A DNA stretch of 64,000 nucleotides from Acidocella aquatica. GTDB lineage: Bacteria; Pseudomonadota; Alphaproteobacteria; Acetobacterales; Acetobacteraceae. Position numbers and translations under genes: made by a program. Shown here piece after piece: positions 1-64,000 of the stretch (the stretch's first letter is position 1; each line of letters begins with the position of its first letter). The stretch covers positions 1-64,000 of the forward strand of contig NZ_BSOS01000024.1 of NCBI RefSeq assembly GCF_030160635.1, written 5' to 3'. The notes under the pieces are model-generated. The model was given only the letters and a program-made list of their open reading frames with translations. It had not been told where the DNA came from and ran no database searches.

Positions 1-428
1 GAGCATTTCCAGGACAACCGAAGCCGAGCCACACAAATGATCGCAGCGGTTTAATGAATCGCCCTGCCGCTTCCTTAACGGACTTGACGCCCATCAGGGT
101 CTTGGTGAACGCAACGGTCTCTTCGAGCGAAGCCTTGCTGGAAGCAGCGAACTGCTTGGAAATGTCCTGGAACCCAGCGGCATAGATCTGGCTGGCCTTG
201 ATCGCGGCTTCCACGGTGCCCTGGTTGAACGCGAGCAGCTCTTCGCTCTTTTTCATAGCTTTCTCAACGCCTTCCTTGAGTTTCGCCTGCGAGGTCTCCA
301 GACCCTTGGTGGCTTTCTCAATGCCATCCTTCACGGCGGCAATGGTGTTGTCGAAGCCCTTGGTGGCGGCTTCGGTGGTCTCTTCGATGGTCGTGGCGGC
401 TGCCGCCTTGGTTTTCGTGCTGCTCATA
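1..428 (-). CDS. Phasin family protein (PHA granule-associated), 3' end cut by window edge
   Basis: The minus-strand frame opens at ATG 428 and runs off the window, giving about 142 residues. The N-terminal ~115 residues are Ala/Lys/Glu-rich and predicted helical. They contain phasin-type segments such as ELLAFNQGTVEAAIKASQI and GFQDISKQFAA. Phasins coat polyhydroxyalkanoate granules in the cytoplasm and control their number and size. After the SVKEA stretch (about base 74) the translation becomes RFIKPLRSFVWLG..., with Trp, Cys and Pro. This is unlike a phasin tail, which is normally amphipathic and ends Ala-rich. The C terminus therefore looks replaced or interrupted. A strong promoter lies at 518-546, flanked by TGC-type dyads. 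Confidence 0.8.
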
Positions 429-501
429 ATACGCAATCTCCAGTTAGGACTAAAATCAGTGACTGCACGGCCCCAACCCGGCGAGCGGTACGGCGCATGC
501 C

Positions 502-512
502 GCAGTGCAGCA
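502..512. promoter_or_regulatory. TGC-repeat element near the phasin transcription start (possible PhaR site)
   Basis: The plus strand reads GCAGTGCAGCA (minus TGCTGCACTGC). It lies just downstream of the phasin -10 box, at about +1. TGC-containing dyads are the known binding pattern of the PHA-responsive repressor PhaR in alphaproteobacteria. Assignment is inferred from position and motif only; no phaR gene is in this window. Confidence 0.35.
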
Positions 513-517
513 AAAAC

Positions 518-546
518 CTTATACGCGACCGTTTCTCATCCGTCAA
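518..546 (-). promoter_or_regulatory. Sigma70-type promoter for the phasin gene
   Basis: On the minus strand, TTGACG (546-541) and TATAAG (523-518) are separated by exactly 17 bp. The predicted start is near 511, giving a leader of about 80 nt before ATG 428. This is one of the best promoter matches in the window and suits an abundant granule protein. Confidence 0.6.
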
Positions 547-553
547 CTATTTC

Positions 554-568
554 TTGTGCGCTGCACAA
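554..568. promoter_or_regulatory. Inverted repeat TTGTGC-N3-GCACAA upstream of the phasin -35 (possible PhaR operator)
   Basis: A perfect 6-bp inverted repeat with a 3-bp spacer sits 8 bp upstream of the phasin -35 box. Together with the TGC element at 502-512 it brackets the promoter, as expected for repression by looping or occlusion. The regulator is inferred, not shown. Confidence 0.4.
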
Positions 569-758
569 AACTGTCACGAAACCGCGATCTTCCACCCTGG
601 CGGCCCCCGGCCCGCCATCGCCCCGGCGGGAAGTTCAACAGCCTGTCTTAACCCATTGGCTTTTCGGTTCTTTCCATAAGATTTTGGGCGTTTTCCTGCT
701 GGACAGCGCACGCCGGAAGCGCCTACATTGGCGTGGTTTATAGATTGAGGTGCCGCTC

Positions 759-2090
759 ATGCAGGCTTGGAAGTCTGTTGCCGTGAAAAAATCCCTGGCG
801 CTTGCCGGGCTTTGTCTTGCCGCGTGCGTGAGCATATCTCCCGCCCAGGCTCGCTCGGAACATCATTACCGCCGGCTGTCCCACCCCGCCGCCGCGCCGG
901 CGGTTGATGCCGCCGCCACCAATTTCGGCCCGACCGCGCCCGGCGTCAGCAGCATTGTCATCGATGCCGCCTCCGGCCAGGTGATCGCCTCCAACGGCGC
1001 CGATATTCCGCGTTACCCCGCCAGCCTCACCAAGTTGATGACGCTCGACCTTGCCTTCCAGGCGCTGCGCGCTGGCAGCATGACACTGGATACGCAAATC
1101 CCCGTCTCCTACCACGCGGCCGCCGTGGAGCCGGTGAAGCTCGGCCTGCAACCGGGCAGCACCATTTCCGTTCACGACGCCATTCTGGCCATGACCACAA
1201 TGTCAGCCAACGATGCCGCCACCGCCCTCGGTGAATATCTGGGCGGCGGCTCCGAGCCGCGTTGCGCCGCGCTGATGACCCAGCGCGCCCATGCGCTCGG
1301 CATGGCGCAAACCCAGTTCTACAACGCCTCCGGCCTGCCCAACCCCGGCCAGGTCACCACCGCGCGCGACCTCGCCATCCTGGCGCGCGACATCGTGGTG
1401 AATTTCCCCGAGGATCAGCCGTTCTTCGAGGTTCAGCAGTTCAATTTCCGCGGCCACCAGGTCTACAGCAACAACCAGATGCTGAAATCCTATGCCGGCG
1501 CCACCGGCATGAAGACCGGCTACACCGATCTGGCGCGCCATAACCTCGTCACCAGCGCCAGCCGCGATGGCCGTGTGCTCATCGGCGTCGAGCTGCACGA
1601 ACCCTCCTGGGGCGACACCTATCAGCAGATGACCGCGCTGCTCGACAACGGCTTTGGCGGCCATGTTCCCGTCACCGCCGCCCAGATCGCCAGCCGCCAG
1701 CCGGCCGTGGCCTCGCCGGTTCAGCATCTCGCCGCGGCAACCCGGCCGCATGTGCCCGCTTCCCGCCCCGCCGCCGCGCAGCTGGCCAGCCGCGCCCGCC
1801 AACCGGCCGATGGCAGCTGGGTCGCCCAGCTTGGCCTGTTCTCGCGCGTGAGCAAGGCGCGGATCGAGGCCATAGCCGCGCGCCAGATTAGCGGCGCCGG
1901 TTTCACCCGCATCGCCCGGGTTGAGCGGCATGGCAAAACCCTGTGGAACGCTCAAGTGGCCGGCCTCAGCCTCGCCGCGGCCCATGAAGCCTGCGACGCC
2001 ATGGTCGCGCGCGGCAATTCCTGCCGCATCATCGAGCCGCGGACCGACCATCTGGCGATGGAAACCACCAACACCGGCGACGGCACTTAA
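759..2090 (+). CDS. D-alanyl-D-alanine carboxypeptidase (S11 family) with C-terminal SPOR domain
   Basis: Low-molecular-weight penicillin-binding protein that removes the terminal D-Ala from peptidoglycan pentapeptides in the periplasm. All three active-site motifs are present: SLTK (Ser89, Lys92), SAN (149-151) and KTG (252-254). The N terminus is a signal peptide ending near AQA; an internal LAAC also resembles a lipobox, so lipidation is possible. Residues ~350-428 form a SPOR domain (from GSWVAQLGLFS), which binds denuded septal glycan and would send the enzyme to the division site. ATG 759 is chosen because GAGG lies about 6 nt upstream; a GTG at 750 is in frame but overlaps that site. 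Length 443 aa. A DedA/ATP-grasp pair follows 55 bp downstream. Confidence 0.9.
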   Translation: MQAWKSVAVKKSLALAGLCLAACVSISPAQARSEHHYRRLSHPAAAPAVDAAATNFGPTAPGVSSIVIDAASGQVIASNGADIPRYPASLTKLMTLDLAFQALRAGSMTLDTQIPVSYHAAAVEPVKLGLQPGSTISVHDAILAMTTMSANDAATALGEYLGGGSEPRCAALMTQRAHALGMAQTQFYNASGLPNPGQVTTARDLAILARDIVVNFPEDQPFFEVQQFNFRGHQVYSNNQMLKSYAGATGMKTGYTDLARHNLVTSASRDGRVLIGVELHEPSWGDTYQQMTALLDNGFGGHVPVTAAQIASRQPAVASPVQHLAAATRPHVPASRPAAAQLASRARQPADGSWVAQLGLFSRVSKARIEAIAARQISGAGFTRIARVERHGKTLWNAQVAGLSLAAAHEACDAMVARGNSCRIIEPRTDHLAMETTNTGDGT

Positions 2091-2145
2091 AGCCGCCCGC
2101 CGGGGCGATTTGAGCATTTTCCCGGCTGGCTCTATGTGAGCGGTC

Positions 2146-2730
2146 ATGATCGTCTCGCAATTCGTTAACCTGCTGGCAGCGGAAGCCGGAGCCAAACCCC
2201 TGCAGGCCGCGATCATCGTGGGCGGCACCTTCATCCTGGAGGATGCGGCCACCCTGCTGGCCGCCATGCAGGTCGCCTCCGGCGCGCTTTCGCTCCCTTT
2301 GGCGCTGGCCTCCCTCTATACCGGCATCATCCTGGGAGACCTTGGGCTTTACGGACTCGGCTGGCTCTCGGCCACGCACCCCTGGGCCAAGCGCCTCATC
2401 CCCCGCGCCCGGCGCGATCTCGGGCGCGAATGGGTGCATCCGCGCATTTTCTATGTGGTGCTGGTCAGCCGCTTCGTGCCCGGGCTGCGCCTGCCCACCT
2501 ACACCACGCTGGGGTTTCTGCGCGCGCATCTGGGCAAATTCACCCTGGCTGCGATCGGCGCCACTCTTGTCTGGACCTCCGGGCTGTTTTTTGTCAGTTT
2601 CAAGCTCGGGCTGGTGATGATGCGCTATCTTGGCGCTTGGCGCTGGGCCGGTCTCGGCGTATTTCTCATCATCCTGGTGGCTGTGGGCCGCATCGCCACG
2701 CGGCTTTATAATAAGAGGACAACGCCATGA
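2146..2730 (+). CDS. DedA/SNARE-associated (VTT) family membrane protein
   Basis: Polytopic inner-membrane protein of 194 aa. It has the DedA core: an acidic re-entrant segment (GGTFILEDAATLLAA, ~26-40) and the conserved SRFVPGLRLPTYT motif (~107-119). Several DedA proteins recycle or flip undecaprenyl phosphate or phospholipids and support membrane energetics; whether this one does is inference. The stop overlaps the next start by 4 bp, so it is probably coupled to the ATP-grasp gene. Its neighbours are envelope enzymes, which fits a role in lipid carrier handling. Confidence 0.85.
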   Translation: MIVSQFVNLLAAEAGAKPLQAAIIVGGTFILEDAATLLAAMQVASGALSLPLALASLYTGIILGDLGLYGLGWLSATHPWAKRLIPRARRDLGREWVHPRIFYVVLVSRFVPGLRLPTYTTLGFLRAHLGKFTLAAIGATLVWTSGLFFVSFKLGLVMMRYLGAWRWAGLGVFLIILVAVGRIATRLYNKRTTP

Positions 2731-3848
2731 GCGTAACATCGCTCCCCGTCGCACTGGATGCCCCCGGCCTGCAGGCAAGCTCCGCCCGGCGCAAAAGCCC
2801 GGTCTCGTTTTTCGAGTTCTGGCCCGGCTGGTTGTTCTACGCGCCGGTGGCCGTGTTCTGGATTCTCAAATCCATCCGCTACGGCAGCCTCACGCTGCCC
2901 ACCCTGGCCAACCCGCGCATCAATGCCGGGGGCATCTGCGGCGAGTCGAAAAACGACATCCTCGGCCTCGCAGGCCCCCTGGCACGGCAATGGATCGCCC
3001 CCTACACGCCGCTCACCACCTCGGGCCATAACGATGGCAACGACCTCACCCTGGCCCTGGCCGCCATGGCGCGCGCCGGTCTGAGCTTTCCCGTCGTCGC
3101 CAAGCCGGACATGAGCTGCAACGGCGTCGGCGTGCGCGTGGTCAATAACGAGGCCCAATTGGCCGCCTATCTTGCCGCCTTCCCCCGCGCCACCGCCATG
3201 CAGCTGCAGGCGCTCATCACCCATGAGGGCGAAGCCGGGATTTTCTACATCCGCCACCCGGGCGAGGCGGCCGGGCGCATCACCTCCGTCACCCTTAAAT
3301 TCCCCCCCTCCGTCACCGGCGACGGCAAGCGCAGCGTGCGCGAACTCATCGCCGCCGATCAGCGCCTCAATGCGGTCTCCAATCTGCTGCTGCCTCAGCT
3401 TGGCGCCAAGGCCGGGGCAATTCCCGCCGAGGGCGAGAGCGTGCGCCTGGTCTTCGTCGGCAATCACTGCCGCGGCTCCACCTTCAAGGACGGTCTGGAC
3501 ATCGTCACCCCCGCCCTGACCGCGCGGATCGACGAAATCGTCCAGGACATGCAGGAAGTCTATTTCTCCCGCCTCGACCTGCGCTACGAATCGCTGGAAG
3601 CCCTGCGCGAGGGGCGCAATTTCCAGATCATCGAATTCAACGGCAGCGGTTCGGAAGCCACCCACATCTGGGACCCGGAGATGACCCTGCGCGCCGCCTA
3701 TGCCACGCAGTTCTTCCACTACGGCGAATCCTTCAAAATCGGCGCCGCGGTCCGCCAGCGCGGCCTGCGGCCATCCGGCCTGCGCAAACTGGCCTCCCTC
3801 TGGCGCCACCAAAAAAAATTAATGGCCGCCTACCCGGCCAACGACTGA
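2727..3848 (+). CDS. Membrane-anchored ATP-grasp protein, D-Ala-D-Ala-ligase-like
   Basis: 373-aa protein with a hydrophobic segment near residues 32-46 followed by an ATP-grasp fold. The nucleotide-binding part begins at PVVAKPDMSCNGVGV (~residue 122). The late motif NFQIIEFNGSGSEATH (~residue 298) occupies the place of the metal- and substrate-binding Glu/Asn loop of ligases. The family forms amide or peptide bonds through an acyl-phosphate. It is not the housekeeping Ddl, which is at 49478-50383, and lacks its substrate motifs. Substrate unknown. The ATGA overlap with dedA suggests joint function at the envelope. Confidence 0.7.
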   Translation: MSVTSLPVALDAPGLQASSARRKSPVSFFEFWPGWLFYAPVAVFWILKSIRYGSLTLPTLANPRINAGGICGESKNDILGLAGPLARQWIAPYTPLTTSGHNDGNDLTLALAAMARAGLSFPVVAKPDMSCNGVGVRVVNNEAQLAAYLAAFPRATAMQLQALITHEGEAGIFYIRHPGEAAGRITSVTLKFPPSVTGDGKRSVRELIAADQRLNAVSNLLLPQLGAKAGAIPAEGESVRLVFVGNHCRGSTFKDGLDIVTPALTARIDEIVQDMQEVYFSRLDLRYESLEALREGRNFQIIEFNGSGSEATHIWDPEMTLRAAYATQFFHYGESFKIGAAVRQRGLRPSGLRKLASLWRHQKKLMAAYPAND

Positions 3849-4075
3849 ATTACCCGCCAAACCCACCCTAAAGAATGGGGCGCGGACCCTTCAAAATCCC
3901 TAGTTCAAAAACCGAAGGGCGCGCGGGTGTTCGCGCTGCCTGACGTGCGAAGACCAACGATAAAAATAAAACCGGAGAGACCGTGACGAAACCAGCTCTC
4001 ATAACTTTGCCCGCGCGATGCGCGCGCCGGGCCTGAAAAATCTGGTTTCCCAAGACATCATCAAGGTAGAATAAA

Positions 4076-5290
4076 ATGGGACACATCGCCTTCACAGCCA
4101 ATCCGGACAAAGACCGTCCGTCACCTGAATGGATTTCACATCTGCGCCGCCGCTACGCGATCGAACCGCAGGTCGACCGCCTGCTCACCCGCAAGATGGA
4201 ACTGCGCGCCGGCCCCGGCTATGAGACCGTGCCCCTGGACCGCCTGAGTGCGGGGGTGGAATCGCTGATCCGCTCGAACATCGGCAATGATTTCAAACTC
4301 GCCGATGCCCGCTGGCTCTCGGGCGGCGCCTCCAAGCTGCAAATGGCCTTCACGCTGGAGTGGCAGCGCCCCGGTGTTGGCTTCGAGAAAACCCCGATGG
4401 TGCTGCGGATGGAGCCGGCCGAGTCCATCGTCGCCACCAGCCGCCTGCGCGAATTCCAGCTCATCAAGGCCGTCGGCGGCACAGTGCCGGTTCCCCCGGT
4501 GTTCTGGTGCGATGAGGATGGCGTGCATCTGCCCTACCCGGCGCTGGTCTACGGCTTTGCCACCGGCGTCACCAAACCCGCCGCCTCCACCAGCGGCGTC
4601 TCCGGCAGCAACACCTCGCTCCCGCCCGATGTCGCCGCCGCCCTCTCGCCGCAGTTCATCACCCAGCTCGCCGCCATCCACAATCTGGACTACCACGGCC
4701 TCGACCTCTCCGCCTTCACCGCCCCCATGCCCGGCACCCAATGCGCCGATTGGGGCGTAGATTGGTGGGAGCGCGTCTGGGAGGAAGACGCCGATGAAGA
4801 CATCCCCCTGCTGCGCCTGGCCGCGGGCTGGCTGCGCCGCAACGCGCCCAGCCTGGAGAAACCCTCCCTCGTGCATGGCGACTACCGCCTCGGCAATTTC
4901 CTCTTCACCGAGCACGACATGCGCATCACCGCACATCTTGACTGGGAGCTCGGCCGCATCGGCGACCGCCATCAAGACCTCGCCTGGACCACCAACGCCG
5001 CCTTCAAGACCTTTGCCGCCGACGGCAAAACCCAGCTTGTCTGCTCCATGCTTCCCGAGCCGGAATTCTTCGAGCAATACCAGAAGGCCGCGGGCGTCAC
5101 CGTCAACCCGCGCACGCTGCACTGGTACAAAATCTACAACAGCTTCAGCCTCGCCATCCTCATGCTCGGCACCGGCTACCGCATCGCCCGCAACGCCAAA
5201 ACCCATCAGGACGTTCTGGTCACCTACCTGATGGGCATCGGCCACGTCATCATCAACGAGATGCGCGAACAGCTGGAACAGGGATTCTAA
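4076..5290 (+). CDS. APH-family phosphotransferase (ACAD10/LvaA-like kinase)
   Basis: 404-aa cytoplasmic kinase-fold protein of the aminoglycoside phosphotransferase/choline kinase family. The catalytic loop HGDYRLGN starts at His267 with catalytic Asp269. The metal-binding HLDWELG with its Asp follows about 23 residues later. Characterised relatives include ACAD10 and Pseudomonas putida LvaA, which phosphorylate 4-hydroxyacyl-CoAs so the hydroxyl can be rearranged or eliminated. The next gene starts 2 bp after the stop and encodes a small helical protein in the position of LvaB, a partner LvaA needs. Substrate here is inferred; antibiotic resistance is unlikely given the length and context. 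Confidence 0.7.
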   Translation: MGHIAFTANPDKDRPSPEWISHLRRRYAIEPQVDRLLTRKMELRAGPGYETVPLDRLSAGVESLIRSNIGNDFKLADARWLSGGASKLQMAFTLEWQRPGVGFEKTPMVLRMEPAESIVATSRLREFQLIKAVGGTVPVPPVFWCDEDGVHLPYPALVYGFATGVTKPAASTSGVSGSNTSLPPDVAAALSPQFITQLAAIHNLDYHGLDLSAFTAPMPGTQCADWGVDWWERVWEEDADEDIPLLRLAAGWLRRNAPSLEKPSLVHGDYRLGNFLFTEHDMRITAHLDWELGRIGDRHQDLAWTTNAAFKTFAADGKTQLVCSMLPEPEFFEQYQKAAGVTVNPRTLHWYKIYNSFSLAILMLGTGYRIARNAKTHQDVLVTYLMGIGHVIINEMREQLEQGF

Positions 5291-5291
5291 C

Positions 5292-5837
5292 ATGCAACTC
5301 CGTGCGGAAATCCAGATCAAAACCGTCATCAAGGCCCTGAAGGACGTGATCGTCCCCGCCATCGACCCCGCCAACAAGCTGGCGGTTGAGCAGGCGCATC
5401 TCGCCATGGGCCTGCTCAACCTGCTCTCAACCCAGATGCCGGTGCAGTTCCGTTTCGACCATGATGAATTGCAGCGCCTCGTGCAGGCATGCGAGAAACT
5501 TGAGCGCGTCTGCAAGCAGGACCCCGAAGCCAGCGCCGAACTGCGCCGCCTGAAGGCCGCGCGCGCCGAGGCGCAGCATGTGCTCGAGAAGAGCCGCATC
5601 GACCCCGCGCGCATCCTCGACTCCATCCGCACCCTGCGCGCTGACATCAGCGCCCTTATCGTCACAGTGGAGCGCGAGGAGCTGGGCGCCGGTCAGTTCA
5701 CCGAAGCCGAAAAAGTGGTGCTGGACCTCTCGCGCGAACAATTGTTGCGCGATCGCTCCCTGCTGATCTCGCTGGGCAACGAAATTGACCCCGCCGCCGT
5801 CCCCGCCATCGGCACGCTGCTGCCGCATCTGGATTAG
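5292..5837 (+). CDS. Small helical protein, possible LvaB-like partner of the upstream kinase
   Basis: 181 aa, predicted almost entirely alpha-helical and Leu/Glu/Arg-rich, with no signal peptide or membrane span. Residues 85-125 could form a coiled coil. I do not recognise a named domain with certainty. The early segment (LKDVIVPAIDPANKLAVEQ) resembles the start of small proteins that accompany APH-type acyl-CoA kinases. It begins one base after the kinase stop, so the two are almost certainly co-translated. It is immediately followed by a palindromic repeat (5838-5937). Confidence 0.6.
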   Translation: MQLRAEIQIKTVIKALKDVIVPAIDPANKLAVEQAHLAMGLLNLLSTQMPVQFRFDHDELQRLVQACEKLERVCKQDPEASAELRRLKAARAEAQHVLEKSRIDPARILDSIRTLRADISALIVTVEREELGAGQFTEAEKVVLDLSREQLLRDRSLLISLGNEIDPAAVPAIGTLLPHLD

Positions 5838-5937
5838 AGCGCGATCGTTTGAGGTTCGCTCAACCGAGCGGGCCGAAAGCGTGAATCGCCCTCAGAAAAA
5901 TGGCCAGAGCCTGATCGCACTTCAAGCGATCAGGCTT
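5838..5937. repeat. Palindromic intergenic repeat with an 11-bp perfect hairpin
   Basis: About 100 bp with two dyads. One is a short stem, TTGAG/CTCAA, near 5848-5865. The other is a perfect 11-bp stem (5908-5918 with 5926-5936) around a 7-nt loop, ACTTCAA. There is no T-run, so it is not a classical terminator. It resembles dispersed palindromic repeats of Acetobacteraceae genomes. An 11-mer from it (TGAATCGCCCT, 5882-5892) recurs at 55-65, where the phasin frame degenerates. Confidence 0.5.
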
Positions 5938-5967
5938 ATGGCCCCATCACCGCGAAGGAAACCTCAC

Positions 5968-6873
5968 TTGCCGCACGATCTTGCAAAATTTGAAGGCCAC
6001 ATAAAGGGCGATGGTCCGCTGTGGAACCAGAGCTTCTACTACAACGCCTACGACCCCGCGACCCGCACCGGCGTGCTGGTGCGCGTCGGCATTCAGGAGA
6101 ACCGCCAGGAGGCCAACAGCTGGTTCATCGCCTTCCGCGATGGCCTGCCACTGTTCACCCGCACCAACATGAATCTGCCCTACATCCCCGGCCGCCCGCT
6201 CGGCGGCATGGAGATCGCGGGCATGCGCATCGAGGCGGAAATCCCGCTCAAGCGCACCCGCATCACCATCTCCACACCAGACTTCAGCGCCGATCTTGTG
6301 TGGAACGAGCTGCACCCGATGGAAGACTGCATCTCGCTCAGCCATGACAAGGACGGCTCCTTCGCGCGCGAACTGGCGCATGTGCATATCGAGGGCACCT
6401 CCACCGTCACCGGCCATATCATCAGCCGCGGCGCGCGCAGCGAGCTCAACGGCAAAGGCTTCCGCGACATCGCCGCCGGCCCGCGCAACTGGGACGCCAT
6501 GCTGCACTATCGCCTGGCCTGGCCCATTTTTGACAACGGCACAGCCCTGGCCGGCATCCACGGCATCTCCACCGGCCGCCAGTCAGCCTACATGCGCATG
6601 TATCACGACGGCACCCGCTGGATGCAGGTGAGCGACATCGACGACCAGATGGTATTCTCCGCTGATAAAACCTCGGTTGAAAGCGCCCACTGGAAGTTCA
6701 CCGACGAGCTTGGCCGCACCCATGAGTTCACCGCCAAGCCGCTATTCAGCTGGCTCTTCCCGCTCGACACGTTCGTCCTGCGCGAACAACTGATGGAATA
6801 CCGCCTGTCCGATGGCACCCTCGGCTACGGCCTCTACGAGACCGGCTATCGTCTGCCCTGGACGGGGATTTAA
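5968..6873 (+). CDS. DUF7064/DUF7065-type protein of unknown function
   Basis: 301 aa, no signal peptide, rich in beta-strand. It has paired AttH/lipocalin-like halves: an early WNQSFYYNAYDP segment and a late DGTLGYGLYETGYRLPW ending. Proteins of this type often sit beside APH-like kinases and lipid or terpenoid catabolic genes; no reaction is established. TTG 5968 is chosen because AAGGAA lies 7 nt upstream. The alternative, ATG 5938, directly abuts the palindromic repeat and has no ribosome site. A bidirectional terminator follows at 6884-6917. Confidence 0.6.
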   Translation: MPHDLAKFEGHIKGDGPLWNQSFYYNAYDPATRTGVLVRVGIQENRQEANSWFIAFRDGLPLFTRTNMNLPYIPGRPLGGMEIAGMRIEAEIPLKRTRITISTPDFSADLVWNELHPMEDCISLSHDKDGSFARELAHVHIEGTSTVTGHIISRGARSELNGKGFRDIAAGPRNWDAMLHYRLAWPIFDNGTALAGIHGISTGRQSAYMRMYHDGTRWMQVSDIDDQMVFSADKTSVESAHWKFTDELGRTHEFTAKPLFSWLFPLDTFVLREQLMEYRLSDGTLGYGLYETGYRLPWTGI

Positions 6874-6883
6874 TAAAACCCAT

Positions 6884-6917
6884 GCCCTGCCTGCAAACAT
6901 GCGGGCAGGGCGTTTTA
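6884..6917. terminator. Bidirectional rho-independent terminator
   Basis: Stem GCCCTGCC(T)GC (6884-6894) pairs with GC(G)GGCAGGGC (6901-6911) around a 6-nt loop. It is followed by TTTT on the plus strand and preceded by an AAAA run that serves the minus strand. It separates the plus-strand DUF7064 gene from the convergent tetR and overlaps the tetR stop codon. Confidence 0.75.
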
Positions 6918-7556
6918 ATCCCGGCGCGCTCCAGCGGTGCCGCCGGCCTCCAGGCCGATGCTCATCACGGCGCGGATCAGATGATCGATCAGAACATCAA
7001 TCTCCTTCTGGCTGGCCCCTGCAAATCGCGTCAGCGCCACCGTATGCCCGCCGCCGACAAACAACCGCGCCGCCGCCCTGATGTTCATATGCGGCGATAT
7101 CTCCCCCGAGCGCTTGCCGGCTGCCAAAACCTTGCGCACCCCGGCCAGCAATTGCTCCTGCATCACCTGATAGCGCGGCCATACATCGGCGCGAAACCCC
7201 GTGCTCCAATCCAGCCAGACTTTCACGAAATCCGAATCCTCGCGCGCCGCGCGGTCCAATCCTTCAACCATTTCCCGCAACGCCATACGGGCGGGAATCC
7301 CCTCGCGCACCGCCCCGGTGACGATTTTCAGCAGCGAGGCTTCAACCTCGGCCAGCGTCTCGATCACCAAATCCTCGCGCGTGCGGAAATAGGAATGCAC
7401 AGCCGCCACCGAGACATGCGCCAATGCCGCCACATGCGCATGCGTCGCGCGCGCCACCCCATGCTCGGCAAACGCGGCGATGGCGCAGGCGAGCAACTGG
7501 GCCCTGCGCTGCTCGGGCAGCAACCGGCTGCGCGGCGCTCTGCTTTCAGTTTTCAA
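6915..7556 (-). CDS. TetR family transcriptional regulator
   Basis: 213-aa one-component regulator. Residues ~15-64 form the DNA-binding domain, with the helix-turn-helix in HAHVAALAHVSVAAVHSYF. The C-terminal ~140 residues are the variable ligand-binding and dimerisation domain. It is transcribed away from the P450-ferredoxin-GMC operon. A dyad overlapping that operon's -35 box makes it the likely local repressor, relieved by a hydrophobic substrate or product. The start is TTG at 7556 with a GGAAG 9 nt upstream; no in-frame ATG precedes the HTH. Confidence 0.85.
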   Translation of the reverse strand: MKTESRAPRSRLLPEQRRAQLLACAIAAFAEHGVARATHAHVAALAHVSVAAVHSYFRTREDLVIETLAEVEASLLKIVTGAVREGIPARMALREMVEGLDRAAREDSDFVKVWLDWSTGFRADVWPRYQVMQEQLLAGVRKVLAAGKRSGEISPHMNIRAAARLFVGGGHTVALTRFAGASQKEIDVLIDHLIRAVMSIGLEAGGTAGARRD

Positions 7557-7611
7557 AATGTGATTCTTCCCGGGTTATTTAGCACCAAGCAAATCCTGAT
7601 TGGCGCCCCTG

Positions 7612-7639
7612 ATGCTAGGGTTTCTCAATGACACGTCAA
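7612..7639 (-). promoter_or_regulatory. Candidate tetR promoter
   Basis: On the minus strand, TTGACG (7639-7634) and TAGCAT (7617-7612) are 16 bp apart, about 55 bp upstream of the TTG start of tetR. Inferred from sequence only. Confidence 0.4.
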
Positions 7640-7680
7640 GAGGGGACAAAAATGATCCCGCAGGGAAGTGGGTACTTTAC

Positions 7681-7711
7681 TATTGACAATATACTCAATA
7701 AGAAATACGCA
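7681..7711 (+). promoter_or_regulatory. P450 operon promoter overlapped by a TetR-type operator
   Basis: Bases 7681-7700 form a dyad with half-sites TATTGA and TCAATA around a palindromic ATAT centre. The -35 box TTGACA (7683-7688) lies inside the left half. A -10 candidate TACGCA (7706-7711) follows after 17 bp. The region is locally AT-rich. A bound TetR dimer here would block RNA polymerase. Confidence 0.55.
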
Positions 7712-7757
7712 GACCAGGCAACAAGTCGCGGACCACGCGATATCCAGGAGGATGCCG

Positions 7758-9017
7758 ATGACACCAAGCGTTAACGACGAAGAACTCGCGCGCACCACGC
7801 CGCTTGACCAGTTCGATGTCAGCCGGCCAGAGCTATATCTGCGCGAGGGCCTGCACCCCTATTTCAAGCGCCTGCGCGATGAAGACCCCGTGCATTATTG
7901 CAAGCAAAGCGCCTACGGTCCCTACTGGTCCGTCACCCGCTTCGAAGATTGCGTGGCGATCGACACCAACCACAAGGTCTTCTCCTCCGATGCCTCCGTC
8001 GGCAGCTTCGTGCTTGACGATGCAACCCTCAATCCGGTCGTCGAAAACGGCCTCTTCCTGCCCAACTTCCTGGGCATGGACCCGCCGCGCCACGACATCC
8101 ACCGCAAAGTGGTCAGCCCCGCTGTGGCGCCCGAAAATCTTGAGCGCATCGAGCCGCTGATCCGCCAGCGCAGCCAAAAAGTGCTGGACAGCCTGTCAAT
8201 TGGCGAAACCTTCAACTGGGTTGAGCGCGTCTCCATCGAGCTGACCACGATGATGCTGGCAACCCTGCTTGACTTCAACTTCGAGGAACGCCGCAACCTG
8301 ACCCGCTGGTCCGATGTCGTCACCGCCTCGCCAGGTGATGGCGTTATCGAGAGCTGGGAGCAGCGCGAGAAGGAACTGCGCCAGTGCGAGGCCACGTTCC
8401 AGAAAATGTTCGCCGAACGCAAGGCCGCGCCGCCGAAATCCGACCTCATCTCGATGATGGCGCATTCACCCGAGATGGCCGACATCACGCCGGAGGAATT
8501 CCTCGGCACGGTCGTTCTGCTCATCGTCGGCGGCAACGACACAACGCGCAACTCGATGTCCGGTTCCGCCATGGCGGCGCATCTCTACCCGGCCGAGTTC
8601 GAGAAGGTGCGCAGCAATCAGGCGCTTATCCCAAGCGCGGTCTCCGAGACCATCCGCTGGCAAACCCCGATCGCGCATATGCGCCGCACGGCGCTCTGCG
8701 ACTATGAGTTCCGCGGCAAGCAGATCCGCAAGGGCGACAAGGTTGTCATGTGGTATCTCTCGGCCAACCGCGATGAGCGCGTCATCGCGAACCCAATGGC
8801 GTTCATAGCCGACCGCAAAAACCCGCGCCACCACATGTCCTTCGGCTTTGGCATCCACCGTTGCGTCGGCAACCGCCTCGCGGAGATGCAAGTGCGCGTA
8901 TTGTGGGAAGAATTCTTCAAGCGTTTTTCGAAAATTGAAGTCGTGGGCGAGGTAACCCGCATCCCCTCCTGCCTCATCCACGGCTACACCAGCATCCCGG
9001 TTCGCCTGAGCAAATAA
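7758..9017 (+). CDS. Cytochrome P450, CYP153-type terminal alkane/fatty-chain hydroxylase
   Basis: 419-aa soluble haem monooxygenase. The haem-binding loop [11 protein letters not shown] carries the axial Cys369. The I-helix oxygen-activation motif is GGNDTT (258-263), followed by RNS as in CYP153 enzymes. The segments [33 protein letters not shown] and [18 protein letters not shown] match that family closely. CYP153 enzymes hydroxylate n-alkanes and related chains at the terminal methyl group using a ferredoxin and an NADH reductase. ATG 7758 is chosen because a perfect AGGAGG (7746-7751) lies 6 nt upstream; ATG 7752 touches it. Ferredoxin and AlkJ-type genes follow; no reductase gene is present. 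Confidence 0.9.
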
Positions 9018-9056
9018 AACGCAAGCCGCAATCAATCATCTTTCAGGAATTCACCC

Positions 9057-9380
9057 ATGCCAAAAATCAAATACATAACCCATGACGGCAAGGAGTATGA
9101 CGTCGATGCCCATGAAGGCGCCTCCGTCATGGAGGCCGCCACCAGCAGCAACGTCCCGGGTATTGATGGCGATTGCGGCGGCGCGCTGGCCTGCGGCACC
9201 TGCCACATCTATGTCGATCCCGCCTGGTTCGCCAAAGCCGGAACCCCGGCGCAGGACGCGGAACAGGAAATGCTCTCCCTCCTCGACAATCGCCAGGATA
9301 ACAGCCGCCTGTCCTGCCAGATATCAATGTCAGCCGAACTCGACGGGCTGGTGGTAAGACTACCGCGCGGCCAGCACTGA
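9057..9380 (+). CDS. 2Fe-2S ferredoxin, adrenodoxin/putidaredoxin type
   Basis: 107-aa electron carrier for the upstream P450. The cluster ligands Cys40, Cys46, Cys49 (C-x5-C-x2-C in CGGALACGTC) and Cys87 are all present, in the vertebrate-type ferredoxin arrangement used by class I P450 systems. It starts 39 bp after the P450 stop with AGGA upstream, so it is co-transcribed. Reduction must come from a ferredoxin reductase encoded elsewhere. Confidence 0.92.
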   Translation: MPKIKYITHDGKEYDVDAHEGASVMEAATSSNVPGIDGDCGGALACGTCHIYVDPAWFAKAGTPAQDAEQEMLSLLDNRQDNSRLSCQISMSAELDGLVVRLPRGQH

Positions 9381-9465
9381 GGCCTGCGGTTTTGCCAAAC
9401 AAACGGGGCAGGCGGCATGTCGATAGCCCCCTGCGCGCGGTCCCATTTCAGCTTTCGGGTGTTTC

Positions 9466-11061
9466 ATGGTTGATTATATAATTGTGGGTGCCGGTTCCGC
9501 CGGCTGCGTGCTGGCCAACCGCTTGAGCGCCGACCCCGCGGTGCAGGTCACGCTTCTGGAAGCCGGAGGAAAAGACAGCAGCTTTCTCTACCACATGCCG
9601 GCCGGCCTGCTCGGTTTGATGCGTTCGGGCAAGGGCAACTGGAATTATGAATCAATCCCCCAGCCCGGCCTGAACAACCGCACCGTCTATTTCCCGCGCG
9701 GCAAGGTGCTGGGCGGCTCCAGTTCCATCAACGGCCTGGTCGTCTCGCGCGGCAACGCGGGTGATTATGACCATTGGGCGCAATGCGGCAACCAGGGCTG
9801 GTCCTACGCCGATTGTCTGCCCTACTTCAAAAAACTTGAGGACTACCCCGGCGGCAACCCGGAATATCGCGGCACCGGCGGACCTGTCGGCGTCACCCTC
9901 ACGCCGCCGCCCGAACACATGACCCCGATCGCCCGCGCCTGGATCGAGGGCGGCCTGCAGGCTGGTTTTCCCTTCAACCCTGACGTCAACGGCCCCAATC
10001 CCTACGGCATGGCGCAGATGCAGGCGAATTTCGTGGGTGGCGTGCGCCGCAGCGCCGCCGATGCCTACCTGAAACCCGCCCGCGCACGCCCAAATTTGCG
10101 GGTCATCACCGGCGCGCTGGTCAAACGCGTGGTGCTGCAAGCAGGCCGCGCCACCGGCGTTGAATACATCCAGGGCGGCCAGACAAAATTCCTCCCCGCC
10201 GCGCGTGAAGTCATCCTCTCGGGCGGCGTCATCAACTCCCCGCAGGTGTTGCAACTCTCGGGCATCGGCGCGGCGGAAGACATCACGCCGCACGGCATCG
10301 CCATGCAGCACGAACTGCCAGGCGTGGGCCGCAACCTGCGCGACCATATCGCCATTTCCCATAAGCAGCGCATCACCAAACCCTACTCCATGCTGAGCGC
10401 GCTCAAGCCGCTGGCAACGCTCAAGGCCGTGGCGCAATACCTGCTGTTCCACTCGGGCCCCACCGCCACCAGCGGGCTGGAAGCCTGGGCGCATCTCAAC
10501 TCGCGCCCCGGCCTGGAATATCCCGATATCCAGATGTACTGCGTATTGCTGATGTATAACGACCATGGCCGTGACATCATCCCCGAGGAAGGTTTCATGA
10601 CCGCGCTCAACGGCTGCCGCCCGGAGAGCACCGGCACGGTCAAAATCCGTTCCGCCGACCCCACCGTGCACCCTGAAATTGACCCGAAATTCTTCAGCGC
10701 TCCCAACGACATCCGCGTCCTGCGCGATGGCCTCAAAATCGCCCGCGAAATCGTCGCGCAAAAATCCTTCGATGATTTCCGCGGCACCGAATTCGCCCCC
10801 GGCGCCAGCGCAACGTCAGATGCCGATCTCGACGCCTACATCCGCGCCAACGCCGCCACGCTCTATCACCCTGTTGGCACCTGCAAGATGGGTTCCGACG
10901 ACATGGCAGTGGTGGATTCCTCCCTGCGTGTGCGCGGCGTTGATGCCTTGCGCGTCGCCGATGCCTCGATCATGCCCAACATCATCAGCGGCAACACCAA
11001 CTTCCCAACCATGATGATCGGCGAGAAAGCTGCGGACATGATTTTGGGCAAACACGCATGA
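9466..11061 (+). CDS. alkJ: GMC-family FAD alcohol dehydrogenase, AlkJ-like
   Basis: 531-aa flavoprotein of the glucose-methanol-choline family. The N terminus has the FAD Rossmann motif GAGSAG (8-13). GGSSSINGLV follows near residue 85. The C-terminal region has YHPVGTCKMG with the catalytic His and the closing SGNTNFPTMMIGEKAAD signature. AlkJ-type enzymes oxidise medium-chain primary alcohols to aldehydes and pass electrons to the respiratory chain. Directly after a CYP153/ferredoxin pair, it would take the product of terminal hydroxylation. Choline dehydrogenase is a paralogous alternative, but its usual BetB/BetI neighbours are missing. Confidence 0.85.
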   Translation: MVDYIIVGAGSAGCVLANRLSADPAVQVTLLEAGGKDSSFLYHMPAGLLGLMRSGKGNWNYESIPQPGLNNRTVYFPRGKVLGGSSSINGLVVSRGNAGDYDHWAQCGNQGWSYADCLPYFKKLEDYPGGNPEYRGTGGPVGVTLTPPPEHMTPIARAWIEGGLQAGFPFNPDVNGPNPYGMAQMQANFVGGVRRSAADAYLKPARARPNLRVITGALVKRVVLQAGRATGVEYIQGGQTKFLPAAREVILSGGVINSPQVLQLSGIGAAEDITPHGIAMQHELPGVGRNLRDHIAISHKQRITKPYSMLSALKPLATLKAVAQYLLFHSGPTATSGLEAWAHLNSRPGLEYPDIQMYCVLLMYNDHGRDIIPEEGFMTALNGCRPESTGTVKIRSADPTVHPEIDPKFFSAPNDIRVLRDGLKIAREIVAQKSFDDFRGTEFAPGASATSDADLDAYIRANAATLYHPVGTCKMGSDDMAVVDSSLRVRGVDALRVADASIMPNIISGNTNFPTMMIGEKAADMILGKHA

Positions 11062-11088
11062 GCGCGCAGGCCTTCGGCCCATGCGCGC
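11062..11088. terminator. GC-rich hairpin between convergent genes (possible terminator)
   Basis: GCGCGC (11062-11067) and GGCC pair with GGCC and GCGCGC (11083-11088) around TTC. There is no T-run, so termination activity is uncertain. It lies between the converging alkJ and copZ. Confidence 0.35.
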
Positions 11089-11107
11089 GCATCGCCCGCC
11101 TGTGTCC

Positions 11108-11320
11108 TTAACTGGGCGTCACGCTAAACCCGGCCTCCCGGATCGCCTCGATGAACTGCTGCGCCTGCGCATCTCCGCCGATCACCACCTTCTTGCTCTG
11201 CAGGTCGGCGGCAACGGTGGCGTGGGGGTCAACCCCCTGCACCGCGGCGGTAATCGCCCGCACGCAAGAGGAACAATCCATATCAGGCACGGTGACTTGC
11301 AAACTGGTCTCGCTGGCCAT
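11108..11320 (-). CDS. copZ: Heavy-metal-associated (HMA) domain copper chaperone
   Basis: 70-aa single HMA domain (beta-alpha-beta-beta-alpha-beta). The motif is MDCSSC, so both metal-binding cysteines are present in the usual loop. Such proteins carry Cu(I) to P-type ATPases. It starts at ATG 11320 with GGAGAAAA upstream. It is divergent from copA across a short region holding a MerR/CueR-type promoter, which fits a copper tolerance unit. Confidence 0.85.
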   Translation of the reverse strand: MASETSLQVTVPDMDCSSCVRAITAAVQGVDPHATVAADLQSKKVVIGGDAQAQQFIEAIREAGFSVTPS

Positions 11321-11340
11321 GATTTTCTCCTTGATTACAC

Positions 11341-11371
11341 ATAGTAAGTAGTTTCCCCCCGGCAAGGTCAA
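11341..11371 (-). promoter_or_regulatory. MerR/CueR-type promoter for copZ (19-bp spacer)
   Basis: On the minus strand, -35 TTGACC (11371-11366) and -10 TACTAT (11346-11341) are separated by 19 bp. This long spacer is typical of promoters activated by MerR-family regulators. The spacer begins TTGCC and contains GGGGGGAAA, a partial dyad like CueR operators (ACCTTcCC...GGgAAGGT). A second divergent TTGACC at 11375-11380 creates a near-perfect palindrome, GGTCAAG-C-CTTGACC (11366-11380). Confidence 0.55.
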
Positions 11372-11409
11372 GCCTTGACCGCCCCGCGATGGGAGCCACA
11401 TACTCCCGC

Positions 11410-13497
11410 ATGGACCAGCCTGTTACGCCCGCGCGGACAATCGACCTCGCCATCGGCGGCATGACCTGCGCCAGCTGCGTCTCCCGGGTCGAAAAAGCCC
11501 TTGGCAAGGTTCCCGGCGTGCAGAGCGTCGCGGTTAATCTCGCCACCGAGAGCGCGCATCTGCTCGCCGCCCCCGGCACCAGCATGGAGGCTCTCACGGC
11601 AGCAGTCGCCCGCGCGGGCTATACAGCCGAGCTGCGCGCCCAGGCCAGGCCGCAATCCCACCGGCGCGAGAAGCTGGAGCTCATCGCCGCCGTCGCGCTG
11701 TCCGCGCCGTTATTCGCCTCCATGCTTGTCCCCCTGCCGGGCGGGCTGGAGCTCGCCCTCGCCACGCTCATGCAATTCTGGCTTGGCGCCCGCTTCTACA
11801 TCGCGGGTTTCAAGGCCCTGCGCGCGGGTGCCGCCAATATGGATGTTTTGGTCGCCCTTGGCACCACCGCCGCCTACGGCCTCTCGCTGTGGGATTTCGC
11901 CACCACCGGGCCGCTCTACTTTGAGTCCTCGGCCGCCATCATCACCTTCATCCGCCTCGGCAAATTCCTCGAATCCCGCGTCAAGCGCGAGGCCGCCGGC
12001 GCCATCACCGGCCTCAACAGCCTGCGCCCGGCCCTGGCACATGTGCCAGGGCGCGGCGATGTCGCGGTGCAAAGCCTCATCCCCGGCGACGAGGTGGAGC
12101 TGCGCCCCGGCGAGCGTGTCCCGGCTGACGGCGTGATTCTCAGCGGCACCTCCAGCCTGGATGAAAGCCCGCTCACCGGCGAATCCCTCCCCGTTGCCCG
12201 CGCCCCCGGCGAGCACCTGCTGGCTGGCGCCCTCAACCTGGATGGCGTGCTCCGCCTGCGTGTCACCTCCCGCGCGGGGGAGTCCTTCCTCGACCGCATC
12301 GCCCGGCTGATCGAGGCGGCCCAGGCCTCCAAGGCGCGGGTGCAGCATCTGGCGGACCGTGTGGCAGCCGTCTTCGTGCCGGTCATCATGGTCATCGCCG
12401 CGTTCACCTTCCTCGGCTGGCTGCTGCACGGCGCCACCCTGGCCACCGCCATCATCAATGCCGTCTCCGTGCTGGTCATCGCCTGCCCCTGCGCGCTCGG
12501 CCTGGCCACCCCAGCCGCCATCCTGGCCGGCACCGGCGCCGCCGCCCGGCTGGGCATCCTGCTGCGCAATGCCGACGCGATAGAGACCGCCGCGCATGTC
12601 AACATGGTGGTGTTCGACAAAACCGGCACCCTCACCAGCGGCCAGCCCCACCTCACTGACATCCCCTTCCTGCGCGGCATCACCGTTGAGCGCGCGCTGG
12701 ACATCGCCTCCGCCCTGGCCGCGTCCGACACGCACCCGCTCGCCTCGGCCCTGCGCCGGCCAAGCCCGCCCCAGGCCGAGGCGGTGCGCATTCTCCCCGG
12801 CCGCGGCGTGGAAGGCACCATCGCCGGGCAACGCTATATTCTCGGGTCTGCCGCGCTCATAGCGGATGCCGGCGGCACCGCCCCGGAGGTCGCAACCACC
12901 GCCACGCTCTCCTACTTGGCCCGGGCGGACGGCACCTGCCTCGCCGCCTTCGCCTTCGCCGACACCTTGCGCCCCGGCGCCCGCGCGGCGATCGAGCGCC
13001 TGAAATCCATGGGCATCGGCGTCATGCTGCTTTCGGGCGACCGCGAGGCCGCGGCCCAGGCCGTGGGCCAGGAACTCGGCATCGAACAAATCATCGCCCA
13101 CGCCACGCCGGAGCAGAAAATCGCCACCATCCAGGCCCTGCACGCGGCGGGCAAAACCGCCGCCATGGTCGGCGACGGCGTTAACGACGCCCCGGCCCTG
13201 GCCGCCGCCAGCCTCGGCATGGCGATGGGGCAGGGCGCCGATGCCGCCATCGAGGCCGCCGATGTCTCCCTGCTACGGCCAGACCTCGCTCTGGTGCCCG
13301 ACGCCCTGGCGCTCTCCCGCCAGACCTGGAGCGTGCTCTGGCAGGGGCTGTTCTGGGCGATGATCTACAACCTCATCGGCATCCCGGCGGCCGCCTTCGG
13401 CCTGCTCAGCCCCACCATCGCAGGCGCCGCCATGGCCGCCTCCTCGGTTTGCGTGGTCGCCAACGCGCTGCGCCTGCGCAAATGGCGGCAAAAATGA
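11410..13497 (+). CDS. copA: Copper-exporting P1B-type ATPase
   Basis: ~695-aa inner-membrane pump exporting Cu(I) from the cytoplasm. In order: one N-terminal HMA domain (GMTCASC), transmembrane helices, TGES actuator loop, the CPC ion site in IACPCALGLATP, phosphorylation motif DKTGT, the THPLA nucleotide-domain motif and GDGVNDAPAL. The last helices carry YN and MxxSS, the Cu(I)-specific P1B-1 signature. ATG 11389 is also in frame (702 aa). ATG 11410 is preferred because a divergent TTGACC with an 18-bp-spaced CATACT would place the transcript start at about that ATG, suggesting a leaderless message. No Shine-Dalgarno precedes either start. Confidence 0.93.
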   Translation: MDQPVTPARTIDLAIGGMTCASCVSRVEKALGKVPGVQSVAVNLATESAHLLAAPGTSMEALTAAVARAGYTAELRAQARPQSHRREKLELIAAVALSAPLFASMLVPLPGGLELALATLMQFWLGARFYIAGFKALRAGAANMDVLVALGTTAAYGLSLWDFATTGPLYFESSAAIITFIRLGKFLESRVKREAAGAITGLNSLRPALAHVPGRGDVAVQSLIPGDEVELRPGERVPADGVILSGTSSLDESPLTGESLPVARAPGEHLLAGALNLDGVLRLRVTSRAGESFLDRIARLIEAAQASKARVQHLADRVAAVFVPVIMVIAAFTFLGWLLHGATLATAIINAVSVLVIACPCALGLATPAAILAGTGAAARLGILLRNADAIETAAHVNMVVFDKTGTLTSGQPHLTDIPFLRGITVERALDIASALAASDTHPLASALRRPSPPQAEAVRILPGRGVEGTIAGQRYILGSAALIADAGGTAPEVATTATLSYLARADGTCLAAFAFADTLRPGARAAIERLKSMGIGVMLLSGDREAAAQAVGQELGIEQIIAHATPEQKIATIQALHAAGKTAAMVGDGVNDAPALAAASLGMAMGQGADAAIEAADVSLLRPDLALVPDALALSRQTWSVLWQGLFWAMIYNLIGIPAAAFGLLSPTIAGAAMAASSVCVVANALRLRKWRQK

Positions 13498-13642
13498 GCG
13501 AGTCCGCCTTCCCCCATGCCTCCACCGGCGGTAAACCTTGACTTTGCGCCCCGCTTTGCCGATAGGAGGCCTGAGGAAAATAGCGCGGTTTGCGCTAGGC
13601 GCGTTGTCGCGCGCACGACCACAACACGAACGGGTTCAATTT

Positions 13643-15400
13643 TTGTCAGACACTCCTGAGACCGGCGCACAGACCACTGCGCTCGATGAGACTATTCAAG
13701 ACACCGGCGCGGAGCACCTCGCCGTAAGCGGAATCATTGAGACTCCAGCCGCCGCGCCGGATGTGCCAGACCCGGCCGGGCCGGAGCCTGTTCAAGAGTC
13801 CGACGAAGCCGACGCCGACGAGCGCGTCGCCGAGGATGCCGCCGCCGAAGCCGATGGCTTTGCCCCGCTTGGCCTCTCCGAACCCATTTTGCGCGCCCTG
13901 CACGACAAGGGCTACCTCCGCCCCACGCCGATCCAGGCCCAGGCCATCCCCACCGTTCTCATGGGGCGCGACGTTCTCGGCTGCGCCCAGACAGGCACCG
14001 GCAAAACCGCGGGCTTCACCCTCCCGCTGCTTGACATTCTCTCAGGCAGCCGCGCCCGCGCCCGCATGCCCCGCTCGCTCATCCTCGAGCCGACGCGCGA
14101 ACTCGCCCTCCAGGTCGCCGAAAACTTCGTCGCCTACGGCAAATACCTCAAGCTCAATCACGCGCTGTTGATCGGCGGCGAGAGCATGTCCGACCAGAAG
14201 GACGCGCTGGCCAAGGGCGTTGATGTGCTCATCGCCACCCCCGGCCGCCTTATCGACCTGTTCGAGCGCGGCGGCCTGCTGCTGCGCGACGTGCGCGTGC
14301 TGGTGATCGACGAAGCCGACCGCATGCTGGACATGGGCTTCATCCCCGACATTGAGCGCATCGTCGCCATGCTCCCCGCCACCCGCCAGACGCTCTTTTT
14401 CTCCGCCACCATGGCGCCCGAAATCCGCCGCCTGGCCGACGCCTTCCTGAGCAACCCGAAGGAGATCACCGTCTCCAAACCGGCCTCGGTCGCCACCACC
14501 ATCACCTCCGGCCTGGTGCTGGTCAACGAGCATGACAAGCGCGAGGCCCTGCGCCGCCTCATCCGCTCCGAGGACGTGCAGAACGCGCTGATCTTCTGCA
14601 ACCGCAAGCGCGATGTCGACATTCTGCTCAAATCCCTCCTCAAACACGGCTTCTCCGCGGGCGCCCTGCATGGTGACCTGGCGCAATCCGTGCGCTTCGC
14701 CACCCTCGAAAAATTCAAGGCCGGCGAACTGCGCCTCCTGGTCTGCTCCGACGTCGCCGCCCGCGGCATCGACATCGGCGGCCTCAGCCATGTGTTCAAT
14801 TTTGACGTGCCGCATCATTGCGAAGACTATGTCCATCGCATCGGCCGCACCGGCCGCGCCGGCAAGGAAGGCCGCGCCTTCACCATCGCCACGCCCGATG
14901 ACCGCCTGGCCGTCGAAGCCGTCGAAAAACTGATCGCCGCCCCCATCCCGCGCATCGAGATCCCGGGGTTGGATATCGTCGAATGGGCCGAGGGCGATGG
15001 CCGCCGCGGCCGTGGCGGCCGCACAGGCCGTGGCAAACCCGCCGCCAAGGCGCCCGCCCGCCCCGCCAAGGCCCCCGCCAAGGCCAAGGAGGAAGAACCC
15101 GCCCGTGAGCGTGAGCGCGAACCAGCCCGCGAGCGCACCCCGCGCCCGCCACGCGGCGAGCCGCGCCGTGAGGAGCCAGCCGCCCGCGTCGAGGAACCCC
15201 GCCGCCGCGAGCCGCGCACCATCTACGCGAGCGACAACAACGGCCCCAGCGTGCGCGGTTTCGGCGCCGATGTCCCGGCCTTCATGCTCATCCGCAAGCG
15301 CGGCCCGCTCGCCGCCATTCTGGACGAGCCAAACGAGACCGAGGAAGACGATGTGGTTCAGCCCGGCGATGCCAGCAACGGCGAGGGCATCGCGGCTTGA
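13643..15400 (+). CDS. DEAD-box ATP-dependent RNA helicase (RhlE/DeaD type)
   Basis: Cytoplasmic RNA helicase of about 585 aa. It has an acidic Ala/Glu-rich N-terminal extension (~70 aa), the Q motif (LRPTPIQ), Walker A AQTGTGKT, PTREL, ATPGR, DEAD (VIDEADRMLDMGF), SAT, ARGIDI and HRIGRTGRAG. The basic C-terminal tail is rich in Arg/Glu/Pro/Ala, probably RNA-binding and disordered. The roles of such helicases are ribosome assembly, mRNA decay and cold adaptation. The start is uncertain. TTG 13643 (MSDTPE...) is chosen, but the frame is open upstream to a TTG at 13538 that coincides with a possible -35 box. Confidence 0.88.
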   Translation: MSDTPETGAQTTALDETIQDTGAEHLAVSGIIETPAAAPDVPDPAGPEPVQESDEADADERVAEDAAAEADGFAPLGLSEPILRALHDKGYLRPTPIQAQAIPTVLMGRDVLGCAQTGTGKTAGFTLPLLDILSGSRARARMPRSLILEPTRELALQVAENFVAYGKYLKLNHALLIGGESMSDQKDALAKGVDVLIATPGRLIDLFERGGLLLRDVRVLVIDEADRMLDMGFIPDIERIVAMLPATRQTLFFSATMAPEIRRLADAFLSNPKEITVSKPASVATTITSGLVLVNEHDKREALRRLIRSEDVQNALIFCNRKRDVDILLKSLLKHGFSAGALHGDLAQSVRFATLEKFKAGELRLLVCSDVAARGIDIGGLSHVFNFDVPHHCEDYVHRIGRTGRAGKEGRAFTIATPDDRLAVEAVEKLIAAPIPRIEIPGLDIVEWAEGDGRRGRGGRTGRGKPAAKAPARPAKAPAKAKEEEPAREREREPARERTPRPPRGEPRREEPAARVEEPRRREPRTIYASDNNGPSVRGFGADVPAFMLIRKRGPLAAILDEPNETEEDDVVQPGDASNGEGIAA

Positions 15401-15445
15401 CCTTCAAGCCCGCTTCGCCTCTCCACCCCGGCCTGAACTAACCCC

Positions 15446-16522
15446 ATGAGCCACTGCCTCCACTTTGGCATCTGCGGCGGCTGCGCCACGGATACCCTGG
15501 CCGCGCCGCAAAAATCCCTGGCGCTGTCTCAGGCTTTGGCCAGAGCCGGGTTCGCGGACGCCCCTTTGTCCCCGCTGGTGGAAACCCCGCTGCGCAGCCG
15601 CCGCCGCGCGGACCTCGGCGCCACCCGCAAAGCCGGTGACATCTCTCTCGGCCTGCACCGCACAGCCAGCCCCGCGGTGGTTGACATGCGCGAATGCGCG
15701 CTGCTCCTGCCGGAAATCGTGGCGCTGCTGCCTGATCTACGAATCCTCCTGCGCAGCCTTCAGGCTTTCCGCAGCACCGGCGCCGTCGTCATCAACTGGC
15801 TCGACAATGGCCCGGATATCCTGCTGCGCATGGACGCCGCATTCACCGGCCCCGACCGCACCAAGATCATCGCCTTCGCCCGCGCCCACAACGCGCCGCG
15901 CATCAGCATCGCCACGGGGGCTGAACTGCCCGAGCCAGCGGTCATCCTGCAAACCCCCGCCATCAGCTTCTCCGGCGTCCCGGTAGACCCCCCGCCGGGC
16001 GGCTTTCTCCAGGCCAGCCGGGCAGGGGAGGCAGCCATCATCGCTGCCGTGCTCGCGGGCCTGCCCAAACTCAGCCTCAAATCGCGCATCGTCGAACTCT
16101 ACGCAGGTGCCGGCACCCTCTCCTTCGCCCTCGCGCAGCACGCGCGGGTGGAGGCCTATGAGGGCGATGCCAGCGCCACCCAATCGCAGGACAAAGCCAT
16201 CCGCCTGAACAATCTGGCCGGGCGCATGCGCGTCACCCAGCGCGACCTCCACCGCCGCCCCCTGCAAGCCGCCGACATGGCCGGCGCCAAAGCCGTGGTC
16301 CTAGACCCCCCCTACGCCGGCGCCACCACCCAAATGCGCTTTTTAGCCGCCAGCGGCGTTGCCCGCATCATCTATGTAAGCTGCAACCCCGACGCTTTGG
16401 CCACCGACGCCGCCGTGTTGCGCCGCGCCGGATATTTGGTCCGCAACGCCACGCCGATCGACCAGTTTCCGTATTCGGAAAATGTTGAGAGCGTGGTGGT
16501 GTTTGAGAAGTTAAAAAGTTAA
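15446..16522 (+). CDS. 23S rRNA (uracil-C5)-methyltransferase, RlmC/RlmD family
   Basis: 358-aa SAM-dependent RNA methyltransferase. A [4Fe-4S] site is formed by Cys4, Cys10, Cys13 and Cys84. The SAM motif is VELYAGAGTLSFAL. The nucleophile is Cys313 in YVSCNPDAL. The general base Glu lies near the C terminus (YSENVESVVVFEKL). No TRAM domain precedes the cluster, which favours the shorter RlmC-like subtype over RlmD or TrmA. It methylates C5 of a uridine, most likely in 23S rRNA. It starts 45 bp after the helicase, so the two may share a ribosome-maturation operon. The AT-rich islet begins directly downstream. Confidence 0.85.
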   Translation: MSHCLHFGICGGCATDTLAAPQKSLALSQALARAGFADAPLSPLVETPLRSRRRADLGATRKAGDISLGLHRTASPAVVDMRECALLLPEIVALLPDLRILLRSLQAFRSTGAVVINWLDNGPDILLRMDAAFTGPDRTKIIAFARAHNAPRISIATGAELPEPAVILQTPAISFSGVPVDPPPGGFLQASRAGEAAIIAAVLAGLPKLSLKSRIVELYAGAGTLSFALAQHARVEAYEGDASATQSQDKAIRLNNLAGRMRVTQRDLHRRPLQAADMAGAKAVVLDPPYAGATTQMRFLAASGVARIIYVSCNPDALATDAAVLRRAGYLVRNATPIDQFPYSENVESVVVFEKLKS

Positions 16523-16550
16523 TCTTTCGAATAGATTCAAAGATTGATAA

Positions 16551-17177
16551 TTAGGTAGCGAGATTTTTTGCGACAAGTTTGATGAATTGGGCCCAATTTT
16601 TGTGGTTTTGAATTCCAGAAGAACAGAATTTATAGGCGATTGAAACGGGGTCAATTTTTTCTGGACCCGTTACGAGTTGACGCTCTCGTATGGTCAAAGC
16701 GGATCGTTTTGAACGATGCACGATGAAATTTCTGACGTATCTCAAGTCCGAAATATCCCAAGGGGTAACGCCCAATTGATCTGTGATGTTTTGTAAATTT
16801 GAAACAGCTAAATGTGTTGCGGCTTGGACTGCTTTGTCGGGTAGATACCAATCAGGTTCCATCGGTCGCTTTTGGTTCCTATATTGGGCAAGGAGCACAT
16901 GGCACGCAGCTTCCCTTGTCGAGAGACGGATGGGCAGTTTTGAAACTATTGGACCAGAGCTGTCGCAATAATTGCCTGTTGCGCAATCAAGAATGAGATT
17001 TCTAATGAACAGTTCCCATTCAATTTGAAGTTGGATCAGCGATCTCTCGACAATGAAAATCTCGTGAGAGGCGAGACTTGTACCATGGTCATACTCATTG
17101 ATGGTTTGGGTTAAGGCGTCAATCCGTGCTCCAAACCGGAAAAGGCGTCTACTTAGCTCCATGATTAGCGATTGCAT
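16551..17177 (-). CDS. HEPN-domain protein (MAE_28990/MAE_18760-like), partner of DUF262
   Basis: 208-aa helical protein with a HEPN-type motif RNFIVH (Arg149-x4-His154), preceded by the helix DLRYV. HEPN domains with an intact R-x4-6-H motif are usually metal-independent RNases of toxin-antitoxin or abortive-infection systems. The upstream DUF262 gene overlaps this one by 29 bp, so the two are one translational unit. Codon use is AT-rich, unlike the flanking GC-rich genes, pointing to recent transfer. The family name is from recall of HEPN proteins paired with DUF262; RNase activity is inference. Confidence 0.65.
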   Translation of the reverse strand: MQSLIMELSRRLFRFGARIDALTQTINEYDHGTSLASHEIFIVERSLIQLQIEWELFIRNLILDCATGNYCDSSGPIVSKLPIRLSTREAACHVLLAQYRNQKRPMEPDWYLPDKAVQAATHLAVSNLQNITDQLGVTPWDISDLRYVRNFIVHRSKRSALTIRERQLVTGPEKIDPVSIAYKFCSSGIQNHKNWAQFIKLVAKNLAT

Positions 17178-18213
17178 TCACCAAGAAATGGAGGCGGGTC
17201 TTTCGTGAGGAAACGCGATGTGTAGTACTTTTACTTGCCCCGACGAACTGAGCGTAGGGCGAGCTTTCATCGTCTTCCAAGTCGAATGCTTGCGCAATTT
17301 GTGCAAGTGAATTCCCAGCACTCTCCCAATCAACACCGACTCCACGGAGTTCCGTAATGCCTTCGGTTAGTCGGTTATCGGGTGCATTCCCGTTGAGATA
17401 AGCTGCCGCCGCAAATAGTGCGAGAAAATTGGGTGCATCATAGAAGGTCGTTTCAACAAAATCTTGGGAAGTATGTTTGATTATCTCGTTGATTGTCTCG
17501 TCGATCTTTACTCGAAGCTTTTGGAAATAGGTTTCATCATTTCCGATATGCTCCCTGTAGTATCTTCCAATCGATGGTTCACCACCATCCCCGAATCCTA
17601 CATCGACGACCATGAACATCTCAGCCATGACTGAGGTGTTTTTAAGTCTAACGCTTTCCCGGACGCTGACAATCTTGAACTCGTTCCAAAGCTTGCTCCA
17701 GTCCGATGTGGCATCGTAAATAGCCCATTTTACCGGTTCTGAGTACTCGGCATGACGAAGCTCAGCTGGGGTAACTTTTACACTGTATGAATTTAACCGA
17801 GCAAATACCTCCAGCACGTCAGCATCGTTAGCATTCAAAAGTTGAACTACTGACACTTTGTACGAAAGAAAACTTTCCTGATCTTCTGCGTTGAGGTCTG
17901 CGTAAAATTTCCCTTTGTGGTTTGGGGCCTTTAAAGTCAGTTTCAATTTGCCGGCGGCAAACTCAAGAATGGCGCGCAATCTCTGTTGCCCATCGACAAC
18001 TTCACGAACGGTAGTTTGACTGATTCGATCAAGTATGGTGCGAAAGTAGATCTGGGGCATTGGAAAGTCGTTTAATATCGTATCGATCAGATATACTTTT
18101 GCCGAAGGCGTCCAAACAGAACCGCGCTGAAAATCAGGTGAGAGGATTAGTTGTTTTTTATTATACCACTCTATGAAATCAGAAATTGTGTAGGTTTGCG
18201 GGACACTTGCCAT
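17149..18213 (-). CDS. DUF262 (ParB-like/GmrSD N-terminal-type) protein
   Basis: 354 aa. The N-terminal DUF262 domain shows FQRGSVW (28-34) and DGQQR (74-78), the signature of the ParB/Srx-like NTP-using nuclease superfamily found in GmrS and in many phage-defence loci. FARLNSYSVKVTPAELRHAEY (~145) is the second conserved block. There is no C-terminal DUF1524 HNH domain, so this is not a complete GmrSD; the HEPN protein downstream may be the effector. ATG 18213 is chosen because AAGG precedes it by 6 nt; an upstream ATG at 18270 is in frame but lacks a ribosome site. AT-rich composition marks it as acquired. Confidence 0.8.
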   Translation of the reverse strand: MASVPQTYTISDFIEWYNKKQLILSPDFQRGSVWTPSAKVYLIDTILNDFPMPQIYFRTILDRISQTTVREVVDGQQRLRAILEFAAGKLKLTLKAPNHKGKFYADLNAEDQESFLSYKVSVVQLLNANDADVLEVFARLNSYSVKVTPAELRHAEYSEPVKWAIYDATSDWSKLWNEFKIVSVRESVRLKNTSVMAEMFMVVDVGFGDGGEPSIGRYYREHIGNDETYFQKLRVKIDETINEIIKHTSQDFVETTFYDAPNFLALFAAAAYLNGNAPDNRLTEGITELRGVGVDWESAGNSLAQIAQAFDLEDDESSPYAQFVGASKSTTHRVSSRKTRLHFLVNAIANHGAK

Positions 18214-18326
18214 TTTTTTACCTTGTGCGAAGCATAACGGGGAATACCAGTCGGTGACAATCGGCACCATGTTAAAGACGTATGGATGTAATAGATTGTA
18301 AGTGGCGGCAAGGTGTTATTTAGATA

Positions 18327-18376
18327 ATGGGGGTCTGGGGCCTCAGGCCCCGGCGGGTTGCAGGGCAGAGCCCTGA
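18327..18376. repeat. Twin-hairpin GC-rich intergenic repeat
   Basis: Two adjacent perfect stems: GGGGCC-TCA-GGCCCC (18337-18351) and CAGGGC-AGA-GCCCTG (18361-18375), joined by CGGCGGGTTG. Repeats of this style (a ggggtctggggc... type) are scattered through Acetobacteraceae genomes. It marks the edge of the AT-rich DUF262/HEPN islet. Confidence 0.6.
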
Positions 18377-18394
18377 TCTTAAAACCCTAACCCC

Positions 18395-18805
18395 CTACCC
18401 CTGCTTCCAGGGCAGCCCCTCCGCCTTCCAGCCCCCCACATTCCCGCGGTGCCCCCGCGCGTCCTGCGGCCCCTCGAACCCGTCCTTCACATTATACACA
18501 TGCTTATACCCGGCCGCCTTGGCCGCCATCGCCGCCGCCATGCTGCGCGCGCCCGAGCGGCAGATGAAATATATATGGTCGCTATGCTCCAGCTTCGCCG
18601 CTGCCAGCGCTTCCAAAAATTTCGGGTTGGGCTGCATGGTGGGGTAAATCTGCCACTGCACCAGCACCGGCTGCTTGCCGGTCTGGGTCAAATCCGGCAC
18701 GCCGACAAAGCTCCACTCGGCATTTGTCCGCACATCGCACAAAGCAGCATCGGGATTGCTCATTAACGCTTCCCAGACCTGTCGCGGCGCCAAATCTTCG
18801 ATCAT
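18395..18805 (-). CDS. Rhodanese-like domain protein
   Basis: 136-aa single rhodanese fold. The active-site loop is CRSGARS, with the catalytic Cys near residue 83; CDVRTNAEW is the conserved N-terminal block. Rhodaneses carry sulfane sulfur as a persulfide. It is divergent from cysK with 58 bp between starts, hinting at shared regulation in sulfur metabolism. ATG 18805 has a GGGGGA upstream. Composition returns to the GC-rich host style. Confidence 0.85.
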   Translation of the reverse strand: MIEDLAPRQVWEALMSNPDAALCDVRTNAEWSFVGVPDLTQTGKQPVLVQWQIYPTMQPNPKFLEALAAAKLEHSDHIYFICRSGARSMAAAMAAKAAGYKHVYNVKDGFEGPQDARGHRGNVGGWKAEGLPWKQG

Positions 18806-18863
18806 AATGTCCCCCGCAAGTATTGTATGCCGATTACGGCCAGCATAGCGGGGACATTAAGCA

Positions 18864-19847
18864 ATGGAAACAGTCGTGGACGGTTTGATCGGCGCAATCG
18901 GCAACACACCGCTCATCCGGCTCGGGCGGGCCAGCGCCGCCACGGGCTGCGAGATTTTGGGCAAGGCCGAGTTTCTCAACCCCGGCGGCTCGGTGAAAGA
19001 CCGCGCCGGCCTCGCCATCATCCGCGCCGCCGAGGCTGACGGCACGCTCAAACCCGGCGGCACCATCGTCGAGGGCACGGCCGGCAACACCGGCATCGGC
19101 CTCACCCTGGTCGCCAACGCGCTGGGCTATAAATGCGTCATCGTCATGCCCGAGACGCAGAGCCGCGAGAAGATCGACTTTTTGCGCATGATCGGCGCCG
19201 ACCTCCGCCTGGTCCCCGCCAAACCCTTCAAAGACCCCGGCAATTACGTCCACGTCTCGCGCCGCCTGGCCGGGGAGCTGGGTGCTCTCTGGGCCAACCA
19301 GTTTGACAATCTGGCCAACCGCGAGGGCCACCGCGCCACCACCGGCGCCGAAATCTGGGCCCAGACCGGCGGCAAGGTGGATGCCTTCACCTGCGCCTGC
19401 GGCACCGGCGGCACGCTGGCCGGGGTCAGCCTCGCGCTGAAGGCCCACAACCCGGATATCAAAATCGTCCTGGCCGACCCAGAGGGCAGCGGCCTCTACG
19501 GCTGGGTGAAAAACGGCGATCTCACCATCACCGGCTCCTCCATCACCGAGGGCATCGGCCAGTCCCGCGTGCCGGAAAATCTGGGCGGCGCCATCATTGA
19601 CGACGCCGAGCGCATCCCCGACCCGGAGGCGCTGGAACAAGTGTTCGACCTGCTGATCCACGAGGGCCTCTCCGTCGGCGGCTCGGCCGGCATCAACGTC
19701 GCCGCCGCCATCCGCGTCGCCAAAACCCTCGGCCCGGGCCACACCATCGTCACCATCCTGTGCGACGGCGGGGCGCGCTACCAGAGCAAGCTCTTCAACC
19801 CGGAATTCCTGCGCTCCAAAAACCTGCCGGTGCCGGCATGGCTCTAG
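18864..19847 (+). CDS. cysK: Cysteine synthase A (O-acetylserine sulfhydrylase)
   Basis: 327-aa PLP enzyme that makes L-cysteine from O-acetylserine and sulfide in the cytoplasm. The PLP lysine is Lys45 in NPGGSVKDR. The substrate loop is EGTAGNTGIG, and GTGGTLAGV (~178) binds the cofactor phosphate. The C terminus lacks an obvious regulatory extension. The amidase start overlaps its last 10 bp, so they are co-transcribed. Confidence 0.92.
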   Translation: METVVDGLIGAIGNTPLIRLGRASAATGCEILGKAEFLNPGGSVKDRAGLAIIRAAEADGTLKPGGTIVEGTAGNTGIGLTLVANALGYKCVIVMPETQSREKIDFLRMIGADLRLVPAKPFKDPGNYVHVSRRLAGELGALWANQFDNLANREGHRATTGAEIWAQTGGKVDAFTCACGTGGTLAGVSLALKAHNPDIKIVLADPEGSGLYGWVKNGDLTITGSSITEGIGQSRVPENLGGAIIDDAERIPDPEALEQVFDLLIHEGLSVGGSAGINVAAAIRVAKTLGPGHTIVTILCDGGARYQSKLFNPEFLRSKNLPVPAWL

Positions 19848-21202
19848 AAGACCCCTCAACGCTTGACGCCGAGGAGCTGCTGGCCGCCTACGCCGCCAAA
19901 ACCCTCACCCCGCTGCAGGCGCTGCAATCCATCACCGAGCGCATCGCGCGGCGCAACCCCGAGATCAACGCCTTCGCGGTGATGAACCCAGCCGCCCTGC
20001 GTGACGCCCAGGCCAGCACCGCCCGCTGGGCCGCCGGCGCGCCGCAAGGCGTGCTGGACGGTGTGCCCGTCACCATCAAAGACATTATAGACGTCGCGGG
20101 CCTGCCCACCCGGCGCGGCAGCAAAACCTCAAGCCCCGCGCCCCAGCCAGTGGACTCCCCCGCCGTCACCGCCCTGCGCGCCGCCGGGGCGGTGATTTTG
20201 GGGAAAACCACCACCACCGAATTCGGCTGGAAAAGCCCCGGCGACTGCCCGGCCACCGGCATCACCCGCAACCCCTGGAACCCAGCCCACACCCCCGGCG
20301 GCTCCTCCTCCGGCGCCGCCGCCGCCGCCGCCGCGTTTTTCGGCCCGCTGCATGTGGGCACCGATGCCGGCGGCTCTATCCGCATCCCCGCCGCCTGGTC
20401 CGGCGTGGTCGGCCTCAAGCCCAGCTTCGGCCGTGTGCCGCAATGGCCGCTGGGCGCTTTCGGCCATGTCGCCGTCGCCGGGCCCATCACCCGCACGGTG
20501 CGCGATGCCGCCCTCATGCTCTCCGCCACCGCCGGTTTCGCCCCGCGCGACCCCTTCTCCCTGCCCGAGCCAAAACGTGACTTCCTGGCCGGTATCGAGG
20601 ACGGCGTGGCCGGCCTGCGCATCGGCATCCTCACCAGCCCCGGCTTCGCCGCCCCGGCGGATGATGACGCGATGGACGCCCTGCAATCCGCCCGTCAAAT
20701 CCTCGAATCCCTCGGCGCGAAACTGGTCGAGGCCACCATCCCCCTGCCGGACGCCTCCGCCAGCTTCGCCAAAATCTGGGGCGCCGCCCTGGCCCGCCAG
20801 GTCGCCGCCATCGCGCCGGAGCATCGCGCCCTGCTGGATTACGGCCTCACCAGCCTCGCCCAACAATTCGCCCAGACCACGGCGATTGACATGCTAGAGG
20901 CTGAAGCCCTGCGCGTGCAGGCCGCCCACGCCATGGCCACCGCTGATTATGATGCGCTGATCTGCCCCTGCGTCCCCCAGGCCGCCCCGCTTGCCGGTGT
21001 CCCGGTGGAAGACCCCGTCCACGCCCTGATGCACCATTGGGCACCGTGGACATTGCTCTTCAACCTCACCCGCCAGCCGGCGATCTCGCTGCCCATGGGG
21101 GTGAATGCCGCCGGCCTGCCGGTCGCCGTGCAAATCGCAGCCCCTCTGTACCGTGACGATGTGGTCCTCAAAATCGCCCGCGCGGTGGAAAAAATGGTGT
21201 AG
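19838..21202 (+). CDS. Amidase signature family enzyme
   Basis: 454-aa Ser-cisSer-Lys hydrolase. The catalytic Lys is Lys81 in PVTIKD. The Gly/Ser-rich loop GGSSSGAAAA is at ~154-163, and GTDAGGSIRIPA carries the nucleophilic Ser. It is like GatA, but no gatC or gatB is nearby, so a catabolic aliphatic or carbamoyl amidase is more likely. Substrate unknown. The stop codon lies inside a 15-bp tandem repeat (21188-21245), each copy of which would restore the same EKMV-stop end. Confidence 0.82.
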   Translation: MALEDPSTLDAEELLAAYAAKTLTPLQALQSITERIARRNPEINAFAVMNPAALRDAQASTARWAAGAPQGVLDGVPVTIKDIIDVAGLPTRRGSKTSSPAPQPVDSPAVTALRAAGAVILGKTTTTEFGWKSPGDCPATGITRNPWNPAHTPGGSSSGAAAAAAAFFGPLHVGTDAGGSIRIPAAWSGVVGLKPSFGRVPQWPLGAFGHVAVAGPITRTVRDAALMLSATAGFAPRDPFSLPEPKRDFLAGIEDGVAGLRIGILTSPGFAAPADDDAMDALQSARQILESLGAKLVEATIPLPDASASFAKIWGAALARQVAAIAPEHRALLDYGLTSLAQQFAQTTAIDMLEAEALRVQAAHAMATADYDALICPCVPQAAPLAGVPVEDPVHALMHHWAPWTLLFNLTRQPAISLPMGVNAAGLPVAVQIAAPLYRDDVVLKIARAVEKMV

Positions 21203-21245
21203 GAAAAAATGGTGTAGGAAAAAATGGTGTAGGAAAAAATGGTGT
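21188..21245 (+). repeat. 15-bp tandem repeat carrying the amidase stop codon (3.9 copies)
   Basis: The unit GAAAAAATGGTGTAG occurs at 21188-21202, 21203-21217 and 21218-21232, with a 13-of-15 partial copy at 21233-21245. The unit is five codons long and encodes E-K-M-V-stop, so copy-number change cannot alter the amidase. It lies between the amidase and the convergent DUF952 gene. Confidence 0.95.
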
Positions 21246-21247
21246 CG

Positions 21248-21583
21248 TCAGGGCAGTTTTACGCTGCCGTCCGCCGCGCGCGCCAGCGGTGCATGGGCCA
21301 CCACCGCGGCGATGCTCAACCGGCCGTAGAGATGCGGAAATTTCTGCCCCCCGCGCGAGACCTCCCAACGCACGGCCTCGCCCAGCGCCGCCAAATCCAC
21401 CGCCGCCGCCACCAGATTATCCTGCCCGGCGAAATGCCGGTCCACTGTCTCGCGCACCTGGGCAGCGGTGGAGAGGTGGATATATCCATCCGCCTGATCC
21501 ACCGGCGCGCCATCAAACACCCCGGCCTTCAGCGCGGCGAACTCCGTGCCGGTTAATATTTTATAGGCGATCGCATCGTTCAT
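21248..21583 (-). CDS. DUF952 family protein
   Basis: 111 aa, cytoplasmic. It contains the DUF952 hallmarks: an early YKILT, DGYIHLST (~33-40), a FPHLYG segment and an Ala-rich end. Function is unknown; the fold is ADP-ribosyltransferase-like in some classifications. ATG 21583 has a GGAG about 8 nt upstream. It converges on the amidase, with the tandem repeat right at its 3' end. Confidence 0.75.
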   Translation of the reverse strand: MNDAIAYKILTGTEFAALKAGVFDGAPVDQADGYIHLSTAAQVRETVDRHFAGQDNLVAAAVDLAALGEAVRWEVSRGGQKFPHLYGRLSIAAVVAHAPLARAADGSVKLP

Positions 21584-21733
21584 ACCCGCTCTCCCGCATC
21601 TGCCGCCCGCAATTCTACCCCAGGCCCGCCGCGCAACCAAAGCCATGCCTCTAAATCATAGTGCATCATAAAAATTTTTCTGGTATTGGGTGTTTAAAAT
21701 AGTTAACTAGAGAAAACGCAGAGGAGCCGCACC

Positions 21734-23056
21734 ATGCCAGACACCCACGCCCCAAGTAACGTCCCGCTTGTTCACCAATGGATGCCTTTCACCGCCAACC
21801 GGCAGTTTCTGGAGCAGCCCCGGCTGATCACGGGCGCTGAAGGTGTCTATTATTATAATACACGTGGTGACAAAATCTTTGACGGTTCATCCGGTCTTTA
21901 CTGCATTCCGCTGGGCCACGGCCGCCGCGAAATCCGCGAAGCCGTCACCCAGCAGATGCAGGAGCTGGATTACGCCCCGCCGTTTCAATACGGCGTCCCG
22001 GCGGCCTTCCGTCTCGCCGCCGAGATGGCCGAAATGCTCCCCCCCGGCCTCAACCGCGTCATCTTCTCCGGCTCCGGTTCCGAATCAGTCGAAACCGCGC
22101 TGAAAATCGCCATCCAATATCACCGCGTCCGCGGCGAGGGGCAGCGCCAGCGCATCGTCGGCCGTGAGCGCGGCTACCATGGCGTCAACTTTGGCGGATG
22201 GTCCGTCGGCGGCATGGTCAACAACCGCAAGAGCTTCGGCCTCGGCCTGCCTGGCGCGCTGCACATGCGCCACACCAAAATCCCCGAAAACCAGTACGAG
22301 ATGGGCGAGGGCACCCATGGCGCCAACCTCGCGGATGATCTGCAGCGTTTTGTTGATCTCCACGGCGCCGACACCATCGCCGCCTGCATCGTCGAGCCGA
22401 TCGCCGGTTCCACCGGCATCCTGGTCCCGCCCAAGGGCTATCTGCAGCGCCTGCGCGACATTTGCACCAAGCACGGCATCCTGCTGATCTTCGATGAAGT
22501 CATCACCGGCTTCGGCCGCACCGGGCAGAATTTCGCGGCGCAGACCTTTGGCGTCACGCCCGATATCATGACCATGGCCAAGGCGCTCACCAACGGCTCC
22601 ATCCCGATGGCGGCGACCGCGGTGCGCGAGGAGGTCCAGCAGACCATTCTCGATGCCGCGCCCGAGAACAACATCGAGTTCTACCATGGCTACACCTATT
22701 CCGGGCACCCCGTTGCCTGCGCGGCTGCCCTGGCGACGTTGAAAATCTTCCGCGAGGAAGACACCTTCGCCCGCGTGCGCAATCTCGCCCCAGCCTTCCT
22801 GGAGCAGATCGGCGCGTTCAAGGATCTGCCCTACGTCACCGACACGCGCGGCTACGGCCTGCTCAGCGCGGTGGAGCTGGAGCCAAAAGGCAAGCCCGGC
22901 GACCGGGGCTTCAACATTCTCTGCAAGGCGTTCGAGGCCGGTCTGGTGCTGCGCGCGGCGGGCGACACCATCGTCCTCGCCCCGCCATTTGCCGCCACGG
23001 CGGACGAGCTTTCGCAGATGATCGATATCATGCGAAAAGTCATCAAAGAGAGCTAG
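21734..23056 (+). CDS. Class III omega-aminotransferase (beta-alanine--pyruvate type)
   Basis: 440-aa PLP transaminase. The cofactor lysine is Lys283 in TMAKALTNGSIPM. SGSGSESVETALK binds the PLP phosphate, and FDEVITGFGRTG carries the PLP Asp. The start (VHQWMPFTANRQF) and SGHPVACAAALA fit the beta-alanine/omega-amino acid:pyruvate subgroup. The product semialdehyde would be oxidised by the dehydrogenase encoded 14 bp downstream. GAGGAG precedes ATG 21734. Substrate could be beta-alanine, GABA or a polyamine product. Confidence 0.88.
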   Translation: MPDTHAPSNVPLVHQWMPFTANRQFLEQPRLITGAEGVYYYNTRGDKIFDGSSGLYCIPLGHGRREIREAVTQQMQELDYAPPFQYGVPAAFRLAAEMAEMLPPGLNRVIFSGSGSESVETALKIAIQYHRVRGEGQRQRIVGRERGYHGVNFGGWSVGGMVNNRKSFGLGLPGALHMRHTKIPENQYEMGEGTHGANLADDLQRFVDLHGADTIAACIVEPIAGSTGILVPPKGYLQRLRDICTKHGILLIFDEVITGFGRTGQNFAAQTFGVTPDIMTMAKALTNGSIPMAATAVREEVQQTILDAAPENNIEFYHGYTYSGHPVACAAALATLKIFREEDTFARVRNLAPAFLEQIGAFKDLPYVTDTRGYGLLSAVELEPKGKPGDRGFNILCKAFEAGLVLRAAGDTIVLAPPFAATADELSQMIDIMRKVIKES

Positions 23057-23070
23057 AGGAAGTATAGATA

Positions 23071-24504
23071 ATGTATCAGGACGTTTTGCTGCATATCGCG
23101 GGCAAGTGGCGCGCGGCCCATGGTGGCCGCACGCTTGGTGTCGTCAACCCCGCGACGGAAGAGGTCATCGGCACGCTGGCCCATGCCGGCATTCCCGACC
23201 TTGACGAAGCACTGGAATCCGCCGCCGCCGGTTTTGCCGTGTGGCGGAAACTCTCGGCCTATGAGCGCAGCAAGATCATGCGCAAGGCGGCCGATCTGGT
23301 GCGTGAGCGCAGCGAGTCCATCGCCCGGCTCATGACCGCGGAGCAGGGCAAGCCCCTGGCCGAGGCGCGGATGGAAATTCTCGGCTCGGCGGATGTGATC
23401 GACTGGTTCGCCGAGGAAGGCCGGCGCGCCTATGGCCGCGTCATCCCGGCGCGCGCGGCGGGCATCTACCAGCTCTCGCTGCGTGAGCCTGTCGGCGTTG
23501 TCGCGGGGTTCACGCCGTGGAACTTCCCGATGAGCCAGGCCGTGCGCAAGGTCTCCGCCGCCCTGGCGGCAGGCTGCGCGTTCATCCTGAAAGGGCCGGA
23601 GGAAACTCCCGCGAGCTGCGCCGAACTGGTGCGCGCTTTTGTTGATGCCGGAACCCCCGCCGGCGTGGTCCAGCTTGTCTTCGGCGTCCCGGCGGAAATC
23701 TCCGAATATCTGATTCCCCACCCGGTGGTGAAGAAAATTTCCTTCACCGGCTCAACCGTCGTGGGCAAGCATCTGGCCGCCCTGGCCGGTGCGCACATGA
23801 AGCGCGCGACGATGGAGCTGGGCGGCCACGCCCCGGCGATTATTTTCAACGACGCTGATCTCGACGCGGCGGCCACCATTCTCGCCGCCAACAAGTTCCG
23901 CAACGCCGGGCAGGTTTGCGTGGCCCCCACGCGCTTCATCGTGCAGAACGAGGTCTACCAGCCGTTCCTGCAAAAATTCGTCGCCAAATGCGAGGCCATC
24001 AAACTCGGCAACGGCCTGGAGGATGGCACCACCATGGGCCCGCTCGCCAATGACCGCCGGGTCGCGGCGATGGAGTCGCTGCTCGCCGATGCCGTGGGCA
24101 AGGGTGCCAAAATCGCCACCGGCGGCAAGCGTTCAGGCAACAAGGGCTATTTCTTCGAGCCGACGGTGGTGACCGATATCCCCCTCGATGCCCGCGTGCT
24201 GCACGAGGAGCCATTCGGCCCGCTGGCGCTGTTCATGCCCTTCGGCAGTTTTGACGACGCGATCGCCGAAGCCAACCGTCTGCCCTACGGTCTCGCGGCC
24301 TACGCCTACACCCGCTCCGCCACCACGGCGGCGGGCCTCGGCGCTGGCATCGAGTCCGGCATGGTGGGCATCAACCACCACGGCCTGGCGCTGCCTGAAA
24401 CGCCGTTCGGCGGCATGAAGGACAGCGGCTACGGCTCGGAAGGCGGCGCCGAAGGGCTGGAGCCTTATCTGGTGACGAAGTTTGTAACCCAGGCCAGCGT
24501 TTAA
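23071..24504 (+). CDS. NAD(P)-dependent semialdehyde dehydrogenase (GabD-like ALDH)
   Basis: 477-aa aldehyde dehydrogenase. The catalytic Cys283 is in [11 protein letters not shown] and the general base Glu249 in [18 protein letters not shown] is the cofactor-binding turn, and PWNFPMSQ is the conserved N-terminal block. It most resembles succinate-semialdehyde dehydrogenases. Paired with the upstream transaminase, it would complete conversion of an omega-amino acid to a dicarboxylate. It is followed by a bidirectional terminator. Confidence 0.88.
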
Positions 24505-24563
24505 CCCAGGCCCAGGCGGCGGCGCTTCCTGTGAGGCGCCCCGCCCCGGACCACGCCTGAAAT

Positions 24564-24609
24564 AAAAAAACCTCCGGTCAGCGCGTTGGGCGCCAGCCGG
24601 AGGTTTTTT
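24564..24609. terminator. Bidirectional rho-independent terminator
   Basis: AAAAAA-CCTCCGG at 24564-24576 pairs with CCGGAGG-TTTTTT ending at 24609, enclosing a GC-rich loop. The A-run and T-run allow use from both sides. It separates the semialdehyde dehydrogenase from the convergent TIGR02300 gene. Confidence 0.88.
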
Positions 24610-24627
24610 GTGGCCGCATAAACGAAT

Positions 24628-24954
24628 TTAGCGTTCGGTGTCGTCTGATTCCGGCTGCACGTCGATATCGGCGTCGAGCACGTCGGCATCGTCGTCCAGA
24701 TCGTCATCTTCCAGAATGTCCTCGTCGTCGCCGTCATCGACAACCTCGACATCCACATCATCCGGGTCGACCGCCGCCGGTTTGACGACTTTCTTCACTT
24801 CCTCGGGCATCGGCGCGGCGCGCTTGAGGCGCGGCTGCTCGGCCGGCTGCTCGGTCGCGCATTTCGGGCAGACCGCCGGCTCCTTGCCGAGATCGAAAAA
24901 CCGAGCCCCGCACGACACGCAGGTATGTTTTGATCCTAGTTCCGGTTTCGCCAT
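24628..24954 (-). CDS. TIGR02300 (FYDLN acid) family protein
   Basis: 108 aa: an N-terminal zinc ribbon (Cys12, Cys15, Cys29, Cys32) around ARFFDLGKEPAVCPKC, then a very acidic Asp/Glu tail (~60-105). The family is typical of Alphaproteobacteria and commonly lies next to aroA, as here (98 bp, divergent). Function is not established; nucleic-acid or ribosome association is a guess from the zinc ribbon. ATG 24954 has AGAGG upstream. Confidence 0.88.
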   Translation of the reverse strand: MAKPELGSKHTCVSCGARFFDLGKEPAVCPKCATEQPAEQPRLKRAAPMPEEVKKVVKPAAVDPDDVDVEVVDDGDDEDILEDDDLDDDADVLDADIDVQPESDDTER

Positions 24955-25052
24955 GCCCAACCTCTGCTCTGAACGCGATTTCAACAAGGGCGGCGCGATG
25001 CCATGCCCAGCCAGCTATGTCAAACGGCTTACCTTATGCTAAGCGGCGCGGC

Positions 25053-26387
25053 ATGGAGACACAACCCGCACGGCCACTGGCCGCCCGCCGCCCATCAACG
25101 CCCCTCGCCGGGGAAATCGCCGTTCCCGGCGACAAATCGATCAGCCACCGGGCCTTGATGTTCGGCGCTCTGGCGGTTGGCCAGACGCGCATAACAGGCC
25201 TGCTGGAGGGCGAGGATGTGTTGCGCACCGCCGCCGCCATGCGCGCCCTGGGTGCCGAGATTACCCGCGATGGCGGCGACTGGCTGGTCTCGGGCCGGGG
25301 AATCGGCGGGCTGACGCCCCCCGAGGATGTTCTGGACATGGGCAATTCCGGCACCGCGGCGCGCCTGCTGGCGGGGATTCTAGCGACGCATGATTTTTCC
25401 TCCGTGATGACCGGCGATGCGAGCCTGCGCAAGCGGCCGATGGGGCGGGTGATCGAGCCGCTCAAGGCCTCTGGAGCGGTGTTCACGGCACGCGAGGGCA
25501 ACCGGCTGCCCTTGACCATCCAGGGCGCGCGGGATGCCCTGCCGATCACCTACCGGCTGCCTGTGGCCTCGGCGCAGGTGAAGTCGGCGATTTTGCTGGC
25601 GGGGCTGAACGCGCGGGGCATCACCGAGGTGGAGGAGCCCGAGCCGACGCGTGACCATTCGGAGAACATGCTCACGCATTTCGGCGCGCAGGTGAAGGTG
25701 ACGCAGGCGGGGCGGGGCAGGATGATCCGCCTGACCGGCCAGCCGGAGCTGCGCGCGGCCGATGTGGTGGTGCCGGGCGATCCGTCCTCGGCGGCGTTTC
25801 CGCTGGTGGCGGGGCTGCTGGTGGCGGGCTCGAAGCTGGTGATCAACGGCGTCGGGCTGAACCCGCTGCGCACCGGGCTGTTTGACACTTTGCGCGAGAT
25901 GGGCGCGGAGCTGGAGATCCGTGATTTCCGGATTCAGGGCGGCGAGAATGTTGGCGATATTCATGTCGAGCATACCGCGCTGGTGGCGGTGGATGTCCCG
26001 GCCGGGCGGGCGCCGAGCATGATCGACGAATACCCGGTGCTGGCCGTGGCCTGCGCCTGCGCGCGCGGGGTGTCGCGGTTGCGGGGCCTCTCGGAGCTGC
26101 GGGTGAAGGAGAGCGACCGGCTGGCCGCCACGGCCGCCATGTTGCGCGCCGGGGGCGTGCGGGTCGAGATCGAGGGGGATGACCTGATCATCCATGGCAG
26201 CACGCAGCCCGCGGGCGGCGGGCTGGTGGAGACCCATATGGACCACCGGCTGGCGATGAGCGCGCTGGTGTTCGGCCAGGCCACCCGCGAGCCGATGCGC
26301 ATTGACGATGCGAGCTTCATCGACACCTCGTTTCCGGGATTCGTGGCGCTGATGCGCCGGCTGGGCGCGGATATTTCGGTGCCATGA
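25053..26387 (+). CDS. aroA: 3-phosphoshikimate 1-carboxyvinyltransferase (EPSP synthase, class II)
   Basis: 444-aa shikimate-pathway enzyme that transfers enolpyruvyl from PEP to shikimate-3-phosphate. GDKSISHRALMFGAL, GNSGTAARL, SLRKRPMGRVIEPL and LRVKESDR are present. The RPMGR block and overall motifs put it in class II, the group of naturally glyphosate-tolerant CP4-type enzymes; tolerance itself cannot be read here. ATG 25053 is used; ATG 25017 is in frame upstream without a ribosome site. It overlaps cmk by 4 bp. Composition of the plus strand becomes strongly G-rich within this gene. Confidence 0.93.
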   Translation: METQPARPLAARRPSTPLAGEIAVPGDKSISHRALMFGALAVGQTRITGLLEGEDVLRTAAAMRALGAEITRDGGDWLVSGRGIGGLTPPEDVLDMGNSGTAARLLAGILATHDFSSVMTGDASLRKRPMGRVIEPLKASGAVFTAREGNRLPLTIQGARDALPITYRLPVASAQVKSAILLAGLNARGITEVEEPEPTRDHSENMLTHFGAQVKVTQAGRGRMIRLTGQPELRAADVVVPGDPSSAAFPLVAGLLVAGSKLVINGVGLNPLRTGLFDTLREMGAELEIRDFRIQGGENVGDIHVEHTALVAVDVPAGRAPSMIDEYPVLAVACACARGVSRLRGLSELRVKESDRLAATAAMLRAGGVRVEIEGDDLIIHGSTQPAGGGLVETHMDHRLAMSALVFGQATREPMRIDDASFIDTSFPGFVALMRRLGADISVP

Positions 26388-27004
26388 TCATCGCCATCGA
26401 CGGGCCGGCGGCGGCGGGCAAGGGCACGCTGGCGCGCCGGATCGCGGCGGCGCTCGGCTTGCCGTATCTCGATACCGGGATGCTCTACCGCGCGGTGGGG
26501 CGGCTGGTGCTGGAGGCGGGGGGCGACCCGGCCGATCCGGTGGCGGCAACGGCGGCGGCCAAGGCGCTGCGGGCGGCGGATTTCGCCAGGGGCGATCTGC
26601 GCGATGCGGCGGCCAGCAAGGCGGCAAGCCAGGTGGCGTCAATCCCCGAGGTGCGGGCGGCGCTGCTGGCGTTTCAGCGGCAGTTCGGCAATGAAAACGG
26701 CGCGGTGCTGGACGGGCGCGATATCGGGACGATTATTTTCCCCGAGGCGGATGTGAAATTATTCGTCACGGCGAGCCTGGAGGCGCGGGCGGGGCGGCGG
26801 CATGCCGAACTGTGCGCCAAGGGCGATGAGGTTTCGCTGGAGGCGGTGCGCGAGGATCTGGCGGCGCGCGACGAGGCGGATGCCAGGCGGGCGGCGGCGC
26901 CGCTGGTGGCCGCGGCGGATGCGATTTTGTTCGACACCACCGAGATGGATGCCGACGCGGCGTTTGCCCGCGCGCTGGCGTTGATAGAGGCGCGGGTGCA
27001 ATAA
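26384..27004 (+). CDS. cmk: Cytidylate kinase
   Basis: 206-aa nucleotide kinase phosphorylating CMP and dCMP. The P-loop GPAAAGKGT is at residues 7-15. YLDTGMLYRAVG and GRDIGTIIFP are the CMP-binding motifs, and the lid carries R-x-DE-x-D-x-R. It is coupled to aroA through an ATGA overlap, the usual alphaproteobacterial pairing. The rpsA gene that normally follows is absent; a weak terminator and a minus-strand gene come next. Confidence 0.93.
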   Translation: MIIAIDGPAAAGKGTLARRIAAALGLPYLDTGMLYRAVGRLVLEAGGDPADPVAATAAAKALRAADFARGDLRDAAASKAASQVASIPEVRAALLAFQRQFGNENGAVLDGRDIGTIIFPEADVKLFVTASLEARAGRRHAELCAKGDEVSLEAVREDLAARDEADARRAAAPLVAAADAILFDTTEMDADAAFARALALIEARVQ

Positions 27005-27011
27005 GCAGCTG

Positions 27012-27042
27012 CTTCACATGGAGCTTTTGTGAAGATGTTTTT
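27012..27042 (+). terminator. Probable terminator of aroA-cmk
   Basis: A 7-bp stem CTTCACA (27012-27018) / TGTGAAG (27028-27034) with a 9-nt loop is followed by TTTTT at 27038-27042. The stem is short and AT-containing, so efficiency may be low. Confidence 0.5.
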
Positions 27043-27137
27043 CTAGAGTACCCGTTGTGGTCAAGCGGCTTTAGCTTCCCACTTGCGCCCCAATTTGCGC
27101 GGGTGCGTGCCGGAAACACAACAAACGGCCGGCTGCG

Positions 27138-29909
27138 TTATTGCGGCGGCGCGGCTGGGGCTGGTTCTGGCGCCGGTGGTGCCCAGTCCAGCGCGGGTTT
27201 GAGGCGCGGGTATTGGTTGGGCTTTGCCCAGCTGCCGAGCAGCGCGGTGTTGAGGGTGAGCGGCGGGGTGACGCTGGGGAGCAGGGCAAGGCGCAGGGCG
27301 AGGCTGTGGTCAAAAATGTCGATGCTGCCGGTGGCGCTGGCGCTGCCTGAGGGGCCGGTGAGGCTGGCGCTGTTTAAAGTGCAGTTGCCGTGGCCGAATG
27401 TGCCCGAGAGAGCCAGGGTGGTGAAGCCGGTGTTGCCGCTGGCCAGTGCGGCGCGCAGGGCCTTGGCGCGGTCTGGCGCATGCAGGGCCTGGGCCAGCGC
27501 GGCGAGAGAGAAGCCTTGGAGCTGGCCGTTGCTGGCGTTGAGGCTGGCGGTGCCGCCGAGCGTCGCGGCCCAGGTTTTTGGCGCGTAGCCCGTGGCGGTG
27601 AGCGCGGCTGAAGCGTCAAAATTTCCGGAGAGTGTGTAGGGGAAGGCCAGCGGCAGGTTGAGCTGCGTGGGGTCGATATGGCTGGCGGTGAACTGGGCGG
27701 TGAGTGCCGGGGGCTGGTTGCCGGCGGCGGTGGCGGTGATGCTGCCCGCCAGCGTGCCGCCCGCGAGGCTGGCCTGGGGCAGGGCCAGGGTGAGGCGGCT
27801 GCCGGGGCTGAAGGTGAGGCTGGCGCTGGTGGCGCCGAGGATGGGGTTGCCGCCATAGAGGACGCGGCTGGCGGTGATGCCGATTTTGCCCTGCGCGGCG
27901 GCGAGAGCCTGCCATGGGAGTGTGTAGCCCGCCGGAATGGGCGGCAGGGCGAGGGTGCTGGAGTCAATCTGGCCGGAGATGATGCCCTTGTTGCTCACCA
28001 GCTGGCCGTTGGCGGTGAGGTCGCCGAGGGAGAGGACGAAATTTGGCAGGCCGAAGCTTGTTGGAGAGGCGATGAAATTGGCGCGTAGCGAGATGGACCC
28101 GGCGCCAGGATAGGCGAGGCCCTGCGAGAGGCCAAAAATATTCAGCGCGGCGATGGCGCTGGGGTGTTGCAGCGAAATGGCGCCGGTGGCGCTTGGCTGC
28201 GTCAGGTTGATGACCGGGGTGGCGGTGAGCGTGAAGGGACCCAGCACGGCGAGCGCGCTGGCGGCCAGGGCGCTGGCGGGGCCGCGGGCGGCCAGGGTGA
28301 GGCTGAGGCGGGGTTGCACCAAAGCGGCGGGCAGGTGCGGCCAGGATGCCGGCAGCAGCGCGGCCAGCGGCGCCGCCGAGGGCAGCGAGAGGAAGCCGCG
28401 CGCGGCGGTGACATTGCTCTGGGCGTCGAGCGTGACGCTGCCGGCGGCGAGGCCGCCCAGCACATTGGCGGAGATGCGGCGGATGTTGAGCTGGTTGTTC
28501 AGCGCGCCGTCAAGCAGCAGATGCGTGAGCGGAACCGGGCCGAGGCTGGCGCGCGCGGCGGTGATCTGGCCGTCGGCGGTGAAATTGCCGGGGCGCTGGC
28601 CAAGCCAGGAGAGCAGGGGGGTGAGGTCCAGACGGTCAAAACTGAGGGCGCCGGTGGCGTGGTGGCCGGTGATGATGAGGCCGCCGGTAAGGTGGCTGGG
28701 GCCGAGGCTGCCGGTGAGGTTGGCGAGCGTGAGCTGGCTGATGGTGCCGGAGAGGTTGGTGGAGAGCTGCGCCGAGGTCCAGGCGGGGGGCGGGGTGAGG
28801 CCGTAGGCGGTGAGCAGGCCCGGGAGGTCGGGGCTGTTGAGGCTGGCCTGGCCAGTGAGCGCGCCCGCGGCGGAGATTTTCAGGCTGGTGGCGAGTGTGG
28901 TGGTGCCGGGCAGGGTGGCCTGCAGGGATTGTATGTTCAGGCCGCCGGCTGACAGGTTGAGGCTGGTGGTGAGCGCGGGAAGACTCTGGCCGTTGTAGGT
29001 GAGGTTGCTGGCGGTGAGATCGAGCGCGATGGGCAGGCTCGGCCAGCCGGGCAGCAGGGCGCGCAGCGGCGTGAGGTCGAGGTTCTGGGCGTCCAGCGTG
29101 GCGGTGAGGGCGGGCTGCGAGAAATCGAGCGTGGCGCTGCCGGTGACGCTGGCCTTGGCGATGGTGAGGTGCAGCGCGCCGGCGGTGGCTGTGCTGCCCG
29201 CGATGGTGAGGCTGGCGCTGCCGGAGGTGTTGGGGGCCGCGAGGCTGAGCTGGCCGGTCAAGGCGCTGTCGCCGCCGAGGCTGCCGGAGAAGTTGAGGGC
29301 GAGGGGGCCGCTGTTGGCGGTGAGCGAAAGCGGCGCGGCGCCGGTGAGGGCGGTGGCGCCCAGGGCGGCCGTGAGGCTGAGATTGTTGCCTTGCAGATTG
29401 CCGGTGCCCGAGATGGTGACGGCGCCGTTCGCGCCGGTGAAGAGATCGGCGTCAACATTGGCGAATTGCGCGCCGCCGAGGCTGATGTTGCCGTGGTGGA
29501 TCTGCGCGTGCAGGGCGGCGAGCCAGCCGGGCGGGGCGATGGATTTCGGGCCGCCGGGCAAGGGCCAGGGGAAGGCGATCGTGGGGCTCTCCAGGGTGAG
29601 GGTCTGCGCGCTGAGCTGGCCGTGCAGCAGGGCGGGCAGGGAGATGTCCAGCGTGAGGGCCTTGGCGGTGATGACCTCGTTGTCTGGCCCGGTGATGGTG
29701 ATCTGTTGGGCGTTGAGCTCGGGCGCTGGCAGCAGGCTGAGGGTGAGCTTGCCCGTGATGTGGACATCCCGCCCGGTGAGGCTGGAGGCCAGTTGCTCAA
29801 TGCGGGCGCGGTGCGCGCTGGAGGCGACGAAACCGGGCAGCGCCAGCACGGCGGCGGCGGCGGCGGCGATGAGGCCAAGCGGGATGAGCCAGAGGCGGTT
29901 TTTGTTCAC
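27138..29909 (-). CDS. AsmA family inner-membrane protein
   Basis: 923 aa with one N-terminal transmembrane helix (~4-27) and a long periplasmic part of repeated beta-strands rich in Leu/Ser/Thr/Ala. The start ([35 protein letters not shown]) is the AsmA N-terminal signature, and the late [19 protein letters not shown] block is the AsmA C-terminal region. AsmA-like proteins are bridge-type lipid transporters or outer-membrane biogenesis factors. Its start overlaps the oxoprolinase stop by 4 bp, an operon whose logic is unclear. Confidence 0.85.
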
Positions 29910-32900
29910 GGGAGGTTATAGCCGCCGCCGCCGGGGGTTTTGATGACGAAGGCGTCACCCGCGCCAAGCTGGGCCTGGGCGCAGCCGGGCAGGTGTTCCA
30001 GGGTGCCATCGGCGCGTTCAATATATTGTTCACCGCGCGCGCCCGCGCCGCCGCCGTGCAGGCCAAAGGGGGCGATGGTGCGCCGGGAGGCGAGGATGGT
30101 GGCGGTCATGGGTTCCAGGAAGCGGATTTTGCGCACGCAGCCATCGCCGCCCGCATGGGTGCCGGGGCCGCCGGAGCCCTGGCGGATGGAAAACTCTTCG
30201 ACTCGGACAGGATAGCGCAGCTCCAGGATTTCGGGGTCAGTGATGCGGGTGTTGGTCATATGCGTATGGACGGCAGAGGTGCCATGAAATGTGGGCCCGG
30301 CGCCAGAGCCGCCGCAGATTGTTTCATAATACTGGAGTTTGGCGTCGCCGAACAGGAAGTTGTTCATGGTGCCCTGGGCGCTGGCGCAGGCGTCCATCGC
30401 GCCGAGCAGGGCGCTGGCGAGGGCCTGGGAGACCTCGGTGTTGCCGGCCACCACGGCGTGGCCGGGCGGGGGGGAGAGGAAGGTGTTTTCGGGGATGATG
30501 ATGGTAAGCGGCTTGAGGCAGCCTTCGTTGAGGGGGATGCCGGCGCCGGTGAGGCAGCGGAAGGCATAGAGCACGCAGGCGGTGGTGATGGCGGGCGGGG
30601 CGTTGAAATTGCCGTGATCGGCCGGGCCGGTGCCGGTGAAATCAATGGTGGCGCTGGAGGTTGCGCGCGCGATGGTGATTTTGACCCGCAGCGGGGCGCC
30701 GCTGTCCATCGTGTAGGTGAAATCAGCGTCGCGGAGTTTGGCGATGACCTGGCGGATGGCCGCTTCGGCGTTGTTCATGACATGGCGCATATAGGCATCC
30801 ACCACCTCCCAGCCGTAGCGGGCGATGACGGCCGCGAGGGCGCTGGCGGCGGTGGCGTTGGCGGCGATCTGGGCTTTGATGTCGGCGATGTTCTGGTCCG
30901 GGTTGCGGGCGGGGTAGCGCGCGGCGGCGAGCAGGGCGCGGAATTCGGCCTCATGAAACTGCCCGCCAGAGAGGAGGAGAAAATTATCGATGACGGCGCC
31001 TTCTTCCTCCAGCGTGTGCGAAAAGGGAGGTGTGGAGCCGGGGGTGAGGCCGCCGATGTCGGCATGGTGGCCGCGGCAGGCGGTGAAGAAGCGGATTTTT
31101 GTTCCCGCGTCGTCGAAGACCGGGGTGATTAAGGTGATATCGGGCAGGTGCGTGCCGCCGGCGTAGGGATTGTTCAGTGCCACGCAATCGCCGGGGCGCA
31201 AGGTGGGGCCGCGGCGCGCAATAACGTGGCGGACGGAAGCGCCCATGGCGCCGAGGTGGACGGGAACGTGGGGAGCATTGGCCACAAGCCCGCCGGATGA
31301 ATCAAATATGGCGCAGGAGAAATCCAGCCGCTCCTTGATGTTCACGCTCTGCGCGGTGTTGCGCAGCACGGTGCCCGCCTGTTCGGCGATGGCCATGAAG
31401 AGGTTGTTGAAGAGTTCGAGCAGGACGGGGTCTGGCCGGGAGGGGTCGGCGATGAGGGTGGCCGCGCGCGGGGTGGTGCGGCGCAGGATGCAGTGGTTTT
31501 GCGCGGTGATGGTGGCGCTCCAGCCGGGTTCGATGACGGTGGTGGCGTTTTGCTCGCGCAATATGGCGGGGCCGGTGATGATGCTCTCAGCGCCCAGGGA
31601 TGCGCGATCATACACCGGGGCGGCGCGCGGGCTGCCGCCGGTGAATATGGCGGCGGCCTCCAGCGGGGCAGGCAAGGGGGCCGGGGGGATTTCCGGCTCC
31701 TCGATGCGCTCGCCGGGGGCCTTGGCTTCAACCACCACGGTTTCGGCGATGAGGGGTTTCTCCGGGGTGGTGAAACCAAAGAGGCGCTGATGGGCGGCGG
31801 CGAACTGTCCGGCCATTTGCGCGTGGGTGGTGAGCGCGATGGGCAGGGCCGTGTCGGTGCCCGCGTAGCGCAGCAGGATGGTGGTGGTTGTGGTGGTTTG
31901 CGCGCCGGGGTTTTGGGCGCGCAGGGCGGCGGTGGCGCTGGCGGCCAGGGTGGCGGCGGTGGCGGCGAGGGCGGAAATGGTTTCCGGCGTGAACGGGAGT
32001 TCGACGGCCTGGTCGCGCAGCAGAGAAAAATCGGCGAGGCCGATGCCGTAGGCGGAGAGGACGCCGGCCAGGGGGTGGATGAAGATGGTGTCCATGCCAA
32101 GCTCGTCAGCCACCAGGCAGGCATGCTGGCCGCCCGCGCCGCCGAAGCTGGCGAGGGTGAAGTCAGCCGGGTTGATGCCGCGCTGCACGGTGATCTGGCG
32201 GATGGCGTGGGCCATGTTGGCGACGGCGATGCGGATGAAGCCTTCGGCGAGGATTTCTGGGGTCGTGGGGTTGCCTGTGGCGGCGGAAACTTTTTCCGCC
32301 AGGGCGGTGAATTTTGCGCGCACGATGGCGGCGTCAAGTGGTTGATCGCCGTTGGGGCCGAAGATGGCGGGGAAATGGTGGGGAAGGATTTTGCCGAGCA
32401 GGATGTTCGCGTCGGTGATGGTGAGCGGGCCGCCCTTGCGGTAGGCGGCGGGGCCGGGGTTGGCGCCGGCACTCTGCGGCCCGGCTTGCAGGCGCGCACC
32501 GTCGAAGCTGAGGATGGAGCCGCCGCCGGCGGCTACGGTGTTGATGGCGAGCATGGGGGCGCGCAGGCGCACGCCGGCGATCTCGGTCTCGAAGGCGTGG
32601 GCGAAGCCGTTGTCATAGAGGGCGGCGTCGGTGCTGGTGCCGCCCATGTCAAACCCGATGACGCGGTGGAACCCGGCCAGGGCGGCGGTGCGCGCCGCGC
32701 CGGTGATGCCGCCCGCGGGGCCGGAGAGGATCGCATCCTTGCCGGAAAAATTTTCCGCGCTGGCGAGGCCGCCGTGTGATTGCATGAAATAGAGGGGCGC
32801 ATGGTTTAAGCCATGGGAAACCTGGGCGACGTAGTGTTTGAGAATGGGCGAGAGATAGGCGTCGGCCATGGTGGTGTCGCCGCGCGGGACGAGGCGGAGC

Positions 32901-33493
32901 AAGGGGCTGGCGATATGCGAGAGGGAGATGTTGGTGAAACCGGCCTGGGCTGCCAGTTCGCCGAGGCGGGCCTCGTGCGCGGGGTATTTCCAGGCGTGGA
33001 TGAGGGCGATGGCGGCGGAGTTGATACCCTGGGCGCGGGCGGCGCGCAGGGTTTGCAGGGCGTCGGCCTCATCAAGCGGTTCGATGATGGTGCCGTGCGC
33101 GCCGGTGCGCGCGGAGACCTCGGCAACCATTGTGTAGAGCATGCCCGGGCGTTGTATCGCGAGGTCGAACAGGCGGGGGCGGGCCTGGTTGCCGATGCGC
33201 AGCAGATCGGCGAAGCCGCGGTTGACCAGTAGCAATGTGGGCGCGCCCTTGCGTTCCAGCAGCGCGTTGGTGGCGACGGTGGTGCCCATTTTAACCTGGG
33301 TGATGGCGCCCGGCGGGATTGGCGCGCCAGGGGGCAGGCCGAGGCAGGCGGCGATGCCGGCCAGGGCGGCGTCCTGGTAGTGTCCAGGGTTTTCGGAGAG
33401 GAGTTTTTTAGTGGTGATCTGGCCGGAGGGGGCGCGCGCCACAATATCGGTGAAGGTGCCGCCGCGATCGACCCAGAAATGCCAGCCTGTCAT
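29906..33493 (-). CDS. 5-oxoprolinase/hydantoinase, fused HyuA-HyuB (ATP-dependent)
   Basis: 1195-aa cytoplasmic hydrolase. The N-terminal ~670 residues are the HyuA ATPase-like half: [11 protein letters not shown] at the start, [17 protein letters not shown] (~80) and [12 protein letters not shown] (~277). The remainder is Hyu[33 protein letters not shown] and later [11 protein letters not shown]. Such fusions cleave 5-oxoproline to glutamate with ATP, or open hydantoins. The full fused length matches eukaryotic-type OPLAH. Substrate specificity is not readable from sequence. It overlaps the AsmA gene by ATGA. Confidence 0.9.
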
Positions 33494-33574
33494 GCTTCCC
33501 GCCGTGAGAGATGGGGTGGTTGATGTATGATTGTTGGGTTGGGTTCAAGGGTGCGGGTATGGTAGGTGGGGTGT

Positions 33575-34348
33575 ATGGCGTTTTGGGGTAAGATTATCGG
33601 GGGTATGGCGGGCTTCGCCATGGGCGGGCCGGTGGGCGCGCTGTTTGGCGCGGCGATGGGCCATGCCGCCGATGAGGGGAATTTGAACGGATTCAGCTTC
33701 GCGGGGCGGCCGTTGCCCTTTGAGAGCGCGCGGGCGGCTGCCATGCTGGGGCGGCGCGACCAGATTTTTGCCGTCGGCGTCACCGTGTTGGCGGCGAAGC
33801 TGGCGAAATGCGACGGCCCGGTGGGGCGGGTGGAGATCGATGCGTTCCGGCGCAGCTTTGCCATCCCGGAGGGCAGCGTCGCCGAGGTGGGGCGGTTGTT
33901 TGATAATGCGCGCGAGTCGGCCGCCGGGTTTGAGACCTATGCGGTGCAGCTCGGGCAGGCGTTCTCTGACAACCGGGGGATTTTGGAGCAGGTGCTGGCC
34001 GGGTTGTATCAGATCGCGCGGGCGGATGGGCCGGTGAACGGGGCGGAGGCGGAGTTTCTCTCCCGCGTGGCGTATGGTTTCGGGCTGGATATGGATGCGG
34101 CGCAGCGTGCCGCGCGCGGCGGCGCGATGGCCCCGCCGCCGGCCGAGGATTCCTATGCCGTGCTGGGGTTGAAGCCGCAGGCCACGAAAGAGGAGATACG
34201 CGCGCGGTGGAAGAATTTGATGCGCGAGAACCATCCGGACACGCTGGCGGCCAAGGGTGTGCCCGCCGATATGGTGAAGAAAGCCTCCGACCGGGTGGCG
34301 CGGATCAACGCGGCCTACGATACCATCAAGCGCGAGCGGAAGATTTGA
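33575..34348 (+). CDS. djlA: DjlA-like co-chaperone: TerB-like region plus C-terminal J domain
   Basis: 257 aa. A short hydrophobic, Gly-rich N-terminal segment (MAFWGKIIGGMAGFAMGGP...) could anchor the protein. A TerB-like helical domain spans ~55-165. The C-terminal J domain starts at DSYAVLGLKPQATKEEIR and has the essential HPD tripeptide in ENHPDTL. J domains stimulate DnaK ATPase. ATG 33575 has AGGTGG upstream; GTG 33566 is also in frame. Its TGA stop overlaps the TTG start of the next gene. Confidence 0.88.
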   Translation: MAFWGKIIGGMAGFAMGGPVGALFGAAMGHAADEGNLNGFSFAGRPLPFESARAAAMLGRRDQIFAVGVTVLAAKLAKCDGPVGRVEIDAFRRSFAIPEGSVAEVGRLFDNARESAAGFETYAVQLGQAFSDNRGILEQVLAGLYQIARADGPVNGAEAEFLSRVAYGFGLDMDAAQRAARGGAMAPPPAEDSYAVLGLKPQATKEEIRARWKNLMRENHPDTLAAKGVPADMVKKASDRVARINAAYDTIKRERKI

Positions 34349-35028
34349 TTCCAGCGTCTTTGATTCCGGCACCTTCGCCAAATTTTGACGAGCGGCCGGG
34401 CGGGGTTGCGTTTCTGGTGTTGCATTACACCGGGATGCAGACCGCCGAGGCGGCGATTGCGCGGTTGCGCGACCCGGTGGCCAAGGTTTCGGCGCATTAT
34501 GTGGTGGATGAGGATGGGGCGGTTTATGCCCTGGTGGCCGAGGAGAAGCGCGCCTGGCATGCGGGGGTGAGTTTTTGGCGCGGGGTGAGTATGCTCAACG
34601 ATGCCTCGATTGGTATCGAGATCGTCAATCCGGGGCATGCGTTTGGCTATGTTGCCTTCCCCGCGCGGCAGATGGCGGCGGTGACGGCGCTGTGCCTGGA
34701 GGTGCTGGGCCGCTGGCCCGCGATTGTGGCGCGCAATGTGGTGGGACATTCCGACATTGCGCCTGACCGCAAATGGGACCCTGGCGAATTGTTTGACTGG
34801 CGCGGGCTGGCGGCGGCGGGGGTTGGGCTGTGGAGCGATGGGTTCGCGCCGCCGGGGGATTTGCTCGATGATCTGGCGGCGATCGGCTATGATACGCGCT
34901 TTGCCGCGCGCGATGTGATCATCGCGTTTCAGCGGCATTTTTTGCCGGAGCATTTAAGTGGCGAGGCGGATATGATGACCGCGGCGCGCGCGGCGGCGGT
35001 GCGGGCGCTGATTGACGCGCCGGCGTGA
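34345..35028 (+). CDS. N-acetylmuramoyl-L-alanine amidase, AmpD/AmiD (amidase_2) type
   Basis: 227-aa zinc amidase that cleaves the MurNAc-L-Ala bond of muropeptides. Zinc ligands are in LHYTG, VGHSDIAP and the nearby WDPG aspartate. The C-terminal ~60 residues (from DDLAAIGYDTRFAARDVIIAFQRHFLPEHL) look like a peptidoglycan-binding fold. There is no signal peptide, so a cytosolic recycling role like AmpD is favoured. It starts at TTG 34345 inside the djlA stop (TTGA overlap), with a second possible TTG at 34360. The rnpB promoter lies in its last codons. Confidence 0.85.
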   Translation: MIPASLIPAPSPNFDERPGGVAFLVLHYTGMQTAEAAIARLRDPVAKVSAHYVVDEDGAVYALVAEEKRAWHAGVSFWRGVSMLNDASIGIEIVNPGHAFGYVAFPARQMAAVTALCLEVLGRWPAIVARNVVGHSDIAPDRKWDPGELFDWRGLAAAGVGLWSDGFAPPGDLLDDLAAIGYDTRFAARDVIIAFQRHFLPEHLSGEADMMTAARAAAVRALIDAPA

Positions 35029-35041
35029 AAAGGTGCTATGA
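35012..35041 (+). promoter_or_regulatory. rnpB promoter
   Basis: TTGACG (35012-35017) and CTATGA (35036-35041), 18 bp apart, place the start at about 35048. That is just where the RNase P P1 helix begins. The -35 is within the 3' end of the upstream amidase gene. Confidence 0.55.
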
Positions 35042-35047
35042 GCGCAC

Positions 35048-35440
<393 letters not shown>

Positions 35441-35611
35441 TGGCTCTCGCGGGTTCTCCGCCAGGGCGGGCGCCGCGCCGGATATGGAACAAATCAGAAA
35501 CATTGGCTTTGAAACTTTAAAGGCGCGAAGGGGGTGAATCGGGTTGAATCGAGGCCGTATCGGCTTGATTGTCTTTGACGTGGGGGTGTTGAACATGGTA
35601 GTGGGGGGAAA

Positions 35612-35626
35612 TCCCATGTGATCCCA
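35612..35626 (-). promoter_or_regulatory. MraZ-box-like direct repeats (TGGGA-N5-TGGGA)
   Basis: On the minus strand two TGGGA pentamers lie at 35622-35626 and 35612-35616 with a 5-bp gap, a 10-bp period. On the plus strand this reads ATCCCATG twice. E. coli MraZ binds TGGGN repeats spaced by 5 nt upstream of its own gene. Position ~40 bp before the mraZ start supports autoregulation of the dcw cluster. Confidence 0.55.
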
Positions 35627-35663
35627 TGCGGGATATATGAAGGCCCAACGAGAACCCCCCCCG

Positions 35664-36101
35664 ATGTCCCTGTTTTTTGGCAAGCACGAGAATCGATTGG
35701 ACGTGAAGGGGCGGGTTTCCATCCCGGCGCCTTTCCGCGCGATTCTGAAGAGTGAGCCGGGGGCGATTCCGCTGGTTTTGTGTCCGTCGCATATCAAGGG
35801 CTGCATCGAGGCCTGGGCGCCTTCGGCTTATGCGGAGATGGCGCGCAAGGAGCTTAGCAAATATGACCGGCTGGACGCGGCCTATGACGAGACCGTCTCG
35901 CGCCTGTTCACCGATGCCTGGCAGTTGGAGACCGATAAGGAGGGGCGGATCATGCTGCCGCCCGGCGCGCTGGCGCTGACCGGGATTAAGGACGCGGTGG
36001 CGTTTTTTGGCCGGGGCGATAATTTTCATATCTGGGAGCCGTCGGCGGGGGCGGCGCATCTGGCGGCGGCGCGCGCGGCTGTGCCAGGAGGCCAGGCATG
36101 A
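35664..36101 (+). CDS. mraZ: Transcriptional regulator MraZ
   Basis: 145-aa first gene of the division/cell wall cluster. It has two SpoVT/AbrB-type repeats: the first with [16 protein letters not shown] and the second with [13 protein letters not shown]. MraZ is a DNA-binding repressor of its own promoter. ATG 35664 gives the family-typical start [13 protein letters not shown]; an in-frame ATG at 35637 would add nine residues and overlap the operator region. ATGA overlap with rsmH. Confidence 0.93.
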
Positions 36102-37033
36102 ACAGCTTCTCTCATGTTCCGGTGATGCGCGATGAGGCGGTGGCGATGCTGCGCCCGCGCGGCGGCGGCGTTTATCTGGATGGCACGTTTGGCGGCGGCG
36201 GCTATGCGAAGGCGATTCTCGATGCCGCCGATTGCCGCCTGTTCGCCATTGACCGCGACCCGGCGGCGGTGGCGCGCGCGCTGGAGATGGCCGGTGAGTA
36301 TCCGGGCCGGTTGGAGATTTGCCAAGGCAGGATCAGCGAAATTTTAAAGCTATTGGGCGAGAGGGGAGTCGAGGCGCTGGATGGCGCGGTGTTTGATCTG
36401 GGCGTTTCTTCGTACCAGATCGACGATGCGGCGCGCGGATTTTCTTTTCGCCAGAGCGGGCCTTTGGACATGCAGATGGGCAGCGCGGAGATGACGGCGG
36501 CGACGCTCGTTAACACGCTACCCGAATCCGAACTCGCTGATATACTTTACCAGTTCGGGGATGAAAAAGCGTCCCGGCGGATTGCGAAAGCCGTTGTTGA
36601 GCGGCGGAAAGTAGAGAAATTTGTAACAACGGCGGATCTCGCCGGGGTGATACGGAGCGTTGTGCGGCCAGATAAATCGGGCATTGATCCCGCGACCAGG
36701 AGTTTTCAGGCGTTGCGCATTGCCGTGAATGATGAGCTTGGCGATATCGCGGCGGCGCTGGAGCAGGCGGCGGCGTTGCTGGCGCCGGGCGGGCGGCTGG
36801 TGGTGGTGAGTTTTCATTCGTTGGAAGACCGCATTGTGAAGCGGTTTTTCGCGCAGGAGAGCGGGCGCGCGCCCGGTGTGTCGCGCCATGATCCGGCGGG
36901 GATGCAGGGCGGCGCGAAGCCGCGGTTTAAATTGTTGACGAGCAATGCCGTGGGGCCGGGGGCGGCGGAGGTAAAGGCCAATCCGCGCGCGCGCAGCGCC
37001 AAGCTGCGGGCGATGGAAAGGCTGGCAGCATGA
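36098..37033 (+). CDS. rsmH: 16S rRNA (cytosine1402-N4)-methyltransferase
   Basis: 311-aa SAM-dependent enzyme methylating N4 of C1402 in 16S rRNA. The start [13 protein letters not shown] and the SAM-binding loop [10 protein letters not shown] are diagnostic. [19 protein letters not shown] and [13 protein letters not shown] are further family blocks. Length is typical. It overlaps mraZ and ftsL by 4 bp each. Confidence 0.96.
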
Positions 37034-37791
37034 TCCGGCCGCTCACCTTGCTCAGCGCGATCTTGTTCTTTGTTTCGGGCGCGTATCTGTTTGTGGTGAA
37101 GCATCATGCGCAGATGCTCGATGACCAGATTGCCGCGGTGACGCAGGCGACCCGGCTGGACCAGCAGCGTATCCGCGTGTTGCAGGCGCAATGGGCGCTG
37201 GAGGCTGATCCCTCGCGTCTGGCCCAGCTCTCCACGCAGTTCACCACTTTGCAGCCGATGAAGCCGAACCAGCTTATGACGCTGGCGGCGCTTGGCAGCG
37301 CGTTGCCGGCGCCGGGCAGCGCGGCGCCGGGGCCTAACCCGCTGGATGCGGTGCCGGTGTTGCCGGTGGTGGCGCCCATGCCGGCGGCGGTGGCGTCAGC
37401 GGTGCAATCGGCTGGGCAAACAATGGTGCAACCGGCGGTGAAGATGGCGGGCGTGCAGCCGGTGGCGAAGGCGATGGTGCATCTCGCCCGGGCGCAGGGG
37501 GTTGTTGGTGCGGACAAGGCGGCGGTGCATCTCGCCAGCGCTGATGCGCAGCCGCGCAGCCTGCTGGGGCAGGCGCATATGGCGCATGTGCGGCATAACA
37601 AAGCCAGCGTGACGCATGAATATGCCCAGAACCGCCCGGCGTTCAGCGCGCAGCCGCTGGCGGCGGTCCGGCCGCCGATGGGGGCGCAGGTGATGTCGGT
37701 CCGCGCGGTGGCGCAGGCGGTGCCGATGGCTTCGGCGCAGGACGATGGGGGCTCGCTGCTGGGGATGGCGCAGAGCGGGAGCGGCAATTGA
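37030..37791 (+). CDS. ftsL: FtsL-like division protein with a long low-complexity C-terminal tail
   Basis: 253 aa, about twice the usual FtsL length. One transmembrane helix (~5-23) with a very short cytoplasmic end is followed by a periplasmic helix (~25-75: [24 protein letters not shown]...LAQLS) of the FtsL coiled-coil type. This ends in the conserved LQPMKPNQL region. Residues ~85-253 are a Pro/Ala/Val/His/Met-rich tail without predicted fold, containing two VHLA repeats. FtsL links FtsQ/B to activation of FtsWI. Identity rests on position between rsmH and ftsI and on topology. It ends in a TTGA overlap with ftsI. Confidence 0.82.
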
Positions 37792-39830
37792 CACTGACTT
37801 TGCGGCCTGAGCCGCCGCCGCCGTCGCGCCGCAAGGGTGCGCCGGAGCGCGGTGCCGTGCCGATGATGGAGCATGTGCGGGTCACCTCGCCGGATCTGGA
37901 CCAGCGGGCGGCGCTGGAGAAGGCGCATGGGCGGCTGTTGATCGGCGCGTTGATGTTTGCCGTGCTGTTTGGCGCGCTGGCGCTGCGGCTGACCTATGCC
38001 ACCATCTGGCATCCGATTTTGCCGAGCCAGGCGCAGCTGGCGGCGATGCAGCCGGTGCTGGATGTGACGCCGCCGCCGCCGGGGCGCGCGGATATCACCG
38101 ACCGCAACGGCACGATTCTGGCGGTATCGCTGCCGGGGGCGGAGTTATATGCTGATCCGCGCCAGGTGCCCGACCCGGTGGGCGCGGCGGAGAAGCTGGC
38201 CACGGTGCTGACCGGGCTGGACGTGGCGGGGACGGAGAAGAAGCTCGCCTCGGGCAAGGATTTTGTGTATCTGGACCGCAAGTTGACGCCGCCCGAGGAG
38301 CTGGCGGTGAACCAGCTTGGTATTCCTGGCGTGTATTTTGAGGATGCCGAGAAGCGGCATTATCCCGATGGGGATCTGGCTTCGCATATTTTGGGCGGGG
38401 TCAGCGTCGGCGGGAACGGCATCGCGGGGGTGGAGGAGTATTTCAACCAGCGGCTGACCAGCGATCCGGCGCCGCTGGCGCTCTCCATCGATGCGGGGAT
38501 TCAGAGCATCGTGCATGATGAGCTGGCTTCGGCGGTGAAGGAGTTTCAGTCGCCGGGGGGCTGCGCGATTGTGATGAACGCGCATACCGGTGAGATTTTG
38601 GCGATGTCGAGCCTGCCGGATTATGATGTGAATGTTTATGGCACGGCAAACCCGAACAGCCAGTTCAATAAATGCGTCAATGGCGATTATGAGCCGGGCA
38701 GCGTGTTCAAGCTGCAGACCATTTCCATGGCGCTGGATTCGGGGATGATCCATTACTGGGATTATTTTGATACCACGCATCCGCTGCGCGTGGGGCGCTT
38801 TACCATCACGGATTTTGAGCCGGCGCATGTGTGGATGGCGGTGCCGCAGATTCTCAATGTGTCGTCCAACATCGGCGCGTCGCGGATTGCGACGATTTTG
38901 GGGCCGAAGATCGAGCAGGCGTGGCTGGCCAAGCAGGGGTTTTTCAAGCCGCTGAATGTGCAGCTGCCGGGGCCGCCGATGCCGCAATATCCGCCGCTGA
39001 GCCAGTGGGGGCTGGCGACGACGATGACGGTCTCGTTTGGCGCCGGCATCGCGGTGAGCCCGCTGCATCTGGTGACCGGGGTGCTGCCGATTGTGAACGG
39101 CGGCATCCGGTATGACCCGACGCTGCTGGCGGTGGACCCGAGCGGGCCGCAGCCGCAGGGGGTGCGGGTGATGCAGCAGAGCACCTCGGACATGATGCGC
39201 AAGCTGATGACCAATGTGGTGCTCTCGGGCACCGGCACCTTTGCTTCGGTGCCGGGCTATGTGGTGGGCGGCAAGACCGGGACGGCGCAGGTGGTGGGGC
39301 CGAACGGGCGGTATCTGCTGCATACGAATAATGCCTCGTTCATGGCGGCGTTCCCGATGCAGGACCCGCAATATGTGATCTATGTGCTGGTGTTGCAGCC
39401 GCATGCGGATGCGACGACGCACGGATTTACCACGGGCGGGTATATCGCGGCGCCCGCGGTGGCGCGGATTATCGCGCGGATTGGGCCGATGCTGGGTATT
39501 TTGCCGGCGGCGGGCGACCAGCTGGCGGCGCTGGATGCGGCCTGGACCGTGCCGTTGCAACCCGCGCCGCCGCCGGGCAAGGCGGCGCTGGGGCCGGGGA
39601 ATCCGCTGCCGCCGGGGGCGAATGCGTTTGCCTATGAATTGCTGGGCGAGAAGCCGCCGGCGGCGCCCGCGCAGCCTGCACCGGGGAAGGCGGCCAGCGC
39701 GCCGGCGCCGCTGCTCTCGGCCTCGCATGCCAGCCACCGCGCGCATAACGGTGTGATGGCGCCCGTGTATCCGCTGCCGGGCAGCCATATGACGCAACGT
39801 GAGAGCGGGGCTGGGCATGAGGAGTCCTGA
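37788..39830 (+). CDS. ftsI: Septal peptidoglycan transpeptidase PBP3
   Basis: 680-aa class B penicillin-binding protein that cross-links septal peptidoglycan with FtsW. It has a Pro-rich cytoplasmic N terminus, a transmembrane helix (~49-68), a PBP dimer domain and a transpeptidase domain. Active-site motifs are Ser305-V-F-K308, SSN (359-361) and KTGT (Lys496). The last ~105 residues are a Pro/Ala-rich periplasmic tail, beyond normal FtsI length. It begins at TTG 37788, overlapping the ftsL stop, with GGGAG 6 nt upstream. Confidence 0.95.
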   Translation: MTLTLRPEPPPPSRRKGAPERGAVPMMEHVRVTSPDLDQRAALEKAHGRLLIGALMFAVLFGALALRLTYATIWHPILPSQAQLAAMQPVLDVTPPPPGRADITDRNGTILAVSLPGAELYADPRQVPDPVGAAEKLATVLTGLDVAGTEKKLASGKDFVYLDRKLTPPEELAVNQLGIPGVYFEDAEKRHYPDGDLASHILGGVSVGGNGIAGVEEYFNQRLTSDPAPLALSIDAGIQSIVHDELASAVKEFQSPGGCAIVMNAHTGEILAMSSLPDYDVNVYGTANPNSQFNKCVNGDYEPGSVFKLQTISMALDSGMIHYWDYFDTTHPLRVGRFTITDFEPAHVWMAVPQILNVSSNIGASRIATILGPKIEQAWLAKQGFFKPLNVQLPGPPMPQYPPLSQWGLATTMTVSFGAGIAVSPLHLVTGVLPIVNGGIRYDPTLLAVDPSGPQPQGVRVMQQSTSDMMRKLMTNVVLSGTGTFASVPGYVVGGKTGTAQVVGPNGRYLLHTNNASFMAAFPMQDPQYVIYVLVLQPHADATTHGFTTGGYIAAPAVARIIARIGPMLGILPAAGDQLAALDAAWTVPLQPAPPPGKAALGPGNPLPPGANAFAYELLGEKPPAAPAQPAPGKAASAPAPLLSASHASHRAHNGVMAPVYPLPGSHMTQRESGAGHEES

Positions 39831-39831
39831 A

Positions 39832-41217
39832 TTGAACGGGGTGAGCGGCATAACGGCTGACAGCCGGGCGGTGCGGCCGGGGTTTTTGTTCGTGGCGCTG
39901 CCGGGGGTTAAGGCGGATGGCCGGCGCTATATCGCCGAGGCGGTGCAACGCGGCGCCGTGGCTGTGTTGGCGCCGGAGGGAACGAGCTGGCCGCCTGGCG
40001 TGCCGCCGCGCCCGCTCTATTGCGCGGCCGAGCCGCGCGCGCGGCTGGCGGAGCTGGCGGTGGAGCTGGCGGGCAAGATGCCCGAGCGGCTGGTCGCGGT
40101 GACGGGGACCAACGGCAAGACCAGCACGGTGGATTTTCTGCGGCAGATTCTGGCCGCGGCGGGGCGCGAGGCGGCGTCGCTGGGGACGCTGGGGGTGATC
40201 GCGCCGGGGGTTCCGGTGAGCGGTTCGCTCACGACGCCCGACCCGGTGACGCTGGCGAACACGCTGGCGATGCTGGCGGCGCGGAAGTTTACCGATGTGG
40301 CGCTGGAGGCCTCCAGCCACGGGATCGAGCAGTGCCGCTTGGATGGGCTGCGCTTTGCCGCCGCGGGGTTCACCAATCTGACGCGCGACCATCTCGACTA
40401 TCACGGCTCGATGGATGCCTACCGGGCGGCGAAGCTGCGGCTGTTCGAGGTGTTGCTGCCGCGCGGGGCGGTGGCCGTGGCGATGGCGGATATGGAGGCG
40501 CAGACGCTGGCGCTCCTGCGCGAGATCGCGGCGCGGCGCGGGCTGGAATTCAGGGCCGTGGGCGTCTCGCGCGTGGAGGCGCGGCCCGATGGGCAGGTTG
40601 TGCATACGCAGGGGCGGCAGGTGAGCCTGCATCTGCCGGGGCGCTTTCAGGCGGATAACGCGGTGCTGGCAGCGGCGTTGGCCGAGGCGGTGGGCGTGGC
40701 CGGGGCGGTTGAGTATTTGCCGCAATTGCAAGGGGTTCGGGGGCGGCTTGAACGCGCGCTGGTGTTGGATAACGGCGCGGCGGCCTATGTGGATTATGCG
40801 CATACGCCCGATGCGATCGCGCGGGTTTTGAGCGCGCTGCGTCCGCATGCCGCCGGACGGCTGGTGATTGTGTTTGGCGCGGGCGGCGACCGGGATGCGG
40901 GCAAGCGGCCGTTGATGGGCGAGCAGGCGGCGAGGCTGGCGGATGTGGCGATTGTGACCGATGACAATCCGCGCAGCGAGGACCCGGCGCTGATCCGCGC
41001 GGCGATTATGGCGGCATGCCCGGGCGGGATTGAGATTGGCGACCGGCGGGAGGCGATTGCCGCCGGGCTGAGCGCGCTGCGCGCCGGGGATGTTTTGGTG
41101 GTGGCCGGGAAAGGCCATGAGCAGGGGCAGATTGTGCAGGGGGAGGTGATACCTTTTGACGATGCCGCGGTGATCCGCGCGCTGGGCGCCGCGCCCCAGA
41201 CAGGGACGCCGCTGTGA
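39832..41217 (+). CDS. murE: UDP-MurNAc-L-Ala-D-Glu:meso-diaminopimelate ligase
   Basis: 461-aa Mur ligase adding the third stem-peptide residue. ATP loop TGTNGKTS (91-98); SSHGIEQ and the carbamylated-Lys region are present; DNPR (378-381), followed by SEDP, is the signature for meso-DAP selection. TTG 39832 is chosen because GGAGT is 6 nt upstream; ATG 39817 is in frame but overlaps ftsI and lacks a ribosome site. The resulting start MNGVSGITADSR matches the family. GTGA overlap with murF. Confidence 0.95.
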   Translation: MNGVSGITADSRAVRPGFLFVALPGVKADGRRYIAEAVQRGAVAVLAPEGTSWPPGVPPRPLYCAAEPRARLAELAVELAGKMPERLVAVTGTNGKTSTVDFLRQILAAAGREAASLGTLGVIAPGVPVSGSLTTPDPVTLANTLAMLAARKFTDVALEASSHGIEQCRLDGLRFAAAGFTNLTRDHLDYHGSMDAYRAAKLRLFEVLLPRGAVAVAMADMEAQTLALLREIAARRGLEFRAVGVSRVEARPDGQVVHTQGRQVSLHLPGRFQADNAVLAAALAEAVGVAGAVEYLPQLQGVRGRLERALVLDNGAAAYVDYAHTPDAIARVLSALRPHAAGRLVIVFGAGGDRDAGKRPLMGEQAARLADVAIVTDDNPRSEDPALIRAAIMAACPGGIEIGDRREAIAAGLSALRAGDVLVVAGKGHEQGQIVQGEVIPFDDAAVIRALGAAPQTGTPL

Positions 41218-42557
41218 GCGCGCTTTGGAGCGCGGCTGAATTGCGCGCGGTGTTTGGCGTGGATGTTGGCCGCGATGTGAGCGGGATCAGCATCGATACG
41301 CGCACGCTGGCGCCGGGAGATTTGTTCGTGGCGCTGCGCGGCGAGCGCGATGGGCATGAGTTTGTCGAAGCCGCGTTTGCCAAGGGGGCGGCGGCGGCGC
41401 TGGTCTCAAAGCCCATGCCGGGCCGGGTGATTGTGGTGGCGGATACGCTGCGGGCGCTGGAGCGTCTGGGCGGGGCGGCGCGGGCGCGGGCGGGCGCGAA
41501 GATTGTGGCGGTGACGGGGAGCGTGGGCAAGACCACCACCAAGGAGATGCTGCGCCGGACTTTATGCGCGTTTGGGCCGGTGCATGCCGCCGAGGCGAGT
41601 TTCAACAACCATATCGGGGTGCCGCTCACCCTGGCGCGGATGCCGGGGGATGCGGCGTTCGGGGTGTTTGAGATCGGGATGAACCATCCGGGCGAGATCG
41701 CGCCGCTGGTGGCGCTGGTACAGCCGGATGTGGCGATTATCACCTGCGTGGACCGGGCGCATCTCGGGTTGATGGGCTCCGAGGAGGCGATCGCGCGCGA
41801 GAAGGCGGCGGTGTTTTCGGGGCTGGTGCCGGGCGGGACGGCGGTTTTGCCGGGGGATTCGATGTTTCTGCCGCTGCTGCGCGCGGCGGTGCCGGTGGGG
41901 TGCCGGGCGCTGGTGTTTGGCGAGGGCGCTGTGGATGCGCGGCTGGTTGAGTTGAAGAATTCGGCGGAAGCCTCTGAGATTGCAGCCGAAATTGATGGCG
42001 TTCCGGTGTGGTTCGGGCTGGCGGCGCCGGGGCGGCATATGGCGATGAACGCGCTTTCAGTGTTGGCGGCGGCGGCGGGGCTGGGGCTGGACCTGGCGCG
42101 CGCGGCGGCGGCGCTGGATGGGTTTGCGCCGTTCTCCGGCCGGGGCGCGCGGCGGAGGATTGCTGTGCCGGGCGGGGCGGCGGTGCTGCTCGATGAGAGC
42201 TACAATGCCTCGGGGGCCTCCATGCGCGCGGCGCTGGCGGTGCTGGCGTTGCAACCTGGGCGGCATGTGGCCGTGCTGGGGGACATGCTGGAGTTAGGGG
42301 ATTTTGCGCAGGGTGAGCATTTAGCACTTTTGCCGGCGGTTTTGGCAGGCGCGGACAGTGTTTTTACGTGCGGCGCGCATAGCAAGGCTTTGTTCGACTC
42401 GCTGCCGCGGTCCAAGCAGGGCGCGCATGCAGCTGACGCCGCCACCCTGGCGCCGCTGGTGAAAGCCGCATTGCGCGCGGGGGACACTGTGCTGGTGAAG
42501 GGCAGTTACGGCAGCCGCATGCGTGATGTTATCTCGGTTCTGGAAAGCCCCGCCTGA
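41214..42557 (+). CDS. murF: UDP-MurNAc-tripeptide:D-Ala-D-Ala ligase
   Basis: 447-aa Mur ligase that attaches D-Ala-D-Ala to complete the pentapeptide in the cytoplasm. ATP loop GSVGKTT (102-108). [11 protein letters not shown] and [15 protein letters not shown] are MurF-specific blocks. It starts at GTG 41214 overlapping the murE stop, and its TGA shares a base with the mraY ATG. Confidence 0.95.
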
Positions 42558-43645
42558 TGTTGTATGCGATTCTCTTCCCCTTGGCTGGGCATGTGCATGT
42601 GTTCAACCTGTTCCGCTACATTAGCTTCCGGGCGGGCGGGGCGTGCCTGACGGCGCTGATTATCAGCTTCTGGGCCGGGCCGAAGGTGATCCGGTATCTG
42701 AAGTCGGTGCAGCGGCATGGGCAGCCGATCCGCACGGATGGGCCGGAGCGGCATCTGATCGAGAAAAAGGGCACGCCGACCATGGGCGGGGTGCTGATTT
42801 TGATCGCGATGGGGCTCTCGACGCTGATCTGGGCGGATCTGCGCAACGGCTATATCTGGGCGAGCCTGCTGGTGACCTTCGGGTATGGCGGCATTGGCTT
42901 CGCCGATGATTTCCTGAAGCTGACGAGGCGCAACACCAAGGGGGTCTCCGGCCGGGTGAAGCTGGCGGCGCAGGCGGCGATCGGGCTGGTGGCGGCGGTT
43001 TGGATGCTGGCGCTGATGCCAGCGCCGCTGGGCACCGAGCTGGCGCTGCCGATGTTGAAAAACGTGCTGATACCCTTTGGCCTGCTGTTCCCGCTGGTGG
43101 CGATGTTCGTGATGATGGGCGCCTCCAATGCGGTGAACCTGACCGATGGGCTGGACGGGCTGGCGATTGTGCCGGCGATGATCGCCGCGGCGGTGTTCGG
43201 GCTGATCGCGTATCTGGTGGGGAACAAGATTTTTGCCGGGTATCTGGAGATTAATTTTATTCCCGGATCAGGCGAGCTGACCGTGTTTCTCTCCGCGCTG
43301 ATTGGCGCGGGGCTGGGGTTTTTGTGGTTCAACGCGCCGCCGGCGGCGGTGTTCATGGGCGATACGGGCTCGCTCTCGCTGGGCGGGGCGCTGGGCGCGG
43401 TGGCGGTGGCGACGAAGAACGAGATCGTGCTGGCGATTGTCGGCGGGTTGTTCGTGGTGGAGACGGTCTCGGTCATCGTGCAGGTGTTCTGGTATAAGCG
43501 CACGGGGCGGCGGGTGTTCCTGATGGCGCCGCTGCACCACCATTTTGAGAAAAAGGGCTGGGCGGAGCCGACGATTGTGATCCGGTTCTGGATTATCGCC
43601 ATGATCCTGGGGCTGGTGGGCCTGGCCACGTTGAAAATACGATGA
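42557..43645 (+). CDS. mraY: Phospho-MurNAc-pentapeptide transferase
   Basis: 362-aa polytopic membrane enzyme that transfers phospho-MurNAc-pentapeptide to undecaprenyl phosphate, giving lipid I. Motifs [33 protein letters not shown] and HHHFEKKGW are all present, including the catalytic aspartates and the His cluster. About ten membrane spans. ATGA overlap with murD. Confidence 0.97.
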
Positions 43646-44937
43646 ATTACGCTCCGGTATTTGCTGGGATGCGCTTTGCCGTGCTGGGGCTGGGCCGGGC
43701 GGGGCTGCCCGCGGCCCGGGCGCTGCGCGATATGGGGGCGCAGGTGTTTGTCTGGGATGACGCGGCGGGCGCGCGCAGGGCGGCGGTTGGGTTTGAGGTG
43801 GCGAAACCTTCCGAGGTGCCGGGCAGGGTGGACGCGCTGGTGATTTCGCCCGGGATCGCGCACAGATTGCCCAAGGCGCATGAGCAGGCGGCATGGGCGC
43901 TGGCGCATGGGGTGCCGGTGCTCACTGATGCGGAGTTGTTGTTCCGCGCGGTAAGGGGCAGCGGGAGCCGGGCGCGGTTTGTGGGGATTACCGGGACAAA
44001 CGGGAAATCGACCACCACGGCGCTGCTGGCGCATATTCTGGATGCGGCAGGGGTGCCCAGCGCGGCGGGGGCGAATCTGGGGCCGGCGGCGCTGAGCCTG
44101 CCGCTGTTGCCGGACAACGGCGTTTATGTGCTCGAAATGTCGAGCTATATGTTGGAGAGACTCGCCAGCCTGCGCTTCGATGTCGCGGTTATGCTGAATT
44201 TATCCCCCGATCATCTGGACCGCCATGGCGACATGGCAGGTTATGCCGCCGCCAAGCGCGAGATTTTCGCGCGCCAGGATGCGGAATGCGTGGCGGTGGT
44301 TGGCGTGGATGATGAATTCTCGCGCGAGATGGCGGATTGGCTGGATGGCCAGGCGGCGCGCGTGGTGCGGGTTTCGGGCGTGGGCGGCGTGAGCAGGGCG
44401 CGGGCGTTGCCGGGTGAGCATAACGCGCAGAATGCGGCGGGGGCGGCGGCGGCGGCGCGGGCGCTGGGGGTGGACGGCACGGCGATTGCGCGGGGGATTG
44501 AGAGCTTCCCCGGACTGGCGCACCGGCAGCAGGATGTCGCGCTGCGCGAGGGGGTGCGGTTCATCAACGACAGCAAGGCGACCAATGCCGACGCGGCGGC
44601 CCGGGCCATGGGCTGTTATGCGCGCTTTGTGTGGATTGCGGGCGGTGTGGGCAAGGCGGGCGGGATTGACGCGCTGGTGCCGTATTTTTCACGCATTGAG
44701 AAGGCGTTTTTGATCGGGCGCGATGGGCCGGCGTTCGCGCGGACATTGAGCGCGCATGGCGTGGCGAACGATATTGCGGGGACGCTGGAGACGGCGGTGC
44801 CCTTGGCGTTTGAGGCGGCGAAGGCGAGCGGGGCGGAGGTGGTGCTGTTCTCGCCGGCGGCCGCCAGTTTTGACCAGTTTGTGGATTTTGAGGCGCGCGG
44901 CTCGCGGTTTGCCGCGTTGGCAAGGGGGGGCGTGTAA
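43642..44937 (+). CDS. murD: UDP-MurNAc-L-alanine:D-glutamate ligase
   Basis: 431-aa Mur ligase for the second stem residue. The N-terminal Rossmann-like domain has [15 protein letters not shown]. The ATP loop is [23 protein letters not shown] and [12 protein letters not shown] are conserved, and [14 protein letters not shown] is the C-terminal block. TAATG junction with ftsW. Confidence 0.95.
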
Positions 44938-46058
44938 TGCCGCCGCTCTCGCGCGCCGATACATCGGTGATCGGCCGCTGGTGGTGGAGCGTGGACCGGG
45001 TGACGCTGCTGGCGCTCGCGGTGCTGATCGGCATTGGCTATGTGCTGGCGCTGGCGGCGACGCCGGGGATCTCGATGCGCCTGACCGACCCGCATACGAT
45101 GGCGATGGTCCGGCAGATTTTCTTTCTCGCCATGGGGGGCGGGGTGATGCTTGGCATGTCGATGCTCTCGCTGCGGCAGGTGAAGCTGAGCGCGCTGGGG
45201 CTGGGGATTGTGTTCTTCTTCCTCACCGGCTTCACGCTGGTGCATGGCGTGGAGGTGGATGGCGCGCACCGGTGGATTTCACTGCCCGGGTTCACCATTC
45301 AGCCGAGCGAGTTTTTGCGGCCTGGGTTTATCATCATCACCGCCTGGCTGATTGCGGAATCGCGGCGCACGCCGGGGTTTCCGGGCAAGCGGGCGGCGCT
45401 GGGAGTGTTTTTGATCACCGCGCTGATGCTGAAAATGCAGCCCGATATCGGCATGACGTTTTTGTTCACCATGGTGGTGTTCTCGCAGTTTTATCTCGAC
45501 GGGATGGAAGTGAAATGGGTGGGCGTGGCCGCAGCGCTCGTGGTGCTCGCGTTTATCGGCGCGTTCATGTTCATCAGCCATGTGCACACGCGCGTTGAAT
45601 TGTTTCTGCATCCGACGAAAACCTCGGCGTATCAGGCGCTGACCGCGCTCTCGGCGTTTGGCAATGGCGGGATGTTTGGCCTGGGGCCGGGCGAGGGGCA
45701 GGTTAAGCATTATCTGCCCGATGCGCGGGCGGATTTTGTGTTTGCCGTGGCGGGGGAAGAGTTTGGGCTGTTTTTTTGCGGGTTCATTATTTTTGTGTTC
45801 GCCTCGATTGTGATGCGTGCGCTGGTGCGCCTGCTGGCGGAGCCGAATTTGTTCGTGGTGCTGGCGGCGGGCGGGTTGATCGTGGGGTTTGGGCTGCAGG
45901 CGTTCGTGAATATGGCCTCTTCGCTCTCGCTGATTCCGACCAAGGGGATGACGCTGCCGTTTATTTCATATGGTGGCAGTTCGGTGCTGGCGATTTCGAT
46001 TCAGATGGGGTTTTTGCTGGCGCTGACGCGCAAGCGCCATCAGGGGGATTATACATGA
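44937..46058 (+). CDS. ftsW: Septal peptidoglycan glycosyltransferase FtsW (SEDS)
   Basis: 373-aa SEDS-family membrane protein, ~10 spans, that polymerises lipid II at the septum with FtsI. Conserved blocks: GAHRWISLPGFTIQPSEFLRP, KMQPDIG and the C-terminal PFISYGGSS. The extracytoplasmic loop aspartate needed for activity is in the expected region. ATGA overlap with murG. Confidence 0.95.
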   Translation: MPPLSRADTSVIGRWWWSVDRVTLLALAVLIGIGYVLALAATPGISMRLTDPHTMAMVRQIFFLAMGGGVMLGMSMLSLRQVKLSALGLGIVFFFLTGFTLVHGVEVDGAHRWISLPGFTIQPSEFLRPGFIIITAWLIAESRRTPGFPGKRAALGVFLITALMLKMQPDIGMTFLFTMVVFSQFYLDGMEVKWVGVAAALVVLAFIGAFMFISHVHTRVELFLHPTKTSAYQALTALSAFGNGGMFGLGPGEGQVKHYLPDARADFVFAVAGEEFGLFFCGFIIFVFASIVMRALVRLLAEPNLFVVLAAGGLIVGFGLQAFVNMASSLSLIPTKGMTLPFISYGGSSVLAISIQMGFLLALTRKRHQGDYT

Positions 46059-47158
46059 GGGCGCCGGTGCAAAGGCCGGTGGTGATCGCGGCCGGCGGTA
46101 CGGGGGGGCATTTTTTCCCGGCCGAGGCGCTGGCGGCGGCGCTGCTGGCGCGCGGCGAGCGGGTGGTGTTGCTGACTGATGCGCGCTCTGGCGGGTTGTC
46201 ATCCGCGGTGTTTGCCAATGCGGAGCGGCATGTGATCGCGGGGGCGGGATTGTCTGGCCGCAGTTTGCGCAGTGCGCTGGAGGGGGCCTTGGCCTTGGCG
46301 AAGGGCGTGTTCCAGGCGCGGAAGATTTTGCGGGCGTTGCAGCCGGGCGTGGTGGTGGCGTTTGGCGGATATCCGGCGGTGCCGCCGGTGGTGGCGGCGG
46401 TTTTGTTGGGGCGGCGGCCAAGGATTTTTCTGCATGAGCAGAATGCGGTGCTGGGGCGGGCGAACCGGCTGCTGGCGCGGTTTTGTGATGTGCTGGTGTT
46501 GAGTTTTGCGAAGACCTCGGCGGTGCCCGCGGGCGTTAAGACCGTGTTGCTCGGCAACCCGGTGCGCCCGGCGGTGGCGGCGCTGCATGGGCAGGGTTAT
46601 GCGCCGCCGGACGGGAAAATCGAGCTGTTGATTTTGGGCGGCTCGCTGGGGGCGAAGGTTTTTGGCTCGTTGATGCCGCAGGCGCTGGCGTTGTTGCCGG
46701 CGGCGTTGCGGGCGCGGCTGGTGGTGAGCCAGCAATGCCGGGTGGAAGAATTGGGCGCGGCGCGGGTGGCGCTGAAGGATGCGGGGATAGAGGCGGAGCT
46801 GGCGCCGTTTTTCAACGATGTGGCGGCGCGCTTGCAGCGGGCGCATCTGGTGATTGCGCGGGCCGGGGCTTCGAGCGTGGCCGAGATCGCGGTGGCGGGG
46901 CGGCCGGCGATTTTCATCCCGCTGCCCAGCGCCATTGATGACCACCAGCGCGCCAACGCGGATGCGCTGGTGGATGCGCATGCCGCGTGGCGGCTGGACC
47001 AGGTTGGGCTGAGCGCCCAGGCGCTGGCTGATAAAATTGAAAGTATTCTGATGAAGCCTGAGACTTTGGTGACAGCGGCGCAAGCGGCCGCGAGCGCGGG
47101 GCGCGCGGACGCGGCGGAGCGGTTGGCGGGGCTGGTGATGGAAGGAGTGGGCGCATGA
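46055..47158 (+). CDS. murG: UDP-GlcNAc--undecaprenyl-PP-MurNAc-pentapeptide GlcNAc transferase
   Basis: 367-aa GT28 enzyme making lipid II on the inner membrane face. Gly-rich loop [15 protein letters not shown] (~12-26), a second [30 protein letters not shown] and the UDP-binding [24 protein letters not shown] with [11 protein letters not shown] 46055 overlaps the ftsW stop; ATGA with murC. Confidence 0.96.
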
Positions 47159-48588
47159 GGGCGTTGCCGCTTTCCATCGGGACGATTCATTTTGTCGGCA
47201 TCGGCGGGATCGGCATGTCCGGCATTGCCGAGGTGCTGCATGAGCTGGGCTATGCCGTGCAGGGCAGCGATATTGCCGAGAGCGCCAATGTGATCCGGTT
47301 GCGCGCGGCGGGGATCCGGGTGGCCATCGGGCATGATGCGAAGAACCTGGGCGATGCGCAGGTGGTGGTGATTTCCACAGCCGTGCCCAAGGATAATCCC
47401 GAGGTGGTGGCGGCGCGGCGCAAGTTGATCCCGGTGGTGCGGCGCGCCGAGATGCTGGCGGAGCTGATGCGGCTGAAATGGGCCGTGGCGATTGGCGGCA
47501 CGCACGGCAAGACGACGACGACCTCGCTGGTGGCGGCGGTGCTGGAAGGCGCGGGGTTTGACCCGACCGTGATTAACGGCGGGATCATCAACGCCTATGG
47601 CAGCAACACGCGGCTGGGGGCGGGCGATTGGATGGTGGTGGAGGCTGACGAGTCCGACGGGAGTTTCCTGCGGCTTCCCGCTGTGATCACGATCGTGACG
47701 AATATGGACCCGGAGCATCTGGACCATTGGGGCACGCGCGAGGCGATGGAGGCGGGTTACCGGCAGTTTGTCTCGAACATTCCGTTTTATGGCTTTGCGG
47801 TTTTGTGCATCGATCATCCGGCGGTGCAGCAGATGATCCCCGCGCTCTCGGATCATCGGGTGATTACCTATGGATTTTCACCGCAGGCGGATGTGCGCGC
47901 GGAGCGGATCATCTCAAGCAAGGACGGCGCGACCTTTGAGGTACGGTTCTCCGACCGGGTTTCGGAGCGGGCGCGGCGGATGGGGCCGTTCCGGCTGCCG
48001 ATGTTGGGCAACCATAATGTCTCCAACGCGGTGGCGGCGATCGCGGTGGCGGCCGAGATGGATGTTCCCGAGGCGCAGATAAAGGCGGCGCTGGCGAATT
48101 TCGCAGGGGTGAAGCGGCGCTTCTCCAAGACCGGGGAGGCGGGCGGGATTACGGTGATTGATGACTACGGGCATCATCCGGTGGAGATCGCCGCGGTGTT
48201 GAAGGCGGCGCGGCAGGCGGGGGCGCGCGATGTGGTGGCCGTGGTGCAGCCGCACCGCTTCACGCGGTTGCAGTCGTTGTTTGAGGAATTCTGCACCTGC
48301 ATGAACGATGCGGGGACGGTGATCGTCGCGGATGTGTATGCCGCGGGTGAGGCGCCGATTGAGGGTGTGGACCGCGATGCGCTGGTTGAAGGCTTGCGCG
48401 CGCGGGGGCACCGCCAGGTGGTGGCGCTGACGGATCCGTCGCATCTGGCGGAGATGGTGCATGCCATCGCGCGGCACGGCGATTTTGTGATCTGCCTAGG
48501 TGCGGGCAGCATAACGCATTGGGCGGCGGCGCTGCCGGCGCAGTTGCAGGGGTTGCAGGATGCGGCGCGCCCGCGGGGGCGGCTGTGA
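47155..48588 (+). CDS. murC: UDP-N-acetylmuramate--L-alanine ligase
   Basis: 477-aa first Mur ligase. Start [17 protein letters not shown] is diagnostic. ATP loop [10 protein letters not shown] (114-123). [10 protein letters not shown] and [10 protein letters not shown] are the family blocks. TGATG junction with murB. Confidence 0.96.
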
Positions 48589-49481
48589 TGATGAGCCTGG
48601 TCCTGCCGGAAATTCGCGGGCGGGTGTCGCCGGGAGCGGTTTTGGCGCCGATGACGTGGTTCCGTGTCGGCGGACCGGCGGAGTTTTTGGTGCGCCCGGC
48701 TGATGTGGCGGATTTATGCGCGTTCTTGCGGGAATTGCCGCTGGAGATGCCGGTGAGCGTGATCGGCGCGGCCTCGAATCTGATTGTGCGCGATGGCGGG
48801 ATCAACGGTGTTGTCATTAAGCTGGCGCGCGGGTTTGGCGAGATCGTGGTTGAGGATGAGGGCATCATCGCGGGGGCCGCGGCGCTGGATGTGACGGTGG
48901 CGGAGCACGCGGCGGCGGCGGGGCTGGCGGGGCTGGAGTTTCTCTCCGGCATTCCCGGCACCATTGGCGGCGCGGTGGCGATGAACGCGGGCGCTTATGG
49001 CGGGGATATGGCGCAGGTGCTCGACTGGGTGGAGATTGTGACGCGCGCGGGCGAGCTGGTGCGCGTGGGGGCGCATGAGCTGGGGTTGAGCTATCGCCAC
49101 GCGAATTTGCCGGCGGACGCGGTGGTGGTGCGGGCGCGGTTGCGCGCGCGCAAGGGCGAGGCGCAGGCGATTGCGGCGAAGATGGCGCAGATAAAGACCA
49201 GCCGCGAGGCGAGCCAGCCGGTGCGCGCGCGCACGGGGGGCTCGACCTTCGCCAATCCGCCGGACCAGAAGGCGTGGGAGCTCATTGATGCCGCCGGGTG
49301 CCGGGGGTTGCGCCGCGGTGGTGCGCAGGTTTCGGAACTTCATTGTAATTTCCTCATTAATACCGGAGAGGCCACGGCGGCGGATCTGGAGGGGCTGGGG
49401 GAGGAAGTGCGCGCGCGCGTGGAGCGCAACGCTGGGGTTTCGTTGCGTTGGGAAATTAAACGGATTGGAGTGCCCGGATGA
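48588..49481 (+). CDS. murB: UDP-N-acetylenolpyruvoylglucosamine reductase
   Basis: 297-aa FAD enzyme reducing UDP-GlcNAc-enolpyruvate to UDP-MurNAc. FAD region: TWFRVGGPAEFLV, GAASNLIVRDGG and SGIPGTIGGAVAMNAGAYG. TGGSTFANPP carries the proton-donor Ser, and SELHCNFLINTGEATAAD the C-terminal part. ATG 48588 shares a base with the murC stop. ATGA overlap with ddl. Confidence 0.95.
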   Translation: MMSLVLPEIRGRVSPGAVLAPMTWFRVGGPAEFLVRPADVADLCAFLRELPLEMPVSVIGAASNLIVRDGGINGVVIKLARGFGEIVVEDEGIIAGAAALDVTVAEHAAAAGLAGLEFLSGIPGTIGGAVAMNAGAYGGDMAQVLDWVEIVTRAGELVRVGAHELGLSYRHANLPADAVVVRARLRARKGEAQAIAAKMAQIKTSREASQPVRARTGGSTFANPPDQKAWELIDAAGCRGLRRGGAQVSELHCNFLINTGEATAADLEGLGEEVRARVERNAGVSLRWEIKRIGVPG

Positions 49482-50383
49482 TGCGCGTTGCGGTTTTGCT
49501 GGGGGGTATGTCCGCTGAACGTGAGGTCTCGTTGCGCTCGGGCGCGCAGGTGATCGCGGCGCTGCGCGGTGCCGGGTTTGAGGTATTGCCGGTGGAAGTG
49601 GGCGAGGATCTGCGCGCGGTGATCGCGGCGCTCACCCCAGCACCGGATGTGGTGTTCAACGCGCTGCACGGGCGCTTTGGCGAGGATGGCACGATTCAGG
49701 GTGTGCTGGATTATCTGGGGATTCCCTACACGCATTCGGGCGTGCGGGCCTCGGCGCTGGCGATGGACAAGGCGGCGGCCAAGGCGGTGTTCGCGCATGC
49801 CGGGCTGCCGGTGGCGCCGCACCGGGTGATTGATATCGCGGAGCTGGCGGACCATGACCCGCTGCCGCCGCCTTATGTGGTCAAGCCGGTGAACGAGGGT
49901 TCATCGGTGGGGGTTTATATCGTGCAGCCGGGCGATAACGAGCGGGCGCGGATTGTGAAGGAATGGCATTATGGCCCGGCGATGGTCGAGCAGTTCGTGC
50001 CGGGGCGGGAGCTGACCGTGGGCGTGCTGGATGACCGCGCGCTGGTGGTGACGGAGATACTCTCCGAAGAGAGTTTTTATGATTACCACGCGAAATATGC
50101 CGCTGGCGGCTCGCGCCATGTGGTGCCGGCGGATATTCCCGCCGAGGTGGCGCAGCGGGCGCGCGATGTGGCGCTGGCGGCGCACCGGGCGCTGGGGTGC
50201 CGGGGCGCCAGCCGGGCGGATTTGCGCTATGACGATGCCAGCGGGCGGCTCGTGCTGCTGGAGGTGAACACGCAGCCGGGGATGACGCCGACCTCGCTGC
50301 TGCCCGAGCAGGCGGCCTATGTGGGGATGGATTTCCGCGCACTTTGCACCTGGATGGTGGAGCGGGCGGCATGCCGCGTGTAG
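49478..50383 (+). CDS. ddl: D-alanine--D-alanine ligase
   Basis: 301-aa ATP-grasp ligase making the D-Ala-D-Ala used by MurF. Start AVLLGGMSAEREVSLRSG, VVKPVNEGSSVGV (ATP loop) and LEVNTQPGMT (metal site) are diagnostic. This is the housekeeping Ddl; compare the divergent ATP-grasp at 2727-3848. The ftsQ start overlaps its last 13 bp. Confidence 0.96.
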   Translation: MMRVAVLLGGMSAEREVSLRSGAQVIAALRGAGFEVLPVEVGEDLRAVIAALTPAPDVVFNALHGRFGEDGTIQGVLDYLGIPYTHSGVRASALAMDKAAAKAVFAHAGLPVAPHRVIDIAELADHDPLPPPYVVKPVNEGSSVGVYIVQPGDNERARIVKEWHYGPAMVEQFVPGRELTVGVLDDRALVVTEILSEESFYDYHAKYAAGGSRHVVPADIPAEVAQRARDVALAAHRALGCRGASRADLRYDDASGRLVLLEVNTQPGMTPTSLLPEQAAYVGMDFRALCTWMVERAACRV

Positions 50384-51324
50384 GCGCCACCGCGCGGGCG
50401 GCGATGCCGGCGCCGCCGCCGCGCGCGCGGGCGAAAAAGACCGCCGCGCCGCAGGACCGGCTGAGCACGCGCAAGCTTTATTTCCGGCGGGTGAAGCGCA
50501 GCCTGAAGCCGGGGCTGTGGGTGTTGGGCGCTGTTTCGGTGTTGATTGTGGGGGGGGAGCTGGTGCGCTCGCTGCCCTCGGTCAGGTCGGCGCCGGTGCC
50601 AGCGCCGGTGGCCGCGCATCATGGCGGCTTTGGCCTGGCGGCGCTGGCGGCCGATGTGGGGTTGAGGATTTCGAAAGTGGAGGTGGTGGGCGCGCAGACG
50701 GTGGACCCGGCGCTGCTGCAGGCGGCGATCGGCGTGCAGCCGGGGGAGCCGGCGCTGGGGTTTTCGCTGGGGGCGGTGCGGGCGCGCGTCGAGCAACTGG
50801 GGCCGGTGCAAAGCGCCACGGTGGAGCGTGTGCTGCCGGGAACGCTGATTGTGAACATTACCGAGCGGGATGCGTTTGCCATCTGGCAGACCGGGGGCGC
50901 CGGTGGCGCGCCGCCGCGCTTTGTGTTGATCGACAAGACCGGCAAGGTGATCGAGGGGCAGGATGCGGCGGCGGCGAAGCGGCGTGAGCCGTCGCTGTTG
51001 TTGCTCACGGGGGCGGATGCGCCGCAGAACGCGGCGGCGCTGGTGAGCGAGCTGAAGGCCGTGCCGGCGCTGGCTTCGCGGGTGAGTGCGGCGGAGCGGG
51101 TGGATGGGCTGCGCTGGAACCTGATTTTGAAGGACCAGGCGCTGGTGAAGCTGCCGGTTGCGGGTGAGCAGGACGCGATTAACCAGCTCGGCGCCTTGCA
51201 GACCAGCATGCAGCTGCTTGACCGGCCGGTTGAGGTGATCGACCTGCGCCAGGCGGGCAAGCTGGTGGTGCGCCCTTATCCGGCGGCGCCGCCGCCCGGC
51301 TCGGCAAAGGATAGCCATACATGA
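50371..51324 (+). CDS. ftsQ: Cell division protein FtsQ
   Basis: 317-aa bitopic protein: a basic cytoplasmic N terminus, one transmembrane helix (~48-65), a POTRA domain (~95-165, starting LRISKVEVVGAQTVDPALL) and a beta domain (WNLILKDQALVKLP...). It recruits FtsL/FtsB to the septum. ATG 50371 is chosen; ATG 50344 is in frame but lies deeper in ddl. It is 16 bp before ftsA. Confidence 0.93.
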   Translation: MPRVGATARAAMPAPPPRARAKKTAAPQDRLSTRKLYFRRVKRSLKPGLWVLGAVSVLIVGGELVRSLPSVRSAPVPAPVAAHHGGFGLAALAADVGLRISKVEVVGAQTVDPALLQAAIGVQPGEPALGFSLGAVRARVEQLGPVQSATVERVLPGTLIVNITERDAFAIWQTGGAGGAPPRFVLIDKTGKVIEGQDAAAAKRREPSLLLLTGADAPQNAAALVSELKAVPALASRVSAAERVDGLRWNLILKDQALVKLPVAGEQDAINQLGALQTSMQLLDRPVEVIDLRQAGKLVVRPYPAAPPPGSAKDSHT

Positions 51325-51340
51325 AGAGGGGCGCGCGCGC

Positions 51341-52648
51341 ATGAATGATCTGTCTCGCCGGGCTGCGCCCGAACGCGCGATGAAACCGCTGCCGGAGGAG
51401 ACGCTGCGCGGCAAGGTGATGCGATCGGGGCCGTTTGGCGTGCTGGATATCGGCTCGGCAAAAATCGCCTGTTTGATCGGGCGGGCGGAATCCGACGGGC
51501 GGCTGCGGGCGTTGGGATTTGGCTGGCAGAAAAGCCGGGGGATCAAGTCGGGCGGCATTGTCGATTTGGATGAGGCGGAGAAGGCGATCCGCGCGGCGGT
51601 GGGCGCGGCCGAGGATATGGCCGATATGCGGCTGAAGTCGGTTTATGTGAATCTCTCCTGCGGGCAGCCGGAGTCGCGGTTGTTTAATGTGCAATGGCCG
51701 GTGGATGGGCGGGCCGTGACCGCTGATGACATCAAGCGCGTGGTGCGCGAGGCGCGCACGCGCGCGGCGGCTGAGGGGCGGGCAACGATCCATGCGCTGC
51801 CTTTGAGTTTTTCAACCGACGAGACGCAAGGTGTGCTCGATCCGCGCGGGTTGTTTTGTGATACGCTCTCGGCGCAGCTGCATGTGGTGGATGCGGGCAA
51901 CACCGCGCTGCGCACGCTCTCGGCCTGTTTGTCGCGTTGCGAGCTGGATATCGCGGCGCTGGTGTCGGCGCCGATGGCGGCGGGGCTGGCATCGCTGGTG
52001 GGCGATGAGCGCGAGCTGGGGGCGACGGTGATCGATATGGGGGGCGGCACGACCTCGATGGCCGTGTTCTCCGAGGGGCATGTGGTGCATACCGCGCAGA
52101 TTCCGCTGGGGGGCATTCATGTCACCAATGATATCGCGCGGGGATTTTCGACGTCAGTGGCGCATGCCGAGCGGTTAAAGGCGCTGTACGGCAACTGCCA
52201 GGGCAGCCCCGATGACGAGCGCGAGCTGTTGCCGGTGCCGCAGGTGGGCGAGGATGAACACCAGATCGCGAAAATGCCGCGCTCGATGTTGATCAGTGTG
52301 ATCCGGCCGCGACTCGAGGAGATTTTTGAGCTGGTGAAGGACCGGCTGGAAACCGCGGGGCTTGGCAATGCGGGCGGCACGCGCGTGGTGCTGACCGGCG
52401 GGGCCTCGCAACTGGGCGGTGTGCGTGAACTCAGCGCGCAGATATTGGAACGCAACGTGCGGCTCGGCCGGCCGGGCGGGGTGATCGGGCTGCCCGATTC
52501 GGCGAGCGCGCCGAACTTCGCGACGCTGGTGGGATTACTGGCTTTCGCGGCCGGTGAAGGCCAGACCATGCAGGATATAAATTTCGAGAGTGAGCGCGGC
52601 GGCGGATGGTTCCGCGGTCTCGTGGATTTTTTAAAAAATCGTGTTTGA
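51341..52648 (+). CDS. ftsA: Cell division protein FtsA
   Basis: 435-aa actin-like ATPase that tethers FtsZ to the membrane. LDIGSAKIACLIGR is phosphate loop 1, IDMGGGTTSMAVF phosphate loop 2 and LTGGASQLGG the adenosine motif. The C-terminal amphipathic helix (GGGWFRGLVDFLKNRV) is the membrane-targeting sequence. A TTGACA at 52645-52650, at its stop, may be part of an internal ftsZ promoter. Confidence 0.96.
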   Translation: MNDLSRRAAPERAMKPLPEETLRGKVMRSGPFGVLDIGSAKIACLIGRAESDGRLRALGFGWQKSRGIKSGGIVDLDEAEKAIRAAVGAAEDMADMRLKSVYVNLSCGQPESRLFNVQWPVDGRAVTADDIKRVVREARTRAAAEGRATIHALPLSFSTDETQGVLDPRGLFCDTLSAQLHVVDAGNTALRTLSACLSRCELDIAALVSAPMAAGLASLVGDERELGATVIDMGGGTTSMAVFSEGHVVHTAQIPLGGIHVTNDIARGFSTSVAHAERLKALYGNCQGSPDDERELLPVPQVGEDEHQIAKMPRSMLISVIRPRLEEIFELVKDRLETAGLGNAGGTRVVLTGGASQLGGVRELSAQILERNVRLGRPGGVIGLPDSASAPNFATLVGLLAFAAGEGQTMQDINFESERGGGWFRGLVDFLKNRV

Positions 52649-52696
52649 CATGAAAACGATGTGTTCTTTACCGATACTGCCTTGAGGAGATAACCG

Positions 52697-54160
52697 ATGA
52701 CCCTGAACCTGACGATCCAGAAGACGTCGACCACAGATTTCACGCCGCGGATTACCGTGTTCGGTGTCGGCGGCGGCGGCTGTAATGCTGTTAATAACAT
52801 GATCTCGCTGCAATTGCCGGGCGTTGATTTTGTCGTGGCGAATACGGATGCGCAGCAGTTGCAGCGCTCGCTGGCGGAAAAGCGCATTCAGCTCGGGCCG
52901 CATCTGACCCAGGGCAACGGTGCCGGCGGGCGGCCGGAAGTGGGCAAGGCATCGGCTGATGAAGCGGCGGATGATCTGGCGCGGCATCTGGAAGATACGC
53001 ATATGGTGTTCATCACCGCGGGCATGGGCGGCGGCACGGGCACCGGGGCCGCGCCGGTGATCGCGCGGATGGCACGCGAGCGTAACATTCTGACCGTTGG
53101 TGTTGTCACCAAGCCGTTTGCCTTCGAGGGCAAGAAGCGCATGCGCGCGGCCGAGGAAGGCATTGCCGAGCTGCAGGCCTATGTCGACACGCTGATCGTG
53201 ATTCCCAACCAAAATCTCTTCAAGGTCGCCAATGAGCGCACTGGTTGGAAAGAGGCTTTCGAGATGGCCGATAACGTCCTCTACATGGGCGTGCGCGGCG
53301 TGACCGATTTGATGGTGCTGCCAGGCATCGTGAACCTTGACTATGCCGATATCCGCTCCGTGATGTCAGTCATGGGCAAGGCGATGATGGGTACGGGCGA
53401 GGCCGAGGGCGAGGATCGCGCGATTCGCGCGGCCGAGGCCGCGATCAGCAATCCGTTGCTGGAAGATACCAATATGCGCGGCGCGCATGGTCTGTTGATC
53501 AACATCACCGGCGGCTCGGATGTGACGCTCTTTGAGGTTGACCAGGCGGCGCACCGGATTGGCGAGGAAGTCGACAAGGATGCGAACATCATGTTCGGCA
53601 TGTCGCTCGATGAGAGCATGGCGGGGCGGATCAGGGTGTCGGTGGTCGCAACCGGGATCGACAGCGCGCCGCAGCAGATGCCGAAGCTGCAGGTGGTGAA
53701 TGGCGGCGCCGAGCCGGTGGCGTTTCCGGCGCAGGCGGTGAGCCAGAACGGCGGGCAGCAGAATGCCGGCGCGCCGCAGATGATGCAGATGCCGCAGGGG
53801 GCTCCGGTTTCACGTCCGGCGGGTTATGTGCCCGAACCGCCGGCCGCGCCCCTGGTCTCCAAGGCCTATGGCGGCCAGGAACTCGAACTGGGTGAGCCGG
53901 CCGCGCAGGCGCCCGCTCGCCCGGCGCCGGTTATGCGCCCCGCCGTGATGCCCGAATCGCATCGCCCGGCCGAGGCGCCGCGCAGCACGAGCATCTTTAA
54001 ATCAGTGTTCGGGTTTGGCGGCTCGAAGGCTGCCGCACCCGCGCAGCCGCATCGCCAGGAACCGGCCGTGCATGCCGAAGCGCCGCGCGCCGCGGTGCGT
54101 CCGGCGCAGATTGATGAGATCGGGTTGGAAATTCCCGCGTTTTTACGCCGCAATAACTAA
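52697..54160 (+). CDS. ftsZ: Cell division GTPase FtsZ
   Basis: 487-aa tubulin homologue forming the Z ring. [13 protein letters not shown] near the start, the tubulin signature [13 protein letters not shown] (~112), [11 protein letters not shown] and the T7 loop region. A ~130-residue Pro/Ala/Gln-rich linker ends in the conserved peptide [12 protein letters not shown] that binds FtsA. AGGAG lies 8 nt before ATG 52697. The gene is followed by a strong terminator. Confidence 0.97.
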
Positions 54161-54191
54161 CACCCCGGCGGGGGTTGGCCGCGCCGCTGTG

Positions 54192-54225
54192 AAGCACCGG
54201 ACAGGGGACTGTCCGGTGCTTTTTT
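54192..54225 (+). terminator. Strong rho-independent terminator after ftsZ
   Basis: AGCACCGGACAG pairs with CTGTCCGGTGCT around GGGA, a 12-bp perfect stem, followed by TTTTT. It ends the dcw transcript and separates lpxC, which must have its own promoter or depend on readthrough. Confidence 0.9.
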
Positions 54226-54319
54226 ATTGTTTAAATTCAAGGGATTCTGTCGACATAATTGGAAATAATGATTGACTGGCGGTGGCGTGCGGGGGCGGGT
54301 AGATAGTAAGGTGTTATTA

Positions 54320-55276
54320 ATGATGGACCCGAAAATGTCGTCTTTGCGTGACAGATACAGCTTTAGCGGCACCGAACGCGCCCTGGCCCCGCGCCAGACG
54401 CTGAAGGCGGCGATTTCATGCATCGGGCATGGGCTGCACAGCGGCACGGATGTGACGATGCGGCTGGTACCGGCCGAGGCTGGGAGCGGGATTGTATTTC
54501 ATCGCACCGATTTGGATGTGCGCATTCCCGCGCGGTTTGATTATGTGAACGATACGCGGCTGTGCACGGTGGTGAGCGTGGGTGACGCGCGGGTGGGGAC
54601 CATTGAGCATCTGATGGCGGCGCTGGCGGCGAGCGGGGTGGATGACCTGGTGGTTGAGGTCGATGCCGCGGAATTGCCGATTTTTGATGGTTCGGCCGCG
54701 CCGTTTTTGTTTTTGATCGAGAGCGCCGGTGTGGTTGCGCATGGCGGGTTGCGCGAGAGCCTGGAGATTTTGCGCACCGTGCGGGTGGAGCAGGATGGCG
54801 CGTTTGCCGAGCTGCGGCCGCATGGCGCTGGCGGCGCGGGGTTTGAACTCTCGCTGGCGATTGAGTTTGCCGCCCCGGCGATTGGCGCGCAGGCCTATAG
54901 TTTCACGCTGACGGCGGAGAGTTTCGCAGCCGAGATCGCGGCGGCGCGGACCTTTGCGCAGGCGGCGGAGATTGAGGCGCTGCGCAAGGTTGGGCTGGCG
55001 CGTGGCGGCAGTTTGGAAAATGCCATTGTGGTGGATGGCGCGAATATTTTGAACCCGGAAGGGTTGCGTTTTGCCGATGAGTTCGTGCGGCATAAATTGC
55101 TCGATGTGGTGGGCGATCTGGCCTTGGCCGGGGCGCCGGTTTGCGGGCGGTTTGTGGGCAGCAGGACGGGGCATGCGCTGAATAATCAGCTGCTTCGCGC
55201 GGTCTTCGCGGATCAGGCGAATTACCGGCTGACGCGCGGGTCAGTGGCGGGAGCGCTGCAGCTTTCAGCCGCCTGA
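54320..55276 (+). CDS. lpxC: UDP-3-O-acyl-N-acetylglucosamine deacetylase
   Basis: 318-aa zinc deacetylase, the committed step of lipid A synthesis. Start motif GHGLHSG; zinc ligands in GTIEHLMAAL and HKLLDVVGDLAL (His and Asp); SRTGHALNN carries the catalytic His. Residue stretch ELPIFDGSAAPF is conserved. ATG 54320 has AAGG about 9 nt upstream; 54323 and 54335 are alternatives. It is convergent with thiD. Confidence 0.95.
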   Translation: MMDPKMSSLRDRYSFSGTERALAPRQTLKAAISCIGHGLHSGTDVTMRLVPAEAGSGIVFHRTDLDVRIPARFDYVNDTRLCTVVSVGDARVGTIEHLMAALAASGVDDLVVEVDAAELPIFDGSAAPFLFLIESAGVVAHGGLRESLEILRTVRVEQDGAFAELRPHGAGGAGFELSLAIEFAAPAIGAQAYSFTLTAESFAAEIAAARTFAQAAEIEALRKVGLARGGSLENAIVVDGANILNPEGLRFADEFVRHKLLDVVGDLALAGAPVCGRFVGSRTGHALNNQLLRAVFADQANYRLTRGSVAGALQLSAA

Positions 55277-55281
55277 GGCGA

Positions 55282-56067
55282 TTATCCGAGAGTAGATTGC
55301 GCGAGGTGGTTGACCGGACCATGCCCGGCGCCGAAACCCGGCGCGGTGGCGATGGCCTGTTGCAGGTAGTTGCGCGCCCGGTGCACGGCGGCGGAAAGGC
55401 CCATGCCCTGGGCAAGGCCGGTGGCGATGGCGGAGGCCAGGGTGCAGCCGGTGCCGTGGGTGTTTCTGGTGTGCAGGCGGGGCAGCGAGATGGCTTCCAC
55501 CGCGTCCGGCGTGATGAGGTAGTCAGTTAACATGTCGCCGCTGGCGTGGCCGCCTTTGATGAGGGCGGCCTTTGCGCCCATCGCCAGCAGTGCGCGCCCG
55601 GCGGCGATTTGTTCGCCCTGCGTGCCCACGGGCAGGCCGGTGAGCTTGGCGGCTTCGGGCAGGTTGGGGGTGACCAGCGTGGCGCGGGGAAGCAGGCGCT
55701 CGCGCAGGGCGGCGATGGCGGCATCAGGCAGCAGCACGGCGCCGGAGGTGGCGACCATCACCGGGTCTAGCACCAGGGGCATGTTCGCGGGCAGGCAGGC
55801 GGCGACGGCGCGGATGATCTCCTCATTGGCCAGCATGCCGAGCTTGATGGCGTCGGCGCCGATGTCGGAAAGCACGGTCTCGATGGAGAGGCGCACGAAA
55901 TCAGCGGGCAGAGGGTGCACGCCCGCCACGCCCAGGGTGTTTTGCGCGGTGACCGCCGTGATGCTGGTGCAGGCGTAGCCGCCCAGCGCGGAGATGGTTT
56001 TGATATCCGCCTCGATGCCGGCGCCGCCGCCGGAATCCGACCCGGCTATGCTTAGAACGCGGAACAT
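55282..56067 (-). CDS. thiD: Hydroxymethylpyrimidine/phosphomethylpyrimidine kinase
   Basis: 261-aa ribokinase-fold enzyme phosphorylating HMP and HMP-P for thiamine synthesis. SIAGSDSGGGAGIEADIKTI is the diagnostic start; LDPVMVATSGA and NTHGTGCTLASAIA (anion hole and catalytic Asp region, here with GTGC) follow. It begins directly at the glmM stop, third gene of a folP-glmM-thiD run. Confidence 0.93.
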   Translation of the reverse strand: MFRVLSIAGSDSGGGAGIEADIKTISALGGYACTSITAVTAQNTLGVAGVHPLPADFVRLSIETVLSDIGADAIKLGMLANEEIIRAVAACLPANMPLVLDPVMVATSGAVLLPDAAIAALRERLLPRATLVTPNLPEAAKLTGLPVGTQGEQIAAGRALLAMGAKAALIKGGHASGDMLTDYLITPDAVEAISLPRLHTRNTHGTGCTLASAIATGLAQGMGLSAAVHRARNYLQQAIATAPGFGAGHGPVNHLAQSTLG

Positions 56068-57426
56068 TCAGAGAGTGGCCAGGGCGATGGTGTCGCATAA
56101 TTCGCCGACGATGGCGTGGATAAGGGCGGAATCCTCGCCCTCGGCCATTACGCGGATCAGCGGTTCGGTGCCCGAGGGGCGGATCAGCACGCGCCCGGTG
56201 TTGCCAAGCCGTTCGCCCGCCTGGGTGATGGCGGCCTGGATATGCGCCAGGCGCAGCGGCGAGGCGCCGGCGTAGCGCACGTTGCGGAGAAGCTGCGGCA
56301 GCGGCTGGAACACCCGGCAGGTTTTTGAGGCGCGCTCCCCGGTGCGGACCAGCACGGCCAGCACCTGCAACGCCGCGATCAGCCCGTCGCCCGTGGTTGC
56401 GAAGTCCGAGAGGATGACATGGCCGGATTGCTCGCCGCCGAGGTTGATGCCGCGCTCGCGCATGGCTTCGGCGACGTAGCGGTCGCCTACTTTGGTGCGG
56501 TGCAGGGTGAGCCCCTGCGCGCCGAGAAACCGCTCCAGCCCGAGGTTGGACATCACGGTGGCGACGATGCCGCCGCCGGTGAGGCGGCCGGATTCGTGCA
56601 TGTCGCGCGCGATGAGGCCGAGGATCTGGTCGCCGTCGATGATCTCGCCGTGTTCGTCGGCGAGGATGACGCGGTCGGCGTCGCCGTCCAGGGCGATGCC
56701 GATGTCGGCGCCGTGTTCGAGCACCGCGGCGCAGAGGTGTTTGGGCACGGTGGAGCCGGCGTCGCGGTTGATGTTGAAACCGTCCGGCTCGACGCCGATG
56801 GAGATGACGGTGGCGCCCAGCTCCCATAGGGCGGCGGGGGCCACTTTGTAGGCCGCGCCATGCGCGCAATCGAGCACGATGCGCAGGCCATCCAGCCGCA
56901 GGCCGCGTTCCAGCGAGGATTTGGCGGCCTCGATGTAGCGCCCGGCGGCATCCACCAGGCGCGAGGCGCGGCCGAGCTTGCCCGAGGCGGCGAGGCGGGC
57001 GGAGAGGTCGGTCTCCATCAGGGCCTCGATCTCCATCTCGGTTTCATCCGAGAGCTTGGCGCCGTCGGGGCCGAAGAGCTTGATGCCGTTGTCCTCATAA
57101 GGGTTGTGCGAGGCGGAGATGACCACGCCGAGGTCAAGCCGCAGCGAGCGGGTGAGCATGGCGATGGCGGGGGTGGGCAGGGGGCCGGCCAGGGTGACGT
57201 TCATGCCGGCGCTGATGAAGCCGGCCGTGAGGGCGGGCTCCAGCATGTAGCCTGAAAGCCGCGTGTCCTTGCCGATGATGACGCGGTGGCGGTGGTTGCC
57301 GCGCGTAAACAGCAGCCCGGCGGCCTGGCCGAGCTTGAGAGCCATTTCGGCGGTCATGGGGGCGGTGTTCGCGGTGCCGCGAATGCCGTCCGTGCCGAAA
57401 AGGCGGCGTTTAGAAACTTGGTTCAT
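56068..57426 (-). CDS. glmM: Phosphoglucosamine mutase
   Basis: 452-aa phosphohexomutase converting glucosamine-6-P to glucosamine-1-P, which feeds UDP-GlcNAc for peptidoglycan and [11 protein letters not shown] at the start; the phosphoserine is in [13 protein letters not shown] (around residue 106); DGDADR is the metal site, GEQSGH the sugar site and [12 protein letters not shown] the phosphate site. ATG 57426 has GAGTGAGA upstream; GTG 57432 is in frame. It overlaps folP by 17 bp. Confidence 0.95.
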
Positions 57427-58264
57427 TCTCACTCGCGGTCAGGTTTTGCCAGATGCGCAGGGCCTGCACCGTCTCCGGCACGTCATGCACGCGCAATATA
57501 TGCGCCCCTTGGGCCACGGCATAAAGCCCGGCGGCGATTGACCCTGGTCCGCGTTTGGCCGGGTTGGGCTCACCTCCGAATTCGCCGATGAATTTTTTGC
57601 GCGACAGGCCGATGAGCAAAGGGTGGCCCAGGGCTTTGAAGCGCGCGGTGGCCCGCAGGAGGGTGAGGTTTTGCGCGCCGAGCTTGGCGAAGCCGAGGCC
57701 GGGGTCCAGCGCGATGGCCTCCGGTTTGATCCCGGCGGCCAGGGCGGCGTCGCGCAGCTGCGTCAGCTCGGCCAGAACCTCGGCGGCGGTATCGGTGTAA
57801 TGCGCCTGGGTATTCATGGTGGCGGGGGTGCCGCGGGTGTGCATGAGCACCACCGGGCAGCCGCGTTTGGCCGCCAGGGCGGCGGCGGCGGGGTCGTGCG
57901 TGAGGCCCGAGATGTCGTTGATGATGCGCGCCCCCGCGCCGAGCGCTGCGGCCATGGTGGCGGCGTTGCGGGAATCGATGGAGATGACCGCGCCCTGGGC
58001 GGCGAGCGCCGTGATGGCGGGGAGGATGCGGTCGATCTCCTGCGCGGCGGAGACCGGCGCGGCGCCGGGGCGGGTGCTTTCACCGCCGATGTCGATGATA
58101 TCCGCCCCGGCTTCGCGCATGGCGGCCCCGGCGGCGATCGCGGCCTCGGGCGTGGCGTAGCAGCCGCCGTCGGAGAAGGAATCGGGGGTGACGTTGAGGA
58201 TGCCCATGACGAGCGGGCGGTCCAAAAGGAGGCCGGCCCAGGCGAGGGGGGGTGCGCGGTTCAT
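57410..58264 (-). CDS. folP: Dihydropteroate synthase
   Basis: 284-aa TIM-barrel enzyme joining pABA to dihydropterin pyrophosphate in folate synthesis. [35 protein letters not shown] and GLSRKKFIG are present. Its 3' end overlaps glmM, a pairing common in proteobacteria. It is divergent from the GST gene. Confidence 0.95.
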
Positions 58265-58334
58265 GCGGGCTGGTTATCATAGGCTGATGCGGTGGCCAAA
58301 ACATGCTATCGCGGGGCAGCAGCAGAGAGGCGGG

Positions 58335-58994
58335 ATGATGGCGGGGAAACTTTATCTGGGCACGCGGCGTTATTCGTCATGGTCGTTGCGCGGCTGGCTC
58401 ATGGTCAGGCTGGCGGGAATCGAGGCTGAGGAGATCGTGATCCCGCTTGCGGGGGGCAACACCCCGGCGGTGAAGGCGGCGTCTCCCAGCGGGATGGTGC
58501 CGTATCTGGAGCATGAGGGCGCGCGGGTGTGGGAGAGCCTGGCCATCGCGGAATATTGCGCGGAAATAAACCCGGCGCTCTGGCCGGGCGAGCGCATCGC
58601 GCGCGCGCATGCACGGGCGATCGCGGCGGAGATGCATGGCGGGTTCCGCGCGCTGCGGCTGGCGATGCCGATGAATCTGGGGCGCAGCTACCCCGGCCTT
58701 GGGCAGAACACTGAGAGTCTGGCCGATATCGCGCGGGTGGATGCCATCTGGTCGCAAACGCGGGATGCCTACGGCGCTTCTGGCCCGTATTTGTTCGGCG
58801 CGGCCTTTAACGCCGCCGATGCGATGTTCGCGCCGGTGGTGGCGCGGTTGCTGATTTATCAGCCGCCGCTCAGCGCCGCCGCCGCCGCGTATTGCGAGGC
58901 CGTGCGGGCGCATCCGCTGGTGGCGCAATGGTATGATCTGGCGGCACGGGAACCTGCCGCCTGGCGGATCGAAAAATTTGAAAACCTCGCATGA
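58335..58994 (+). CDS. Glutathione S-transferase family protein
   Basis: 219 aa. The N-terminal thioredoxin-like domain has YSSWSLRGWLMVRLAG (catalytic Ser candidates) and PSGMVPYLEHEG with WESLAIAEY as the glutathione-binding region. The C-terminal all-helical domain follows. It resembles the maleylacetoacetate isomerase-related/YfcF-type GSTs, but the exact class is unclear. ATG 58335 follows GAGAGG; ATG 58338 is next to it. ATGA overlap with the following gene. Confidence 0.85.
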   Translation: MMAGKLYLGTRRYSSWSLRGWLMVRLAGIEAEEIVIPLAGGNTPAVKAASPSGMVPYLEHEGARVWESLAIAEYCAEINPALWPGERIARAHARAIAAEMHGGFRALRLAMPMNLGRSYPGLGQNTESLADIARVDAIWSQTRDAYGASGPYLFGAAFNAADAMFAPVVARLLIYQPPLSAAAAAYCEAVRAHPLVAQWYDLAAREPAAWRIEKFENLA

Positions 58995-59431
58995 AAGCGC
59001 CTGACATGAAGACTTATCTGGGATCCGCCTTGCTGGCGGCGTTGTTTTTATCCATGCCGGCGGCCGCTCTGGCCGGTCAGGACATGGTCGCCGATCATGG
59101 CGCGGTCTGGCAGACGAAAAAAATCGGCGCGGCGACGCAAGGTTTTATACAAATCCATAATACCGGCATCAGCGGGGATGTTCTCACCGGTTGGAGCTGC
59201 CCGGTCGCCGATACCACCACGCTGGTGGATGCCGGGGGCAAGCCGTTGCAGAGTCTGGACATTCCGGCCGGGCAGCGTGTCACCCTGGCGCCGGATGGGC
59301 CGCATCTGGTGTTGCAGGGCACGCATTTCGCGATCGCCATGGGCAGCGTGCTGCCCTGTGCGTTCAGCTTTCAGAATGCGGGGAATATTGCCGTGTATCT
59401 GAGCAGCATTCCGGCCCCGGCGGGGGGCTGA
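58991..59431 (+). CDS. PCu(A)C-family periplasmic protein with degenerate copper site
   Basis: 146 aa with a signal peptide (~6-28, AALA|G) and the cupredoxin-like DUF461 fold: QGFIQIHNTG, SLDIPAGQRVTLAPDGPHLVL and an LPCAFSFQNAG end. Classic PCu(A)C proteins bind copper with H-M-x10-M-x21-H-x-M. Only the final His (PHLVL) is in place here; the early His/Met ligands are replaced, and two Cys (SCP, LPC) are present. It may be a metallochaperone variant or a structural homologue. ATG 58991 overlaps the GST stop; ATG 59006 is an alternative. Confidence 0.65.
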   Translation: MKAPDMKTYLGSALLAALFLSMPAAALAGQDMVADHGAVWQTKKIGAATQGFIQIHNTGISGDVLTGWSCPVADTTTLVDAGGKPLQSLDIPAGQRVTLAPDGPHLVLQGTHFAIAMGSVLPCAFSFQNAGNIAVYLSSIPAPAGG

Positions 59432-59455
59432 TCCGCCGCCGCTATCAAAAAGTTG

Positions 59456-59479
59456 AAGCGCATTTGGGTTGGCGCTTTT
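59456..59479. terminator. Weak bidirectional terminator
   Basis: AAGCGC (59456-59461) pairs with GCGCTT (59472-59477), followed by TT, with an A-run upstream serving the minus strand. It lies between the PCu(A)C gene and the convergent MFS gene. Confidence 0.45.
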
Positions 59480-59509
59480 GCATCAATTCGCACCTGCCGG
59501 GCTTAATCC

Positions 59510-60724
59510 TCAGTCCGGCGGCAGGCTCACCGCCACCGGGCGCGCATGAAACAGCCTCCCGCGCTCGGCCCAGGCGGCCACGGCCAGCCCGAGTATGCCG
59601 CACACGCAAAACCCCAGGCAGAGCGGGATCAGCGTGCCGTTGAAGTTCTGGCCGATGTAGAGCCCGATCAGCGCCGCGCCGAGCATGACGATGAAGCCTT
59701 GCACGGAGGCCGCCGTGCCCGCGATGTGGCCGAGCGGCTCCATGGCGATGGCGCCGCAATTGCCGCCAAGGAGGCCAAACCAGAACATCATGGCTGATTG
59801 CAGCAGGGCGAAGCGCAACAGGGTGTCCTGCCCGCTCAATGCCAGCCCCGCCTGCGCGAACGCCATCAGGACGAACCCGCTCAGGGCCAGGTGCGCGAGT
59901 TTGCGCATGCCGATCCGCTCGACCAGCCTGGCATTGGCCAGCGCCGCCACGGCCATGCAGATGGAACAGGCGGCGAAGATGAGGGGGAAGAGTTTGGGCA
60001 CGTGGAACACTCCGGCGAATACCTGTTGCGCCGAATTGATGAACCCGAGCCAGCCGCCCAGCAGCAGGGTGGAGGCCAGGGTGTAGCCCAGCGACATGCG
60101 GTTGCGCAGCGTGAGGCGCAGCGCCGCCGCGGCCTCGTGCCAGATGATCGGGCGGCGGTCCTGCGGGTGTTGCGTCTCGGGCAGCCGCAGGCCCGCCCAG
60201 GTGGCGATCAGCATGGCATACAGCCCAAGCCCGATGAATATCACCGGCCAGGGGGCGAGGAGGAGCACAAGCTGGCCGAGCGAGGGGGCGAAAATAGGGG
60301 CGGCGAGGAAGACTATGAAGGAGAGGGAGTTCACCTGCGCCATGCGCCGCCCGGAATAGCAATCGCGCACGATGGAGACGGTGGCGACCTGCGCGCCGGC
60401 GGCGCCAAACCCCTGTGCCACGCGCGCGGCCAGGAGCCAGGAGAAATTAGGCGCGGCGGCGGCGGCAAAGGCGCAGAATGCGTAAAGCCCCAGGGCAAAG
60501 AGCAAAACCGGGCGGCGGCCAAAACGGTCCGCCGCCACGCCGTAGAGCAATTGCGCCGCGCCGAAGCCGAGAACGAAGGCGGTGATGACCCATTGGCGCT
60601 CATTGGCCACCGGCAGGCGCATGGCGGCGCCGATCTGGCCCAGGGCGGGGACCATCATGTCAATCGCCAAGGCCACGCAGGCCTGGACCAGCGCGATGCA
60701 CGCGACAAACTCCCGGAAGCCCAT
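59510..60724 (-). CDS. MFS exporter, Bcr/CflA (DHA1) family
   Basis: 404-aa, 12-span proton-coupled exporter. DMMVPALGQIGAAM in helix 1 and DRFGRRPVLLFALGLYAF (motif A, between helices 2 and 3) match Bcr/CflA drug exporters. ATG 60724 is used; a TTG at 60754 is in frame and would add ten residues, with no ribosome site for either. It lies 40 bp after the TVP38 gene and is probably the last gene of a minus-strand run. Substrate unknown. Confidence 0.85.
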   Translation of the reverse strand: MGFREFVACIALVQACVALAIDMMVPALGQIGAAMRLPVANERQWVITAFVLGFGAAQLLYGVAADRFGRRPVLLFALGLYAFCAFAAAAAPNFSWLLAARVAQGFGAAGAQVATVSIVRDCYSGRRMAQVNSLSFIVFLAAPIFAPSLGQLVLLLAPWPVIFIGLGLYAMLIATWAGLRLPETQHPQDRRPIIWHEAAAALRLTLRNRMSLGYTLASTLLLGGWLGFINSAQQVFAGVFHVPKLFPLIFAACSICMAVAALANARLVERIGMRKLAHLALSGFVLMAFAQAGLALSGQDTLLRFALLQSAMMFWFGLLGGNCGAIAMEPLGHIAGTAASVQGFIVMLGAALIGLYIGQNFNGTLIPLCLGFCVCGILGLAVAAWAERGRLFHARPVAVSLPPD

Positions 60725-60764
60725 GCCGGGATGGGGCTTGCTTGCGCCGGACAAGGCGGGAGGT

Positions 60765-61454
60765 TTAGGCGGCGATCTGGCGCGAGCGCCGGAGCAGGAT
60801 CATGCCGAGGGCCGCGGAGGCGATGAACATGGCGCCGCCGAGCAGCAGCATATGTTCGTGGCTTGGCGCGCTGCCCTGGCCGAATACGGCGAAAATCAGC
60901 GTCTGCGGGATAAAGCCGAGCGCCGAGGCGGCGAGGAAGGGCAGGGCGGGGATGGAGGAGAGCCCGGCGGCAAGGTTGAGCAGGATGTTGCTGCCAACCG
61001 GCATCAGCCGCAGGGTGAGGGTGGCGATGAAGGGCTGGGCGGAGAGCGTGGTGTCAATCCTGGTCAGCGCCTTGCCGAAATAGCGGTGGATGAAGTTTTG
61101 CCCGATGGCGCGCGCCCAGATGAAGTCGAGGCTGCAGGCCAGCACCTGGGCGACCAAAGCGATGGCCGTGCCGTACCACGGGCCGAAGGCGTAGCCCGCG
61201 ACGAAGGCGGGCACCTGGCGCGGCAGGCCGATGGCGGTGAGGAAGGTGGCGGCGAGCAGGAACATCGCGGGGCCCTGCACCCCGCCCCGGGCCACCAGAT
61301 GCACCAGCTCCGCCTGTGCCGAGGCGGCGCCCAGCAGCGGCAGCGCGGCGGCAACCGCGATCATGCCTCCGGCCATCAGGGCGGGTTTTATGGCGCGGGT
61401 GGCGGCAATGGCGGTGGGGCTGCGGTTTATGCGCTCGCTCATCTGTTCGCTCAT
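60765..61454 (-). CDS. TVP38/TMEM64 (VTT domain) membrane protein
   Basis: 229-aa polytopic protein with the VTT core: TAIGLPRQVPAFVAGYAFGPWYGT and LTLRLMPVGSNILLNLAAGLSSI. VTT proteins are DedA relatives implicated in lipid scrambling or transport. It is the second VTT protein in the window (compare 2146-2730), and of a different subfamily. ATGA overlap with the glycosyltransferase stop suggests coupling. Confidence 0.85.
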   Translation of the reverse strand: MSEQMSERINRSPTAIAATRAIKPALMAGGMIAVAAALPLLGAASAQAELVHLVARGGVQGPAMFLLAATFLTAIGLPRQVPAFVAGYAFGPWYGTAIALVAQVLACSLDFIWARAIGQNFIHRYFGKALTRIDTTLSAQPFIATLTLRLMPVGSNILLNLAAGLSSIPALPFLAASALGFIPQTLIFAVFGQGSAPSHEHMLLLGGAMFIASAALGMILLRRSRQIAA

Positions 61455-62233
61455 GGGGTTGGATCAATATGCGGGAGTTTCCAGCGGCGCTGCAACCAGG
61501 CGACGCCGAAGAGGTCGATAATGCCGACTTTCAGGCGGTCCCACGTGCCGTAATGCGAGGCGCCGTGGGTGCGCTGGTGGTGGCGCACCGGCACGGAGAC
61601 GACGCGGCCCCCGGCGCGGATGAAAAGTGCCGGCAGGAAACGGTGGATATGGTCGAAATGCGGCAGTTCGAGAAACGCCGCGCGGCGGAAGAGTTTTAAG
61701 CCGCAGCCGGTGTCGGGCGTGCCGTCGCGCAGCAAATAGCCGCGCACGGCGTTGGCGATGCGCGAGCCCCAGCGCTTGGCCTCTGAGTCTTTGCGGGTGA
61801 CGCGGTGGCCCGCGATCAGCACCGGCCTGGGGCCTTGCGCCTCGGCGGTGAGGGCGCCGTCCAGCATGGCGGGGATGTCAGCCGGGTCGTTCTGGCCGTC
61901 GCCGTCCAATGTGGCGATGAAGACACCGCGCGCGGTTTTTACCCCGGTGATGACCGCGGCGCTCTGGCCGCAGCTGTTGCGGTGGCGCACGCGCACCAAA
62001 CTGGGCAGGCGGGCGGCGATTTCAGCCAGAATTTTCGGGCTGGCATCGGTGCTGCCATCGTCAACATAGACGATTTCATGTTCGATTCCGGCCAGCGCCT
62101 CGCTGATCGCGGCGATCAGCGGCGGGATGTTCGCCGCCTCGTTATGCACGGGCACCACGACCGAGATCAGCGGGGTGCCGGGGGCGATTTCGGGAAGGGT
62201 GAGGAATTTTGGTTCGATGTTCATGGCGCTCAT
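61451..62233 (-). CDS. Family 2 glycosyltransferase (dolichol-phosphate mannosyltransferase-like)
   Basis: 260-aa GT-A enzyme without C-terminal membrane spans. SVVVPVHNEAANIPPLI at the N terminus, YVDDGSTD (nucleotide-binding Asp) and ATLDGDGQNDPADIPAML with the DGD metal motif are typical of DPM1/UPP-sugar synthases. It probably loads a sugar on a polyprenyl phosphate at the membrane. It overlaps the neighbours on both sides by 4 bp. ATG 62224 is an alternative start. Confidence 0.88.
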   Translation of the reverse strand: MSAMNIEPKFLTLPEIAPGTPLISVVVPVHNEAANIPPLIAAISEALAGIEHEIVYVDDGSTDASPKILAEIAARLPSLVRVRHRNSCGQSAAVITGVKTARGVFIATLDGDGQNDPADIPAMLDGALTAEAQGPRPVLIAGHRVTRKDSEAKRWGSRIANAVRGYLLRDGTPDTGCGLKLFRRAAFLELPHFDHIHRFLPALFIRAGGRVVSVPVRHHQRTHGASHYGTWDRLKVGIIDLFGVAWLQRRWKLPHIDPTP

Positions 62234-63336
62234 TCAGCCGTGGCATTAAGGCGTATCTGTGGCTCAAATTCGTCGACAAGCAGATCGCGCCCGCCGAACC
62301 CGCCTGGTTTCAGTAAAAAGTGATAATTTCCGCCGCTGAGCCAGCGCAGACCCGCCGCGGCAGCCCCTGTTTCAAGGCTGCGCACCTCCAGCCGGTCAAG
62401 AATCGCGCTGGCGGTGTCGTTGCCGGTGAGCACGAAGCGGCGCACCCCGGCGGTGGCCAGCCCGGCGGCGATTTCCGCGAGAATTGCTGCCGCGGGCACA
62501 TCGCGGCGCAGGTTGCCGGGTGAGGTGGAGGCGGCGATGATGATGGGTTGCCCGCCCTGCGCCCGCGCCCAGGCCAGGGCTTCGGCCGCCGGGTTGGGGG
62601 CGGCGAAATCAAGTTGCAGAAACGGCCGCAGGTGACGCGCGGCGCCGAGTTGAAACAGCGTCTGGCGGTCCAGCGCGCCGGAGAGGATCGCCAGGGGGCC
62701 TTCCGGCGCCCCGGTATCATCGCCTGCTTCCGCCGGAGAGGATAAGGCGGGGTAAAGCCAGGCGGGGCCGCCGCTGAGCGCCTGCGATTCCACGGCGGCG
62801 GCAAGGGCGGCGCATTGGGCCATGTCCACGGCATCAAGCAGCGCCAGCGCCGCGCCTTGTTCCTTGAAGGCGGCCAGCTTGCGCCGGATCGCGGGAGCCC
62901 CGGCGGCCACGGTCTCATGCGCCACGATCGCGACCCGGCCGGACAGGGCGGCGCGCAAGGCATGATGCACATTCACCACCAGCCGCCCGTCCTGGAACAG
63001 ATGCCCCTGATAAACGGTGCGCCCCTGCGCCGGGGCGGCGAAACTCGCCACCATGAAGCCGGTGCCTGATTGCTCGATGAGACAATCCAGCACCGGGGCC
63101 AGGGCTTCGAGATCCGGCGGCGCCTCCTGGTTGCCGAAGCTGAAAAACCGGCGGGCCGGGTTGGTTTGCAGGCCAGCCATGACCTCCTGCCCGCTCAGTG
63201 TCAGCCCGCCGGGCGCCAGAACCGCGTTGGCGGCATCATGGCCGCGCGCCAGAGAGCTGCCAGCCCCCCGGGCATAAGTCAGGGCTGCGGCGTCCTGCAG
63301 GGTCCAGGCCAGGGCGGAGGGGGTTAGCTGGAGCAT
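62230..63336 (-). CDS. DUF1537/OtnK-like (four-carbon acid sugar kinase family) protein, degenerate N terminus
   Basis: 368 aa. The middle segment FAAPAQGRTVYQGHLF and the C-terminal LLKPGGFGGRDLL match the four-carbon acid sugar kinase (DUF1537) fold, which phosphorylates threonate- or erythronate-type acids. The family's N-terminal ADDxTGA catalytic motif is not recognisable (here LAWTLQDAAALTYARG) and the protein is ~50 residues short. Activity is therefore doubtful. Its neighbours (glycosyltransferase, VTT protein, MFS) are not sugar-acid catabolic genes. ATG 63336 is the only good start. Confidence 0.65.
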   Translation of the reverse strand: MLQLTPSALAWTLQDAAALTYARGAGSSLARGHDAANAVLAPGGLTLSGQEVMAGLQTNPARRFFSFGNQEAPPDLEALAPVLDCLIEQSGTGFMVASFAAPAQGRTVYQGHLFQDGRLVVNVHHALRAALSGRVAIVAHETVAAGAPAIRRKLAAFKEQGAALALLDAVDMAQCAALAAAVESQALSGGPAWLYPALSSPAEAGDDTGAPEGPLAILSGALDRQTLFQLGAARHLRPFLQLDFAAPNPAAEALAWARAQGGQPIIIAASTSPGNLRRDVPAAAILAEIAAGLATAGVRRFVLTGNDTASAILDRLEVRSLETGAAAAGLRWLSGGNYHFLLKPGGFGGRDLLVDEFEPQIRLNATAE

Positions 63337-63467
63337 ATTGTCATGATTTTTTAATCAGCATGCGGCGATAAATGGCACGGCGCAAGGCGGGCTTCCAGAT
63401 CGGCCGCTGAAAAAACATTCGTGGCGGTAATCATTCAGGCTGCCGCGGCTTTAATGCTTTTGCGGCC

Positions 63468-63496
63468 TTGGCTTGGCCTGGGGGCATCGCTATAAG
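63468..63496 (+). promoter_or_regulatory. dksA promoter
   Basis: TTGGCT (63468-63473) and TATAAG (63491-63496) are separated by 17 bp. The predicted start near 63503 gives a leader of about 55 nt before ATG 63559. The -10 matches the phasin promoter exactly. Confidence 0.55.
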
Positions 63497-63558
63497 CCCG
63501 CTCAACCACGGGGGGCCAGTTGCGGCCTGCCGGAATTGAATTGAAGGATACGGACGGC

Positions 63559-63975
63559 ATGCTCATCTCGTTGCCACCGGACTACCGGCCCTCGGATACC
63601 GAGGAGTTCATGAACCCCATGCAAACCGAGTATTTCCGCCAGAAGCTGCTGCGCTGGCGGGCAGACCTCGTGAAGGAAGCCAACGGCACGCTCGCCTCGC
63701 TGGGCGAAGGCGGCATTCTGGAAGCCGATATCACCGACCGCGCCAGCGTGGAAACCGACCGGGCGCTGGAGTTGCGCACCCGCGACCGCGCCCGCAAGCT
63801 GATCGGCAAGATCGACCAGGCGCTGCAGCGCATTGAGAACGGCACCTACGGCTATTGCGAGGAAACCGGCGAACCCATCGGCCTGCGCCGCCTGGAGGCC
63901 CGGCCTATCGCGACACTCTCCATAGAAGCGCAGGAACGCCACGAACGCATGGAACGCGTCCACCGGGACGATTAG
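63559..63975 (+). CDS. dksA: RNA polymerase-binding transcription factor DksA (alphaproteobacterial type)
   Basis: 138-aa ppGpp cofactor that enters the RNA polymerase secondary channel. A coiled-coil region (~20-85) contains ITDRASVETDRALELRTRDR. The zinc-finger position reads YGYCEETGEPIGLRRLEARPI, with one Cys instead of the usual four. This is the norm for alphaproteobacterial DksA, which stays folded without a complete Zn site. ATG 63559 is chosen; in-frame TTGs at 63520 and 63541 are upstream. Codon use is C-ending, as in highly expressed genes. Confidence 0.93.
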   Translation: MLISLPPDYRPSDTEEFMNPMQTEYFRQKLLRWRADLVKEANGTLASLGEGGILEADITDRASVETDRALELRTRDRARKLIGKIDQALQRIENGTYGYCEETGEPIGLRRLEARPIATLSIEAQERHERMERVHRDD

Positions 63976-64000
63976 CGCGGTTGTTTGCGGTTGGTCCGCT

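Follow-up and report, generated by a model that had tools for sequence, protein, structure and literature searches.

The rule of a single origin per bacterial chromosome is near dogma. In multi-origin archaeal chromosomes and in eukaryotic N-domains, the skew turns sharply from negative to positive and gradually from positive to negative, as it does in the genome described here. Among bacteria, the available text of PMC7198777 describes several initiation sites on one chromosome in the cyanobacteria Synechocystis and Nostoc, and reports irregular skew and DnaA-independent replication for multi-origin cyanobacteria. By contrast with these, the chromosome of Acetobacter pasteurianus 386B is divided into two replichores of about equal size, with a single oriC close to dnaA, as given in the available part of PMC3751514. 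The window analysed here is a stretch of 64,000 nucleotides from Acidocella aquatica (genome G000; C-numbers denote its contigs or those of relatives, and other G-numbers the genomes of relatives).

The composition switch in the window

Strand composition reverses in the window, as the earlier note had claimed from six 60-nt samples. A binomial model over the whole window places one negative-to-positive GC-skew change point at 25,155, with a log-likelihood gain of 484.5 and a 2-unit range of 25,105–25,285; the cumulative skew has its minimum at 25,149, and none of 20,000 shuffles of 1-kb blocks matched the observed skew excursion. The transition is gradual, ramping over about 5 kb at about 22–27 kb, with gene values of -0.31, -0.17, -0.05, +0.16, +0.34 and +0.50. 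The G and C counts of all six samples are exact, though they are strong examples compared with a mean G-C per 60 nt of -4.4 on the left and +7.9 on the right; for the sample at 7021–7080 the counts hold, while its assignment to a minus-strand gene is uncertain, open frames covering both strands there. Skew in the right domain drops to +0.10 at 55.5–64 kb, and past the window it is -0.08 at 64–66.5 kb and weakly positive from there to the contig end (83.3 kb).

The earlier note was also right that this bias follows the strand and not the coding. Third-position skew of the plus strand is mostly negative on the left and positive on the right, whichever strand the gene is on, and genes of both strands show the sign change; the exceptions are a small frame (198–743), a low-GC gene (17,149–18,270) and a frame at 63,520. 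Neighbours on opposite strands within 10 kb agree in skew (r = 0.56 on this contig, 0.59–0.77 on four others). Transcription or coding bias is rejected as the cause, since the skew is common to opposite-strand genes and unrelated to gene direction. No preference of genes for the leading strand is found (605 of 1157 genes).

Table 1. Features of the window around the composition switch (skew3, third-position skew).
Feature	Coordinates	Strand	Remarks
Left domain, C-rich plus strand	1..25150		skew -0.116
Aldehyde dehydrogenase (ALDH) gene	23071..24504	+	ALDH-FYDLN-aroA-cmk order conserved in G032 and G007
FYDLN_acid protein gene	24628..24951	-	PF09538
aroA (3-phosphoshikimate 1-carboxyvinyltransferase)	25053..26387	+	skew3 +0.16
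GC-skew change point (plus strand turns from C-rich to G-rich)	25105..25285		just within aroA start
Right domain, G-rich plus strand	25151..55495		skew +0.223 (next ~30 kb)
cmk ((d)CMP kinase)	26384..27004	+	skew3 +0.34; -0.54 in G007
Decayed element copy	27008..27094	-	between cmk and AsmA-family gene; E 0.02; 21.8 bits, E 8.9e-4
AsmA-family gene	27138..29909	-	plus-strand skew3 +0.50 despite minus strand
Hydantoinase/oxoprolinase gene	29906..33493	-	plus-strand skew3 +0.55 despite minus strand

An inversion end or an assembly join, which had been offered as look-alikes, is disfavoured by the gene order. Compared with G032 and G007, the four-gene order runs unbroken across the change point, and the order breaks seen against other relatives (24.5–24.6 kb and 27.0 kb) both lie outside the 2-unit range. 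In G032 the switch falls at the same gene, aroA, while the aroA orthologue of G007 has a third-position skew of -0.30, with a switch about 15 kb to its right. An assembly or binning artefact is very improbable: G000 is indeed split into 137 contigs, but the same junction and switch are present in the separate assembly of G032, the element described below is found near aroA in five other assemblies, and similar skew recurs in G007. An Rfam scan identified one RNase P in the window and no match in six further loci.

The sign, strength and sharpness of the switch are those of an origin, and to this extent the origin polarity proposed earlier stands. That the window holds the single oriC of the chromosome is nevertheless scarcely probable, as six further switches exist in the 881 kb of G000 that were read, and dnaA (contig C99) and the parB-mnmG-mnmE locus are on other contigs. 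Neither a DnaA-box cluster nor an AT-rich unwinding stretch, which the earlier note linked with an origin, is present at the window switch. A search of 83 kb for the DnaA box (TTATCCACA, at most 1 mismatch) gave 6 matches, all of them more than 6 kb from the switch, and four looser forms have 1 match in total across 7 switch sites. Less than 3 kb from the window switch, GC in 150-bp stretches never drops below 0.53, a value reached at the decayed element. No k-mer shared by the switch points survived the number of k-mers tested. RNase HI is present in all 14 genomes searched, and its loss is rejected as a source of oriC-independent starts. Taken as a whole, the earlier interpretation is partly supported.

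Repeated switches in the genome and in a relative

Instead of a unique minimum, seven negative-to-positive switches are found in 881 kb of G000 (four contigs, the window's included). G000 is a draft in which the global skew minimum is not placeable, and the assemblies used are drafts throughout, partly metagenome-derived. A similar sawtooth extends over the 753-kb contig C4 of G007, with two negative-to-positive switches.

The two kinds of switch differ in width. Negative-to-positive transitions have a median of 3.0 kb (n = 9, range 2.25–13.5) and positive-to-negative ones 15.25 kb (n = 7, range 6–62.75; Mann-Whitney p = 0.0011). Skew jumps above 0.25 are 8 positive and 0 negative with 8-kb flanks, and 8 and 2 with 12-kb flanks. 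Signed skew declines away from the switch on three of five contigs (rho -0.64, -0.71 and -0.53). This is the form expected with several origins, namely several sharp negative-to-positive switches with gradual positive-to-negative ones between them, although some of the latter are fairly sharp. For example, in C67 of G000, where skew segments span -0.25 to +0.22, the skew does not decay with distance and the two measured positive-to-negative transitions are just 6–8 kb wide, with a further fall at 4.7 kb, near the contig start and outside the width set; on contig C6 of G007, a sharp one is located near 290 kb.

The same data bear on the proposal that one ordinary origin and many inversions left the skew blocks as relics, with the elements below being incidental repeats. 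Within the genus gene order has been reshuffled, G034, G012, G033 and G037 carrying an inverted FYDLN-aroA-cmk block, and the fairly sharp positive-to-negative switches would also fit. Inversions, however, should make both signs equally sharp, and the sharp (3 kb) and broader (15 kb) transitions are therefore unlike plain inversions. Gene order at the window change point is unbroken, and the same order together with the same switch is shared by two close species, G000 and G032, which holds for one switch and in draft assemblies. With the orientation of the elements, which face the negative-to-positive skew rise with the same side in 12 of 12 scored copies (below), we regard this proposal as quite unlikely.

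A dispersed element with a parS-type palindrome

A 16-bp palindrome of the TGTTTCACGTGAAACA type has the form of parS; it occurs in 16 perfect copies in G032, where it is identical to the parS consensus. In G000, TGCTTCACGTGAAGCA is found at 8 places. One of them is in a ParB-ParA-RsmG-MnmG-MnmE locus (ParB and ParA domains found) on C67, not on the window's contig, 10 bp from parB, and the form beside parB is the form at the 7 other places. The commonest form varies by species (T-form in G032, C-form in G000), a pattern suggestive of a single trans-acting binder. In 8 of 10 outside genomes, two or three parS-like sites are found less than 10 kb apart; the spacing is looser in G083 (27 kb) and G066 (276 kb).

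In six close species, the palindrome ends a dispersed element of 81 bp (81 to about 125 bp, oriented), with 17–37 matches per genome: 17 in G000, 37 in G032 and 17–21 in four sister species. It is not clustered in an origin region as parS would be. The G000 matches are on 15 contigs and the G032 palindromes on many, the contigs being unordered and the spacing between them unplaced. Neither a plasmid nor a phage source is supported, as no plasmid match was found, phage matches are palindrome-length only and a 19-base pattern in 3 viral contigs was judged chance level.

The geometry of the element is consistent. From the flank behind it to +2 to +5 kb on the palindrome side, skew rises in 11 of 11 copies (mean +0.238), compared with a mean of 0.003 (sd 0.093) at random G000 places, and 0 of 200,000 draws attain the element mean. 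The draw result does not change when only the 8 G000 copies are taken, or only the 7 copies that played no part in noticing the pattern. A twelfth scored copy rises by +0.230 toward the palindrome side, giving 12 of 12, and the copies added once this geometry had been recognised (C7, C73, C88, C41) agree without exception; skew was read around 10 of 17 matches in G000 and 3 of 37 in G032. A switch is located 0.3–6 kb from the element in 11 of 13 copies with data. The copy at 267.5 kb of C67 has its nearest negative-to-positive switch 18 kb off, and the copy on C20 of G032 is ambiguous, its best skew step being on the other side. An earlier palindrome test that ignored orientation gave a moderate result only (p 0.012 and 0.007).

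Seen from the switches, 4 of 7 in G000 have an element within 3.2 kb. The only such feature near the switch at 167.5 kb of C67 is the parB palindrome, 6.3 kb away, and the switches at 249.7 kb of C67 and 39.15 kb of C7 have neither element nor palindrome in the 20 kb scanned. In the window, the palindrome remnant (27,008–27,025) faces the switch from 1.86 kb; no palindrome match exists within 3 mismatches, and the decay of this copy contrasts with the strength of its switch. An intact copy is present at the same place in G032, and copies are located about 0.6 kb beyond the aroA end in G022, G010, G015 and G002 (partial in G002). G007 has the sawtooth without the element, which is thus not needed for it; its palindromes were found only on C8, and no specific counterpart was found, repeats common to its switch regions including hairpins also present elsewhere on the contigs.

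A single active origin that moved repeatedly, leaving fossils of former origins that are partly still parS-marked, would leave sharp negative-to-positive scars with gradual returns just as many origins do. The different position of the switch near aroA in G007, compared with G000 and G032, and the decay of the window copy also fit such movement. Old origins should fade, however, and skew is strong at many places together (as on C67), 17–37 element matches persist, and one palindrome form is common to 8 places; we think a moving origin unlikely. A process other than replication that spreads from parS in both directions, for instance ParB-dependent loading of SMC with side effects on repair or mutation, would explain why an element with the parB-adjacent palindrome tracks the switches. 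It appears improbable, as the palindrome is symmetric yet the switch lies off to one side of it, usually by 0.3–6 kb, and G007 has its sawtooth with palindromes on one contig. To our knowledge, no mutational effect of this kind has been described.

A possible many-origin chromosome and known systems

Judged from sequence, the chances are about even that this chromosome is replicated, now or until recently, from many sites, most of them tagged with parS. Counting against this reading are the lack of a leading-strand preference of genes, the lack of DnaA boxes and shared k-mers at the switches, the presence of dnaA and RNase HI, and the exceptions in transition width and element position given above. 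We infer that replication starts in zones at the switches, that several of these zones are active or were so until recently, and that ParB binds the dispersed sites. The window switch would then be one of many such zones. Forks would depart from each zone in both directions, turning the leading strand G-rich on either side over evolutionary time, and skew would be sharp at start sites and gradual where forks from adjacent zones converge, at points that vary. Many zones in the window's clade would have an oriented parS-type element on one side, usually 0.3–6 kb off, and each of these may thereby have its own putative centromere bound by ParB, serving segregation and perhaps the loading of SMC. 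More tentatively, and with less than even confidence, the chromosome could be polycentric, a compact oriented parS element having spread in this alphaproteobacterial lineage to ~15–35 places, where many or all copies would each adjoin a bidirectional start zone, so that it is replicated and segregated as many units and not from one oriC.

If true, sawtooth skew combined with a centromere-like repeat beside many switches would make this proteobacterial genus a tractable case for the evolution of many origins, and a system for asking what triggers initiation at the individual sites and how segregation works when one chromosome has many ParB sites. Origin prediction by GC skew would misread such genomes. 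The published exceptions to the one-origin rule that we encountered, in the available texts, are cyanobacteria with irregular skew. Compared with them, the sequence here shows a sawtooth skew, the presence of dnaA and a repeated element close to many of the switches. Acetobacter pasteurianus 386B belongs to the same family (Acetobacteraceae) and its origin was placed by GC skew, but it differs by its single origin, according to the available part of PMC3751514. The archaeal and eukaryotic multi-origin systems differ in that the host here is a bacterium and the markers are parS-like. The chromosomal ParABS system shares the parS-type palindrome, exact in G032 and in its G000 form beside parB, whereas the sites here are scattered over many contigs within an oriented element.

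Skew change at aroA

The skew of the window has a single change point at 25,155 (2-unit range 25,105-25,285), just within the start of aroA. It is -0.116 to the left and +0.223 to the right, declining to +0.10 beyond 55.5 kb. The sign change proposed in the earlier note is thus borne out, and the six 60-nt G/C counts behind it were all exact on recount. The window covers bases 1-64,000 of a contig (C24) that is 83,295 bp long and belongs to a 4.03-Mb draft of 137 contigs (G000). The third-position skew passes through a ~5-kb ramp here, and, three exceptions aside, its plus-strand sign flips in genes on either strand. The bias is also strand-linked rather than coding-linked, as the note had held: opposite-strand neighbours are concordant on five contigs (r=0.56-0.77), and of 1157 scored genes just 605 are on the strand that is G-rich locally, so gene direction does not explain the skew.

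The note had offered an inversion end or assembly join as look-alikes. The FYDLN-aroA-cmk block is flipped in four relatives (G034, G012, G033 and G037), which puts breaks in gene order at 24.5-24.6 and 27.0 kb, beyond the range of the change point. Across the change point itself, aldehyde dehydrogenase (ALDH)-FYDLN-aroA-cmk is collinear in G000 and two other genomes, G032 and G007, and the G032 switch is also at aroA (119,250; gain 496), with order kept on both sides, which disfavours a simple inversion or join. In G007, aroA (-0.30) and cmk (-0.54) have the opposite skew in the same orientation, indicating that the sign is set by position, not by gene.

How strong the skew is differs greatly from one member of the genus to another. 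In G037 (L071-L074) and G017 (L063-L066) GC skew is nearly absent, in each case over 80 kb. The step fitted at aroA of G033 is weak (gain 24.9), and G034 and G012 have weak rises near the aroA block, seen by eye only, the best single fitted step in G012 being a fall at 165.9 kb. The genome is assigned to the genus Acidocella from the AroA of the window, which shares 94-95% identity with records named Acetobacteraceae bacterium bog_937 and Acidocella sp. STC_51 and 82-83% with two further records from Acidocella.

Several other features were recorded. Between ALDH and the aroA block, G032 (C90 119850-122230) and G012 (C63 144850-147930) carry 2-3 kb of additional DNA that the window does not have and that contains a long repetitive NSGSI-type open frame, surface-protein-like. 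Window 16551-18270 is an AT-richer island (GC about 0.50) between core genes with a GmrSD_N/DUF262-type gene (PF03235) and skew near zero, as for recent foreign DNA. At 35050-55276, RNase P RNA lies just upstream of a plus-strand division and cell-wall cluster (mraZ-mraW ... mraY ... ftsA-ftsZ-lpxC).

Switches and sawtooth skew

The window switch is not a unique origin, as seven switches from C-rich to G-rich (Table) occur in the G000 stretches examined (340 of 371 kb of C67, 260 of 302 kb of C7, C94 and C24); a further one lies on C99, near 17.9 kb. Genes for ParB, ParA, RsmG, MnmG and MnmE are markers of a conventional origin region, and the C67 locus at 161-167.6 kb, which encodes ParB, a ParA-type ATPase, RsmG, MnmG and MnmE, has a parS-type palindrome 10 bp from parB and adjoins the 167.7-kb switch, is likely that region. 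The dnaA gene is on C99.

Table. Switches from C-rich to G-rich in G000, and element copies with the distance from palindrome to fitted step on the palindrome side
Feature	Location	Strand	Distance (kb)	Remark
Switch	C24 25.15 kb			
Switches	C67 30.9, 167.7, 249.7 kb			
Switches	C7 39.15, 135.0 kb			
Switch	C94 118.9 kb			
Element	window 27,008-27,094	minus	1.9	decayed; between cmk and AsmA-family gene; R1 21.8 bits
Element	C41		0.3	
Element	C5		1.7	
Element	G032 C18		1.75	
Element	G032 C90		1.8	
Element	C67:28.9		1.9	
Element	C7		1.9	
Element	C73		2.0	
Element	C94		3.1	
Element	C99		4.4	step fitted on data from beyond the stretch adjoining the element
Element	C88		6.0	near edge of stretch examined
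Element	C67:267.5		18	
Element	G032 C20			ambiguous; best step on other side

On the whole contig G007:C4 (753,504 bp), the skew jumps upward twice, at 217 and 588 kb, and sinks gradually through zero near 117, 420 and 668 kb. In G000 and G007 together, rises have a median width of 3.0 kb (n=9, range 2.25-13.5) versus 15.25 kb for falls (n=7, range 6-62.75; p=0.0011), with centres set by step fits for rises and by segmentation and eye for falls, and with the fall at C67 4.7 kb and a gradual drift in the left part of C94 outside the sample. Large jumps lean positive: at thresholds of 0.12, 0.16, 0.20, 0.25 and 0.30, positive to negative jumps number 13:8, 11:3, 9:3, 8:0 and 3:0 with 8-kb flanks, and 13:4, 11:3, 9:2, 8:2 and 3:0 with 12-kb flanks. 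Misfits to the sawtooth are both measured falls on C67 (only 6-8 kb wide) and a sharp fall near 290 kb on G007:C6.

A dispersed element near many switches

The parS consensus (≤2 mismatches) occurs at 25 places in G032 (16 perfect), 9 in G000 and 1 in G007, against 0, 1 and 0 for a reversed-pattern control. Eight of the nine in G000 share a single variant, TGCTTCACGTGAAGCA; these include the site beside parB, whose context differs from that of the element. The 18-base form with 3 mismatches occurs at 13 places in G000 and three in G007, all on C8 at 87-103 kb (control: 1 in each genome). The element (alignment A1, 81 bp) reads TTGGGGTGCAAGYRAAAAATTAAG..ACTAACAA..GTTA..CCTCACAA and then the palindrome, and is preceded by ~40 further common bases. 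An nhmmer search recovered the window copy and, at C7:136.9 kb, one more, in which changes in one arm of the palindrome are matched in the other. Each of the five copies checked on contigs of G000 lies between genes, and at four of them the genes converge.

Among 38 genus genomes, the element model R1 matched 17 times in G000, 37 in G032, 20 in G010, 17 in G015, 21 in G022 and 18 in G002 (counts of matches, some truncated, split or overlapping); the other 32 have 1-2 weak matches (10 genomes) or none (22). In 200 family genomes, with stricter filters, no element match reached 1e-4 except in G000. Weak sister-clade matches (one each at G017:C33 17178, G006:C15 79027 and G031:C27 77842, and two in G027, including C48 4036) are possibly an ancestral copy. 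In ten outside genomes the palindrome occurs at 2-6 places each, with two or three inside 10 kb in eight; spacing is looser in G083 (27 kb) and G066 (276 kb; five parS-like palindromes, C1 867425-1143250), and the control pattern matched once in G083 and three times in G098.

G032 has an intact copy at the same place as the window copy, and copies in G022, G010, G015 and G002 lie ~0.6 kb past the aroA end, where cmk, not annotated in these four, would end. In the window copy the palindrome symmetry is lost and the switch persists, so either the skew needs no ParB binding or the loss is recent.

Skew data were available beside 10 of 17 G000 and 3 of 37 G032 matches (Table). All 12 scored copies (C99 not among them) have a positive rise in element orientation, and behind each of them the flanking DNA is rich in C on the element's own strand. 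With a null of 40,000 places drawn at random from four contigs of G000 and treated as independent, none of 200,000 mean draws reached the observed mean, whether for all 11 copies, the 8 G000 copies or the 7 not used in noticing the pattern. The pattern was first suggested by C67:28.9, C94, G032 C90 and the window copy; C5 and two G032 10-kb stretches had been chosen for palindromes before, and C7, C73, C88 and C41 were added once it had been noticed. Palindromes of G000 had earlier been tested without regard to orientation, with p=0.012 for a set of 5 and p=0.007 for a set of 4. An element lies within 3.2 kb of four of the seven G000 switches; a fifth has only the parB palindrome (6.3 kb), and the remaining two have neither.

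Three resemblances were noted on the side. A weak parS-like palindrome (2 mismatches) at G050:C1 2135770, ~1.35 kb past the aroA match on the downstream side, recalls the element's place in the window and may be chance. Repeats with GTGCAAG and an AT-rich run in IMG/VR contigs L265 and L267 resemble the element's first third, have no palindrome and are probably chance. Dispersed terminator-like hairpins with GC-rich arms around TTTTTATAAAAA (G007:C4 240047, 335274, 637012, 694653, 746775) were not found on the four G000 contigs searched.

Possible initiation zones and known systems

Across the genomes compared, which are drafts with unordered contigs, sharp divergence points with gradual convergence would be predicted for several initiation zones, or for one often-moved origin. 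The element looks like a centromere site going with such zones, because its palindrome shares its form with that beside parB and the form that is most common has shifted from species to species. The element is probably not where replication starts, since in 11 of 12 copies C-richness continues through the first 1.5 kb beyond it (C41 +0.02) and G007 has a sawtooth without the element.

By title, the literature yielded nothing on this pattern for Acidocella with replication origin or ParB, on sawtooth GC skew with origins, or on Alphaproteobacteria with multiple replication origins and parS. In the parts of these sources consulted, a review places parS mostly near oriC (PMC7022226), an Acetobacteraceae member is described with two similar replichores (PMC3751514), and a paper on archaeal skew reports no such case (PMC12999951). 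Cyanobacteria are known for multi-origin chromosomes, but the skew described there, in the part of the source consulted, is irregular (PMC7198777), in contrast to the sawtooth found here.
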